Origin: a virus
IMG/VR virus record: IMGVR_UViG_3300046616_000262
Span: 1-34,803 of that record
DNA length: 34,803 nucleotides
Direction: 5' to 3' (one strand)
Shown here: positions 1 through 34,803 of the stretch, in pieces
Position numbering within the stretch: the first letter of the stretch is position 1
How the letters are laid out: each line of letters begins with the position of its first letter
Translations under genes and position numbers: made by a program
The notes under the pieces: generated by a model
What the model saw: the letters and a program-made list of their open reading frames with translations, nothing else
Databases searched by the model: none
Told to the model about the DNA's origin: nothing

Positions 1-127
1 ACCGCCACACTGTCCGTGGAAGGCAGCGTCAAGGCCTCGCGCAACGTGACCGTGGGCACGGGCGCCAGCGGTTCGTTCGCCACGACCAGCGGCAACATCG
101 TCACCGTCATGGACGGCATCGTTATCA
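1..127. repeat. Terminal direct repeat, left copy
   Basis: These 127 bases are identical to 34677-34803 at the other end. The repeat lies inside the gene V reading frame and joins it perfectly, so it is an assembly overlap of a circular or circularly permuted molecule and not a biological repeat. A length of 127 is a common maximum k-mer size in short-read assemblers, which fits (inference). Removing one copy leaves a 34,676-bp circle. Confidence 0.95.
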
Positions 128-138
128 ATATCGCGTAG
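1..138 (+). CDS. V: Baseplate spike protein gpV, 3' end (continues from 34275)
   Basis: This is the last 45 codons and the stop of gene V. It reads in frame from the right end of the window once the 127-bp overlap is merged. The whole protein is about 179 residues, against roughly 211 for P2 gpV. gpV is the membrane-piercing tip of the contractile tail, with an N-terminal OB fold and a C-terminal triple-stranded beta-helix. The segment here has the alternating Val/Thr/Ser/Gly pattern of such a helix. I see no C-terminal His-x-His motif, which in P2 holds the tip metal ion, so the tip may be shortened or completed by another protein. Confidence 0.85.
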   Translation, partial: TATLSVEGSVKASRNVTVGTGASGSFATTSGNIVTVMDGIVINIA

Positions 139-146
139 GAGCGGCC

Positions 147-572
147 ATGCAGCCACAAGGAACCATTTTCAACACCGACCACATCAACGCGCTGATCGAC
201 CGCATCAACGCCACCCAGCAATGCGACGAGCTGCAGGCCCTGGTCGGCGAGGTGTTCGCCTCGATGCAGGCCCAGCTTGACGCAATTGGCGACCAGTTGG
301 CCATGCTGCAGCCGCTGCTGGATCTGCTGGCCGTTCCCACCAGCCTGAACGCCATCATTTCCTGGCTGCGCAACTTCATCACCGCTTTTCTCGGCCCCTA
401 CGTTGCGGCGTATGCCAAGTACGCAGCGCAGCTGACGGCTGTGGTTGCCGCCATTGCGCAACTGGAGGCCGCCATCGAGGCAGCAGCGCGCCGCCTGACT
501 TCCTGTTCCATTTCCGTGCCGTCGCTGAACAAGCCACCGCTGCCGCAGCTGCCGCCGCCGGAGTCGCTGTAA
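147..572 (+). CDS. Hypothetical protein between V and W
   Basis: The 141-residue product is unrecognised. It starts 8 nt after the V stop behind GGAGCGG, and its stop overlaps the W start (TAATG), so it is translated within the baseplate operon. The sequence is Ala/Leu/Gln-rich and predicted helical. A hydrophobic stretch around residues 70-95 is followed by a coiled-coil-like Ala/Glu segment, and the C-terminus is a Pro-rich tail. In P2, W follows V directly, so this is an added gene. A small structural or assembly factor for the baseplate is possible; a membrane-active role for the hydrophobic middle cannot be excluded. Confidence 0.7.
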   Translation: MQPQGTIFNTDHINALIDRINATQQCDELQALVGEVFASMQAQLDAIGDQLAMLQPLLDLLAVPTSLNAIISWLRNFITAFLGPYVAAYAKYAAQLTAVVAAIAQLEAAIEAAARRLTSCSISVPSLNKPPLPQLPPPESL

Positions 573-913
573 TGCGTGGCATGGATGCGGCCACCGGCCG
601 CGCCATCGACGGCTTGGCCCACCTGAGCCAGTCGATCGAGAAATGCCTGACGACGCCGATGTTCTCCCGCGTCTTCCGCCGCCCGTTCGGTTCGGAGCTG
701 CTCGACCTGGTGGACGCGCCAACCAACCCGGCCACGTGCGTGAAGCTATACGCCGCCGTGGCCACTGTCCTGATGAAGTACGAGCCCCGCCTGCGCCTGG
801 CGCGCGTGTCGCTGGTCATGGACCCTGACGCGCCTGGAACTGTCGTCATCGACGTGCAAGGCACCACCACCATTTCCCCGGACGCGGTTTCCGTCCGGGT
901 CAATCTGTCGTAA
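572..913 (+). CDS. W: Baseplate wedge protein gpW (gp25-like)
   Basis: The 113-residue product matches P2 gpW in length (115) and position. gpW/T4 gp25 family proteins form the inner baseplate wedge, where they initiate the sheath and link it to the J-type proteins. The family pattern is visible: an early segment placing a conserved Arg-Arg-Pro-x-Gly-Ser-x-Leu (residues about 36-44), an Asp-Ala-Pro-Thr-Asn-Pro turn, then an acidic/arginine C-terminal strand ending in a beta pattern. It starts by TAATG overlap with the upstream gene, indicating coupled translation. Confidence 0.92.
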   Translation: MRGMDAATGRAIDGLAHLSQSIEKCLTTPMFSRVFRRPFGSELLDLVDAPTNPATCVKLYAAVATVLMKYEPRLRLARVSLVMDPDAPGTVVIDVQGTTTISPDAVSVRVNLS

Positions 914-924
914 GGGGCAACCCC

Positions 925-1830
925 ATGAACACCGTAATTGACCTGTCCCTGTTGCCGGCGCCGGCCGTGGTCGAAGTGCTGGACTACGAGACGCTGTACG
1001 CCGCGCGCAAGGCCGGCCTGGTCGCACTGTTCCCGGCTGACCAGCAGGCCGAAATAGCCGCCACGCTGGAACTGGAGTCCGAGCCGCTGGCGATCCTGCT
1101 GCAGGAGAACACCCTGCGCGAGATGACCCTGCGCCAGCGGATCAACGACGCCGCGCGCGGCCTGATGCTGGCCTATGCGATCGACACCGACCTGGACCAC
1201 CTGGCCGCGCTGTTCAACGTGCAGCGCTTGACGATTACGCCGGCCGACGCCGAAAACGGCGTGGCCGCCGTGATGGAGTCGGACGCGGATCTGCGCAGGC
1301 GCGTGCAGCTGGCCCCCGAAGGTTTTTCGGTGGCCGGACCTGCAGGCGCCTATGCGTTCCATGCGCTGGCCGCTGACAGCCGCGTGCGCCACGTCGCCGT
1401 GGCCAGCCCCGCGCCTGGGGAAGTGCTGGTCACGATCCTGGCGCGCGACGGCAACGGGACCGCGCCGGACGACCTGATCGCCGCCGTATCGGCAGCCCTG
1501 GGCGACGAGAGCGTGCGGCCGCTGACGGATGCCGTAACGGTGCAGAGCGCCACGCCGGTGGCCTTCAACGTCACCGCCACCATCACCGTGGCCGACGGCC
1601 CGGACGTGGCCGTAATTCGCGCCGCAGCGGTGGCCGCCCTTGAAAACCTTCTGACGCAAAGCAAGCGCATCGGCCAGTCGGTGGCTCTGTCGGCGATCTA
1701 CGCGGCGCTGCACCAGCCTGGCGTGGTGAGCGTGGCCCTTTCCCAGCCCCAGGGCGATGTGGCGGTGAACCCGACCCAGGCCGCGTGGTGCAGCGGCTAC
1801 ATGGTCAACATGGAGAAAACGACGATATGA
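925..1830 (+). CDS. J: Baseplate protein gpJ
   Basis: The 301-residue product equals P2 gpJ in length (302). Baseplate J-like proteins form the wedge arms that hold the tail fibres and change conformation on host contact. The N-terminal half has the conserved Leu-x-x-Arg-x-Asn-Asp-Ala-Ala-x-x-x-x-Leu-Ala-x-Ala helix and the Asp-Leu-Asp-x-Leu-Ala segment. The C-terminal half alternates beta strands with the usual Gly-Ala-Tyr-x-Phe-His-Ala region. The start lies 11 nt after W behind AAGGGG. The stop overlaps the next start (ATGA). In P2 gene I follows immediately; here four genes intervene. Confidence 0.93.
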   Translation: MNTVIDLSLLPAPAVVEVLDYETLYAARKAGLVALFPADQQAEIAATLELESEPLAILLQENTLREMTLRQRINDAARGLMLAYAIDTDLDHLAALFNVQRLTITPADAENGVAAVMESDADLRRRVQLAPEGFSVAGPAGAYAFHALAADSRVRHVAVASPAPGEVLVTILARDGNGTAPDDLIAAVSAALGDESVRPLTDAVTVQSATPVAFNVTATITVADGPDVAVIRAAAVAALENLLTQSKRIGQSVALSAIYAALHQPGVVSVALSQPQGDVAVNPTQAAWCSGYMVNMEKTTI

Positions 1831-2186
1831 CAGCCGCAAATCTGAATCTCACGATCGAGCGGTACGCCACCTTCAGCGTGGAGCTGCAGGTAAAGACGCC
1901 ATCGGGCGATACCACGATCCCGGACGACATCACCGGCTATGTCCCGCGCATGCAGGTCCGCGCCGCGCCCGAGTCCACCGAAGTGCTGCTCGAGCTACAC
2001 ACCGGCAACGGCCGTATCACGGTGGTGGATGCCATCACCGGCAAGCTGCGCCTGACCATTTCGGCGGCCGACACGACAAACCTCAACTGGACCACCGGCG
2101 TTTATGACCTGATCCTGGTAGGCCAAGACAAAACCCGCCGGTTGCTCGCAGGCGCCGTGGCGGTTTCCCCAGGAGTGACCCGGTAA
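1827..2186 (+). CDS. Small beta-rich baseplate or tail-fibre accessory protein
   Basis: The 119-residue product starts on an ATGA overlap with J. It is predicted almost wholly beta, with a pattern (regular Val/Thr strands, Trp-Thr-x-Gly-x-Tyr-Asp-Leu near residue 90) like the short N-terminal domains of upper-baseplate or receptor-binding proteins in many tailed phages. This likeness is by style only; no named family is certain. It heads a four-gene block (1827-3435) inserted between J and I, so a role in fibre attachment or host recognition is the best inference. Confidence 0.7.
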   Translation: MTAANLNLTIERYATFSVELQVKTPSGDTTIPDDITGYVPRMQVRAAPESTEVLLELHTGNGRITVVDAITGKLRLTISAADTTNLNWTTGVYDLILVGQDKTRRLLAGAVAVSPGVTR

Positions 2187-2486
2187 ATGGAAAACATCGA
2201 AATCAACACGGCCGCGACCGAGTACGCGGCCATCGACGGCGCCACGGTGGTGGTGGTGGGCGGCACGGCCGATACGGCCGTCCTGGTGACGCCGACCGCC
2301 AACCCTGCCCTGGCGGTAACTGGCGATGCCGGCGTGGTGGTAGTCGCCGCAGGCGGCACCACGAACAGCGGCCCAGGAATCGACCTCTCGGCCGCTCAAG
2401 AGGGTGACGTTATCGAAGTGGCCGACGGCGCACTGGTCCCGACACACCAGCAAAAAAACCAAATCTATGACGGCGGGAATTTCTAA
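2187..2486 (+). CDS. Hypothetical small beta-repeat protein
   Basis: The 99-residue product begins on the base right after the preceding stop and ends with TAATG shared with the next gene, so it is tightly coupled in the tail operon. It is rich in Val, Ala, Gly and Thr with few charges, consistent with a small beta-sandwich or beta-helix structural protein. I recognise no family. The position within the J-I insertion suggests a virion-surface or fibre-linked role. Confidence 0.65.
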   Translation: MENIEINTAATEYAAIDGATVVVVGGTADTAVLVTPTANPALAVTGDAGVVVVAAGGTTNSGPGIDLSAAQEGDVIEVADGALVPTHQQKNQIYDGGNF

Positions 2487-3151
2487 TGGCTAACAAAATC
2501 CGTATCAAGCGCCGCGCCGCTGGCGGCGCAGCAGGCGCCCCGGCAACGCTGGACAACGCCGAGCTGGCATACAACGAACAGGACGACACTCTGTATTACG
2601 GCAAGGGCACCGGCGGCGCCGGCGGCACGGCTACGCAGGTTATTCCGATCGCCGGCCCAGGCTATGCCGCGACCCAAGCGGCCACCGCTGCCCCGCTCAT
2701 GAATGGCGTGGCAGCGGTGGGCGTCAGCACGAAGCTGGCCCGGGAGGACCACATCCACCCAACCGACACGACCCGCGCGCCGCTGAACTCGCCGGCATTC
2801 ACCGGGGCGCCGACCGTCCCGACCGCCGCACCAGGCACGAATACGACCCAGGCAGCGAATACCGCGTTCGTGCAGGCCGCCGTGGCCGCGCTGGTCGCAG
2901 CGTCCCCGGCCGCTCTGGACACGCTTAACGAGCTCGCCGCCGCCCTAGGCAACGACGCCAACTTCGCCACCACCATGAGCACCAACCTGGGCCTCAAGAT
3001 GGCCAAGTCGGCCAACCTGTCCGACCTGGCGAACATCGCCACCGCGCGCACCAACCTGGGCCTGGGAACGATCGCCCTGCAGAGCGCGGCGGCCGTCGCC
3101 ATCACCGGCGGCACGATCGACGGTATCAGCTTTGACGGTGGCGCCTTCTAG
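2486..3151 (+). CDS. Tail fibre-like structural protein
   Basis: The 221-residue product opens with a basic Ile-Arg-Ile-Lys-Arg segment followed by the Glu-Leu-Ala-Tyr-Asn-Glu and Leu-Tyr-Tyr-Gly-Lys-Gly pattern seen at the N-terminus of many phage tail-fibre and hyaluronidase-like proteins. The middle carries the common fibre motif Asp-His-x-His-Pro-x-Asp-Thr-Thr-Arg-Ala-Pro with Pro-Thr-Val-Pro-Thr-Ala repeats (about residues 90-125). The C-terminus is a Gly/Ile beta pattern. It probably forms a slender trimeric fibre. The next gene begins 3 nt after its stop and shares the N-terminal design. Confidence 0.75.
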   Translation: MANKIRIKRRAAGGAAGAPATLDNAELAYNEQDDTLYYGKGTGGAGGTATQVIPIAGPGYAATQAATAAPLMNGVAAVGVSTKLAREDHIHPTDTTRAPLNSPAFTGAPTVPTAAPGTNTTQAANTAFVQAAVAALVAASPAALDTLNELAAALGNDANFATTMSTNLGLKMAKSANLSDLANIATARTNLGLGTIALQSAAAVAITGGTIDGISFDGGAF

Positions 3152-3153
3152 CC

Positions 3154-3435
3154 ATGGCAAACACCATCCGACACAAGCGCAGCGCTACCGCAGGCGCCAC
3201 GCCTACGGCCGCGGCGCTGGTCCCTGGTGAGCTGGCAATCAATACCGCTGACGGCAAGTTGTTTACCGAGAAGGATGACAGCACGGTGGTTGAGTTCCAG
3301 AGCAAGCAGGAGCTGGGACAGCCGAACGGCTACGCCCAGCTGGACGCATCCGGGCGCGTTCCCCCATCCCAGGCGCCTGTCGTTGGCGAAATCCAAGAGA
3401 GCAAGGTTCGCCGCTTTTTCTTCAGCCAGTTATGA
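3154..3435 (+). CDS. Short tail fibre-related protein
   Basis: The 93-residue product starts like its upstream neighbour (Met-Ala-Asn-x-Ile-Arg-x-Lys-Arg, then Glu-Leu-Ala-Ile-Asn and a Lys-Leu-Phe strand). This suggests a duplicated and shortened N-terminal domain. It ends in Arg-Arg-Phe-Phe-Phe, resembling the Arg-Phe-Phe-Tyr ending of the H-like fibre at 4666. It overlaps gene I by 4 nt. A fibre adaptor or a truncated fibre is likely. The small size and repeated modular ends point to recombination within the host-range region. Confidence 0.65.
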   Translation: MANTIRHKRSATAGATPTAAALVPGELAINTADGKLFTEKDDSTVVEFQSKQELGQPNGYAQLDASGRVPPSQAPVVGEIQESKVRRFFFSQL

Positions 3436-3956
3436 CCACACTTTTACCGCCAAACTCGACCCCCCTTGAACGCAACGCCGCCGCAGTGATGGCCGTGGTG
3501 GGCGAGCTGCCGGTACCGCTGCGCGATCTGATGCGGCCGGCCAGCTGCTCACCTGCCGCCCTGCCCTGGCTCGCCTGGCATATGTCCGTCGACGGCTGGG
3601 ACGAAGTGTGGACCGATGCCCAGCGCCGTGCGGTGATCGCCAGCGCGTATCAGGTACACCGCGAGAAAGGCACCGCCGGCGCCGTGCGCGCCGCGATCGC
3701 CGCCCTTGGCCTCTCGGCTGAGATTTACGAATGGTGGCAGGAGTTGCCTAGGGCGGCGCCGTACACGTTCCGCGTGGAAGTCGATGACGTGGGCGTAACG
3801 CCTGAGCTGATGGCATCGGTTCACCAGCAAATCACAGCCACCAAGCCGGTGCGCAGCCACTTCACCGTGCAGCTGATCGCCAGGCCGAAAGACGATCTGT
3901 ATTTCGGCCTGGCGTACCAGGACACCGTAACCACAACCATTTATCCGAAGCCATGA
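3432..3956 (+). CDS. I: Tail protein gpI
   Basis: The 174-residue product matches P2 gpI in size (176). gpI is a baseplate-associated protein that connects J to the tail fibre. The conserved N-terminal core Leu-Pro-Pro-Asn-x-Thr-x-x-Glu-x, the Pro-Trp-Leu-Ala-Trp-x-x-Ser-Val-Asp-x-Trp-Asp segment (residues about 38-51) and the Lys-Gly-Thr-x-Gly-Ala-Val helix are all present. It overlaps its neighbours by 4 nt on both sides, so translation is coupled from the upstream fibre-like gene through to H. Confidence 0.92.
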   Translation: MTTLLPPNSTPLERNAAAVMAVVGELPVPLRDLMRPASCSPAALPWLAWHMSVDGWDEVWTDAQRRAVIASAYQVHREKGTAGAVRAAIAALGLSAEIYEWWQELPRAAPYTFRVEVDDVGVTPELMASVHQQITATKPVRSHFTVQLIARPKDDLYFGLAYQDTVTTTIYPKP

Positions 3957-4666
3957 GCTACTACACAGTACACACTGCCGCCGGCCTGGCCGAATTGGCC
4001 GCCGCCCAGGTGGCACAACAGGCCGTTCCGTTCACACACGTTGCCCTGGGCGACGGCAACGGCGCGCCAGTCGTTCCCGATGGCCGCACTTCCCTGGTTC
4101 ACGAAGTTCACCGCGCCCAGGTGAGCGGCATTCGCCAGCACCCGACCAACCCGGCCTGGTTCATCTTCGAGGCGGCGGTACCGGAATCGGTGGGCGGCTT
4201 TACCGTGCGCGAGCTGGCCCTGATCGGCGGGCGCCAGGGCGGCATCTGCATGGCGATCGGCAACTACCCGACCACCGAAAAGCCTCTGCCCGCTGACGGC
4301 GCGCCGCGCGCCCTGGTCTTCCGCATGGTGGTGGCGTACGCCAATGCCGCCCTGGTCAACGTGACGGTGGACCCGCAGGCGTTCGTCACGGCGGCCGCCG
4401 TGGCGCAGCAGATTGCCGACCACGAAGCGAAGAACGACCCGCACCCGCAGTACACCACGGCTGCCGAGGCTGGCGCCGCAGCGACCGGCGCCGCAGCGGC
4501 CGCGGTGGCCGCGCACGAAGCGCAAGCCGACCCCCACCCGCAGTACCTCACGCCAGTGGAGGCGGACGGGATGTACGCGAAGCTCGGCAACCTCTTGACC
4601 GCTGATGTTCTCAAGGCCCTGCACGGCGCGCGAGCGCAGCGATTTTTCTACGCATCTGGAATGTAA
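3953..4666 (+). CDS. H: Tail fibre protein gpH, short form
   Basis: The 237-residue product holds the conserved N-terminal attachment domain of P2 gpH (residues about 1-140). This domain includes the Val-Ala-Leu-Gly-Asp-Gly-Asn-Gly and Pro-Glu-x-Val-Gly-Gly-Phe-x-Val-Arg-Glu segments. Two Asp-Pro-His-Pro-Gln-Tyr fibre repeats follow (near residues 162 and 198). P2 gpH is about 669 residues, so the long shaft and receptor-binding tip are missing. The receptor-binding work is probably moved to separate downstream genes, notably the Gly-rich protein at 5039. Confidence 0.9.
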   Translation: MSYYTVHTAAGLAELAAAQVAQQAVPFTHVALGDGNGAPVVPDGRTSLVHEVHRAQVSGIRQHPTNPAWFIFEAAVPESVGGFTVRELALIGGRQGGICMAIGNYPTTEKPLPADGAPRALVFRMVVAYANAALVNVTVDPQAFVTAAAVAQQIADHEAKNDPHPQYTTAAEAGAAATGAAAAAVAAHEAQADPHPQYLTPVEADGMYAKLGNLLTADVLKALHGARAQRFFYASGM

Positions 4667-4678
4667 GGAGTACCACCA

Positions 4679-5005
4679 ATGGCAAACCCTGGATTGCTCG
4701 GCAAGGCCAGCCTGGCGAAAGACACGGACACGACGCTGTACACCGTGCCGGCCTCGACCGTGGCAACGGTCAACGTCGCTTTCTGCAACTGCAACAGCTT
4801 CCCCGTCACCGTGCGCCTGGCCGTCACCAGCGCTGGCGCGCCGGCGGCATCGGACTACCTGGAATGGGAGGTTCCGCTCGGCACCGGCGCCGCCAGCGTG
4901 CTGGAACGCGGCGGCATCGTGATCGGCGCCGGCGAGAACATTTTTGTACGGGCGAGTGCCGGCAACGTGGCGGCGCGCGCAATGGGCTTTATCGAAGCCG
5001 CGTAA
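4679..5005 (+). CDS. Hypothetical small beta-rich virion protein
   Basis: The 108-residue product begins 12 nt after H behind AAGGAG. It is predicted as a beta-sandwich with a Cys-Asn-Cys-Asn segment near residue 37 and a Glu-Arg-Gly-Gly-Ile-Val-Ile hairpin near residue 76. Similar small proteins often follow fibres in phages of Gram-negative bacteria, but I cannot name the family. Lying between H and the Gly-rich adhesin, it is probably a fibre-bound decoration or connector. Confidence 0.65.
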   Translation: MANPGLLGKASLAKDTDTTLYTVPASTVATVNVAFCNCNSFPVTVRLAVTSAGAPAASDYLEWEVPLGTGAASVLERGGIVIGAGENIFVRASAGNVAARAMGFIEAA

Positions 5006-5038
5006 CGACCCCAACCACTGAACTGAGAAAGGAATCCA

Positions 5039-5941
5039 ATGTCACGTAATTTATTAGAGGCCAGTACGGCCGTAACCAACATCACAGCGACAAAGACGGT
5101 CGCGCCTGGCTACATGGGCGAGTTCGGCAATGGCATGTGGCGCACATTCCAGGCCAACGGTACGTTCGTCGCCCCTGTTGGCGTAACGAAGGTGCGCGTG
5201 CGGGTAGTCGGCGCTGGTGGAGGGGGGCGCACTGCGGGCGCTGGTGGCGCCGGTGGCGGATATGCACATGGCGTGTTCGATATAACGCCTGGCGCTAGCT
5301 ATAGCGTGGTGGTGGGCGCTGGCGGGGTGGGAGGGGTATCCCCGACAGCAGGAGGATCGTCGTCCTTTGGCGCCCTGATTTCCGCCACCGGCGGTAACGC
5401 CAGCACGGGGACTGTATCGGCTGCAGGCGGAACCGGGGTCGGCGGCGACTTCCAGGCCAGCGGCGGCGCAAGCGGCGCACTCGTTGGAACTGCCGGGGGC
5501 GGTGCCGGCTCGCAGCTGGGAAACGGTGGATCTTCTCCAGCTATTACTGGCTGTGGTGGCGCAGCTGTCGCTGGCAATTACGCAACTGGCTCGGCAGGAG
5601 CCAGCGCGTTCGGCAATCCAACTTCCAACATTGGAGCACCCGATGCCCTTGGTGTCAGCGTGACCGGCAACACGGCAGGATCGAACAACCCCATCAACGC
5701 AGTATTCCGCTTTCCGTTCGATGGCTTTGCGGGTGGTGGTGGCGCGGGCAGTGGTGCGGGCGGTTCTGGCGCGGGAGGCGGCAATGGTGGTGCAGGCGGT
5801 TTTGGCGGCGGCGGCGGCGGCAATAACGGTGCCGGACCGGCGGGCTCTGGCGGGATTGGCGGCGGCGGCGGCGGCTCTGGCGCCAACGCCACGTACAGCG
5901 GCGCCAACGGCGGCCCAGGTCTGGTCATTGTGGAGTGCTAA
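5039..5941 (+). CDS. Glycine-rich receptor-binding tip protein (adhesin-like)
   Basis: The 300-residue product starts behind AAAGGA. It has an N-terminal segment with a Trp-Arg-Thr-Phe...Gly-Thr-Phe-x-Ala-Pro-x-Gly-Val strand set (residues about 34-55). A long tract of poly-Gly stretches with Ala, Ser and Asn follows, especially residues 60-130 and 220-285. Such proteins fold as polyglycine-II sandwiches with variable loops and act as receptor-binding tips, as in T-even gp38-type adhesins. The short H upstream and this adhesin plausibly replace one long fibre. The GGC-rich codon runs are prone to slippage and recombination. Confidence 0.8.
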   Translation: MSRNLLEASTAVTNITATKTVAPGYMGEFGNGMWRTFQANGTFVAPVGVTKVRVRVVGAGGGGRTAGAGGAGGGYAHGVFDITPGASYSVVVGAGGVGGVSPTAGGSSSFGALISATGGNASTGTVSAAGGTGVGGDFQASGGASGALVGTAGGGAGSQLGNGGSSPAITGCGGAAVAGNYATGSAGASAFGNPTSNIGAPDALGVSVTGNTAGSNNPINAVFRFPFDGFAGGGGAGSGAGGSGAGGGNGGAGGFGGGGGGNNGAGPAGSGGIGGGGGGSGANATYSGANGGPGLVIVEC

Positions 5942-5943
5942 GC

Positions 5944-6372
5944 ATGGAAAATTTCGCACGCATCGTAGACAACGTAGCGGTGGACGTGTCCACCAACCCC
6001 GCCGGGGAATTCCACCCCGATATCGCCATTCTGTTTGTCCAGGTTCCCGACCAGGTGCAACCACAGTGGCAGCTGGTCGACGGCGTATGGTTCGCCCCTG
6101 TGGAAACCGATACCGGCGCGCCCATCGAAACCGCACAGAAGCAACCGTCGCCGGTGGAATTCAAGCTGTTGTTCACCGCCGCAGAGCGCGTGGCAATCAA
6201 GACCAGCACGGATCCGATCGTCCAGGACTTCTACGAGATCGTGAACGACCCACGGCTTACCTTTGTCAACCGGGCGTTGAAAACGACTCAGGACGCGCTG
6301 CACTACCTGGAGGCGTCGGCGTTGATCGGCCCGGGCCGGGCTGATGAAATTTTAACTGCCGAAATCCTCTAA
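5944..6372 (+). CDS. Putative tail fibre assembly/accessory protein
   Basis: The 142-residue product begins 2 nt after the adhesin stop. The N-terminal half is a beta unit that presents Trp-Gln-Leu-Val-Asp-Gly-Val-Trp. The C-terminal half has a helical Phe-Thr-Ala-Ala-Glu-Arg-Val-Ala-Ile-Lys...Asp-Phe-Tyr-Glu-Ile segment often found in small proteins that close fibre operons in Burkholderiales phages. It sits where P2 has gene G (fibre assembly), but I see no clear gpG sequence. A chaperone role is inferred from position. Confidence 0.65.
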   Translation: MENFARIVDNVAVDVSTNPAGEFHPDIAILFVQVPDQVQPQWQLVDGVWFAPVETDTGAPIETAQKQPSPVEFKLLFTAAERVAIKTSTDPIVQDFYEIVNDPRLTFVNRALKTTQDALHYLEASALIGPGRADEILTAEIL

Positions 6373-6384
6373 TTACGTCGTCCG

Positions 6385-6413
6385 CGGCCACCACCAGGTG
6401 GCCGTTTTCTTTT
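6385..6413 (+). terminator. Rho-independent terminator closing the V-to-fibre operon
   Basis: A perfect 8-bp stem (CGGCCACC at 6385-6392 and GGTGGCCG at 6397-6404) with an ACCA loop is followed by TTTTCTTTT. It lies 12 nt after the last fibre gene. Confidence 0.92.
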
Positions 6414-6431
6414 GTGCCCGCAGTCAGTACA
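6413..6431 (+). promoter_or_regulatory. Ogr-type activator site of the FI late promoter
   Basis: The sequence TGTGCCCGCAGTCAGTACA has the TGT-spacer-ACA dyad that Ogr/Delta activators bind about 55 bp upstream of P2-family late start points. Matching 19-bp sites lie at 26874-26892 and 34205-34223. A TTACGTGCGCG block follows 16 nt later and has counterparts at the other late promoters. The site starts on the last T of the terminator and lies 124 bp before the FI start codon. Confidence 0.75.
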
Positions 6432-6555
6432 GCACGCGCCGGTTTTGTTACGTGCGCGCGCGGGGCATCCTGCTGGACATCGTTTCACCGCATGACATTG
6501 CAGGTCAGTTCATGCAGTGCCACGCCCTTTCAATCCCAACCAGGAGCAAACTAGT

Positions 6556-7728
6556 ATGACTACCGAATTCCGCCATGGCGTTTTCGTCAGTGAAGTCAAT
6601 GATGGCGTTCGCCCTGCCCCGGCCGTGTCCACGGCCGTGGTGGGGATGGTCGTTACCGCCGATGACGCCGACGCCACCCTCTTCCCGCTCAACACCCCTG
6701 TGCTGGTCGCGGACGTTATCAGCGCCGCCGGCAAAGCGGGCGACCAAGGCACCCTGGCGCGCTCCCTGGAAGCGATCGGCGCGCAGACCAAGCCCTACAC
6801 CATCGTGGTGCGCGTGGACGAAGGCGCCACCGCCGCCGAAACCACCAGCAACATCGTCGGCGGCACCGTGAACGGCCGCTACACCGGCCTCAAGGCGCTG
6901 CTGACGGCCGAGGCCAAGCTGGGCATGCGTCCGCGCATCCTGGGCGTGCCAGGCTTGGACACCCAGGCGGTGACCACCGAAATGGCCAGTATTGCCCAGA
7001 AGCTGGGCGCCTTCGCCTACGCCAATGCCTACGGCTGCGCGACCAAGGAAGAGGTAGCGGCCTACCGCGCGGGCTTCTCGCAGCGCGAGCTGATGCTGAT
7101 GTGGCCGGACTTCCTGGCATGGGATACCGCCACCAGCGCCGACCAGGTCATCCCGGCTGTGGCGCTGGCCATGGGACTGCGCGCCCGCATCGACCAGGAA
7201 ACCGGCTGGCACAAGACCCTGTCCAATGTCGCCCTGAACGGCGCGACCGGCATTTCCAAGGACGTGTACTTCGACATGCAGAACACGGCCACCGATGCCA
7301 ACTACCTCAACGAGATGGGCGTGACCACGCTGGTGCGCCGCGACGGCTTCCGTTTCTGGGGCAATCGCACCTGTTCTGATGACCCGTTGTTCCAGTTTGA
7401 ATCCACCGTGCGCACCGCCCAGGTGCTGTCCACGCTGATGGCCGATGGCGTGGCGTGGGCCGTGGACAAGGGCATTCACCCGTCGCTGGCAAAGGACATC
7501 GTGGAGTACGTCAACGGCAATATCCGCCAGCTGGTGCGCGAGGGCCGCCTGATCGGCGGTTCCTGCTGGGTCGATCCGGCGGCCAACTCGGCCGACCAGC
7601 TGGCCGCCGGCAAGCTGGCGATCGACTACGACTACACCGATGTGCCGCCGCTGGAAAACCTGAACCTGCGCCAGCGCAAGACCAACCGCTACCTGGCCGA
7701 CTTCGCGGCCCAGCTGGCGGCCGCTTAA
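6556..7728 (+). CDS. FI: Tail sheath protein gpFI
   Basis: The 390-residue product matches P2 gpFI (396), the contractile sheath that surrounds the tail tube and shortens to drive injection. The family N-terminus His-Gly-Val-x-Val-x-Glu-Val-Asn-x-Gly, the C-terminal Trp-Val-Asp-Pro-Ala-Ala-Asn and the Leu-Glu-Asn-Leu-Asn-Leu-Arg-Gln-Arg-Lys-Thr segments are present. The ATG at 6556 is chosen because it follows CAGGAG at good spacing and sets the P2 N-terminus; an in-frame upstream ATG at 6517 would add 13 unrelated residues. Confidence 0.95.
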   Translation: MTTEFRHGVFVSEVNDGVRPAPAVSTAVVGMVVTADDADATLFPLNTPVLVADVISAAGKAGDQGTLARSLEAIGAQTKPYTIVVRVDEGATAAETTSNIVGGTVNGRYTGLKALLTAEAKLGMRPRILGVPGLDTQAVTTEMASIAQKLGAFAYANAYGCATKEEVAAYRAGFSQRELMLMWPDFLAWDTATSADQVIPAVALAMGLRARIDQETGWHKTLSNVALNGATGISKDVYFDMQNTATDANYLNEMGVTTLVRRDGFRFWGNRTCSDDPLFQFESTVRTAQVLSTLMADGVAWAVDKGIHPSLAKDIVEYVNGNIRQLVREGRLIGGSCWVDPAANSADQLAAGKLAIDYDYTDVPPLENLNLRQRKTNRYLADFAAQLAAA

Positions 7729-7753
7729 TCCCCATCACCGAGAAGGAAAACAC

Positions 7754-8263
7754 ATGGGACTGCCTAAGAAACTCAAGAATTTCAACGTGTTTGACAGCGG
7801 CGCCAGCTACATGGGCCAAGTGTCCGAGGTACAGCTGCCCAAGCTGTCGCGCAAGATGGAAGCATGGCGCGGCGCCGGCATGAGCGGCGAGGTGGAAACC
7901 GACCAGGGCATGGAAGTGATGACCATGGAACACACCTACGGCGGCATCATGCGCTCGATCCTGGAACAGTGGGGCGTGCTCAAGCATGACGGCGTGCAGC
8001 TGCGTTTTTCCGGCGCCTACCGCGCCGAGGACAGCGACAAGTACGACACCGTGGAAGTGACCGTGCGCGGCCGCCACAAGGAAATCGACATGGGCACCGC
8101 CAAGATGGCCGGCGAAACCGCCTTCAAGGTCAACACCACGCTGAGCTACTACAAGCTGGTCATCAACGGCGAGGACGTGCTCGAGATTGACGTGCTGGCC
8201 GGCGTGGAAAAGGTCAAGGGCGTGGACCGCCTGGCCGACGAACGCAAGGCCATCGGCCTGTAA
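7754..8263 (+). CDS. FII: Tail tube protein gpFII
   Basis: The 169-residue product matches P2 gpFII (172), the subunit of the inner tail tube. The typical start (Met-Gly-Leu-Pro-Lys-Lys-Leu-Lys-Asn-Phe-Asn), the Lys-Leu-Ser-Arg-Lys-Met-Glu-x-Trp-Arg-Gly-Gly-like segment (Arg-Gly-Ala here) near residue 34 and the C-terminal Tyr-Tyr-Lys-Leu-x-Ile-Asn-Gly-Glu are all visible. It begins 25 nt after FI behind AGAAGGA and is expected to be transcribed with it from the Ogr-dependent promoter. Confidence 0.95.
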   Translation: MGLPKKLKNFNVFDSGASYMGQVSEVQLPKLSRKMEAWRGAGMSGEVETDQGMEVMTMEHTYGGIMRSILEQWGVLKHDGVQLRFSGAYRAEDSDKYDTVEVTVRGRHKEIDMGTAKMAGETAFKVNTTLSYYKLVINGEDVLEIDVLAGVEKVKGVDRLADERKAIGL

Positions 8264-8317
8264 CCCCCTGCCGTCCGCCTCCAGGTGGACGGCCTCCCCC
8301 CATCCAAAGGAACCATC

Positions 8318-8623
8318 ATGCAAAACAAGATCACCGAAACCGTCATCCTGGACACTCCGCTGCAGCGCGGCGACAGCCAGATCACCAGCATCACCCTGCG
8401 CAAGCCAAATGCCGGCACGCTGCGCGGCACCACGCTGCAGGACCTGGTCTGCCTGGACGTAAACGCGCTGGCCAAGGTGTTGCCGCGCATTTCCGAGCCC
8501 ACCCTGACCGAACACGACGTCTACCAGCTCGATCCGGCCGACCTGGTGCAGCTGGGGACGGCGTTTGCCGGTTTTTTGGCACCGAAGGCCGCGCTTGCCC
8601 AGCTGGCCTCCCAAACCGCGTAG
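8318..8623 (+). CDS. E: Tail assembly chaperone gpE
   Basis: The 101-residue product fits the P2 gpE tail assembly chaperone (91 residues) in place between FII and T. It is an assembly factor that keeps the tape measure soluble and is not part of the virion. The ATG at 8318 follows AAAGGA. Near its 3' end the gene carries a T-TTT-TTG heptamer in the frame needed for -1 slippage, producing the longer E+E' protein as in P2. Confidence 0.88.
   Translation: MQNKITETVILDTPLQRGDSQITSITLRKPNAGTLRGTTLQDLVCLDVNALAKVLPRISEPTLTEHDVYQLDPADLVQLGTAFAGFLAPKAALAQLASQTA
8572..8578 (+). promoter_or_regulatory. Programmed -1 frameshift slippery site
   Basis: The heptamer T TTT TTG is positioned with TTT and TTG as zero-frame codons of E. 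Slippage back by one base opens a frame with no stop until 8748, giving a 143-residue E+E' product. The P2 E+E' protein is about 142 residues and uses a slippery site of this kind. Confidence 0.88.
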
Positions 8624-8748
8624 AGGACGCCATGGCCGACCTTGCGGTGGTGTTCCACTGGCCACCGCAGGCGATGTACCGGTTCAGCCTGGCCGAGCTG
8701 GTGGAGTGGCGTGAACGCGCACGAGAACGACACGAAAGCGATAAATGA
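8578..8748 (+). CDS. E': E' extension of the E+E' tail chaperone
   Basis: This is the -1 frame continuation reached from the slippery heptamer in E. It contains the GpE-family core Pro-Pro-x-x-Met-x-x-Phe-Ser-Leu-x-Glu-Leu-x-x-Trp-Arg-Glu-Arg-Ala, which is characteristic of P2 E'. An ATG at 8632 lies in the same frame without a strong ribosome site, so most product should come by frameshift. The E to E+E' ratio controls tail assembly in phages of this group. The stop overlaps the T start (ATGA). Confidence 0.85.
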   Translation, partial: GTEGRACPAGLPNRVEDAMADLAVVFHWPPQAMYRFSLAELVEWRERARERHESDK

Positions 8749-11357
8749 ACGACCTCAAACTGAGGGTGGTGTTCGGCATGGTCGATGCCGTAACCCGCCC
8801 TTTTCGCGCCATCAATGCCAGCAGCCGTCAGCTGGCCGGCACGCTCCGGCAGTCGCGCGGCGAGCTGAAAGAGTTGGAAAAGACCCAGAAGAACGTGGCC
8901 GCCTTCCGCGAGCTGCACGCCGGCATGCGCAGCACGTCCACTCAGCTGCAGGCCGCGCAGCAGCGCGTGGCCCAGCTGGCGGCCACCATGAACGCCACCG
9001 CCAGCCCGACCAGGGCCATGGTGCGCGAATTCAACGCCGCCAGGAATGCGGCCGGGCAGCTGCGCACCACGCATGAACGCCAGCAGCAGCAGCTGCAGGC
9101 GCTGCGCACCACCCTGTCCGGCGCCGGCATCGACACGCGCAACCTGGCGCAGCATGAGCGCGACCTGCGCGCCCGCGTCAGCGCCGCCACGGGCGCCATC
9201 GCCGCCCAGCAGTCCCAGCTGGGCCAGCTGGCCGCGCGCGAGCGCGCGCTGGCCGAAGCGCGCGAGCGCATGAACGCCTCCCAGGGCAAGGCGGGCAAGA
9301 TGGCTGCCGTGGGCGCCGGGATGCTGGGCGCTGGCGTGGCCACCGGGGCCGCGCTGAAAGTGCCGGTCACGGACTACGCCAAGGCCGAGGATTCGGCCAC
9401 CCAGCTGAAAGTGTCACTGATGCGCGCCGGCGCGGTGGTGCCGCCCGAATTCGAGAAGATCAACGCCCTGGCCATGAAGCTTGGCGACAAGCTGCCTGGC
9501 ACCACGTCCGACTTCCAGGACATGATGACCATGCTGAATCGCCAGGGCATCAGCGCGCAGGCGATCCTGGGCGGCATGGGCGAGGCCACGGCCTACCTGG
9601 GCGTGCAGCTGAAGAAGGCGCCCGATGAGGCGGCCGAGTTCGCGGCCAAGATGCAGGACGCCACCCGCACCACCGAAAAGGACATGCTGAGCCTGATGGA
9701 CGTGATCCAGCGGGCGTTTTACCTGGGCGTGGACGACAACAACATGCTGCAGGGATTCTCCAAGCTGGCGCCGGCAATGGATACCATCAAGCAGAAAGGC
9801 CTGGAAGGGGCCAAGGCGCTGGCGCCGCTGCTGGTGATGGCCGACCAGGCGGGCATGAAGGGCGAGGCGTCCGGCAACGCCTTCCGCAAGATTTTCCAAA
9901 TGTCCCTGGACAGCAAGAAGATCGGCAAGGCTAACAAGACCCTGGGCGCTGGCCAGCAGCTGAACTTCACGGACGGTAAGGGCGAGTTCGGCGGCCTCGA
10001 CAAGATGTTCGAACAGTTCGACAAGCTCAAGGGCCTGACCACCCAGAAGCGCCTGGGCGTGCTGAAGGAGGTGTTTGGCGACGACGCCGAAACGTTGCAG
10101 GCCGTCGCGCTGCTGATGGAAAAGGGCGTGGCCGGCTACCAGGAAGTGCAAGGCAAGATGAACGCCCAGGCCTCGCTGCAGGAGCGTGTGAACACCCAGC
10201 TGGGCACCCTGAAAAACCTGTGGGAAGCAACCACCGGCACCTTCACCAACGGCCTGGTGGCCCTTGGCGAAACCGTTGCGCCGGAGCTGAAAGCGCTCAC
10301 CACCTGGCTGGGCGAGGTGGCCCAAGGCATGGGCCAGTGGGCACGCGAGAATCCGCGCCTGGCGGGCGCCCTGATGAAAACGGTCGCCGTGCTGGCCATC
10401 ATCCTGGCCGCCGGCGGCGCGCTGCTGCTGATGCTGGCCAGCGTGCTGGGGCCGTTCGCGGCAATCCGCTTTGCCCTGACCACGCTGGGCCTGCAGGGCG
10501 GCATCTTCGCCGGCGTGCTGCGCCTGCTCACGGGCGGCATCACCATGGCCGGGAACGCCATCATGTTCCTGGGCCGCGCGCTGCTGATGAACCCGATTGG
10601 CTTAATCATCACCGGCATTGCCGTGGCCGCGTACCTGATCTACCAGTATTGGGAACCCATCAAGGGCTTTTTCTCCGGCATCTGGGACCGCATTACGCAG
10701 GCATTTAGCGGCGGGATCCTGGGCGTGTGCAAGTTGCTGGCGGACTGGTCGCCCATGGGCCTGTTCTACCAGGCATTCGCGGCCGTCATGAACTGGTTTG
10801 GCTTTGAAATGCCCAGCAAGTTCTCCGAGTTCGGCAGCAACCTCATTTCCGGCCTGGTCAACGGTATCACCGGCGGCCTGGGCGCGGTCAAGGACGCCAT
10901 CAGCAGCGTGGCGGACGGCACCGTGTCCTGGTTCAAGGAAAAGCTGGGCATCCACTCCCCTAGCCGCGTGTTTGGCGAGCTGGGCGGGTTCATCAGCGAA
11001 GGCGCGGCGCTGGGCATCAACGGCGAGAAGGCCAAGGTGGCCAAGGCCGCGGTCGGGCTGGCCAGCGCGGCCGTCGACGGCTTCTCGCCGGCGGGCGGAT
11101 CGACAGGCCTGTCGATCGACACCCGCGCATCGGCCGCGCGCGCTGGCGGATCGTCAGGCTTGTCGATCGACACCCGCGCACCGCTGGCGGCCGCGCGCGG
11201 CGCCGGCGCGGCCGCGCCAGGTGGCGACACCATCACCATCACCATCAACCCCGGCCCCGGCAGCGATCCGGAAGCCATCGCGCGGGCCGTGCGCGCCGAG
11301 CTGGACAAGCGCGATCTGATGAAGCGCGCCCGCTACGGTTCGCGCCTGAGCGATTAA
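8745..11357 (+). CDS. T: Tape measure protein gpT
   Basis: The 870-residue product corresponds to P2 gpT (815), which sets tail length and leaves the tube on injection. Residues 30-200 are a long Gln/Arg/Ala coiled coil. The TP901-type tape-measure core follows from about residue 205. Hydrophobic segments lie near residues 545-580 and 590-645. The C-terminal Ser-Pro-Ser-Arg-Val-Phe segment (about 743-748) is typical of tape measures. A 51-bp tandem repeat (11094-11195) duplicates Gly-Leu-Ser-Ile-Asp-Thr-Arg-Ala near the C-terminus. Its ATG overlaps the E' stop. Confidence 0.95.
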   Translation: MNDLKLRVVFGMVDAVTRPFRAINASSRQLAGTLRQSRGELKELEKTQKNVAAFRELHAGMRSTSTQLQAAQQRVAQLAATMNATASPTRAMVREFNAARNAAGQLRTTHERQQQQLQALRTTLSGAGIDTRNLAQHERDLRARVSAATGAIAAQQSQLGQLAARERALAEARERMNASQGKAGKMAAVGAGMLGAGVATGAALKVPVTDYAKAEDSATQLKVSLMRAGAVVPPEFEKINALAMKLGDKLPGTTSDFQDMMTMLNRQGISAQAILGGMGEATAYLGVQLKKAPDEAAEFAAKMQDATRTTEKDMLSLMDVIQRAFYLGVDDNNMLQGFSKLAPAMDTIKQKGLEGAKALAPLLVMADQAGMKGEASGNAFRKIFQMSLDSKKIGKANKTLGAGQQLNFTDGKGEFGGLDKMFEQFDKLKGLTTQKRLGVLKEVFGDDAETLQAVALLMEKGVAGYQEVQGKMNAQASLQERVNTQLGTLKNLWEATTGTFTNGLVALGETVAPELKALTTWLGEVAQGMGQWARENPRLAGALMKTVAVLAIILAAGGALLLMLASVLGPFAAIRFALTTLGLQGGIFAGVLRLLTGGITMAGNAIMFLGRALLMNPIGLIITGIAVAAYLIYQYWEPIKGFFSGIWDRITQAFSGGILGVCKLLADWSPMGLFYQAFAAVMNWFGFEMPSKFSEFGSNLISGLVNGITGGLGAVKDAISSVADGTVSWFKEKLGIHSPSRVFGELGGFISEGAALGINGEKAKVAKAAVGLASAAVDGFSPAGGSTGLSIDTRASAARAGGSSGLSIDTRAPLAAARGAGAAAPGGDTITITINPGPGSDPEAIARAVRAELDKRDLMKRARYGSRLSD
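11094..11195 (+). repeat. Two-copy 51-bp tandem repeat inside gene T
   Basis: GGCGGATCG...GTCGATCGACACCCGCGCA occurs at 11094 and again at 11145 with two base differences over about 36 bp. It duplicates 17 codons in frame, in the linker before the last beta segment of the tape measure. Confidence 0.8.
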
Positions 11358-11366
11358 GGAGTACCT

Positions 11367-11783
11367 ATGCTGATGTCTCTTGACCAATTCGTGTTTGGCA
11401 TGTCCACGCTGGCCCACCAGGAGCTGCAGCGACAGACCCAATGGAAGCACGCCAGCAATGCCCGCGTGGGTGCCCGCAACGGTCGCCAGTTCACCGGACC
11501 AGGCGACGACACCATCACCATTTCCGGCGTGCTGGTGCCGGAGCTGGCCGGCAAGCTGGCGTCCCTGGATGACCTGCGCGCCATGGCCGACAAGGGCCAG
11601 GCCTATGTGCTGGTCGACGGGGCCGGGACGGTGTACGGCGCATACCTCATCACCGGGATGCACCAGACCGGATCCAACATCGGCAGAACGGGCGTGCCGC
11701 GCCGGGTGGACTTCTCCATTACCCTGGAGCGCACCGACGACAACCGGGCCAGTTCGATGGCGCAGAGCAGGAGCCGGCCATGA
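11367..11783 (+). CDS. U: Tail terminator/completion protein gpU
   Basis: The 138-residue product is a P2 gpU homologue (about 159). gpU caps or completes the tail end and helps join tube to baseplate. The family features are Phe-Gly-x-x-Thr-Leu-Ala-His-Gln-Glu-Leu-Gln-Arg near residues 12-25, the Trp-Lys-His-Ala-Ser segment, and the C-terminal Asp-Phe-Ser-Ile-Thr-Leu-Glu-Arg. It starts 9 nt after T behind AAGGAG and overlaps D by 4 nt. A second ATG two codons downstream is possible. Confidence 0.92.
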   Translation: MLMSLDQFVFGMSTLAHQELQRQTQWKHASNARVGARNGRQFTGPGDDTITISGVLVPELAGKLASLDDLRAMADKGQAYVLVDGAGTVYGAYLITGMHQTGSNIGRTGVPRRVDFSITLERTDDNRASSMAQSRSRP

Positions 11784-12820
11784 ACGCGCACAGCGCCGGC
11801 TTCACCGTTACGCTGGACGGGCGCGACCTGACCAGCGTAATCGACCCCAGGCTGATGCGCCTGTCGATCCGCGAATGCCGCGCCGACGAGGCGGACACGC
11901 TTGACCTGGTGCTGGACGACAGCGACGGCATGCTGGAGATTCCCAAGCGCGGCGCCGTGCTGTCCGTGGCCATCGGCTGGAGTGGCCAGGCGCTGGTGCC
12001 GAAGGGCTCGTTTACCGTCAACGAGGTGGAGCACGCTGGCACGCCGGACACCATCACCGTGCGCGCCCGCAGCGCGTCCATGACCAAGGGCATGGGCCAG
12101 CGCCAGGAGAAAAGCTGGCACGACCAGACCATTGGCGATATGGTGCGCACCATCGCCGGGCGCCACCAGCTCACGCCCAAGGTGGGCGACCAGCTGGGCA
12201 AGATAAAAATCCCGCACATCGACCAGACCCACGAAAGCGATATGTCGTTCCTGACGCGCCTGGCGCGGCGCTATGACGCCGTGATGACAGTGAAAGAGGG
12301 CAACCTGCTGTTCCTGCCGATCGGCCAGGGCTTGACGATGAGCGGCCAGGAGCTGCCCGCCATCGAGCTGACGCGCCGGGATGGCGACCGCCACCGCTAC
12401 CACATTTCAGAGCGCGAGAACTACAGCGCGGTGCGCGCCTACTGGCACAGCAACGGCGAGAAGAAGCGCCATACCGTGGTGGTGGGCGGCGAGGACAATC
12501 ACAACGTCAAGGTGCTGCCGGAAAACTACGCCAGCCAGGCCGAGGCCGAGGCGGCCGCCACGGCCGAATTTGAGCGCACCAGGCGCAGCCAGGCCACGCT
12601 GAACTACACCCTGGCCATGGGCGAGCCTGCCCTGCGGCCGGAGGTGCCCGTGGCCGTTTCCGGCTTCAAGCCGGAGATTGACGACACGGACTGGCTGGTG
12701 CAGCTGGTCACGCACACCTTGGACGATTCTGGCGGCTACACCTGCGATCTGGAGCTGGAAGTGATGGACGACCCGGTCACGAAGCGCCACCGTTCCAATT
12801 TCCGCAAGGGCGGCAATTAG
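11780..12820 (+). CDS. D: Baseplate hub protein gpD (late control D family)
   Basis: The 346-residue product matches P2 gpD (387), a hub protein related to T4 gp27 and VgrG that carries the spike gpV. The Ser-Ile-x-Glu-x-Arg...Ala-Asp-x-Leu-Asp-Leu-x-Leu-Asp-Asp segment (residues 27-51) and the central Ser-Asp-x-Ser-Phe-Leu-Thr-Arg-Leu-Ala-Arg-Arg-Tyr-Asp-Ala segment (about 153-168) are characteristic. It is the last gene of the FI operon and is followed by a strong terminator. Confidence 0.94.
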   Translation: MNAHSAGFTVTLDGRDLTSVIDPRLMRLSIRECRADEADTLDLVLDDSDGMLEIPKRGAVLSVAIGWSGQALVPKGSFTVNEVEHAGTPDTITVRARSASMTKGMGQRQEKSWHDQTIGDMVRTIAGRHQLTPKVGDQLGKIKIPHIDQTHESDMSFLTRLARRYDAVMTVKEGNLLFLPIGQGLTMSGQELPAIELTRRDGDRHRYHISERENYSAVRAYWHSNGEKKRHTVVVGGEDNHNVKVLPENYASQAEAEAAATAEFERTRRSQATLNYTLAMGEPALRPEVPVAVSGFKPEIDDTDWLVQLVTHTLDDSGGYTCDLELEVMDDPVTKRHRSNFRKGGN

Positions 12821-12843
12821 ACGCCTCTGTCCTGCCACACACC

Positions 12844-12872
12844 AACCCGCCCACGTGGCGGGTTTTTCTTTG
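12844..12872 (+). terminator. Terminator of the FI-D late operon
   Basis: A perfect 8-bp stem (AACCCGCC at 12844-12851 and GGCGGGTT at 12857-12864) with a CACGT loop runs straight into TTTCTTT. It lies 23 nt after the D stop. Confidence 0.92.
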
Positions 12873-12891
12873 CCTGCGCGCTGCCGGACAA

Positions 12892-12911
12892 AAACAACAC
12901 AACTGTTGTTT
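12892..12911. promoter_or_regulatory. Upstream operator dyad of hicAB
   Basis: AAACAACA (12892-12899) and TGTTGTTT (12904-12911) are perfect inverted arms around CAAC. The dyad lies just upstream of the hicAB promoter and resembles the second dyad at 12929, so it is a likely secondary HicB site. Confidence 0.65.
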
Positions 12912-12928
12912 GTCATCCAAAATAAACA

Positions 12929-12968
12929 CAACACAAGTGTTGATAATTAAACAGATGTGTTTTATAAT
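12929..12968 (+). promoter_or_regulatory. hicAB sigma-70 promoter with overlapping operator
   Basis: A -35 TTGATA (12940-12945) and a consensus -10 TATAAT (12963-12968) are separated by 17 bp. The perfect dyad CAACAC-AA-GTGTTG (12929-12942) overlaps the -35. Binding there by HicB would block the promoter, the usual autoregulation of hicAB. It is the clearest housekeeping-type promoter I see in the window, suggesting expression in the dormant state. Confidence 0.85.
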
Positions 12969-12997
12969 AGCTTCACTGATTAACGAAAAGGAGGCGT

Positions 12998-13177
12998 ATG
13001 AAATACAGCGAGTTCCGGCGGTGGCTGGAACGGCAGGGAGCAACATTCACCCCCGGCAAAGGCAGTCACCACAAGGTTGTTTTGAACGGTAAGCGATCCG
13101 ATTTCCCCGACCACGGCAGCAAAGAAATAGGCAAGGGACTAGCGGAGAAGATCAAAAAAGACCTAGGCCTGAAGTAA
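12998..13177 (+). CDS. hicA: HicA family mRNA-interferase toxin
   Basis: The 59-residue product has the HicA double-stranded-RNA-binding fold pattern: an N-terminal helix, the core Gly-Ser-His-His-Lys-Val (residues 22-27) with the catalytic His (probably His24), and a C-terminal helix ending Lys-Lys-Asp-Leu-Gly-Leu. HicA toxins cleave mRNA and stop growth unless bound by HicB. The ATG follows AAAAGGAGG at ideal spacing. Toxin precedes antitoxin, as usual for hicAB. On an extrachromosomal prophage this would act as an addiction module that kills or arrests plasmid-free daughters (inference). Confidence 0.93.
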   Translation: MKYSEFRRWLERQGATFTPGKGSHHKVVLNGKRSDFPDHGSKEIGKGLAEKIKKDLGLK

Positions 13178-13178
13178 G

Positions 13179-13198
13179 AAAACCCCGAAAGGGGTTTT
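13179..13198 (+). terminator. Hairpin between hicA and hicB (attenuator)
   Basis: An 8-bp perfect stem AAAACCCC / GGGGTTTT is closed by a GAAA tetraloop right after the hicA stop. The T-run is part of the stem, so it may end some transcripts and let others reach hicB, or protect the hicA message. Confidence 0.65.
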
Positions 13199-13245
13199 CC
13201 GACTCGCTGCACATACACTCTCTCATACCTTGAAAGGAAGAAACT

Positions 13246-13665
13246 ATGTTGAACTACCCTGTAACCCTGACCCCCGACACCAACAACACAGTCTTGGTCG
13301 GCTTCCCCGACTTCCCGGAGGCCAACGGCGTGGGTGACAACGTGGACGAGGCGCTACATGACGCGGTTGATGCGCTCATCACAGTCGTGGACATGTACTT
13401 TGACGACCGCCGCCCGGTGCCGCTTCCATCCGCGCCGGATGCAGGCCAGTACACCGTCGCCCTGCCTGCGTTGGCAACGGCCAAAGTGCTGCTGTGGAAT
13501 GAAATGCTCAAGCAGCGTCTGCGCAAGGCCGATCTGGCCCGCAAGCTGGACGTGCACCAGCCGCAGGTCGACCGCCTGTTCGACCTGCGCCACTCGTCCA
13601 AGGTGGAGCAGGTGGAGCAAGCCGCCATCGCTCTGGGCCGCCGCCTGAACGTGGAGCTGGTATGA
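13246..13665 (+). CDS. hicB: HicB family antitoxin and autorepressor
   Basis: The 139-residue product has the degraded RNase H-like HicB fold at residues 1-60, with Thr-Val-Leu-Val-Gly-Phe-Pro-Asp-Phe-Pro-Glu-Ala and Ala-Leu-x-Asp-Ala-Val-Asp-Ala-Leu. A C-terminal helix-turn-helix follows at about 85-130, containing Lys-Ala-Asp-Leu-Ala-Arg-Lys-Leu-Asp-Val-His-Gln-Pro-Gln-Val. It neutralises HicA and should repress the dyads upstream of hicA. It starts behind AAAGGAAG, so it can be translated strongly even if hicA readthrough is partial. The stop overlaps the next gene. Confidence 0.93.
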   Translation: MLNYPVTLTPDTNNTVLVGFPDFPEANGVGDNVDEALHDAVDALITVVDMYFDDRRPVPLPSAPDAGQYTVALPALATAKVLLWNEMLKQRLRKADLARKLDVHQPQVDRLFDLRHSSKVEQVEQAAIALGRRLNVELV

Positions 13666-13829
13666 GCAACGCCCTGGCATACCTCATCGAACTGGTCGAG
13701 GACGGCATGGAATACCCGGACGCCGAATTCAAGGCAGCACGCAAATTTCAAGTGCCGGCGGATGAACTGCGGGACGATTACGACCGGCTAATGGGCGCGC
13801 GACTTGGTCTTCGAGCACAGTTCATGTGA
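13662..13829 (+). CDS. Small acidic protein coupled to hicB
   Basis: The 55-residue product starts on an ATGA overlap with hicB. It is helical and acidic in its first half (Leu-Val-Glu-Asp-Gly-Met-Glu-Tyr-Pro-Asp-Ala-Glu-Phe), with Phe-x-Val-Pro-x-Asp-Glu-Leu-Arg-Asp-Asp-Tyr-Asp. This resembles small proteins next to HicB-type antitoxins that look like fragments of DNA-binding or antitoxin domains. I do not recognise a family. Tight coupling suggests a third component or modulator of the module, though a translated remnant is possible. Confidence 0.6.
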   Translation: MSNALAYLIELVEDGMEYPDAEFKAARKFQVPADELRDDYDRLMGARLGLRAQFM

Positions 13830-13863
13830 CTATGCGTTTCCATCAACAACTTAGGAGACACAC

Positions 13864-14097
13864 ATGGCAAAAGTTTTGCGCTTCTGGACCATTCAGGGCA
13901 GCGACGGCAAGACCTACATCGTGGAAGAAGTGGAAGTGCCCGGCCCGATAAGCCGGCCACTCAGCGGTGTGGCCCGCGCGTTGTCCACTGGACAGGTCGA
14001 GTATGTCCTGGCCGATGGCACCGACTTATTCGACGACACGCCGGGCATGTGGGAAACGCCATGGGGGGCGATGCTGAAAAAGCCCATCGACCTCTAA
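13864..14097 (+). CDS. Hypothetical small protein
   Basis: The 77-residue product starts behind TTAGGAGA. Its composition is acidic and beta-rich, with an N-terminal Arg-Phe-Trp-Thr-Ile-Gln-Gly-Ser-Asp-Gly-Lys-Thr-Tyr-Ile-Val-Glu-Glu strand pair and a Leu-Ala-Asp-Gly-Thr-Asp-Leu segment near residue 50. No family is recognised. It is followed directly by a terminator, so it ends the hicAB-led transcription unit or forms a short unit of its own. Confidence 0.65.
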   Translation: MAKVLRFWTIQGSDGKTYIVEEVEVPGPISRPLSGVARALSTGQVEYVLADGTDLFDDTPGMWETPWGAMLKKPIDL

Positions 14098-14107
14098 GAA
14101 CGAGCCG

Positions 14108-14132
14108 GCCGCGTTGCCGGCGCGGCGTTTTT
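14108..14132 (+). terminator. Terminator after the hicAB-led unit
   Basis: A 6-bp GC stem (GCCGCG at 14108-14113 and CGCGGC at 14121-14126) is followed after one base by TTTTT. It lies 10 nt after the stop at 14097. Confidence 0.8.
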
Positions 14133-14154
14133 AACTTTATGGGGCGACATAATC

Positions 14155-14421
14155 ATGCAGAGTGTCACTATCGACACGGCCAAGACCCTGGTGGGGTCCG
14201 CCACCGTCACGCGCGCCATCGTGCAATGCTTTGACGGCCGCCGCTGGGCCATCGTGCTGCGCGGCCGCGAGGAATATGTACTGCGCTCCAAGCGCGAGAG
14301 TCCCAAGGCTTACGCCAGGGTGGAAACCGCCCTGGATGAATTGAAGGGCATGGGTCTGCGCCATGCGGAGGTGGACTTTACGAAGTGGCACCGCGACCAG
14401 ACCGCGCTGGGGGACGTATGA
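14155..14421 (+). CDS. ParC-like plasmid partition-associated protein
   Basis: The 88-residue product resembles the small ParC-family proteins of beta- and gammaproteobacterial plasmids. It has a Ser-Val-Thr-Ile-Asp-Thr-Ala-Lys-x-Leu start, a central Trp-Ala-Ile-Val-Leu-Arg strand, a Leu-Arg-Ser-Lys-Arg segment followed by a helix, then Leu-Lys-Gly-Met-Gly-Leu-x-x-x-Glu-Val-Asp near the C-terminus. The assignment rests on remembered family pattern, not a search. It stands 5.9 kb from parA, so it is not part of the par operon. It overlaps the next gene by 4 nt. Such a gene is unusual among P2-like phages and supports plasmid ancestry. Confidence 0.55.
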   Translation: MQSVTIDTAKTLVGSATVTRAIVQCFDGRRWAIVLRGREEYVLRSKRESPKAYARVETALDELKGMGLRHAEVDFTKWHRDQTALGDV

Positions 14422-14717
14422 AGTACAGCTATACGATCACGCCGCGCCCGGCCGAGCTGGGCGGCGGCTGGCGGCTACGGCTGCTTGAGGACGGCGAGGA
14501 AGTCGGCGGCGGCGTGTTCCCTGTGGAGCAGGACGAGGCCGCCGGCATGGTCTGGTGGAATGGTCTGCAGGAGCGCGAGCGGGCGTGGTGGCTGGAGCGT
14601 GCTGTGGAACGCGGCGCGTTAGGCACGGCCGCAGATGGCTACCTATCGTATCTGCTGGCCGAGGCGCACGCCGACGCGGAAGATACGGCCTGCGAATGGC
14701 TGGATAGTCGGGAGTAA
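14418..14717 (+). CDS. Hypothetical protein coupled to the ParC-like gene
   Basis: The 99-residue product starts on an ATGA overlap. It is acidic and Trp-rich, with an N-terminal beta unit (Gly-Gly-Gly-Trp-Arg-Leu-Arg-Leu-Leu-Glu-Asp-Gly) and a C-terminal helical Trp-Leu-Glu-Arg-Ala...Ala-Glu-Ala-His-Ala-Asp-Ala segment. Comparable small Trp/Ala proteins accompany ParC-like genes on plasmids and integrative elements, in my recollection. Its function is unknown. It faces the repressor gene across a two-way terminator. Confidence 0.65.
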   Translation: MKYSYTITPRPAELGGGWRLRLLEDGEEVGGGVFPVEQDEAAGMVWWNGLQERERAWWLERAVERGALGTAADGYLSYLLAEAHADAEDTACEWLDSRE

Positions 14718-14724
14718 GGGGGAA

Positions 14725-14749
14725 AGCCCTGGGCGCAATGTCCAGGGCT
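14725..14749. terminator. Bidirectional terminator between convergent units
   Basis: A perfect 8-bp stem AGCCCTGG / CCAGGGCT with a 9-nt loop sits between the stop at 14717 on the plus strand and the repressor stop at 14764 on the minus strand. The T-runs are weak on both sides, with TTTCCCCC on the minus strand. Confidence 0.6.
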
Positions 14750-14763
14750 GAGAAGGGAAAGAA

Positions 14764-15453
14764 TCAGCGCACCGACTGCACGGAGGCATGGCAGTAGCCA
14801 ATGAACTCGATGCGCTCCACGTCTTCGCGCGGCACCACATCGACGGAATAGGCCGGATTGTCGTTCGACAGGCGCACCGAGCCGTCCCACATGCGCTGGA
14901 CGCGCTTGAAGCGCACCGTGTCGGCATCGCGGAAGCGCACCAGGTACACGCCGTCCGAATCGCGCGGGCGGCGATCCACCACCACCATCTGGCCATCCTG
15001 AATGGCCGGGATCATCGAATCGCCCGCTGCGCGCACCATCACAGTGTCATCGACGGTCAGGCCTTCCTGGGCCAGCCACAGGCGCGGCACCTTCCAGGCG
15101 CCGTCCTTGCTGGTCGAATGGAAGGTGGCCATGTCCAGAACCGGCAGATCCACATAACCCGGCACCTCGCCCACATCTTCCAGAATAATGCCGGCTACAC
15201 CAGGCGGCACCACTTCGGCTTCAACCAGCTCCGGCCCCGTACCACGATTGAGGATCAGCCAGTCCAGGCTGATGTTGTGCTGCAGGGCGATCTGGATGGC
15301 TTCGGCGATCGGCACCATGCCGCGCGCACGCCAGCCAGCGGGCGTACTACGGCTCTTGCCGAGGTAGTTGGCCAGCTCGTCATCCTTAGAAAAACCCAGC
15401 ACCTTTTTCATCCGGTCGATTATTTCTTGAACGAAGATCTGTTTTGTTTGCAT
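14764..15453 (-). CDS. CI-type lysogeny repressor with LexA/S24 peptidase domain
   Basis: The 229-residue product has a CI-type helix-turn-helix at residues 15-70 (Asp-Glu-Leu-Ala-Asn-Tyr-Leu-Gly-Lys-Ser...Trp-Arg-Ala-Arg-Gly). An S24 self-cleaving peptidase domain follows, with Gly-Asp-Ser-Met (nucleophile Ser146) and Arg-Phe-Lys-Arg-Val (Lys183). Ala87-Gly88 is a plausible cleavage point, as in LexA. P2 C repressor lacks a peptidase and is not SOS-inducible, so this control is lambda-like. It would hold the divergent early genes at 15622 onward silent and release them on DNA damage through RecA (inference). Confidence 0.92.
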   Translation of the reverse strand: MQTKQIFVQEIIDRMKKVLGFSKDDELANYLGKSRSTPAGWRARGMVPIAEAIQIALQHNISLDWLILNRGTGPELVEAEVVPPGVAGIILEDVGEVPGYVDLPVLDMATFHSTSKDGAWKVPRLWLAQEGLTVDDTVMVRAAGDSMIPAIQDGQMVVVDRRPRDSDGVYLVRFRDADTVRFKRVQRMWDGSVRLSNDNPAYSVDVVPREDVERIEFIGYCHASVQSVR

Positions 15454-15517
15454 ATGTAGATTTTAAGATTGCGATTCATCGACGAAAAGACTGTACGGAG
15501 CCGGGAGTAGAGCGTAG

Positions 15518-15610
15518 AATTTTACGTCACGCAACAAATATTTACGTTTCCACACCAAAACTCACGAAACGTAATTAATTCTCACACATTCTCACGCATT
15601 GTAACGAACA
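15518..15610. promoter_or_regulatory. Divergent early control region with operator-like repeats
   Basis: The gap between the repressor and the Cro/Cox-position gene contains TTACGTTTC (15542-15550) and GAAACGTAA (15566-15574), perfect 9-bp inverted arms 15 bp apart. Further TTACGTCACG and TTGTAACG variants flank them. Two CTCACRC repeats lie at about 15581-15597. The shared TTACG core is the probable binding element of the repressor, its opponent, or both. I cannot place promoter hexamers with confidence. Confidence 0.65.
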
Positions 15611-15621
15611 CAGACTAGGAA

Positions 15622-15798
15622 ATGAAGACTGAAAGCACAAAAGATCGTCGCGTCCCGATCCCGCTGACCCAGGCAGAAGACGAGCAGCTTGAGCAAATCC
15701 GCAAGGATGAAGCCCGCAGCCGGCAGTCCATGGCCGGGATTATCTACCGGTTAGGCCTGAAAGCCTATAAATCTCAGCAGCAGCCGCAGCCAAATTGA
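15622..15798 (+). CDS. Small ribbon-helix-helix protein in the Cro/Cox position
   Basis: The 58-residue product follows CTAGGAA and is divergent from the repressor, where P2-like phages place cox or cro. The pattern is ribbon-helix-helix: a basic tail, a short strand Arg-Arg-Val-Pro-Ile-Pro-Leu-Thr, helix Glu-Asp-Glu-Gln-Leu-Glu-Gln-Ile, then Ser-Met-Ala-Gly-Ile-Ile-Tyr-Arg-Leu-Gly-Leu. It probably represses the repressor promoter during lytic growth. P2 Cox also serves as excisionase, a task with no purpose here because no integrase is visible. Confidence 0.72.
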   Translation: MKTESTKDRRVPIPLTQAEDEQLEQIRKDEARSRQSMAGIIYRLGLKAYKSQQQPQPN

Positions 15799-15848
15799 CA
15801 ATAGTAATAACAAGGCCGGGGGGCTTTTTATTACTCAACCAGTTAAAT

Positions 15849-16103
15849 ATGAGCCTGCGAATCATTATCCGTTGTCCTCACTGTAAAGAGCGCGTCGTCG
15901 CCCGTAGCAGTCAGGAAAAGACCGCCACCATGCGCGAAATTACGTACCAGTGCCTGGATCCGGAATGCGGCTACACCTATGTGGCTTCGCTGGAAATCGT
16001 GCGCGGCCTATCCCCTTCCGGCAAGCCAAGCGGCGCCGTGCGCGTGCCCATGTCCCAGCATATCCGGGAGCGTGTCATGCAGCAGATGCAGCTGGAGATT
16101 TAA
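15849..16103 (+). CDS. ogr: Ogr/Delta-type late gene activator
   Basis: The 84-residue product matches the Ogr/Delta family of zinc-binding activators (P2 Ogr is 72 residues). It has Cys-Pro-His-Cys (residues 8-11), a Thr/Gln spacer, then Tyr-Gln-Cys-x4-Cys-Gly-Tyr-Thr-Tyr (about 34-43). These proteins contact RNA polymerase alpha and activate late promoters from a dyad near -55. P2 keeps ogr after D; here it sits in the early operon just behind the Cro/Cox-position gene, so late activation is tied directly to early transcription. The start at 15849 is set by the family N-terminus. Confidence 0.9.
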   Translation: MSLRIIIRCPHCKERVVARSSQEKTATMREITYQCLDPECGYTYVASLEIVRGLSPSGKPSGAVRVPMSQHIRERVMQQMQLEI

Positions 16104-16122
16104 CACAGACCGAACTGAGCCT

Positions 16123-16458
16123 ATGTCTATCAATGCCCTTGCCTGCAGCGCCATGAGTTTCCTGCGGGGCCATGAAGCCGAACACCTCACCCCTGATCTG
16201 CCGCGCCTGGCCGACCGCTGTATCGCGCACCTGGTCGCCACTTGCGCCGTGTCCCATGCCGCGGCGCACATCGCCACCATGCAGGCCATGGGCGAGCTGG
16301 AGGCCCGCCACTGCAAGGCCAGCATCGACTGCACCCGCACCACCAGCTTTACCCTGTTCCTGAACGACGAACAGGGCCGCCCGCTGGTGATGACGGTGGC
16401 CGAGCTGGTCCACCTGGTCAGGGAGGCCAAGCCGTTGATGCGACCCACTCCAGGCTGA
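16123..16458 (+). CDS. Hypothetical early protein
   Basis: The 111-residue product follows ogr by 19 nt. It is mostly helical with several Cys and His residues (His-Cys-Lys near 63, Asp-Cys-Thr near 69) and ends with a beta-helix unit containing Gly-Arg-Pro-Leu-Val-Met-Thr-Val-Ala-Glu-Leu-Val. I recognise no family. The place between ogr and the primase suggests a small replication or take-over factor. The ribosome site is weak (CTGAGC), so translation may depend on readthrough from ogr. Confidence 0.65.
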   Translation: MSINALACSAMSFLRGHEAEHLTPDLPRLADRCIAHLVATCAVSHAAAHIATMQAMGELEARHCKASIDCTRTTSFTLFLNDEQGRPLVMTVAELVHLVREAKPLMRPTPG

Positions 16459-16561
16459 CCCAATCCCAAAGAAACACCACGCTTTGCTGCTGCGCTTGTC
16501 GCCGCGGCTAAGCCCTTTTCACGTTTACGAACTGGCAAAGACCGGAAAAAGACCCCTAAAA

Positions 16562-19315
16562 ATGGCCTCGATTGACGAACTCAAACGCCTCATTGACCTG
16601 CGCGACCTGGCTGACCGCCTGGGCCTGAAACAGGGCAAGGGCGGCGACGACGCCCTGTATCACTCCCCGCATCACCCGGACAAAAACCCCTCGCTGTCCA
16701 TCTTCGTGAATCACCCCAAGCACGGCACAGGCTGGAAGGACTGGAGCAGTGACGAGGGCGGATCCTGCGTCGACCTGGTCATGTACGTCAACGGCTGCAC
16801 GCTGGCCGAGGCCATGCGCTGGCTGCACGAAACCTACGCCATCCCGTTCAGCACGCCCGACCGCAAGGACCAGCCGAAGGAGCCCAAGAGCCGCGCCGAA
16901 TACATCGCGGACAAGGCGCTGGCCGAGCGCGAGAAGTGCCGCGCCTACCTGAACGGCCGTGGAATCAGCAATGAAGCCATCAACGCCGCCTTCCGCGCCA
17001 ACACGCTGGGCTACAACGACTGGCACAGCGACACGAAGGCACCCGGCAACGTGGGGCATGGCGGCCCTGGCGTGGCCTTCATTGTGCATGCACCAGGTAC
17101 GCGCCGCGTGGTGGCGGTGGACATGCGTTTCTTCGATGCCGAGCTGAATGGCGGCGTCAAGACGCAATGCCAGGGCGAAAAGGACAGCTATGGCTGGACG
17201 GCGGACCCACGCAAGCTGGAACGCGCCGAAACCGTCTATATCGTGGAAAGTCCGATCAACGCGCTGTCGATCGACACGTGCGATAAGCCGCGCGCGGCCG
17301 CCTTCGCCATTCGCGGCATCGCCAACCTGCGCCTGATCGACTGGACGTTCCTGCGCGGCAAGCACGTCACCCTCTGCCTGGACAACGATCAGCCCTTCCC
17401 CGAAGGCCACCACCGCGCCGGCCATCGTCCTGGCCCCGAAGCAATGTGGGAGCTGTACGAAATCCTGACCGCCCTGAACATCAGTGCCCTGCTGGTGGAC
17501 CAGGCTGGATGGGAGAACGACAAGGGCGAGCCCATCAACGATGTGAACGACTACCTGCAGGCGCACGACGCCCGCAAGCTGTCCAAGGCGCTGGACGAGG
17601 TGGAGCCGTGGCTGATCCCGGGCCTGCCTGGCGAAGCGGGCACCATGGGCAAATCCCGCCTGTACCTGCCGGCCCACGACTTCGCGCAATACTGGCGCTA
17701 CCGCGTGCGCCCCGACTTCACCTACTACGTCAAGCGCAAGGCCGACGACGAGGAGGACATGCCGCAGTTTGAGGATCTGTGCGGTTTTCGGGTAGCCTCC
17801 CTGTCCCGCGTGACGGTGGCCAGCGCCTCGTCCACCATGACCGGCGACGCTGACCCCTCCCCCGCCATCTTCTTCTCCATCACGGTGCAGACCGCGCGCC
17901 ACGGTCCGCAGCTGGTGCGCGATGTGATGACCGACCGCCAGGTGCATAACCTGGCGCAGTGGGCCCAGTTTGGTCCGATCTACGAGCCGAAACGCTTCTC
18001 CCGCATGCTGAACATCATGGAACGCACGGCTCACCTGGGCGCGCGCAATGCGGCCAATTTCGTCGGCCTGGCATGGCTGAACGGTCGCCTTGCCGTCAAT
18101 GAAGGTCCGGACTGCTACTTCACGTCGCCGGAGCAGCAATGTCCTTACTCCACCCTGACATTCCCGTCCGGCCAGGTGCAGGACGCCGCCAAGGTGATCC
18201 GCGCCTACCAGACCACGTTCCTGGAGAACGCCGCGGCCATCCCCCTGGTATGGGCGCTGGGCGGCCACCTCAAGGCCATCCTGGGCTTCTGGCCACACAT
18301 CACCATCCAGGCCGACAAGGCTGCCGGCAAGTCCACGCTCACCAAGGCCCTGGAGCGCACCCTGGCCATCACGATGTTCTCCGGCCAAAGTCTGGAATCG
18401 GACTATCGCCAGCTGACCACCATCTCCCACACCAGCCACCCGGTGGGCTGGGAAGAACTGAGCGCCCGCAAGCAGGAAGTGATCGACAAGGCGGTGGGGC
18501 TGCTGCAGGAAGCCTACCAATACACCGTGACCAAGCGCGGCGCCGCCATGACGCAGTACATGCCGTCCGCCCCCGTGCTGCTGGCCGGCGAGGACGTGCC
18601 CGTGCGCAGCCTGCTGGGCAAGCTGGTGCGCACCGACCTGAACGGCAAGAAGAACGCCAAGCTGCCGGCGGATCTGCCCCGCTTCCCCCTGCGCCAGTGG
18701 CTGCAGTTCCTGGCCGATCTGAACCGTACCGACGTGCTGGCCAAGTACGAGGAAATCCTGACCTACGTCATGCGCCATAGTCGCGGCGCCGCCGGCGACG
18801 ATGGCGCTACCCGCATGGCTGGCAACTACGCCGCCATCCTGCTGGCCTGGCGCTACCTGACCGAGTTTGCCGGCGTGGACGGCCGCGAAGGTAACTTCGG
18901 GCAGGATCTGATCGCGCAAATGAACGCGCACCTGTCCGAATCCACACAGGACCGCTCGCCATGGGTGTGGATCATGGAAACGGTCCTGTCCGAAATGGAC
19001 GCCGGACGCTTCCACCACCCCAACCGCTTCGACCCGGTGGACGGCGAGGCCTGCCTGCTGATCCGCCCGGCCCACATCATCGACCACTTGGCCACGTCCA
19101 CCCATCTGCGCGAGAAGTGGAACGGCCTACCGGTCAAGTCGCCAAACGTGTTCAAGAAGCAGCTGCGCCAGGCCGGCGTGATCCATGGGGAAGCCGAGTA
19201 CGAGCGCACGATCGGCGGCAAGCGCGTGTCGCACCTGGTGGCGCTTAGCCTGAAAGAGCTGGCCAGGTTCGGCCTATCAGTTGCGGTGCGCAAAGACCCG
19301 CACGAGAACAACTAG
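16562..19315 (+). CDS. Primase/ATPase replication protein (TOPRIM plus Walker-type helicase)
   Basis: The 917-residue product has three parts. Residues 25-80 resemble a CHC2 primase zinc finger, but Tyr-His-Ser-Pro-His-His-Pro-Asp-Lys replaces the usual cysteine motif, so zinc binding may be altered. Residues about 222-275 form a TOPRIM core, with Tyr-Ile-Val-Glu-Ser-Pro-Ile-Asn-Ala-Leu and a later Leu-Asp-Asn-Asp. The C-terminal half has a Walker A ending Gly-Lys-Ser-Thr near 589-592, consistent with a helicase. It occupies the replication slot that P2 fills with the rolling-circle A protein, so replication is probably theta type, more like P4 alpha. An ATG start is preferred over a TTG at 16484. 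Confidence 0.88.
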   Translation: MASIDELKRLIDLRDLADRLGLKQGKGGDDALYHSPHHPDKNPSLSIFVNHPKHGTGWKDWSSDEGGSCVDLVMYVNGCTLAEAMRWLHETYAIPFSTPDRKDQPKEPKSRAEYIADKALAEREKCRAYLNGRGISNEAINAAFRANTLGYNDWHSDTKAPGNVGHGGPGVAFIVHAPGTRRVVAVDMRFFDAELNGGVKTQCQGEKDSYGWTADPRKLERAETVYIVESPINALSIDTCDKPRAAAFAIRGIANLRLIDWTFLRGKHVTLCLDNDQPFPEGHHRAGHRPGPEAMWELYEILTALNISALLVDQAGWENDKGEPINDVNDYLQAHDARKLSKALDEVEPWLIPGLPGEAGTMGKSRLYLPAHDFAQYWRYRVRPDFTYYVKRKADDEEDMPQFEDLCGFRVASLSRVTVASASSTMTGDADPSPAIFFSITVQTARHGPQLVRDVMTDRQVHNLAQWAQFGPIYEPKRFSRMLNIMERTAHLGARNAANFVGLAWLNGRLAVNEGPDCYFTSPEQQCPYSTLTFPSGQVQDAAKVIRAYQTTFLENAAAIPLVWALGGHLKAILGFWPHITIQADKAAGKSTLTKALERTLAITMFSGQSLESDYRQLTTISHTSHPVGWEELSARKQEVIDKAVGLLQEAYQYTVTKRGAAMTQYMPSAPVLLAGEDVPVRSLLGKLVRTDLNGKKNAKLPADLPRFPLRQWLQFLADLNRTDVLAKYEEILTYVMRHSRGAAGDDGATRMAGNYAAILLAWRYLTEFAGVDGREGNFGQDLIAQMNAHLSESTQDRSPWVWIMETVLSEMDAGRFHHPNRFDPVDGEACLLIRPAHIIDHLATSTHLREKWNGLPVKSPNVFKKQLRQAGVIHGEAEYERTIGGKRVSHLVALSLKELARFGLSVAVRKDPHENN

Positions 19316-19324
19316 GGAGCACAC

Positions 19325-19570
19325 ATGCCGCAATCTTGCATCAGCTGCCGGTGCTTCACGGTCAAGCACCGGACGCAGCACGAGCGAAGCGACAAGGCCA
19401 TGCGCGCCCAAGGCTTCGGGCGCTGCGCCCTGGAGGATATGCCAGGGCGCTATGTGTCGGCCGTCGCGCCGCGCCAGTGCAACAAGCACGACCCTATCCA
19501 ACCTGACCTGGTGCAGCAGCGCCAGGCCTACCTGGCCCAGCAGCACCAGATTTATCTGACCACCCCCTGA
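19325..19570 (+). CDS. Small cysteine-rich protein
   Basis: The 81-residue product starts 9 nt after the primase behind AGGGAGC. Cysteines at residues 5, 8, 10, 34 and 52, with a Gly-Phe-Gly-Arg-Cys centre and Arg-Gln-Cys-Asn-Lys-His, suggest a small zinc-binding fold. Similar short proteins are common beside phage replication genes. The C-terminus is a Gln-rich helix. Function unknown; a DNA-replication accessory is inferred from coupling. Confidence 0.68.
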   Translation: MPQSCISCRCFTVKHRTQHERSDKAMRAQGFGRCALEDMPGRYVSAVAPRQCNKHDPIQPDLVQQRQAYLAQQHQIYLTTP

Positions 19571-19580
19571 AAGGAATCAC

Positions 19581-19913
19581 ATGAGTACGACTCCGGCACA
19601 GACCACGCCCCCCGTTATGAAGAAAAAAGTTCGGGTTACGACCGTGAAAGAGTTTGAGATTGAACTTACTCCGTCCATGCTGGGCCGCATGTCGGAGGCC
19701 GAGTACCTGGAATCATTCAGGAGCGGCCTGTGGCACATCGACAGCATGGAGGATGTGGTGATGTACGCGGCAAAGATGGCAGCAATGTACGGCGGCGGGT
19801 ATCAGCACGATGGCCTGGGCTTGCTCGATACCAGGAACACAATCTACCCGCGCGTGCCGGATGTGAAGTACCACGAGCTTGATGAGGAAACCGAAACGGA
19901 ATTCATCGACTAG
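19581..19913 (+). CDS. Hypothetical acidic protein ending the early operon
   Basis: The 110-residue product follows AAAGGA 10 nt after its neighbour. After a Thr/Pro-rich tail it shows a Lys-rich strand (Met-Lys-Lys-Lys-Val-Arg-Val-Thr), then helices Glu-Phe-Glu-Ile-Glu-Leu-Thr-Pro and Glu-Ala-Glu-Tyr-Leu-Glu-Ser-Phe-x-Ser-Gly-Leu, and an acidic C-terminus. The pattern occurs in small phage proteins of unknown function. It is the last gene before the strong terminator shared with the par operon. Confidence 0.68.
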   Translation: MSTTPAQTTPPVMKKKVRVTTVKEFEIELTPSMLGRMSEAEYLESFRSGLWHIDSMEDVVMYAAKMAAMYGGGYQHDGLGLLDTRNTIYPRVPDVKYHELDEETETEFID

Positions 19914-19920
19914 ACAGCAA

Positions 19921-19951
19921 AAAGGCCACCGTTCTGGTGGCCTTTCGCTTT
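19921..19951. terminator. Bidirectional terminator between early and par operons
   Basis: A perfect 10-bp stem AAAGGCCACC / GGTGGCCTTT with a GTTCT loop is flanked by A- and T-rich bases. It separates the rightward early operon (stop 19913) from the leftward par operon (stop 19962). Confidence 0.92.
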
Positions 19952-19961
19952 AGTGACCTGC

Positions 19962-20285
19962 CTACTTCCGCTTCGCTTTTTCCTCATCAATCATTCTCCG
20001 CATGGCCATGCCCGTGGCAGCCGCCCGGCTCAATCCCATGTTAGCGGCAAGCTGGTCGAACTCTTCCAGGATGCCCGGATCGAGCGTCATCGTGACAGGT
20101 TCCTTGCGCCTGCGCAGAGCGCGCGGCAAGGCAGGGGCAATCTCTGCGGCGACTGCTGGTGCAGCCGCAGGCGCTACGGGCGCTGCTGGCTTCTCGTCCG
20201 GCGCGTTGCCGATGAAGGCGGCGGCCTGTTCCTCTGAAAGCGCGGGCCTGGTCGGCTTCGTGGGCATTTTCCTTTGCTGTGTCAT
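19962..20285 (-). CDS. Ribbon-helix-helix partition partner (ParB/ParG-type)
   Basis: The 107-residue product has a basic, Ala/Pro-rich disordered N-terminus and a C-terminal ribbon-helix-helix (about 62-104). The latter holds Pro-Val-Thr-Met-Thr-Leu-Asp-Pro, Leu-Glu-Glu-Phe-Asp-Gln-Leu-Ala and Leu-Ser-Arg-Ala-Ala-Ala-Thr-Gly-Met-Ala. This layout matches centromere-binding partners of short ParA ATPases, whose flexible tail stimulates ATP hydrolysis. It starts at 20285 behind AAGGA, 73 nt after parA; longer starts would run through the repeat-rich gap. Together with ParA and the TTGATGT repeats it should form the partition complex. Confidence 0.82.
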   Translation of the reverse strand: MTQQRKMPTKPTRPALSEEQAAAFIGNAPDEKPAAPVAPAAAPAVAAEIAPALPRALRRRKEPVTMTLDPGILEEFDQLAANMGLSRAAATGMAMRRMIDEEKAKRK

Positions 20286-20358
20286 TAATGTAATCCTTAT
20301 GTTTTCTTGATGCTTGTTAAGCATCATGTTGATGTACACATGATGCAATTACGATGTG
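20286..20358. repeat. TTGATGT-type repeats between parA and the RHH gene
   Basis: The 73-bp AT-rich gap holds TTGATGC, GCATCATG, TTGATGTA, ACATGATGC and ACGATGTG elements, including the dyad GCTTGTTAAGC. The core matches the repeats upstream of parA and at 21519-21619. They probably bind the RHH protein. Confidence 0.7.
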
Positions 20359-21015
20359 TTAAGACTGGCTGTAATCCAGAATGTACTGAACCAGCTTGGC
20401 CACCTCGTCACGGGCCTTCGCGTCCACCGGCTTGTATTCATGGATGTTCAGGCCGGCGGCGCTGGCGCGGTCGATGGCCACCCGGTTGCCCAGGCGAACA
20501 GGCGCGACCGGGAAGCCCATAGATTCAATGTCGGCAATGGCCGTGGCGTTGTCTGAGTTTTCGCCATCGTCCGCCTTGGCCATGTTCAGGAACGGAATGA
20601 CCTTGATATCACGCAGCTCCTGGGCTTCCTTGACCAGCTCGACCATGTTCTCGTATGCCCACAAGTCATAAGCGCGCGGGGCAAACGGCACCACCAGCAC
20701 GTCCGTGACTGTCAAAGCCGCGCGCAGCGCGCCGGAATCGCGCGCGCCTACGTCGATGATGGTGTGGTCGAACTGTGGCGACTGCAGGCGCACCTGGGCG
20801 CGCAAACTTCCACCGTCCGATAGCTCTGTGGCCGCGATCCCTGGGAAACCCGCGTTGAGGCGGTTTGTCAGCGACAGCAACGCCGATGTTTGTTTTTTGT
20901 CACCATCGACAACCCACGGGCGCAATCCCTGCAGAGCAAAGCCGGTCGAGATCTGGACGGTGCTGGTGGACTTACCGACGCCGCCCTTGGTGTTTGCTAC
21001 AGTAAAAATTGTCAT
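20359..21015 (-). CDS. parA: ParA-type partition ATPase (short, type Ib-like)
   Basis: The 218-residue product has the deviant Walker A Lys-Gly-Gly-Val-Gly-Lys-Ser-Thr (residues 10-17) and the Asp-Gly-Asp strand that follows (37-39). Its Walker B strand is Thr-Ile-Ile-Asp-Val-Gly-Ala (Asp88). There is no N-terminal DNA-binding domain, so it belongs with short ParA proteins whose partner does the repression. ParA forms gradients on the nucleoid that move plasmid copies apart. Repeat arrays lie on both sides of the gene. Integrating P2-like phages do not need it. The start follows GGTAGGG. Confidence 0.93.
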   Translation of the reverse strand: MTIFTVANTKGGVGKSTSTVQISTGFALQGLRPWVVDGDKKQTSALLSLTNRLNAGFPGIAATELSDGGSLRAQVRLQSPQFDHTIIDVGARDSGALRAALTVTDVLVVPFAPRAYDLWAYENMVELVKEAQELRDIKVIPFLNMAKADDGENSDNATAIADIESMGFPVAPVRLGNRVAIDRASAAGLNIHEYKPVDAKARDEVAKLVQYILDYSQS

Positions 21016-21098
21016 ATCATCCCTACCTTATGTTGATATCAAGTTGATTTTAACTATGCGTCAAGAATACATCAAGACTGCATTGCATTTACATTACA
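21016..21098. promoter_or_regulatory. Repeat-rich region upstream of parA
   Basis: This AT-rich gap contains TGTTGATATCAAGTTGAT near 21030, ACATCAAG near 21069 and ACATCATT near 21097, the same core as the centromere-like array. It probably includes the parA promoter and its RHH-bound operator. Confidence 0.65.
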
Positions 21099-21461
21099 TC
21101 ATTCAAACTCTGGGTCTTGCCCGGCCGCGAAGGCTTCGACGGTCTGCAGCACGGCCTGATATGAGTCCAGCAACTCATGCACGGCTTGGCGAACATGCAC
21201 CACCTCACCGCGTTCGCAGTCTTTGCTGTGCAGCTGCGCCGCGATGGTCTTGGCCTGAGTCCAAGAAAAGCTGCGGGCCAAGTGCGGCTTGCAGGGACGC
21301 GGGTTGAAAACATGCAAGCCATCCGGCGATGCGTCAAAGGTCAGGCAGACTTTCTTGAAGCGCACCACATAACCGCCGGCCAGCTCCATGCTGTCCAGGG
21401 CAGTCAGCGCCTTCTCATACTCGGCAATTGCGTCTTTGGTTTCTTGCAGCAGGTCGTTCAT
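21099..21461 (-). CDS. Hypothetical protein upstream of parA
   Basis: The 120-residue product starts at 21461 behind GAGAGGGG and reads toward parA, so it could be the first gene of the par transcript. It begins with an amphipathic helix (Leu-Leu-Gln-Glu-Thr-Lys-Asp-Ala-Ile-Ala-Glu-Tyr-Glu-Lys-Ala), then a beta unit with Phe-Lys-Lys-Val-Cys-Leu-Thr-Phe-Asp-Ala. A Phe-Ser-Trp-Thr-Gln-Ala-Lys segment and a C-terminal helix follow. No family is recognised. Being enclosed by two repeat arrays, it may be under the same RHH control. Confidence 0.68.
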   Translation of the reverse strand: MNDLLQETKDAIAEYEKALTALDSMELAGGYVVRFKKVCLTFDASPDGLHVFNPRPCKPHLARSFSWTQAKTIAAQLHSKDCERGEVVHVRQAVHELLDSYQAVLQTVEAFAAGQDPEFE

Positions 21462-21518
21462 ATCGGATCCCCTCTCGTCTATGCCACGCATTGGCAGGTT
21501 ATGGACTATGCACAAATC

Positions 21519-21619
21519 ACATCATACATACATCACCTATACATCAACTTAATGTATAAGTTGATGCAACAATACATCAACTTAATGTGTAATGCAAGTT
21601 GATGTATGTTTGATGTATG
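21519..21619. repeat. Candidate centromere (parS): clustered ACATCAA/TTGATGT dyads
   Basis: Two large perfect dyads are visible: CATCAACTT-N7-AAGTTGATG (21542-21566) and TACATCAACTT-N12-AAGTTGATGTA (21573-21606). Further ACATCA copies occur at 21519 and 21530 and TTGATGTATG at 21610. The array is AT-rich inside GC-rich DNA and shares its core with the two gaps around parA. Arrays of this kind are centromeres for RHH partition proteins. Confidence 0.8.
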
Positions 21620-21720
21620 GATTGCGCAACGACGAGCTGGCACCTGCGGCCGCCGGGCCAAGCCGGTTCTTGGGGCCGGGCGCCTACTTTTCCTTTGGCG
21701 AGGTACACACATCTCAAAAA
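21620..21720. other. Short non-coding spacer
   Basis: GC-rich sequence with an imperfect GCCGGGCCAAGCCGGTTCTTGG-type fold separates the centromere-like array from the iteron-like cluster. I see no gene. Confidence 0.5.
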
Positions 21721-21723
21721 ACC

Positions 21724-22100
21724 CGTGGATATGCCCCCGATTTTGAGCTAAGTCTTTGATTCTGGAGCAACTACCATCCACGGCAGGCACTCGGTTTTCC
21801 ACGAACTACCCCTGTTTTTCCACGGGTTTTGTTCCGGCCCCACCGCCCGGCCCGCCCGCTCTCTTCTTCTTCTTTCTTTAAGTTATTGAAAAGAAAGAAG
21901 AAATAGGGCAAGGAAGAAAAGAAGCCCAAGCGCACCGATCCACGGATTCCATCCTGTTTTCCACGACTTTTCCCAACTGCCTAAATTTTCATCCACGGAT
22001 TTTTCCAGTGGAAACAGGCATTTCCGTGGATTCCACGAAAACGTAAATTGAGCAAAATCAATAACTTAAGCCCGGATTTCGCGCAATCCACGAATCCACG
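21724..22100. repeat. Iteron-like cluster of TCCACG elements (candidate origin)
   Basis: Eleven copies of TCCACG (plus strand at 21777, 21798, 21819, 21939, 21960, 21992, 22032, 22087, 22095; minus strand at 21724, 22025) fall within 377 bp. Several extend to ATCCACGGAT or TTTTCCACG. The closest pairs are 8 bp (22087, 22095) and 21 bp apart (21777/21798/21819 and 21939/21960), about two helical turns. A palindrome TTTCCAGTGGAAA lies at 22002-22014 and an A/T-rich run at 21860-21905. Such phased repeats beside an AT-rich stretch are typical of iteron origins. Confidence 0.72.
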
Positions 22101-22104
22101 GAGT

Positions 22105-22331
22105 TTTCTCCCTATGCCTGCTTTTCGGACTCGATCGCTTCCCAGCCCTACACCTGGTGCGCAAAACCGCCCCTGCGCGCATCAATCCGCATCAATATCC
22201 GGCAGGCCCGAATGACTGGAAGCCTTACAGCTGGCTGCATCCGCGCAAAATCGCCCGGTGCATCATTTCCGAGGGGACGAAATAAGCCGGAGGCGTGGAG
22301 GGGCCTGCGAAATCCCGGAAAGGGGTAGGTC
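22105..22331. other. Non-coding stretch between iterons and hairpin region
   Basis: I see no convincing gene. The stretch contains a repeated CGCATCAAT (22179 and 22188), a purine-rich run near 22273-22310 and GGAAAGGGGTAGG near 22318, which looks like a ribosome site for the short reading frame at 22332. Confidence 0.45.
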
Positions 22332-22415
22332 ATGAGAAGCCGCCAGAGGCCCTACAAGCGCATCGTGGCGTCCGAGGTGGCTACGGCCGAGCTCGCAGCA
22401 AATAACCGCACCTGA
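22332..22415 (+). CDS. Very short open reading frame (possible leader peptide)
   Basis: A 27-residue frame begins with ATG 6 nt after AAAGGGGTAGG and reads Met-Arg-Ser-Arg-Gln-Arg-Pro-Tyr-Lys-Arg, ending in Asn-Asn-Arg-Thr. It is strongly basic at its N-terminus. The good ribosome site and its place directly before the structured region suggest a leader peptide, but chance is a fair alternative. Confidence 0.35.
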   Translation: MRSRQRPYKRIVASEVATAELAANNRT

Positions 22416-22439
22416 TGCGTTGTAGTGTGTCCTATTGGG

Positions 22440-22907
22440 ATTCCGCGCTAACGTTCAGCTCTTACCGCGCGCCCGTCGGCGCTTGGTTCCGGTCCCAATC
22501 GCGCTGCGCGCGACGCTAACGCGCCCCTCCGGGGTTGTGCCGGCTGCGTTACGAAGGTTTTCCCATGAATGGGAAACCCAGCCCACGCGGTGGCCAGCGG
22601 CCAGAAATGGGCCGTTGCCTGACAAACGGGGTTAGCCTCGCTGTGAGATGAGGTGATGAGCTGGGCGCCGCGTCCCGTGAGGGTGCGGGGTTTCGTCCAG
22701 CGTGAACGGGGCGCAGGTGCCCGTAGCCCTCGCCGGGGTTTGGCGAGGGTGAGCCGGTAGGAGCCGGGCCGGTAGGCCTTGGCCGCTTGCGGCCAACTCC
22801 GTAGCCCGGCGAAGGTCTGCGCAACCGGCCCTTGACCGTTGATCTGAGCATGTTGAGGTTATAAGGCCGGCCTGCCGGCCGTACCTTGTGCGCCGCGAAG
22901 CGGTGCA
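22440..22907 (+). ncRNA. Candidate large structured RNA or folded origin region
   Basis: About 470 bp hold at least nine hairpins and no credible gene. Clear stems are TAACGC/GCGTTA (22517-22522, 22546-22551) enclosing CCCC-TCC-GGGG, TTTCCCAT/ATGGGAAA (22559-22576), CAGCGGCC/GGCCGTTG (22595-22617) and CCC-GTGA-GGG (22674-22683). Others are ACGGG/CCCGT (22706-22724), CCCTCGCC/GGCGAGGG (22727-22749) and GCCGGGC/GCCCGGC (22763-22810), the last enclosing TTGGCC/GGCCAA. The set ends with GGCCGGC/GCCGGCC (22865-22880) and TGCGCCGC/GCGGTGCA (22889-22907). G-U pairs and a GNRA loop favour RNA. Strand and ends are uncertain; a single-strand origin or transfer origin is the alternative. Confidence 0.5.
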
Positions 22908-23026
22908 GTCATTTTCCTTCTTGGCTAGTGATTGTGGTGGTGGTTGAGTAACAACTTAATAGGGCAAATACTCGTAGGAAATCGTCAGAAACCCGCGCCA
23001 GTGCTGAGTCTTGACGATTCCGTGGT
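22908..23026. other. Spacer upstream of the dyad cluster
   Basis: Mostly unstructured, with TAATAGGGCAAATAC near 22959; a related ATTAGGGCAAATTC occurs near 23251, shortly before the rep gene. I see no gene. Confidence 0.4.
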
Positions 23027-23066
23027 TACGCATGACGGTGCGTAGAACTACGCATGGCGGTGCGTA
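23027..23066. promoter_or_regulatory. Paired TACGCA-N6-TGCGTA dyads upstream of rep
   Basis: Two 18-bp dyads with the same arms and 6-bp spacers lie at 23027-23044 and 23049-23066, 22 bp apart, two helical turns. A third copy is at 23199-23216. Equal spacing points to one dimeric DNA-binding protein, plausibly the RepL-like product or a copy-number regulator. Confidence 0.75.
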
Positions 23067-23198
23067 GTCTTGCGCATCTGGGTGCGGTGGTGATGACGTT
23101 GAGCGAAAGCCCAGGCACTTATTCTTTCGGTCATGTGAGCAATGACGCCGACAGTGAACGAAAGAGTAAGAGCTTGTCTTTGCGGAGAGACGAAAAGC

Positions 23199-23216
23199 TA
23201 CGCACTCGAATGCGTA
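23199..23216. promoter_or_regulatory. Third TACGCA-N6-TGCGTA dyad
   Basis: The same 6-bp arms and 6-bp spacer recur here, extended by one base on each side (CTACGCA/TGCGTAG). It is the copy nearest the rep gene and could overlap its promoter region. Confidence 0.75.
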
Positions 23217-23282
23217 GTGTCATACACATTAGCGGTAAACCCATACGGTGATTAGGGCAAATTCACGACGTCGCGATGCAAA

Positions 23283-23300
23283 ACCCATGTTATCATGGGT
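23283..23300. promoter_or_regulatory. Dyad in the rep leader
   Basis: ACCCATG and CATGGGT are perfect 7-bp arms around TTAT, 33 bp before the rep start. The centre TATCAT is -10-like. It may be an operator over the rep promoter or a leader hairpin. Confidence 0.5.
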
Positions 23301-23332
23301 GCATTGCAATGTTTATTTGGGCGGGGGAGTTT

Positions 23333-23896
23333 ATGGGAACTGCAAAAAATATAACGTTGCCGGCACAGGACGAGGCGGTGGCAGATGGTCGCGGAAACAA
23401 GTCCCAAGGCTGGCTGCAGTCGGATAAGGCCGCGCACCAGGCAATGTGGAAACTTGGGATCAAGCATCCGATGGCGTTGGCCGTGCTGCACTTCATGGTT
23501 TCCAAGTTGTCACGCGGCACAAATGGCGTGGTTATCAGCGCGGCCGCGCTCGCCAAACAGATGGGGATTGCACCCAGGACTGTACAAAACACCATCTCCG
23601 TTTTGCGGGATTGCAAGTTTGTTCAGGTCTTGAAGTCCGGAAATGTCAATGTTTACATCATCAATTCGCGCGTGGCGTGGCAGGGCGACCGCGGCATGCG
23701 CTATGCCTCTTTCAATGCGCAGATATTGGTTGATGAGTCCGAACAGGCCCAACCTGTTGACGAGCTGATAGAGCAAGCCAACGAGCTGATGCAGGTTCCG
23801 GTGATGCACTTCAATGAAGAAATACAATTGGATGCCATCGACCCACCGCCGCCGCCACGGCAGGGGAGTTTGCTCCCGCCGGAGTCAGACGAGTAA
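23333..23896 (+). CDS. RepL-like plasmid replication initiator (winged helix)
   Basis: The 187-residue product has the layout of RepL-type plasmid initiators. Residues about 38-60 form a helix before the DNA-binding domain. A winged helix-turn-helix follows at about 68-102 (Ala-Ala-Leu-Ala-Lys-Gln-Met-Gly-Ile-Ala-Pro-Arg-Thr-Val). The next strand block reads Val-Asn-Val-Tyr-Ile-Ile-Asn-Ser-Arg-Val-Ala-Trp, then Tyr-Ala-Ser-Phe-Asn-Ala. The tail is acidic and Pro-rich. Start 23333 follows GGGGGAG; an in-frame ATG at 23276 lacks a site. Firmicute RepL is the best-known group; relatives occur in Gram-negative phages and plasmids. A transcription regulator is the alternative. Confidence 0.75.
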   Translation: MGTAKNITLPAQDEAVADGRGNKSQGWLQSDKAAHQAMWKLGIKHPMALAVLHFMVSKLSRGTNGVVISAAALAKQMGIAPRTVQNTISVLRDCKFVQVLKSGNVNVYIINSRVAWQGDRGMRYASFNAQILVDESEQAQPVDELIEQANELMQVPVMHFNEEIQLDAIDPPPPPRQGSLLPPESDE

Positions 23897-24038
23897 CACC
23901 GCGCTTAATCCTGCGGCTTGGCGATGTATATTATTTGACAGCTTGTGTAAAAAAAGTACGCCGCGTGTCATACCCCTACGACAGACCCAATGCAACGCCG
24001 GAACGGCTGGCCGTCGAACGGGATCGTTCGCGCGGTGA
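23897..24038. other. Gap between rep and portal gene; expected cos position
   Basis: In P2 the cohesive-end site lies just past the 3' end of Q, which is here. The gap contains a dyad CGAACG-GGAT-CGTTCG (24015-24030), a GTGTAAAAAAAGTACG tract near 23945 and a second imperfect GC dyad near 23999-24014. No P2 cos consensus is recognisable, so cos is inferred by position only. The dyads may also terminate the convergent rep and Q transcripts. Confidence 0.4.
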
Positions 24039-25067
24039 TCACTTCTGCGGGGCCGCATCCAGGCTGTAATCGTTGAAGCGCACCACCTCATCCCCCAGCC
24101 AGTCGTTCAGCTGCAGGAACCGGTCTTGCAGCGGTTTGATTTCATTTCGTCCGAACACGCGCGCGGCGGTCGCCGGGTCGCTGAATCCGCCCGTATTGCT
24201 CGGCACCACGCCCAGCAGCTGCGGCGGGATCCGGTGGGCGGCCAGCATGTCGTCACGGCTCACGTTCTTGATGTTGAAAAACTCGTCCTTGGCGGTCACT
24301 TCGGACACGGGGATAAGCTGGATGCCGTCTTTCTTCCCGTTCGGGGCATACATGAACAGGTTGCGGAAGTTGCCCGGCCCCTTGCTGTCTTTCAAGGCCT
24401 GGCGCAGCGCGTTGACGTCCGCCTCGCTGTGGGCCGGATCCGTCATGTACAGGATGAAACCGGCATGGGATCCGTTCTCGTAGTAGCGCCGGCGGAAGAG
24501 GGTGGCCGATTCGTTCAGCCAGGCCGAGTGCAGCGCGCCCAGGTATTCCGGCAGGCCATACACTTCCTGGTTGATGTCCGGCGTCATCAGGTGGAAGATC
24601 GACCCGGGCTTGAATTCGTGTTCTTCACCAGAGCCGTCCAGGAAGAAATACTGGCCATCCTTTAGGCCGCGGCGCGTGTACTTGGCCAGCGACGGCACCA
24701 GCTGCAGAGCGCGCCCCAGCATGTTGTCTTTGCGTTCCAGGTAGCTGTTGCCAAAGGAAACTTGATCGAGCGCGAAACGGCCGAAGGCTTCCCGCGACAG
24801 CAGCTTGTGCGGGATGAAGGTGGACGCCAGGACATTGGCCTTGAAGTACAGCGCGGAGGCGTGGTGCGTGCCGGCGCGGAACGACTTGGCCAGGCCGCCA
24901 AAATTCACCGGCGGTTCGTACCAGCGGCCATTGGCCAGGCACTCCACGTAGTTCAGGATCTCGGCCCGGTCCATCACGGGCATGGGGTCGCCAAAGGTGA
25001 AAGCTTCGATATTGGCGGCCGGGCGTGCTGGTGCAGCAGCTGCGGGCGCGCTGTGTTTCTTCGTCAT
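24039..25067 (-). CDS. Q: Portal protein gpQ
   Basis: The 342-residue product equals P2 gpQ (344) and belongs to the PBSX/P2 portal family. Twelve subunits form the head vertex through which DNA passes and to which the terminase docks. Conserved segments include Phe-Thr-Phe-Gly-Asp-Pro (residues 23-28), Tyr-Glu-Pro-Pro-Val and Gly-Leu-Ala-x-Ser-x-Arg-Ala-x-x-His-His, then Asp-Ile-Asn-Gln-Glu-Val-Tyr-Gly-Leu-Pro-Glu-Tyr and Arg-Arg-Tyr-Tyr-x-Asn-Gly-Ser-His-Ala-Gly. It starts on an ATGA overlap with the terminase stop. Confidence 0.96.
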   Translation of the reverse strand: MTKKHSAPAAAAPARPAANIEAFTFGDPMPVMDRAEILNYVECLANGRWYEPPVNFGGLAKSFRAGTHHASALYFKANVLASTFIPHKLLSREAFGRFALDQVSFGNSYLERKDNMLGRALQLVPSLAKYTRRGLKDGQYFFLDGSGEEHEFKPGSIFHLMTPDINQEVYGLPEYLGALHSAWLNESATLFRRRYYENGSHAGFILYMTDPAHSEADVNALRQALKDSKGPGNFRNLFMYAPNGKKDGIQLIPVSEVTAKDEFFNIKNVSRDDMLAAHRIPPQLLGVVPSNTGGFSDPATAARVFGRNEIKPLQDRFLQLNDWLGDEVVRFNDYSLDAAPQK

Positions 25068-26827
25068 GTGTACATCTCCAGGATTGAGGTATTGGTGGCC
25101 GTGCCGCCTTCCAGCGGTTCGTTGCCCATGGCGTGCAGGCAGGCCCATGCCAGGTCGGCGTGGCCCGTTTCCTGGCTGTAGCCTGCGGCGTAGGTGATCT
25201 GGCGACCGCTGGCCGTGACAGTCTTGCGGATCGCCAGGAAGGCCGCCGCCAGATCCGTCCAGCCGGCGTCAAACTCCAGGCGCCCGTTGCCGACGACCGA
25301 CAGCCCTTTGAGGACCAGGCGGCCTTTGACTTCCGGCGAGTATTGGAGCGGCACCACGGCCGGATAGAACTGCTTGACCAGCTGGTGGACGCCGGCGCCG
25401 ATACCGGTGGTGTCGATCGCCATGTAGGTCACGTTGTACTGCGCGCAGATTTCCTTGATGCTCCTGGCCTGCGCTTCAAAGTCCATGCCGCGCCACTGGT
25501 GTTTGGCCAGCACGCGGAACTTGCCGCCAGGGACAGCCGGCGGCGCCAGGACCACACAGCCGGCCGAGTCGCCGGACAGGGCCGGGTCATAGCCGACCCA
25601 TACGGGCCGGTGGCCGAAGGGGCGCAGCGCCAGGAACTTGACGTCTTCCCACACTTCCCAGGTATCGACCATGCAGCGCTGCAGGTCGGCAAACTTGAAG
25701 ATCGAGGCCGTGTCGTCAATGAACTGGCACATCAGCAGGTTGGCGTATTCCTCTGCGCTGTACTCCATGCTGAGCTCGTCCAGGTCGAACAGGTTGCAGC
25801 CTGCCGCGTGCGCATCTTCCACCGTCACGATCTGGCGCCACTGGCGGTCTTCGCACATGCGGCCTTGCGCCAGGGCGGTGTGCGAAACGTCCAGGTGGAT
25901 GTGTTTGGACTTGTCGCGGCCGCGGTTGAAGTGCGATCCATCCCAGAACGGATAGGCGCTGTGGCTCATGGCGGACGGCGTGGAGAAATACGTCTTGCGC
26001 CATTGCTTGTGCATGGCCATGCCGGACGCCACCTTGTTCAGCTCCTTGAACTTCGGCACCCAGAAATATTCATCGAAGTAGAAATTGCCGTGGTAGGACT
26101 GCGCCGTGCGCGCATTCGTGCCCAGGAAGTACAGGTGGGCGCCGTTCGGCAGCACCATGGGGTCGCCGCGCAGCTCGACCCCGCAAACCTCTTTGGCGAA
26201 TTGGATGATGTACTGCTTGAACACATGCGCCTGGGCCTTGCTGGCCGACAGGAAGATCTGGTTGCGGCCTGTCTCCAGCGCATCGAGCAGGGCTTCCCGT
26301 GCGAAATACCAGGTCGCGCCGATCTGGCGCGACTTGAGGATGTTGCGCGTGCGGCGGTCGCCCTGGCGGTACCACACCTTCTGGTAATCGAACAGGGAAT
26401 CCAGGAAGGCCTCGCGGATTTGCTCGACCTGGTCTTCGCTGAATTCGTTGCCGCCGCCTTTCTTACGCTGGGCGTCTTTGCGCTCCAGCTTCGGGTTAAG
26501 GTCGCTTTCCTTCCCGGTCTGTTCGTACTTCTGCACCCTGGCCGACTGCCCCATCTGGCGCATCAGCAGGTCAATTTCCTTGAAGTCGCGGCCGTCCTTT
26601 TCCGTCTTGGAGATAAGCGCTACCAGGCGCGTTTCTATGCACGTTTCGATGCGGTCCAAAACGGTGGATTCGTCCCACTTGTCGCGCTGCTTCCACGATT
26701 CCACGGTGGCCCGCTTGAGGCCCAGGTGGCGGGCCACGGACGAAATGCGCCAGCCCTGCCAGTACAGGGCACGGGCGGCGCGGCGCGGGTCAAATTCGGG
26801 TTGTGCGATAGGGGCGTTGTCGAGCAT
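25064..26827 (-). CDS. P: Terminase large subunit gpP (ATPase/nuclease)
   Basis: The 587-residue product matches P2 gpP (about 590). It cuts at cos and pumps DNA into the head. An N-terminal helix-turn-helix (about 12-45) precedes the ATPase, whose Walker A-like Lys-Ser-Arg-Gln-Ile-Gly-Ala-Thr and Walker B Phe-Tyr-Phe-Asp-Glu-Tyr are clear. The C-terminal nuclease shows Val-Gly-Tyr-Asp-Pro-Ala-x-Ser-Gly-Asp and Ile-Asp-Thr-Thr-Gly-Ile-Gly. The start at 26827 gives the family N-terminus; longer in-frame starts run through the late promoter region. It is divergent from O. Confidence 0.96.
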   Translation of the reverse strand: MLDNAPIAQPEFDPRRAARALYWQGWRISSVARHLGLKRATVESWKQRDKWDESTVLDRIETCIETRLVALISKTEKDGRDFKEIDLLMRQMGQSARVQKYEQTGKESDLNPKLERKDAQRKKGGGNEFSEDQVEQIREAFLDSLFDYQKVWYRQGDRRTRNILKSRQIGATWYFAREALLDALETGRNQIFLSASKAQAHVFKQYIIQFAKEVCGVELRGDPMVLPNGAHLYFLGTNARTAQSYHGNFYFDEYFWVPKFKELNKVASGMAMHKQWRKTYFSTPSAMSHSAYPFWDGSHFNRGRDKSKHIHLDVSHTALAQGRMCEDRQWRQIVTVEDAHAAGCNLFDLDELSMEYSAEEYANLLMCQFIDDTASIFKFADLQRCMVDTWEVWEDVKFLALRPFGHRPVWVGYDPALSGDSAGCVVLAPPAVPGGKFRVLAKHQWRGMDFEAQARSIKEICAQYNVTYMAIDTTGIGAGVHQLVKQFYPAVVPLQYSPEVKGRLVLKGLSVVGNGRLEFDAGWTDLAAAFLAIRKTVTASGRQITYAAGYSQETGHADLAWACLHAMGNEPLEGGTATNTSILEMYT

Positions 26828-26873
26828 GGACGAAGCGTAGGGCCACGCGCGCGTGAGGGCATTAAGGCGCGGC

Positions 26874-26892
26874 TGTGCCCGGCGCCGGTACA
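26874..26892. promoter_or_regulatory. Ogr-type activator site between P and O
   Basis: TGTGCCCGGCGCCGGTACA is a near-symmetric TGT-N13-ACA dyad in the divergent P/O region. Reading toward P, a TCACGCGCGCG block follows 17 nt later, much like the block 16 nt after the other two sites. The symmetry and the single copy suggest one site may serve both the leftward P-Q and rightward O operons. Confidence 0.75.
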
Positions 26893-26927
26893 GCGTCCGC
26901 TCGTTGAGCCAGAGGGGCCGACAGGAC

Positions 26928-26962
26928 AACATGGCCATGGTCAACACCACTCAACCATGTTG
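26928..26962 (+). promoter_or_regulatory. Inverted repeat in the O leader
   Basis: CAACATGG (26928-26935) and CCATGTTG (26955-26962) are perfect 8-bp arms 19 bp apart, ending just before the GGAG ribosome site of O. A transcript hairpin here could limit access to that site. Confidence 0.5.
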
Positions 26963-26970
26963 GAGAAAAA

Positions 26971-27942
26971 ATGATCCGCAAACGTCACATCTCGCTCACT
27001 CTGGCCGCCATCGGCCTGCTGGGCTTCGCTGCCAGTGCCTACGCCGCCGCTGGCGTACAGATTCCGGTGGACGCCGCCAGCCTGGGCCTGATGGGCCTGG
27101 GCACCGTCGCCACGGGCGGCACCGACAATCACGCCGACAAGACCAAGTTTTTCCGCATCGCCAAGGAAGGCGCGACCACCGACGGCCGTGTCATTGAGCG
27201 CCAGTGGCTGGAGCAGATGGCCGCTAACTATGACCCGGTCAACGTGTACGGCGCCCGCGTCAACCTGGAACACTTCAAGGGCATCATTCCGGACAGCCCG
27301 TTCAAGGCCTACGGCGACGTGCTGGCACTGGAAACCCGCGACGAGGCGGACGGCAAGCTGGGCCTGTACGCCCAGATCAAACCGACCGCGGACCTGGTTG
27401 CGCTGACCAAGGCCGGCCAGAAGGTCTACACCTCGTGCGAAATCAACCCGAAGTTTGCCGATACCGGCGAAGCCTATCTGGTTGGCCTGGCTGTGACCGA
27501 CAACCCGGCCAGCCTGGGCACGGAAATGCTGGCCTTCGCGGCCCAGAACCCGAACGCCAACCCGCTGGCCAAAAAGAAGCAGGCGCCGGACAACCTGTTC
27601 ACCGCGGCCAGCGAAGAACTGGTGATCGACATGGAAGCGCAGAGCATCGCCACTGTGCTGCTGTCCAAGGTCAAGGCGCTGCTGGGCAAGAACGCCAAGG
27701 AATCCGGCCAGGCAGTGGACGCCCGCTTCGCGGACGTGAGCGCCGCCGTGGTCGTGCTGACCACCCACACCACCGAGTCGATCCAGAAGCTGAGCGCCAC
27801 CATCACCGAGCAGGGCAAGACGATCAAGGAACAGGCGGACCAGCTGGCCGCCCTGACCGCCAAGCTGTCGGCCACGCCGGACGGCGCGCCACCGCGCCGC
27901 CTCGCGACTGGCGGCAACAGCCAGCACAAGACCGACTGCTAA
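26971..27942 (+). CDS. O: Capsid scaffolding protein/protease gpO with signal-peptide-like N-terminus
   Basis: The 323-residue product is P2 gpO-like (284). The protease triad aligns as Asp71, His101 (Asn-Leu-Glu-His) and Ser155 (Tyr-Thr-Ser), matching Asp19, His48 and Ser107 of P2. The C-terminal half is the helical scaffold, with the usual Ala-Thr-Gly-Gly tail. About 50 extra N-terminal residues precede the family start: Arg-Lys-Arg-His, a hydrophobic Leu/Ala/Gly helix, then Ala-Tyr-Ala, a classic secretion signal layout. GGAG lies 6 nt before the ATG; no downstream start matches the family. Confidence 0.93.
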   Translation: MIRKRHISLTLAAIGLLGFAASAYAAAGVQIPVDAASLGLMGLGTVATGGTDNHADKTKFFRIAKEGATTDGRVIERQWLEQMAANYDPVNVYGARVNLEHFKGIIPDSPFKAYGDVLALETRDEADGKLGLYAQIKPTADLVALTKAGQKVYTSCEINPKFADTGEAYLVGLAVTDNPASLGTEMLAFAAQNPNANPLAKKKQAPDNLFTAASEELVIDMEAQSIATVLLSKVKALLGKNAKESGQAVDARFADVSAAVVVLTTHTTESIQKLSATITEQGKTIKEQADQLAALTAKLSATPDGAPPRRLATGGNSQHKTDC

Positions 27943-27977
27943 CCAACTGCCCCCCAACAATTACAGGAAACACCACT

Positions 27978-28997
27978 ATGAATAACCAAACCCGCCTGGT
28001 CTTCAATGCCTACGTCCAGGCCATCGCCCAACTGAACAGCGTGGACGACGCCAGCAAGAAATTCAGCGTTGCGCCATCGGTGCAGCAGACCCTGGAGAAG
28101 CGCGTTCAGGAGTCCAGCGACTTCCTGAGCAAAATCAACGTTGTTCCTGTGACCGAACAGAAGGGCGAAAAGCTGGGCCTGGGCGTGGGCGGCACCATCG
28201 CCGGCACCAAGGACACCACCCTGGGCCCGCGCGTGCCGAACGATCCGTCCAACCTGGTCGGCAAGGATTACGAATGCACCCAGACCAATTTCGACACCGC
28301 CTTCCGCTACAACAAACTGGATATGTGGGCCAAGTTCCCGAACTTCCAAACCCAGCTGCGTGACGTGATCGTCAAGCAGCAAGCGCTGGACCGCATCATG
28401 ATCGGCTGGAACGGCGTGTCGCGCGCGGCCACTTCCAACCGTGTGACCAACCCGCTGCTGCAGGACGTGAACAAGGGCTGGCTGCAGAAGTACCGCGAAG
28501 AAGCGCCGGAGCGCGTCATGGACGAAGGCGCCAACGCTGGCGAAGTGCGAGTGGGGGCAGCGGCCGGCGCCGACTACGAGAACCTGGACGCCCTGGTTTT
28601 CGACGCCACCAACACCCTGATCGACCCGGTAAATGCGGAGAACACCGACCTGGTGGTGATCTGCGGCCGCGCCCTGTTGGCGGACAAGTATTTCCCGATC
28701 CTCAACAAGGAGCAGGACAACAGCGAGAAGCTGGCGGCGGACGTCATCATCAGCCAGAAACGTATCGGCGGCCTGCCGGCGGTGCGCGTGCCATTCTTCC
28801 CGGCCAACTGCGTGTTCATCACCACGCTGTCCAACCTGTCGATCTACTACCAGGAAGGCGGCCGCCGCCGTGCTGTGATCGACGAGCCGGCAAGCGACCG
28901 CGTGGCCAACTACGAGTCCAGCAACGACGCCTATGTGGTGGAAGACTTCGGCGCCGGCGCGCTGGTCGAGAACATCAAGACTGCATGGGCGGCCTGA
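27978..28997 (+). CDS. N: Major capsid protein gpN
   Basis: The 339-residue product matches P2 gpN (357), the HK97-fold shell protein. The first residues (Asn-x-Thr-Arg-x-x-Phe-Asn-Ala-Tyr), the segment Gly-Val-Gly-Gly-Thr-Ile-Ala-Gly-Thr-Lys-Asp-Thr and Met-Ile-Gly-Trp-Asn-Gly-Val-Ser-Arg-Ala are family hallmarks. gpN is cut by gpO during maturation. It starts behind CAGGAAA, 35 nt after O. The last codons overlap M as TGATG. Confidence 0.96.
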   Translation: MNNQTRLVFNAYVQAIAQLNSVDDASKKFSVAPSVQQTLEKRVQESSDFLSKINVVPVTEQKGEKLGLGVGGTIAGTKDTTLGPRVPNDPSNLVGKDYECTQTNFDTAFRYNKLDMWAKFPNFQTQLRDVIVKQQALDRIMIGWNGVSRAATSNRVTNPLLQDVNKGWLQKYREEAPERVMDEGANAGEVRVGAAAGADYENLDALVFDATNTLIDPVNAENTDLVVICGRALLADKYFPILNKEQDNSEKLAADVIISQKRIGGLPAVRVPFFPANCVFITTLSNLSIYYQEGGRRRAVIDEPASDRVANYESSNDAYVVEDFGAGALVENIKTAWAA

Positions 28998-29677
28998 TGA
29001 AATCCCCGGCACAGCGCCACTTTGAGCGTGTGACGGCGGCAAAGGCGGCTGCGGCCGCCGCGCCGGAAGCCACCATGGCCGGCGCCAGCGCTTACGAGCT
29101 GATGCTGGTCAAGCTGGTGGCCGATCGCCGCCGCCTCAAGTCCATCCAGTCGATCGAGCGCAAGGTGGACGTGAAACGCGAACTGCTGCCCGACTACGCC
29201 GAGTACGTCAACGGCGTGCTGGAAGCCGGCCGGGGCGCCCAGGACGAAGTGCTGACCACCATCATGGTGTGGCACATCGATGTGGGCGACTTCGCCGGCG
29301 CGCTGCGGATCGCGGATTACGTCCTGCAGCACGGCATGACGATGCCCGACCAGTACGACCGCACGCTGGCCACGGTGCTGGCCGAGGAAGTGGCGGACAC
29401 CGCCCTACGTGCCATCAAGCTGGATCCGGCGTCCGCCATCGACACGCAGCAGCTGCTGCAGGTCATGGCGCTGACCGACCAGCACGACATGCCCGACCAG
29501 GTGCGCGCCAAGCTGCGCAAGGCGACCGGCTACTCGCTGATGGCGAAGGATCCGGCGACCGCCCTGCCGTACCTGGAGCGTGCCCTGGAACTGTCTGACA
29601 AGTCAGGCGTGAAACAAGACATTGCCCGGCTGCAGAAGCAGCTGGGTGCCGGCGGAGCGAAACCCGCCAGCACGTAA
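28997..29677 (+). CDS. M: Terminase small subunit gpM
   Basis: The 226-residue product matches P2 gpM (247). The small terminase subunit recognises DNA near cos and regulates gpP. The N-terminal Ser-Pro-Ala-Gln-Arg-His-Phe-Glu-Arg-Val and the middle Arg-Arg-Leu-Lys-x-Ile-Gln-Ser-Ile-Glu-Arg-Lys segment are typical. An upstream in-frame ATG at 28985 would add four residues, but TGATG coupling to N favours 28997. A 96-nt gap follows before L. Confidence 0.93.
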   Translation: MKSPAQRHFERVTAAKAAAAAAPEATMAGASAYELMLVKLVADRRRLKSIQSIERKVDVKRELLPDYAEYVNGVLEAGRGAQDEVLTTIMVWHIDVGDFAGALRIADYVLQHGMTMPDQYDRTLATVLAEEVADTALRAIKLDPASAIDTQQLLQVMALTDQHDMPDQVRAKLRKATGYSLMAKDPATALPYLERALELSDKSGVKQDIARLQKQLGAGGAKPAST

Positions 29678-29773
29678 CGAGCCCCCCGGCCTGGGCGGCG
29701 CCGGCGGACGATGGCAGGGCTTTGCCCGGTCCATCCGATGCCGGCCCACCGCCCGCTTTTTCCGAGATACGCC

Positions 29774-30250
29774 ATGACCTTCATTGCCACCGAACCAGCC
29801 AGCGCGCCGAACCCGCCGCCAGAGGACACCACCGTGGCCAATGACGGATTTTTCCCCGATATTGACCTGCAGCGCCTGCGCGACAGCGTGCGCCTGGACG
29901 GCACCGTGACCACCCTGCGCCTGCGCAATGCCGTGGTCGACGCCGTCATCCACGTGAACGACGAGCTGGCCGCCTGGAAGGCGGACCGGCTGGCCGCCGG
30001 CGTAACCTCGCTGGACCAGCTGGAACCCAAGATCGGGGGCGAGGCGGTGCAGCTGCGCCGCTACCTGGCCGCCATCCACCGCACGGTCAAGGCCGACTTG
30101 AACGAACAGTTCCGCAATTTCGACGCCACCAAGTCCGGCGTGGACGAGGCGGACAAGCTGCAGCAGCTGGTGGACGACGAACGCCGCGCGGCCAAGTGGG
30201 CCATCCGTGATTTTCTGGGCCTGCCGCGCGCCACCGTGGAGCTGATCTGA
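29774..30250 (+). CDS. L: Head completion protein gpL
   Basis: The 158-residue product corresponds to P2 gpL (169), a connector protein that stabilises filled heads for tail joining. The features are Phe-Phe-Pro-Asp-Ile-Asp-Leu-x-x-Leu-Arg-Asp near residue 26, Arg-Leu-Asp-Gly-Thr-Val and the Leu-Tyr-like Arg-Tyr-Leu-Ala-Ala-Ile helix, ending with Ala-Ile-Arg-Asp-Phe-Leu. Start 29774 is chosen because it precedes the family N-terminus; an ATG at 29711 would add 21 residues. The stop overlaps X (TGATG). Confidence 0.9.
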   Translation: MTFIATEPASAPNPPPEDTTVANDGFFPDIDLQRLRDSVRLDGTVTTLRLRNAVVDAVIHVNDELAAWKADRLAAGVTSLDQLEPKIGGEAVQLRRYLAAIHRTVKADLNEQFRNFDATKSGVDEADKLQQLVDDERRAAKWAIRDFLGLPRATVELI

Positions 30251-30456
30251 TGCGCGTCATCACGCACCAGGGCGACACCGTGGACGCGCTGTGCTTCCGC
30301 CACCTGGGCCGCACCCAGGGCGTGGTGGAAATCGTCCTGGAACGGAACCCCGGCCTGGCCGACTACGGGCCGATCCTGCCGCACGGCCTGCAGGTCGATC
30401 TGCCCGCCACCACCAACCAACCGACCAATACCCCACTGCTGCGGCTGTGGGACTAG
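30250..30456 (+). CDS. X: Tail protein gpX (LysM-like)
   Basis: The 68-residue product equals P2 gpX (67) in size. The family has a LysM-like fold and acts in tail assembly. Diagnostic parts are Gln-Gly-Asp-Thr-Val-Asp-Ala-Leu-Cys-x-Arg (residues 6-16), Val-Glu-x-Val-Leu-Glu-Arg-Asn-Pro-Gly-Leu-Ala and the Gly-Pro-Ile-Leu-Pro-His-Gly turn. It is coupled to L by TGATG and followed by the lysis cassette. Confidence 0.95.
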   Translation: MRVITHQGDTVDALCFRHLGRTQGVVEIVLERNPGLADYGPILPHGLQVDLPATTNQPTNTPLLRLWD

Positions 30457-30469
30457 AAAGGAGCCAACC

Positions 30470-30817
30470 GTGGCCGAACCAATCCCCTCCACCGTCGCCA
30501 TTGCCACCGCTGGCATCGGGCTGGCCAGCCTGTTTCCTGGCGTGGACGGCAACGCCCTGATCGGCGCTTTCGCCGGCGCGGCGCTACTGGTGGTCAGCAG
30601 CAACGACCTGAACCTGGCCAAGCGCCTGGCGTACCTGGTCATTTCGATGATCGCGGGCTACCAGGGCGCGCAGGACATCGTCAACTGGACGCCGATTCGA
30701 TCTACCGGCGTGGCCGCGTTCTTCGGCGCCGCCTGCGCCATCGTGATCGCCCTGCAGCTAATCGAGCGCGTGAAGTCGTTCGACCTGCTGAGCCTGATTG
30801 GTAAGAAAGGAGGCTGA
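30470..30817 (+). CDS. Putative holin, first of two
   Basis: The 115-residue product starts with GTG behind AAAGGAG. It has hydrophobic segments at about residues 8-24, 28-45, 52-65 and 78-96 and a charged Lys-rich end. Such phage holin-like proteins of Burkholderiales P2-like phages carry the same Phe-Pro-Gly-x-Asp-Gly-Asn-Ala-Leu-Ile-Gly-Ala-Phe-Ala-Gly-Ala start. It sits at the front of the lysis genes, where it should time membrane opening or act together with the next gene as holin and antiholin. Confidence 0.8.
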   Translation: MAEPIPSTVAIATAGIGLASLFPGVDGNALIGAFAGAALLVVSSNDLNLAKRLAYLVISMIAGYQGAQDIVNWTPIRSTGVAAFFGAACAIVIALQLIERVKSFDLLSLIGKKGG

Positions 30818-30818
30818 C

Positions 30819-31097
30819 GTGGTACAGGTACAGAACCCCGCCGCCGTCATCGCCCTGGCGGCCTACACCCTGGCCATTTTCGCGCTGCTGCTGTACCGGC
30901 GCGACGGTGCGCGCCATCGCCATCACATTTCCTGGCTGGCCTATGCCCTGCTGGTGGTGCTGGGCGGTTCGGCCATCGAGCTGCTGCTGCACGCCACGGC
31001 GGTCAGCTACTTTGAAGCGGGCCGCGCCGCGCTGTTGGCCCTGTTTATCGTCCGGTCGCGCGGCAACGTCGCGCGCCTTCTGTGGAGTGAAAAATGA
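30819..31097 (+). CDS. Putative 3-TM holin
   Basis: The 92-residue product begins with GTG at 30819, one base after the preceding stop, behind AAAGGAGG. Three hydrophobic helices (about 7-24, 36-52 and 60-78) are separated by a basic Arg-Arg-Asp-Gly-Ala-Arg-His-Arg-His-His loop. This agrees with the putative 3TM holin family of Gram-negative phages. It overlaps the endolysin start. Having two holin-like genes is common here, and one may restrain the other. Confidence 0.82.
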   Translation: MVQVQNPAAVIALAAYTLAIFALLLYRRDGARHRHHISWLAYALLVVLGGSAIELLLHATAVSYFEAGRAALLALFIVRSRGNVARLLWSEK

Positions 31098-31903
31098 CCG
31101 CTGTATCCCTTCGACCAGGTAGCCATGGCGCCGACGTCGCGCAGCTGCAGCAGCGCCTGCAGCGCGCCGGCTACCAGCTGGACGCCACCAACGTGTACGA
31201 CGAGGCGACCGTGGGCGCCGTGATGGCGCTGCAGGCGGCCAGCAACCTGGTGGTCGACGGCATCTTCGGCCCCAAGTCCTTCATGGCCCTGATGGGTTCC
31301 TACCAGCCCAAACACCTGACGGCGGCCGACCTGGTGTGCGCAGCCGAGCAGCTGGGCCTGACGCTGGCCACCGTGCGCGCCGTCAATGAGGTGGAGTCGC
31401 GCGGGCAGGGCTTCCTGCCGGACGGCCGCCCCGTGATCCTGTTTGAGCGCCACGTGTTTTACAAGCAGCTGCAGGAGCATGGGATCGACCCGGAACCCAT
31501 CGCCGCGAAGTGGCCGCACATTTGCGCCAAGGAACGCGGCGGCTACCAGGGCGGCCCGGCCGAGTACATCCGGCTGGAAGCGGCCAAGCAGATCCACCTG
31601 GCGGCGGCCTATGAGGCTGCCAGCTGGGGCGCCTTCCAGGTGATGGGCTATCACTGGCAGGCGCTGGGCTATGCCAGCGCGCCCGATTTTGTGCGCTGTA
31701 TGCAGCAGGACGAAGCTGCCCACCTGGACGCCTTCGTGCGCTTCATCGCCCACGAGGCACCGCTGCAGGCGGCGCTGAAGGCCCGCAAGTGGCCCGCCTT
31801 CGCCAAGGGCTATAACGGGCCGGACTACGCTGCCAACCTGTACGACGCCAAGCTGGCGCAGGCCTATGCGAAGTATGCCGCGCTGGACGAGGTGGCCGCA
31901 TGA
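31094..31903 (+). CDS. Endolysin: N-acetylmuramidase with peptidoglycan-binding domain
   Basis: The 269-residue product joins an N-terminal PG-binding domain (residues 5-68, with Ser-x-Gly-Ala-Asp-Val-x-x-Leu-Gln and Asp-Gly-Ile-Phe-Gly-Pro-Lys-Ser) to a C-terminal N-acetylmuramidase (about 75-266). The latter carries Ala-Val-Asn-Glu-Val-Glu-Ser with the likely catalytic Glu101, and Ser-Trp-Gly-Ala-Phe-Gln-Val-Met-Gly. It cuts glycan strands of peptidoglycan. P2 itself uses a different, K-type lysozyme. There is no signal peptide, so release depends on the holin. It overlaps its neighbours by 4 nt on each side. Confidence 0.93.
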   Translation: MTAVSLRPGSHGADVAQLQQRLQRAGYQLDATNVYDEATVGAVMALQAASNLVVDGIFGPKSFMALMGSYQPKHLTAADLVCAAEQLGLTLATVRAVNEVESRGQGFLPDGRPVILFERHVFYKQLQEHGIDPEPIAAKWPHICAKERGGYQGGPAEYIRLEAAKQIHLAAAYEAASWGAFQVMGYHWQALGYASAPDFVRCMQQDEAAHLDAFVRFIAHEAPLQAALKARKWPAFAKGYNGPDYAANLYDAKLAQAYAKYAALDEVAA

Positions 31904-32334
31904 TCGCCCTGGCGGAACGCGCCGGCCAGATCCTGGTGCTGATCCTGATGGCGGCGTTGGCCTACCTGTACGTGGACGGCCTGCAGGCCAGGCTGGCCAA
32001 GGCCGAGGACGATGTGCGCATCGAGCGCCAGGCCGTGGCCGACCGCGACGGCACTATCCTGCAGCTGCGCGAGCTGGACCACCGCAAGGAAGTGGCGGCC
32101 GCTGAGCTGGAGGGCGAACGCAACGGGATCCAGCAGGGCCTGAACACCCGTCAAATCGAAATGAGGAAACTGCAAGATGAAAACGCTGAAATTCGCGCCT
32201 GGGCTGCTGTTGCTGTGCCTGCCGATGTTGTCCGGCTGCGCGAACACGGCCCCCTTACCGGCGCCGCGGCTTATCGTCAATTCCTGTCCCAAGGTTCAGC
32301 CCTGCAGCCTGCCCGCCGTGCGGGCGAGGAATAA
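31900..32334 (+). CDS. Rz/LysB-like inner-membrane spanin
   Basis: The 144-residue product has an N-terminal membrane segment (about 8-25) followed by a long charged coiled coil to about residue 105. This layout is typical of Rz-type inner-membrane spanins, which reach across the periplasm to meet an Rz1 lipoprotein and fuse the two membranes. An embedded Rz1 gene in another frame (32177-32449) supports the call. It begins on an ATGA overlap with the endolysin. Confidence 0.85.
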   Translation: MIALAERAGQILVLILMAALAYLYVDGLQARLAKAEDDVRIERQAVADRDGTILQLRELDHRKEVAAAELEGERNGIQQGLNTRQIEMRKLQDENAEIRAWAAVAVPADVVRLREHGPLTGAAAYRQFLSQGSALQPARRAGEE

Positions 32335-32449
32335 CGGCGACATGAACGGCGCGCTGGACAAGGCTGAGGCGGCGTGGGCCGAGTGCGCGGCCGTGGTGGA
32401 CATGATCGTGGATTGCCAGGCAGAGGCGAAGGGCCCGGGCCATGATTAA
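32177..32449 (+). CDS. Rz1/LysC-like outer-membrane lipoprotein spanin
   Basis: The 90-residue product starts inside the Rz gene in the +1 frame. It has a signal peptide with lipobox Leu-Ser-Gly-Cys (Cys21), then Pro-rich Ala-Pro-Leu-Pro-Ala-Pro-Arg. Cysteines at 37 and 43 could form a disulfide. The 158-nt overlap with Rz and the long extension past its stop match the embedded-to-overlapped architecture of lambda and P2. It overlaps R by 8 nt. Confidence 0.88.
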   Translation: MKTLKFAPGLLLLCLPMLSGCANTAPLPAPRLIVNSCPKVQPCSLPAVRARNNGDMNGALDKAEAAWAECAAVVDMIVDCQAEAKGPGHD

Positions 32450-32867
32450 GCTGGCCGCCCTGCGCGAAGTCGCCAAGGCCGCCATCCCGGCGCTGGCCAA
32501 GGATCCCAGCAAGCTGCTGGTGTTCGCGGACGAGGGCAAGACGGTGGCGCATGGCACCGGCTCGCTGTCCTTTGAGTACCACTACACCGGCCACCTGATC
32601 CTGACCGATATGAGCGACGGCGCCGACGAGGTGATGGCGGCCTTGCTGGCCTGGGCGCAGGTCAACCAGCCGGAGCTGCTGGCGGTCAACGACGAGCGCC
32701 ACAACATCACGTTCGAGGTCGACATCGTCAACCATGACGCCTTTGACCTGTCCATCAAAGTGCCGCTGACCGAAACGGTCAGGGTCACGACCGACGCCGC
32801 CGGCGCGCGCCATATCCACCACGTGCAGGAAGAGGCGCCGGAATGGATGCGCCAGGGTCTGGTGTGA
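32442..32867 (+). CDS. R: Tail completion protein gpR
   Basis: The 141-residue product fits P2 gpR (155), required to finish the tail so that it can join the head. The N-terminal Lys-x-x-x-Leu-Arg-x-x-Leu pattern, the Tyr-x-x-x-Leu-Ile-Leu-Thr-Asp centre (near residue 46) and Val-Met-Ala-Ala-Leu-Leu-Ala-Trp are characteristic. It begins inside the Rz1 gene and ends one base before S. Confidence 0.9.
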   Translation: MIKLAALREVAKAAIPALAKDPSKLLVFADEGKTVAHGTGSLSFEYHYTGHLILTDMSDGADEVMAALLAWAQVNQPELLAVNDERHNITFEVDIVNHDAFDLSIKVPLTETVRVTTDAAGARHIHHVQEEAPEWMRQGLV

Positions 32868-32868
32868 C

Positions 32869-33336
32869 ATGGACGACTTGGACGCACTGGAGGGCTGGGC
32901 CGGGCCGCTGCTGGCCAAGCTGAGCCAGGCGGGCCGGCGCGAGGCCGCCATGGACATAGGGCGCGCGCTGCGCAAGAGTCAGCAGCAGCGCATCGCCGCC
33001 CAGCGCAACCCGGACGGCAGCGCCTTTGCGCCGCGCAAGCCCAGGGCGCTGCAGGGGAAGAAACTGAGGGAGAAGGCCGGGCGCATCAAGCGCCGGGCCA
33101 TGTTCGCCAAGCTGCGCACCGCCAAGCTGTTGAAGATCGACACCGACGCGGACGGCCTGGCCATCGGCTGGGCGGGCCGGGTTGCGCGTATTGCGCGAGT
33201 TCACCAGGAAGGCCTGGAATCGGCAGTGGCGGCAGGCGGCGCCAAGTACAAGTACCCGATCCGCCAGCTGCTGGGCCTGACGCCGGCAGAGCGCGACATG
33301 ATCCGCGACAAGCTGCTGGAACACCTGGCGCGCTGA
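32869..33336 (+). CDS. S: Tail completion protein gpS
   Basis: The 155-residue product fits P2 gpS (150), which acts with gpR in tail completion. Marks of the family are the Arg-Arg-Ala/Leu-Arg-Lys-Ser-Gln-Gln-Gln-Arg-Ile-x-x-Gln helix (about 32-45), the Asn-Pro-Asp-Gly-Ser-x-Phe-Ala-Pro-Arg-Lys segment and the C-terminal Pro-x-Arg-x-Leu-Leu-Gly-Leu. It ends the rightward operon; the methyltransferase on the opposite strand follows 20 nt later. Confidence 0.92.
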   Translation: MDDLDALEGWAGPLLAKLSQAGRREAAMDIGRALRKSQQQRIAAQRNPDGSAFAPRKPRALQGKKLREKAGRIKRRAMFAKLRTAKLLKIDTDADGLAIGWAGRVARIARVHQEGLESAVAAGGAKYKYPIRQLLGLTPAERDMIRDKLLEHLAR

Positions 33337-33356
33337 TGCGCCCAGGGGGCCAGCGT

Positions 33357-34115
33357 TTAGGCGGCCAGCAGATCAGCATGTGCCAGGCGCTTGCTGGCTT
33401 GTGCATGGATGGTCTTGTTTGTTTCGCTTCCGATCCAGTCCAGGCCTGCCTCTTTCGCAGCCTGCAGGAAGGTGCCGGAGCCCGTGAAAAAGTCCGCCAC
33501 CGCGCCGCCTTCTGGCACCAGGCGCAGTATCTGGCGCGCCAGCTCGATCGGCTTTTGTGTCGCGTGCTGCTTGGGCAGCTCCAGCCTGGACTGGAACACA
33601 CCAGGCAGATACACCTCGCGCTGCGGCAGGCCGCCCTTGGTCGCCCAGACGATGAATTCCGCTTGCTGCGCGAAACCACCGCGGCGCGGCCGGTAGCGGC
33701 CGGCGGTCTTGTCCCACACCGCCAGGCCTTGCCAGGTAAATCCTGCGGCTTGCACCACATCGGTCAGCGTGGGCAACTGGCGCCAGTCAATGAAGCACAC
33801 CACGATGCCGCCCGGCTTCAATGCCCGGTGCGCTTGCGTCAGCCAGGTCAGGCAGGAGAACGACCACGAACGCTGGTCCATGTTGTCGCCGTCGAAATCG
33901 GCGTACTGGGTCTTGGTGCTGCCGTTGATGTACTTCTTGCTGGTGGACTTGGTGCGCTGGCCAAGATGCAGGCCGCCGGAAGCGTATGGCGGATCGGTCA
34001 GCAGCATATCCAGGGATTCGTCGGGGAGATTCATGGCCAACTGCAGCGCATCGACCTGGTGCAGCTGGTTGAAGGGAAAGGCCGGTATCGGCGCAGCGTT
34101 GCTTTCTGTGTTCAC
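33357..34115 (-). CDS. DNA adenine/cytosine amino-methyltransferase (beta-class order)
   Basis: The 252-residue product has motif IV Asp-Pro-Pro-Tyr at 41-44, a His-Ala-Thr-Gln-Lys-Pro segment near 184 and motif I Phe-Thr-Gly-Ser-Gly-Thr at 210-215. This is the IV-to-I order of beta-class N6-adenine or N4-cytosine methylases. No restriction enzyme is nearby, so it is an orphan methylase that could protect phage DNA or mark regulatory sites. It starts with GTG without a strong ribosome site. It lies antisense in the S-V gap, where P2 carries an accessory gene too, so it is a moron. Confidence 0.9.
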   Translation of the reverse strand: MNTESNAAPIPAFPFNQLHQVDALQLAMNLPDESLDMLLTDPPYASGGLHLGQRTKSTSKKYINGSTKTQYADFDGDNMDQRSWSFSCLTWLTQAHRALKPGGIVVCFIDWRQLPTLTDVVQAAGFTWQGLAVWDKTAGRYRPRRGGFAQQAEFIVWATKGGLPQREVYLPGVFQSRLELPKQHATQKPIELARQILRLVPEGGAVADFFTGSGTFLQAAKEAGLDWIGSETNKTIHAQASKRLAHADLLAA

Positions 34116-34204
34116 GGTGATTTCAATTCAGGTTATGGCACGCCGACACTGGCGCGGCCACCACATTCTCTGCAGGTAAGAGGTGCCTAGCGATCACCTG
34201 CCGG

Positions 34205-34223
34205 TGTGCCGGCAGCGGGCACA
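34205..34223 (+). promoter_or_regulatory. Ogr-type activator site of the V late promoter
   Basis: TGTGCCGGCAGCGGGCACA has 6-bp arms TGTGCC and GGCACA and the same TGT-N13-ACA spacing as the two other late sites. CTACGCGCGCG follows 16 nt later, the same distance as at the FI promoter. It lies 52 bp before the V start codon. Confidence 0.78.
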
Positions 34224-34274
34224 TTGCCGCCTTGCTGCGCTACGCGCGCGTGAAGGGCACCATGGGGAATGGAC

Positions 34275-34803
34275 ATGAACGAATCTCTCCGGCTGCTGCT
34301 GAACCTGGTACGCAAGGGCACCGTGCTGGCGGTCGATTACGACAAAGCACTGTGCCGCGTGGCCACGGGCGAGCTGCAAACCAACTGGCTCCCCTGGTTG
34401 ACGCTGGCCGCCGGCGACACGCGAGACTGGAACCCGCCCAGCGAAGGTGAGCAGGTCATCCTGTTGAGTCCGGGCGGCGACCCGGCCGAGGGCGTGGTGC
34501 TGCGCGGGATCTACTCGGACAGCACGCCGGCGCCTGCGAACAAGAAGCAGCTGCACACGCGCGTCTATCCCGATGGCGCCACCGTGCAGTACGACCACGT
34601 GCAGCAGCTGCTGAGCATAGACCTGCCGAAGCTGGCCGCCGTATTCCTGACCGCGCTTTCACTGGTGAAGATCAAGACCGCCACACTGTCCGTGGAAGGC
34701 AGCGTCAAGGCCTCGCGCAACGTGACCGTGGGCACGGGCGCCAGCGGTTCGTTCGCCACGACCAGCGGCAACATCGTCACCGTCATGGACGGCATCGTTA
34801 TCA
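34275..34803 (+). CDS. V: Baseplate spike protein gpV, 5' part (continues at 128-138)
   Basis: The frame opens with Met-Asn-Glu-Ser-Leu-Arg-Leu-Leu-Leu-Asn-Leu-Val-Arg-Lys-Gly-Thr-Val and has the family core Asp-Trp-Asn-Pro-Pro-Ser-Glu-Gly-Glu-Gln-Val-Ile-Leu-Leu-Ser-Pro-Gly-Gly-Asp (about 55-73) of P2-type OB-fold spikes. It is the first gene after the methylase and is under the Ogr-type site at 34205. The start at 34275 is preferred; an ATG at 34262 is in another frame. The gene runs off the window and is completed by bases 128-138 after circularisation. Confidence 0.92.
   Translation, partial: MNESLRLLLNLVRKGTVLAVDYDKALCRVATGELQTNWLPWLTLAAGDTRDWNPPSEGEQVILLSPGGDPAEGVVLRGIYSDSTPAPANKKQLHTRVYPDGATVQYDHVQQLLSIDLPKLAAVFLTALSLVKIKTATLSVEGSVKASRNVTVGTGASGSFATTSGNIVTVMDGIVI
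34677..34803. repeat. Terminal direct repeat, right copy
   Basis: Identical to bases 1-127. The two copies mark the point where the circular molecule was opened in assembly. Confidence 0.95.

Follow-up and report, generated by a model that had tools for sequence, protein, structure and literature searches.

How does a phage with a complete set of P2-type virion genes persist in its host if it carries no integrase? The question is raised by IMG/VR virus record IMGVR_UViG_3300046616_000262, which we analysed over its whole length of 34,803 bases (hereafter the window). Its first and last 127 nt are identical, probably the residue that an assembler run at k=127 is expected to leave on a circular contig, and removal of this exact terminal overlap gives a circle of 34,676 bp with a G+C content of 63%. 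PHROG and Pfam matches were obtained for the P2-type virion genes V, W, J, I, H, FI, FII, E, T, U, D, Q, P, O, N, M, L and X, and for two holins, an endolysin, spanins (Rz/Rz1), R and S:

1–127 (identical to 34677–34803), no strand: terminal repeat, exact identity, the assembly overlap of a circular contig
572–12820, plus strand: W, J, extra fibre genes, I, H, FI, FII, E, T, U and D (PHROGs/Pfam)
24039–25148, minus strand: portal Q (phrog_68, 2.8e-161)
25064–26950, minus strand: terminase large subunit P (phrog_3746, 5.8e-142)
26971–33336, plus strand: O, N, M, L, X, two holins, endolysin, Rz/Rz1, R and S (PHROGs/Pfam)
33357–34115, minus strand: N6/N4 DNA methylase (PF01555, 97.4 bits)
34269–34803, plus strand: V, crossing the circle join (PF04717)

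The window has the Q-P-O-N-M-L-X and FI-FII-E-T-U-D gene orders and an Ogr activator, which are traits of Peduoviridae, and most virion genes have homologues in phage KS14 or other P2-like phages, with identities to KS14 of ~40–73% and conserved order. The window contains no match to the P2 cos core with up to 3 mismatches allowed, and no tRNA genes were found in its 34,803 bases.

Six-frame searches of the window at E<=10 with profiles for tyrosine recombinases (PF00589), serine recombinases (PF00239) and the P2 A protein (PF05840) returned no match, and control genomes were matched in each case. P2 itself has both the A replication protein and Int, neither of which was found in the window; in a published comparison KS14 likewise has no counterpart of either (PMC3091744), so the two proteins do not define this branch.

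Partition and replication genes of plasmid type are present, with repeats around them:

19962–20285, minus strand: RHH partition partner, in a ParG-like position downstream of parA (RHH_1, 17.9 bits, slightly below the cut-off of 20.5)
20359–21015, minus strand: ParA ATPase (phrog_164, E=1.7e-38; CbiA and AAA_31 above cut-off)
21099–21515, minus strand: conserved gene of no assigned function upstream of parA (90% identical in SG902, 36–61% in other relatives)
20329–21617, no strand: operator/centromere-like TTGATGTA repeats, with copies at 20329, 21068, 21540, 21573, 21599 and 21610
21702–22107, no strand: candidate lytic replication origin, TCCACGGA repeats and an AT-rich tract
23027–23086, plus strand: three TNCGCANNNNGGTGCG dyads at 22-bp spacing upstream of repL, with an inverted copy at 23201–23216
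23276–23896, plus strand: RepL-type plasmid replication initiator (PF05732, 24.8 bits, cut-off 20.3; 42% identical to FLC5 ORF44)

ParA is 95% identical to its counterpart in Duganella sp. SG902 and 44% identical to KS14 gp40, and the RHH partner is 93% identical in SG902 and 43–50% identical to the syntenic genes of FLC10 and KS14 (in KS14 over a short stretch). The repeat TTGATGTA occurs seven times in the window against 0.36 expected, and the six copies around parA form the kind of cluster expected of a partition operator or centromere, to which partition proteins may bind. For TCCACGGA the count is six against 0.99 expected, two of the six being one site counted in both terminal repeats, and four of the six lie at 21939–22102. 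The block at 21702–22107 that holds them is found also in KS14, FLC10 and Carl1; as Carl1 bears an integrase, the block goes with the primase and not with the plasmid initiator, and it is a putative lytic origin. The dyads at 23027–23086 are kept in the RepL relatives and are likely candidates for RepL iterons.

Control and maintenance functions are encoded between the tail genes and parA:

12998–13177, plus strand: hicA toxin, 59 aa (PF07927, 48.3 bits, cut-off 27)
13246–13665, plus strand: hicB antitoxin (PF15919, 31.9 bits, cut-off 27; phrog_497, 8.6e-40)
14764–15453, minus strand: CI-type repressor with an S24 peptidase domain (PF07022, PF00717; 40% identical to the KS14 repressor)
15795–16103, plus strand: Ogr/Delta late-gene activator (PF04606, 62 bits)
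16484–19315, plus strand: primase-helicase (phrog_5629; 63–64% identical to KS14 and Carl1)

HicA adjoins HicB, as in type II toxin–antitoxin systems; a 60-aa frame at 12910–13092, also considered as hicA, matched no family. The primase-helicase is common to the window and its integrating relatives. The window has the gene content by which a phage-plasmid is recognised: a complete virion set, a RepL initiator above its Pfam cut-off and a clear ParA with a syntenic RHH partner below the cut-off. An earlier note, made from the letters alone, had claimed the full P2-type virion set, ParA with an RHH partner, a RepL-like initiator, hicAB, clustered dyads and iteron-like repeats, and the lack of a tyrosine or serine recombinase or P2 A protein; the profile searches, the repeat counts and, for the RHH partner, synteny in SG902, KS14 and FLC10 bear these claims out.

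The window is very probably a temperate phage of P2 type (Peduoviridae), maintained in lysogens as a circular plasmid of low copy number. Plasmid replication would be started by RepL at the iterons of 23027–23086, segregation would depend on ParA and the RHH protein, bound at the TTGATGTA sites around parA, HicAB would stabilise the plasmid against loss and the CI/S24 repressor would keep the lytic genes off. On induction, Ogr would switch on the late genes, the primase would drive replication from the second origin at 21.7–22.1 kb and the P/M terminase would package the DNA.

Relatives show in which form such a genome is found. A RepL search of IMG/VR contigs returned nine related loci, all nine adjoining P2-type virion genes. 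A DNA pattern taken from the intergenic region led to contigs of Duganella rivi FT55W (34,740 bp, exact terminal overlap of 127 nt) and Duganella sp. SG902 (34,319 bp, exact terminal overlap of 95 nt), which are broken within tape-measure and capsid genes, and two more came to light when 394 genomes of the family were searched with ParA; they measure 35,079 and 38,894 bp, are interrupted at other genes and lack terminal overlaps. In these four Oxalobacteraceae assemblies the phage gene set is present only as a stand-alone 34–39 kb contig, and two of the four close exactly, although circular contigs may also arise from excised or replicating phage. The extrachromosomal circle is documented by these relatives, in hosts other than the window's own. 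The nearest of them is SG902, with ParA 95% and P 92% identical and a nucleotide identity of 84–89% over most of its length.

That P2-like phages mostly integrate raises the alternative of an integrating P2-like prophage, seen here as an excised or replicating circle and moved by an unrecognised or host recombinase. A circular P2-like element in PLSDB, pPHPALO552, does carry an integrase; the window, however, has no integrase or resolvase match, and its ParA, RHH and Rep genes, with the precedent of KS14, point the other way. The distribution of the portal gene also bears on this alternative. Matches were found in 49 of the 394 genomes; the four best (71–92%) are exactly the four stand-alone contigs, with a single match per genome, and many of those at <=69% lie deep within megabase contigs. 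Integrated P2-like prophages are thus detectable in the host family, and in the 394 genomes the window's clade was not seen among them. We regard integration as improbable. An obligately lytic P2-like phage with relic plasmid genes is less probable again: the record is a virus contig and lytic growth also yields circles, but the CI repressor, hicAB, ParA and Rep frames are intact and the relatives reside in cultured, sequenced strains. A chimera or assembly error that fused a phage with a plasmid, which the mixed gene content might bring to mind, is scarcely credible given that SG902, an independent isolate assembly, has the same gene order at that nucleotide identity and that the rep/virion junction recurs in nine IMG/VR relatives.

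The plasmid lysogen, our preferred reading, is the integrase-less circular lifestyle that the earlier note had proposed, and the free contigs of the four host assemblies support it; homologues always seen integrated had been named as evidence against it, and the four closest homologues in the 394 genomes are all on free-standing contigs. The note was wrong to call a circular P2-type phage-plasmid unusual. The comparison with phage-plasmid and P2-like genomes that it suggested matched KS14, FLC5 and FLC10 in layout, and KS14, described in 2010, has the same design: it is P2-like, lacks a tyrosine integrase and encodes both ParA and a replication initiator, and plasmid preparations yielded its DNA from five lysogenised isolates but not from control strains (PMC3091744).

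KS14 (Kisquattuordecimvirus, Peduoviridae) shares with the window the P2 virion synteny, the primase (63%), ParA (44%), the partner gene, the repressor and a replication initiator adjoining the portal gene. In contrast to the window, its initiator is of RepB type, it carries a serine recombinase, and it has neither hicAB nor the structured element described below. FLC5 and FLC10, Burkholderia phages of KS14's genus, have the layout of the window. FLC5, a circular genome of 32,090 bp that is closest to KS14 (PMC7815583), encodes a RepL-like protein (42%) and ParA (45%); the core proteins of FLC10 are ~39–74% identical to those of the window, and the structured element was not found in the stretches searched. 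The SG902 and D. rivi contigs are of the same phage-plasmid type in cultured hosts, but SG902 has a different initiator protein and D. rivi a serine resolvase in place of hicAB. At the nucleotide level a 25-kb query aligns to KS14 over only 4% of its length, at 70.7%, and by this identity the window falls outside Kisquattuordecimvirus. A tree places it in a clade separate from KS14 (support 85), with the placement of KS14 relative to the integrase-bearing KL3 and Momento supported by only 31–37. The window is a new lineage of a plasmid-prophage P2-like design already known from KS14.

Comparison of gene slots suggests how such phages vary. SG902 lacks RepL and has in its place a 202-aa protein that is 90% identical to its counterpart in the relative G350, the virion and ParA proteins of which are otherwise only 45–80% identical to those of the window. 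This SG902 initiator has no Pfam or PHROG match, and a homologue of it reaches a sub-threshold RepL score of 13.6 bits. The initiator slot is exchangeable, then, while the rest of the phage is conserved. In Carl1 and Momento the integrase gene follows the primase, at the place taken by par and rep in the window and in KS14, so that the rep/par block occupies the position of the integrase in integrating relatives. The stretch from D to the repressor varies as well: the window has hicAB there, D. rivi a serine resolvase, as does G350 (identified by reading), and KS14 a serine recombinase.

Between the candidate origin and repL, non-coding DNA at 22640–22915 is kept in the RepL relatives and includes a further element:

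22718–22841, plus strand: structured element, an RNA or single-stranded DNA hairpin cluster (covariation; 109.5 bits with covariance model R1, of which the window copy is itself a part)

A plasmid of Massilia forsythiae matches the core of this element at 88% (window 22747–22813), and the core pattern was found in 14 viral-contig and 27 bacterial-genome stretches, mostly from Burkholderiales; the covariance model matches 19 of 295 genomes of the family. The element is also on plasmids of Paracidovorax, Herbaspirillum, Eleftheria, Acidovorax and Paraburkholderia, with several copies on some (six in a stretch of pBPHYT01, three in a Herbaspirillum stretch, where they lie between the relaxase gene and the region around ssb). 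Most annotated copies are upstream of opposite-strand genes, Eleftheria being an exception. On a 9,926-bp Massilia contig with an exact 127-nt terminal overlap the element is accompanied by ParA and a Rep_3 initiator; the sole matches there to the window's gene set are ParA and two small non-virion frames.

We compared 29 aligned copies, under a 20-pair structure, with 500 shuffles and with slid controls. Standard pairs made up 95.1% (78.8% shuffled), two-sided changes occurred in 79 cells (18.9 shuffled) and the covariation score was 0.374 (0.093 shuffled; slid controls <=0.057); none of the 500 shuffles reached the observed values of pairing, two-sided change and covariation, although the structure was derived from the same sequences, which biases the slid controls in its favour, and kinship of the sequences can also beat shuffles. 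Just upstream of the core, a hairpin has kept its stem while its sequence changed (mean stem of 6.9, against 3.9 for shuffled sequences). Only 3 cells changed on one side, against the 79 two-sided, so that the covariation is nearly all of Watson–Crick type; so few new G-U pairs are unusual for RNA, which suggests, without proving it, that the element is a DNA hairpin.

The element has no Rfam match at the gathering score, the one weak match below cut-off (22649–22694) lying outside it. The covariance model did not find it in KS14 or FLC10, nor did blastn-level searches in a phage collection, and our literature searches, which were not exhaustive, returned no description. In placement it resembles the Frpo/ssi single-strand promoters and priming sites (PMC11541004): like them it is structured and sometimes multicopy in the leading regions of conjugative elements, close to ssb, umuDC and methylase genes. 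Unlike these, it is GC-rich and has no −35/−10-like motif in its conserved core by eye; the analogy is one of placement. As a leading guess, though one less likely to be right than wrong, we tentatively propose that these plasmid hairpins work on single-stranded DNA, either priming second-strand synthesis or serving as a single-strand promoter. From its distribution, the hairpin family is common to phage-plasmids and small plasmids, and on conjugative plasmids of Burkholderiales it occurs in leading regions.

KS14-type P2-like phage-plasmids now extend from Burkholderia to Oxalobacteraceae and environmental samples, and the present case shows replication initiators swapping beneath a constant phage and a par/rep block at the integrase site of integrating relatives. 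If the element does act on single-stranded DNA, a nucleic-acid part would have been traded between two modes of transfer. The element connects phage-plasmids with conjugative plasmids in a way that can be tested, and is the part of this genome most worth following.

Further features of the window and of other DNA stretches compared with it (L-numbers):

Window 2187-3435, additional genes between J and I
Window 33357-34115, N6/N4 DNA methylase on the opposite strand, flanked by S and V
Window 22718-22841 (+), covarying structured element, with copies also in L014, L062-L067 and others
L061:8567-9175, L083:6727-7329 and L026:1024-1629, alternative initiator-like protein at the position that RepL holds in the window
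L058:3359-3976, serine resolvase of the Duganella rivi copy, occupying the hicAB position

Of the additional genes between J and I, two (2486-3151 and 3154-3435) match tail-fibre profiles; none of the set turned up in the four relatives from host genomes, in KS14 or in FLC10. The methylase has 63-76% identity in the four relatives and was sought in KS14 and FLC10 and not found. For the alternative initiator-like protein, Pfam and PHROG give no family above the cut-off.

The structured element, absent from Rfam, is also carried by Burkholderiales plasmids, both small and conjugative ones, with several copies in some cases. Pseudomonas aeruginosa pPHPALO552 (CP075758.1; L002, L017), deposited as a circular plasmid, is an integrase-bearing P2-like phage.

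In D. rivi, the serine resolvase may resolve plasmid multimers.

What the first reader, a model, noticed from the sequence alone, without database searches (positions are those of the whole stretch)
22440..22907. A 470-bp cluster of nested hairpins next to the rep gene, possibly a new large non-coding RNA
At least nine stems of 5-8 bp lie back to back, with a GTGA loop, G-U pairs and a two-layer stem at 22763-22810. No gene explains them. Large ornate RNAs such as GOLLD and ROOL occur in phages, but I do not recognise either here. It could also be a single-strand origin or a transfer origin.
Basis: partly seen in the sequence, partly recalled or inferred. Interest (0 to 1): 0.85.

Follow-up and report, generated by a model that had tools for sequence, protein, structure and literature searches.

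The report
Portable folded single-stranded-DNA start site
The hairpin cluster is not a large RNA but most likely a folded stretch of single-stranded DNA where copying of the second strand begins; the same start site turns up in filamentous phages, in the first-transferred end of conjugative plasmids, in small plasmids and in this tailed phage that lives as a plasmid.

Summary
The structure is real, but it is best read as DNA. The core is 22711-22822 (+), a 112-nt five-helix fold upstream of repL in a KS14-like phage-plasmid. On 60 distinct homologous copies, 33 of 39 pairs change on both sides (covariation score 0.63 versus 0.10 or less for slid controls). Wobble pairs are G-T, not A-C (203:18), so the + strand folds. 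No Rfam family matches.

Its distribution points to ssDNA. (i) In 12 filamentous-phage contigs or prophages it lies on the viral strand in the order zot-secretin-element-rep, the slot that in M13 holds the complementary-strand origin. (ii) In plasmids of Burkholderiales and Xanthomonas, up to six copies sit in the region inferred to be transferred first, always on the strand opposite the relaxase gene (22/22), i.e. the transferred strand. There most copies adjoin a hairpin promoter resembling Frpo. (iii) In RepL phages it sits 432-641 nt upstream of repL, same strand.

Best explanation: a new family of single-strand initiation sites (complementary-strand origins). F Frpo and M13 do not match the model. 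Which enzyme primes is unknown, and nothing has been tested at the bench.

The parts
22711..22822 (+). Conserved core: five helices. P0 22711-22718 with 22815-22822; PA hairpin 22726-22750; P1/P2 22753-22763 with 22797-22810; P3 hairpin 22767-22778 (loop GGTA); P4 hairpin 22779-22796 (loop CTTG)
   Evidence: Models R1 and R2; 60 distinct copies, 33/39 pairs with changes on both sides, 94% of cells paired
22663..22698 (+). Hairpin PB with GTGA loop, directly 5' of the core; conserved in phage copies, three small plasmids (L065-L067) and the Herbaspirillum plasmid (loop GAGA)
   Evidence: Alignments; coordinates
22615..22633 (+). TTGCCTGACAAACGGGGTT, a candidate counterpart of the pyrimidine-rich ...CTGCAAAACC / TTGATAAACGG motif left of the core in plasmid copies (weak resemblance)
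   Evidence: Read
22859..22906 (+). Two further hairpins 3' of the core (22859-22889, 22890-22906), conserved in phage copies; the second belongs to a CCTTGTGCG-hairpin-CAGTCT motif
23039..23217 (.). Five copies of TGCGTAG/CTACGCA between the core and repL; candidate iterons or operators of the origin
23333..23896 (+). repL, replication initiator; same strand as the core, start 510 nt downstream of it
   Evidence: PF05732, E = 1.3e-5; neighbours of the core in relatives
20359..21015 (-). parA partition gene of the phage-plasmid

Best explanation
The core is a DNA element that acts when its + strand is single-stranded. It folds into a fixed five-helix structure that loads the host's priming machinery, so that synthesis of the complementary (minus) strand starts there. 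It is thus a single-strand initiation site / complementary-strand origin. In filamentous phages it would convert the infecting viral strand to double-stranded DNA. In conjugative and mobilizable plasmids it would do so on the transferred strand, and in leading regions it is coupled to a hairpin promoter that could transcribe early genes from single-stranded DNA, as Frpo does. In this phage-plasmid it belongs to the RepL replicon and would start the second strand on the + strand displaced during RepL-driven replication. Shown here: the conserved structure, the folding strand, the distribution and orientation. Inferred: the ssDNA function, the strand displacement in this phage, and the enzyme. 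Rep-proximal copies lack a promoter-like site, which slightly favours a primase/primosome-type site over RNA polymerase for the core itself.
For: Covariation on 60 distinct copies: score 0.627 against 0.10 or less when partners are slid, and 0/500 shuffles. G-T versus A-C cells 203:18, or 60:18 without the three G-T-rich pairs. In 12 filamentous phages or prophages (Zot, secretin and REP_ORF2-G2P confirmed by Pfam in examples) the core is on the viral-sense strand, after zot/secretin and before rep, 12/12 wherever anchors were found. M13 has gene I-gene IV-intergenic region-gene II in that order. In plasmids the core is on the strand opposite the relaxase gene in 22/22 copies with an identified relaxase: L024 x3, L020 x6, L052 x6, L056 x2, L023, L066, L067, L068, L049. 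In leading regions copies stand just upstream of gene runs (about 195 bp in most L052 copies) that include SSB, N-6 methylase and DUF932 genes. Hairpin promoters lie at a fixed offset in 14 of 18 leading-region copies and in 0/7 rep-proximal and 0/9 phage copies. Small circular plasmids with MobA/MobL relaxases carry one copy.
Against: No functional data. Covariation cannot by itself separate RNA from DNA. The oriT positions are inferred from gene order. Eleftheria terrae copies lie on the same strand as neighbouring leading-type genes, and its relaxase was not recognised. In Massilia, Xanthomonas and B. glumae plasmids the neighbouring rep gene is on the other strand, so rep orientation is not a universal rule. 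KS14 and FLC5 live without the element. Some copies sit near IS21 genes or in ordinary chromosome. That RepL exposes the + strand is not shown.
Confidence: 0.78

Rival explanations
1. A structured non-coding RNA transcribed from the + strand that acts in trans or regulates rep.
For: Strong covariation and + strand wobble polarity; GNRA-type loops (GAGA, GTGA, GCAA, GTAA) fit RNA too.
Against: No Rfam match. Position follows the inferred T-strand and the inovirus viral strand across unrelated gene sets. In leading regions the flank where a + promoter would sit is occupied by an oppositely directed promoter. Six near-identical copies in one plasmid fit a cis-acting DNA site better.
Confidence: 0.1
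2. The core is itself a single-stranded-DNA promoter recognised by RNA polymerase, a full functional equivalent of Frpo rather than a priming site beside one.
For: Most leading-region copies are coupled at fixed distance to a hairpin promoter (-35 and spacer in a stem, -10 mostly unpaired) firing towards the genes. Frpo both primes and transcribes (title of Masai and Arai 1997, cited in PMC11541004).
Against: The promoter module lies about 160-210 nt outside the core and is missing from phage and rep-proximal copies, including the window. The core holds no promoter-like boxes.
Confidence: 0.3
3. A transfer origin or plus-strand nick site.
Against: Up to six copies per plasmid, kilobases from the relaxase; found with unrelated initiators (RepL, Rep_3, HUH), so it is not the site of one nickase; no relaxase recognised in the window.
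Confidence: 0.03
4. A packaging signal or ssDNA integration site of filamentous phages, carried passively elsewhere.
For: It lies in the intergenic region where M13 also has its packaging signal (general knowledge).
Against: It is kept, with covariation and constant strand, in plasmids and tailed phages that do neither.
Confidence: 0.05
5. Chance GC-rich hairpins.
For: Fold z-scores are modest.
Against: Covariation; only the query genome and one other carry it among 369 class-level genomes, and only the query and one earlier-found carrier among 398 phylum-level genomes, against 23 of 392 in the family.
Confidence: 0.01

Closest known systems
Complementary-strand origin of filamentous phages (M13/f1 intergenic region)
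   Same: Same place in the genome (zot/gene I, secretin/gene IV, element, rep/gene II), same strand (viral), folded DNA in a non-coding gap.
   Different: Neither M13 nor its intergenic region matches the model even with filters off; the five-helix fold is its own family and also occurs in plasmids and a tailed phage.
Frpo / ssi single-strand promoters of F and ColIb-P9 leading regions
   Same: Leading region, inferred T-strand, upstream of ssb/DUF932-type genes transcribed towards oriT, several copies, a hairpin promoter alongside.
   Different: F Frpo1 and Frpo2 do not match the model; Frpo folds into one long imperfect stem without this core; phage and rep-proximal copies lack the promoter part.
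Single-strand origins (sso) of rolling-circle plasmids and ssi of PhiX174
   Same: Proposed job: conversion of ssDNA to dsDNA by host enzymes; single copy near rep in small plasmids and this phage.
   Different: No sequence test against known sso families was made here; carriers use RepL, Rep_3 and HUH initiators.
GOLLD, ROOL and other large phage RNAs
   Same: Ornate hairpins in phage non-coding DNA.
   Different: No Rfam match; the conserved core is 112 nt; distribution follows single-stranded DNA.

Membership tests
Large ornate ncRNAs (GOLLD, ROOL; any Rfam family) | Match to the family covariance model | tested here: not met
   No hit at gathering score in the whole window; none relevant at E up to 10 in 21500-23400
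Single-strand initiation site / complementary-strand origin | Conserved fold on one strand | tested here: met
Single-strand initiation site / complementary-strand origin | Located on the strand that becomes single-stranded | tested here: met
   Viral strand in 12/12 inovirus contigs with anchors; strand opposite the relaxase gene in 22/22 plasmid copies, with oriT inferred from gene order
Single-strand initiation site / complementary-strand origin | Initiates complementary-strand synthesis on ssDNA | not testable with these tools
   Needs an M13 rescue or in vitro priming assay
M13-type complementary-strand origin | Position between gene IV (secretin) and gene II (rep) on the viral strand | tested here: met
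   In the inovirus members, not in the window
M13-type complementary-strand origin | Homologous sequence/structure | tested here: not met
   No match in the M13 genome, filters off, E up to 1
Frpo single-strand promoter | Homology to F Frpo1/Frpo2 | tested here: not met
   Best scores in the F leading region are weak and none is convincing at Frpo
Frpo single-strand promoter | -35 and -10 boxes presented by a folded T-strand upstream of leading genes | tested here: inconclusive
   Present beside the core in 14 of 18 leading-region plasmid copies; absent beside the window copy
Rolling-circle plasmid sso | Similarity to a described sso type | not tested
   No sso reference set was on hand
oriT | Nick site, one per plasmid, next to relaxase genes | tested here: not met
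   Up to six copies, kilobases from the relaxase; no relaxase recognised in the window

The most novel reading that the evidence does not exclude
One portable folded-DNA module serves as the second-strand start site for filamentous ssDNA phages, transferred plasmids and tailed phage-plasmids in Burkholderiales. Its presence in a tailed dsDNA phage would then mean that this phage passes through a regular ssDNA stage, by strand-displacing RepL replication or by conjugative mobilization of its plasmid form.
Probability: 0.35. Interest if true: 0.85.

Novelty: new variant of a known kind. Interest (0 to 1): 0.72.

Why it matters
Single-strand promoters and initiation sites are known mainly from enterobacterial plasmids and a few model phages. 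In the papers found and searched here none of this family was described for Burkholderiales. The family gives a covariance model with which such sites can be found, marks the likely transferred strand of poorly annotated plasmids, points to early-expressed plasmid genes (often anti-defence) through the attached hairpin promoter, and links the replication of filamentous phages, conjugative plasmids and tailed phage-plasmids through one exchangeable DNA part. It also makes a question testable: which host enzyme recognises a folded single-stranded origin of this shape.

Tried and rejected
Rfam searches: only low-scoring chance hits. tRNA/tmRNA scan: none. BLAST of the whole 1.9-kb region against phages found only the CCACGG-repeat part in KS14/FLC5, not the element. 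BLAST with inovirus copies against named phages gave only chance matches or none. F Frpo and M13 as homologues: rejected. A hairpin promoter beside the window copy: sought, none found. A simple rule 'same strand as rep' was dropped because three plasmids break it; 'strand opposite the relaxase' holds in all testable cases. A looser DNA pattern in viral contigs gave mostly chance matches, removed with the covariance model. First MAFFT alignments misplaced the P0 and P4 arms, so final pair counts use model-based alignments, which lean somewhat towards the model. GNA mini-hairpin and GNRA loops were considered as DNA/RNA discriminators and left aside as ambiguous.

Full report
WHERE IT IS. The window is a circular phage genome (127-bp terminal direct repeat) related to Burkholderia phage KS14 (Peduoviridae), with parA on the minus strand and a RepL-type initiator on the plus strand, i.e. 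a phage-plasmid. No convincing gene covers it.

THE OBSERVATION. Folding gives a modest excess of stability (z = -2.9 on +, -2.4 on -). Homologues decide. BLAST found the central part at intergenic sites of Burkholderiales plasmids, up to six per plasmid, and in phage contigs from IMG/VR. From these a five-helix model was drawn: closing stem P0, hairpin PA, stem P1/P2 with a conserved TA/GTA internal loop, hairpin P3 with loop GGTA, hairpin P4. On 60 distinct model-aligned copies 94% of cells pair, 33 of 39 pairs change on both sides, and the covariation score is 0.627 against at most 0.10 when partners are slid by 1-3 columns. Because that alignment was fitted to the model, the MAFFT alignment of 10 copies is also given: score 0.284 against at most 0.066.

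WHICH STRAND FOLDS. Two pairs are nearly always G-T on the plus strand (52/64 and 56/64). Overall G-T/T-G cells outnumber A-C/C-A 203 to 18, and 60 to 18 without the three G-T-rich pairs. The strand that folds is therefore the plus strand of the window.

WHERE ELSE IT OCCURS. (a) Tailed phages: RepL phage-plasmids of the same group, always upstream of repL, 432-641 nt to the start of the RepL match, same strand. KS14 and FLC5 lack it; KS14's initiator is not similar to RepL, so the element appears to travel with the RepL cassette. (b) Conjugative plasmids: in Herbaspirillum (3 copies), B. contaminans (6), P. phytofirmans (6) and P. citrulli (2) the copies lie beyond the inferred oriT, on the side opposite the relaxase genes and on the strand opposite the relaxase gene. 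By gene order this is the leading region and the transferred strand. Several copies stand just before gene runs read towards oriT, with SSB, N-6 methylase, DUF932 and toxin-antitoxin genes nearby. Samuel et al. report that anti-defence genes, methyltransferases, SSBs and toxin-antitoxin genes of leading regions lie on the T-strand and that Frpo promoters accompany them (PMC11541004). (c) Small circular plasmids of 5-9 kb: one copy upstream of a Rep_3 or RepL gene, opposite to the MobA/MobL gene where one is present. (d) Filamentous phages: 12 contigs or chromosomal prophages with Zot, secretin and/or REP_ORF2-G2P initiator, element always on the viral-sense strand after the secretin and before rep. 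M13 has the same order, gene I, gene IV, intergenic region, gene II; that its intergenic region holds the complementary-strand origin is established knowledge, recalled, not tested here. (e) In a survey 23 of 392 Burkholderiaceae genomes carry it; beyond the query and earlier-found carriers it was met in 1 of 369 genomes of the class and 0 of 398 of the phylum.

PROMOTERS. Alignments of the repeated copies in P. phytofirmans and B. contaminans show a second module 158-164 nt left of the core: on the complementary strand TAGAC(A/G/C), 17-nt spacer, TACAAT-like -10 box, with the -35 and spacer in a stem of the folded T-strand and the -10 mostly unpaired; two Herbaspirillum copies have TATAAT at 212-213 nt (the third was seen by eye only). 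The scan found it in 14 of 18 leading-region copies, 0 of 7 rep-proximal and 0 of 9 phage copies. This resembles Frpo, where the folded strand rebuilds -35 and -10 boxes (PMC9849209). F Frpo itself neither matches the model nor has this core.

MECHANISM. What filamentous phages, transferred plasmid strands and small mobilizable plasmids share is a single-stranded stage that must be converted to duplex DNA. That conversion starts at an ssi in PhiX174 (primase complex) or an sso in pT181 (RNA polymerase) (PMC5714925). The element sits on the right strand for this. I therefore take it as a single-strand initiation site. Shown: structure, folding strand, location, orientation. Inferred: function, enzyme, and that RepL replication exposes the plus strand in this phage. 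For the enzyme I lean slightly to a primase/primosome-type site, because rep-proximal copies have no promoter-like boxes, but an RNA polymerase site is not excluded.

WEAK POINTS. oriT positions come from gene order. Eleftheria copies share the strand of neighbouring leading-type genes. Three plasmids have the neighbouring rep on the other strand. A subfamily lies near IS21 genes or in chromosomal DNA. No biochemical or transcript data exist. Literature searches cover open-access papers only.

VERDICT. A new family of a known kind of site, unusual in being shared by ssDNA phages, conjugative plasmids and a tailed phage-plasmid.

Noticed in passing
window 21723-22101: Eleven copies of CCACGG-type repeats (TCCACGG/TCCACGA/CCGTGGA) in non-coding DNA; part of this stretch is shared with KS14, FLC5 and FLC10; KS14 and FLC5 lack the folded core. 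Possible partition or origin sites.
   Followed up: partly
window 21519-21622: AT-rich direct and inverted repeats of TACATCAACTTAATGT beyond the 5' end of the small minus-strand gene next to parA; a candidate operator or parS.
   Followed up: no
window 23039-23217: Five TGCGTAG/CTACGCA repeats between the core and repL, candidate iterons of the RepL origin.
   Followed up: partly
window 22881-22910; L058/L093; L067; L071: A short CCTTGTGCG-hairpin-CAGTCT motif next to the core, seen twice in one phage and also in a 5.1-kb mobilizable RepL plasmid.
   Followed up: no
L024, L052, L020: Hairpin promoters at a fixed distance from the core in plasmid leading regions; candidate Frpo-like promoters in Burkholderiales.
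   Followed up: yes
L069, L063: Core copies 0.1-1 kb from IS21-type istA/istB genes; related copies L073 and L094 in which no istA/istB was found nearby.
   Followed up: partly
L022, L055 (Eleftheria terrae plasmid): Two copies on the same strand as adjacent N-6 methylase and DUF932 genes, against the rule seen in other plasmids.
   Followed up: partly
window 1-127 and 34677-34803: 127-bp terminal direct repeat: the record is a circular genome written with overlap.
   Followed up: yes
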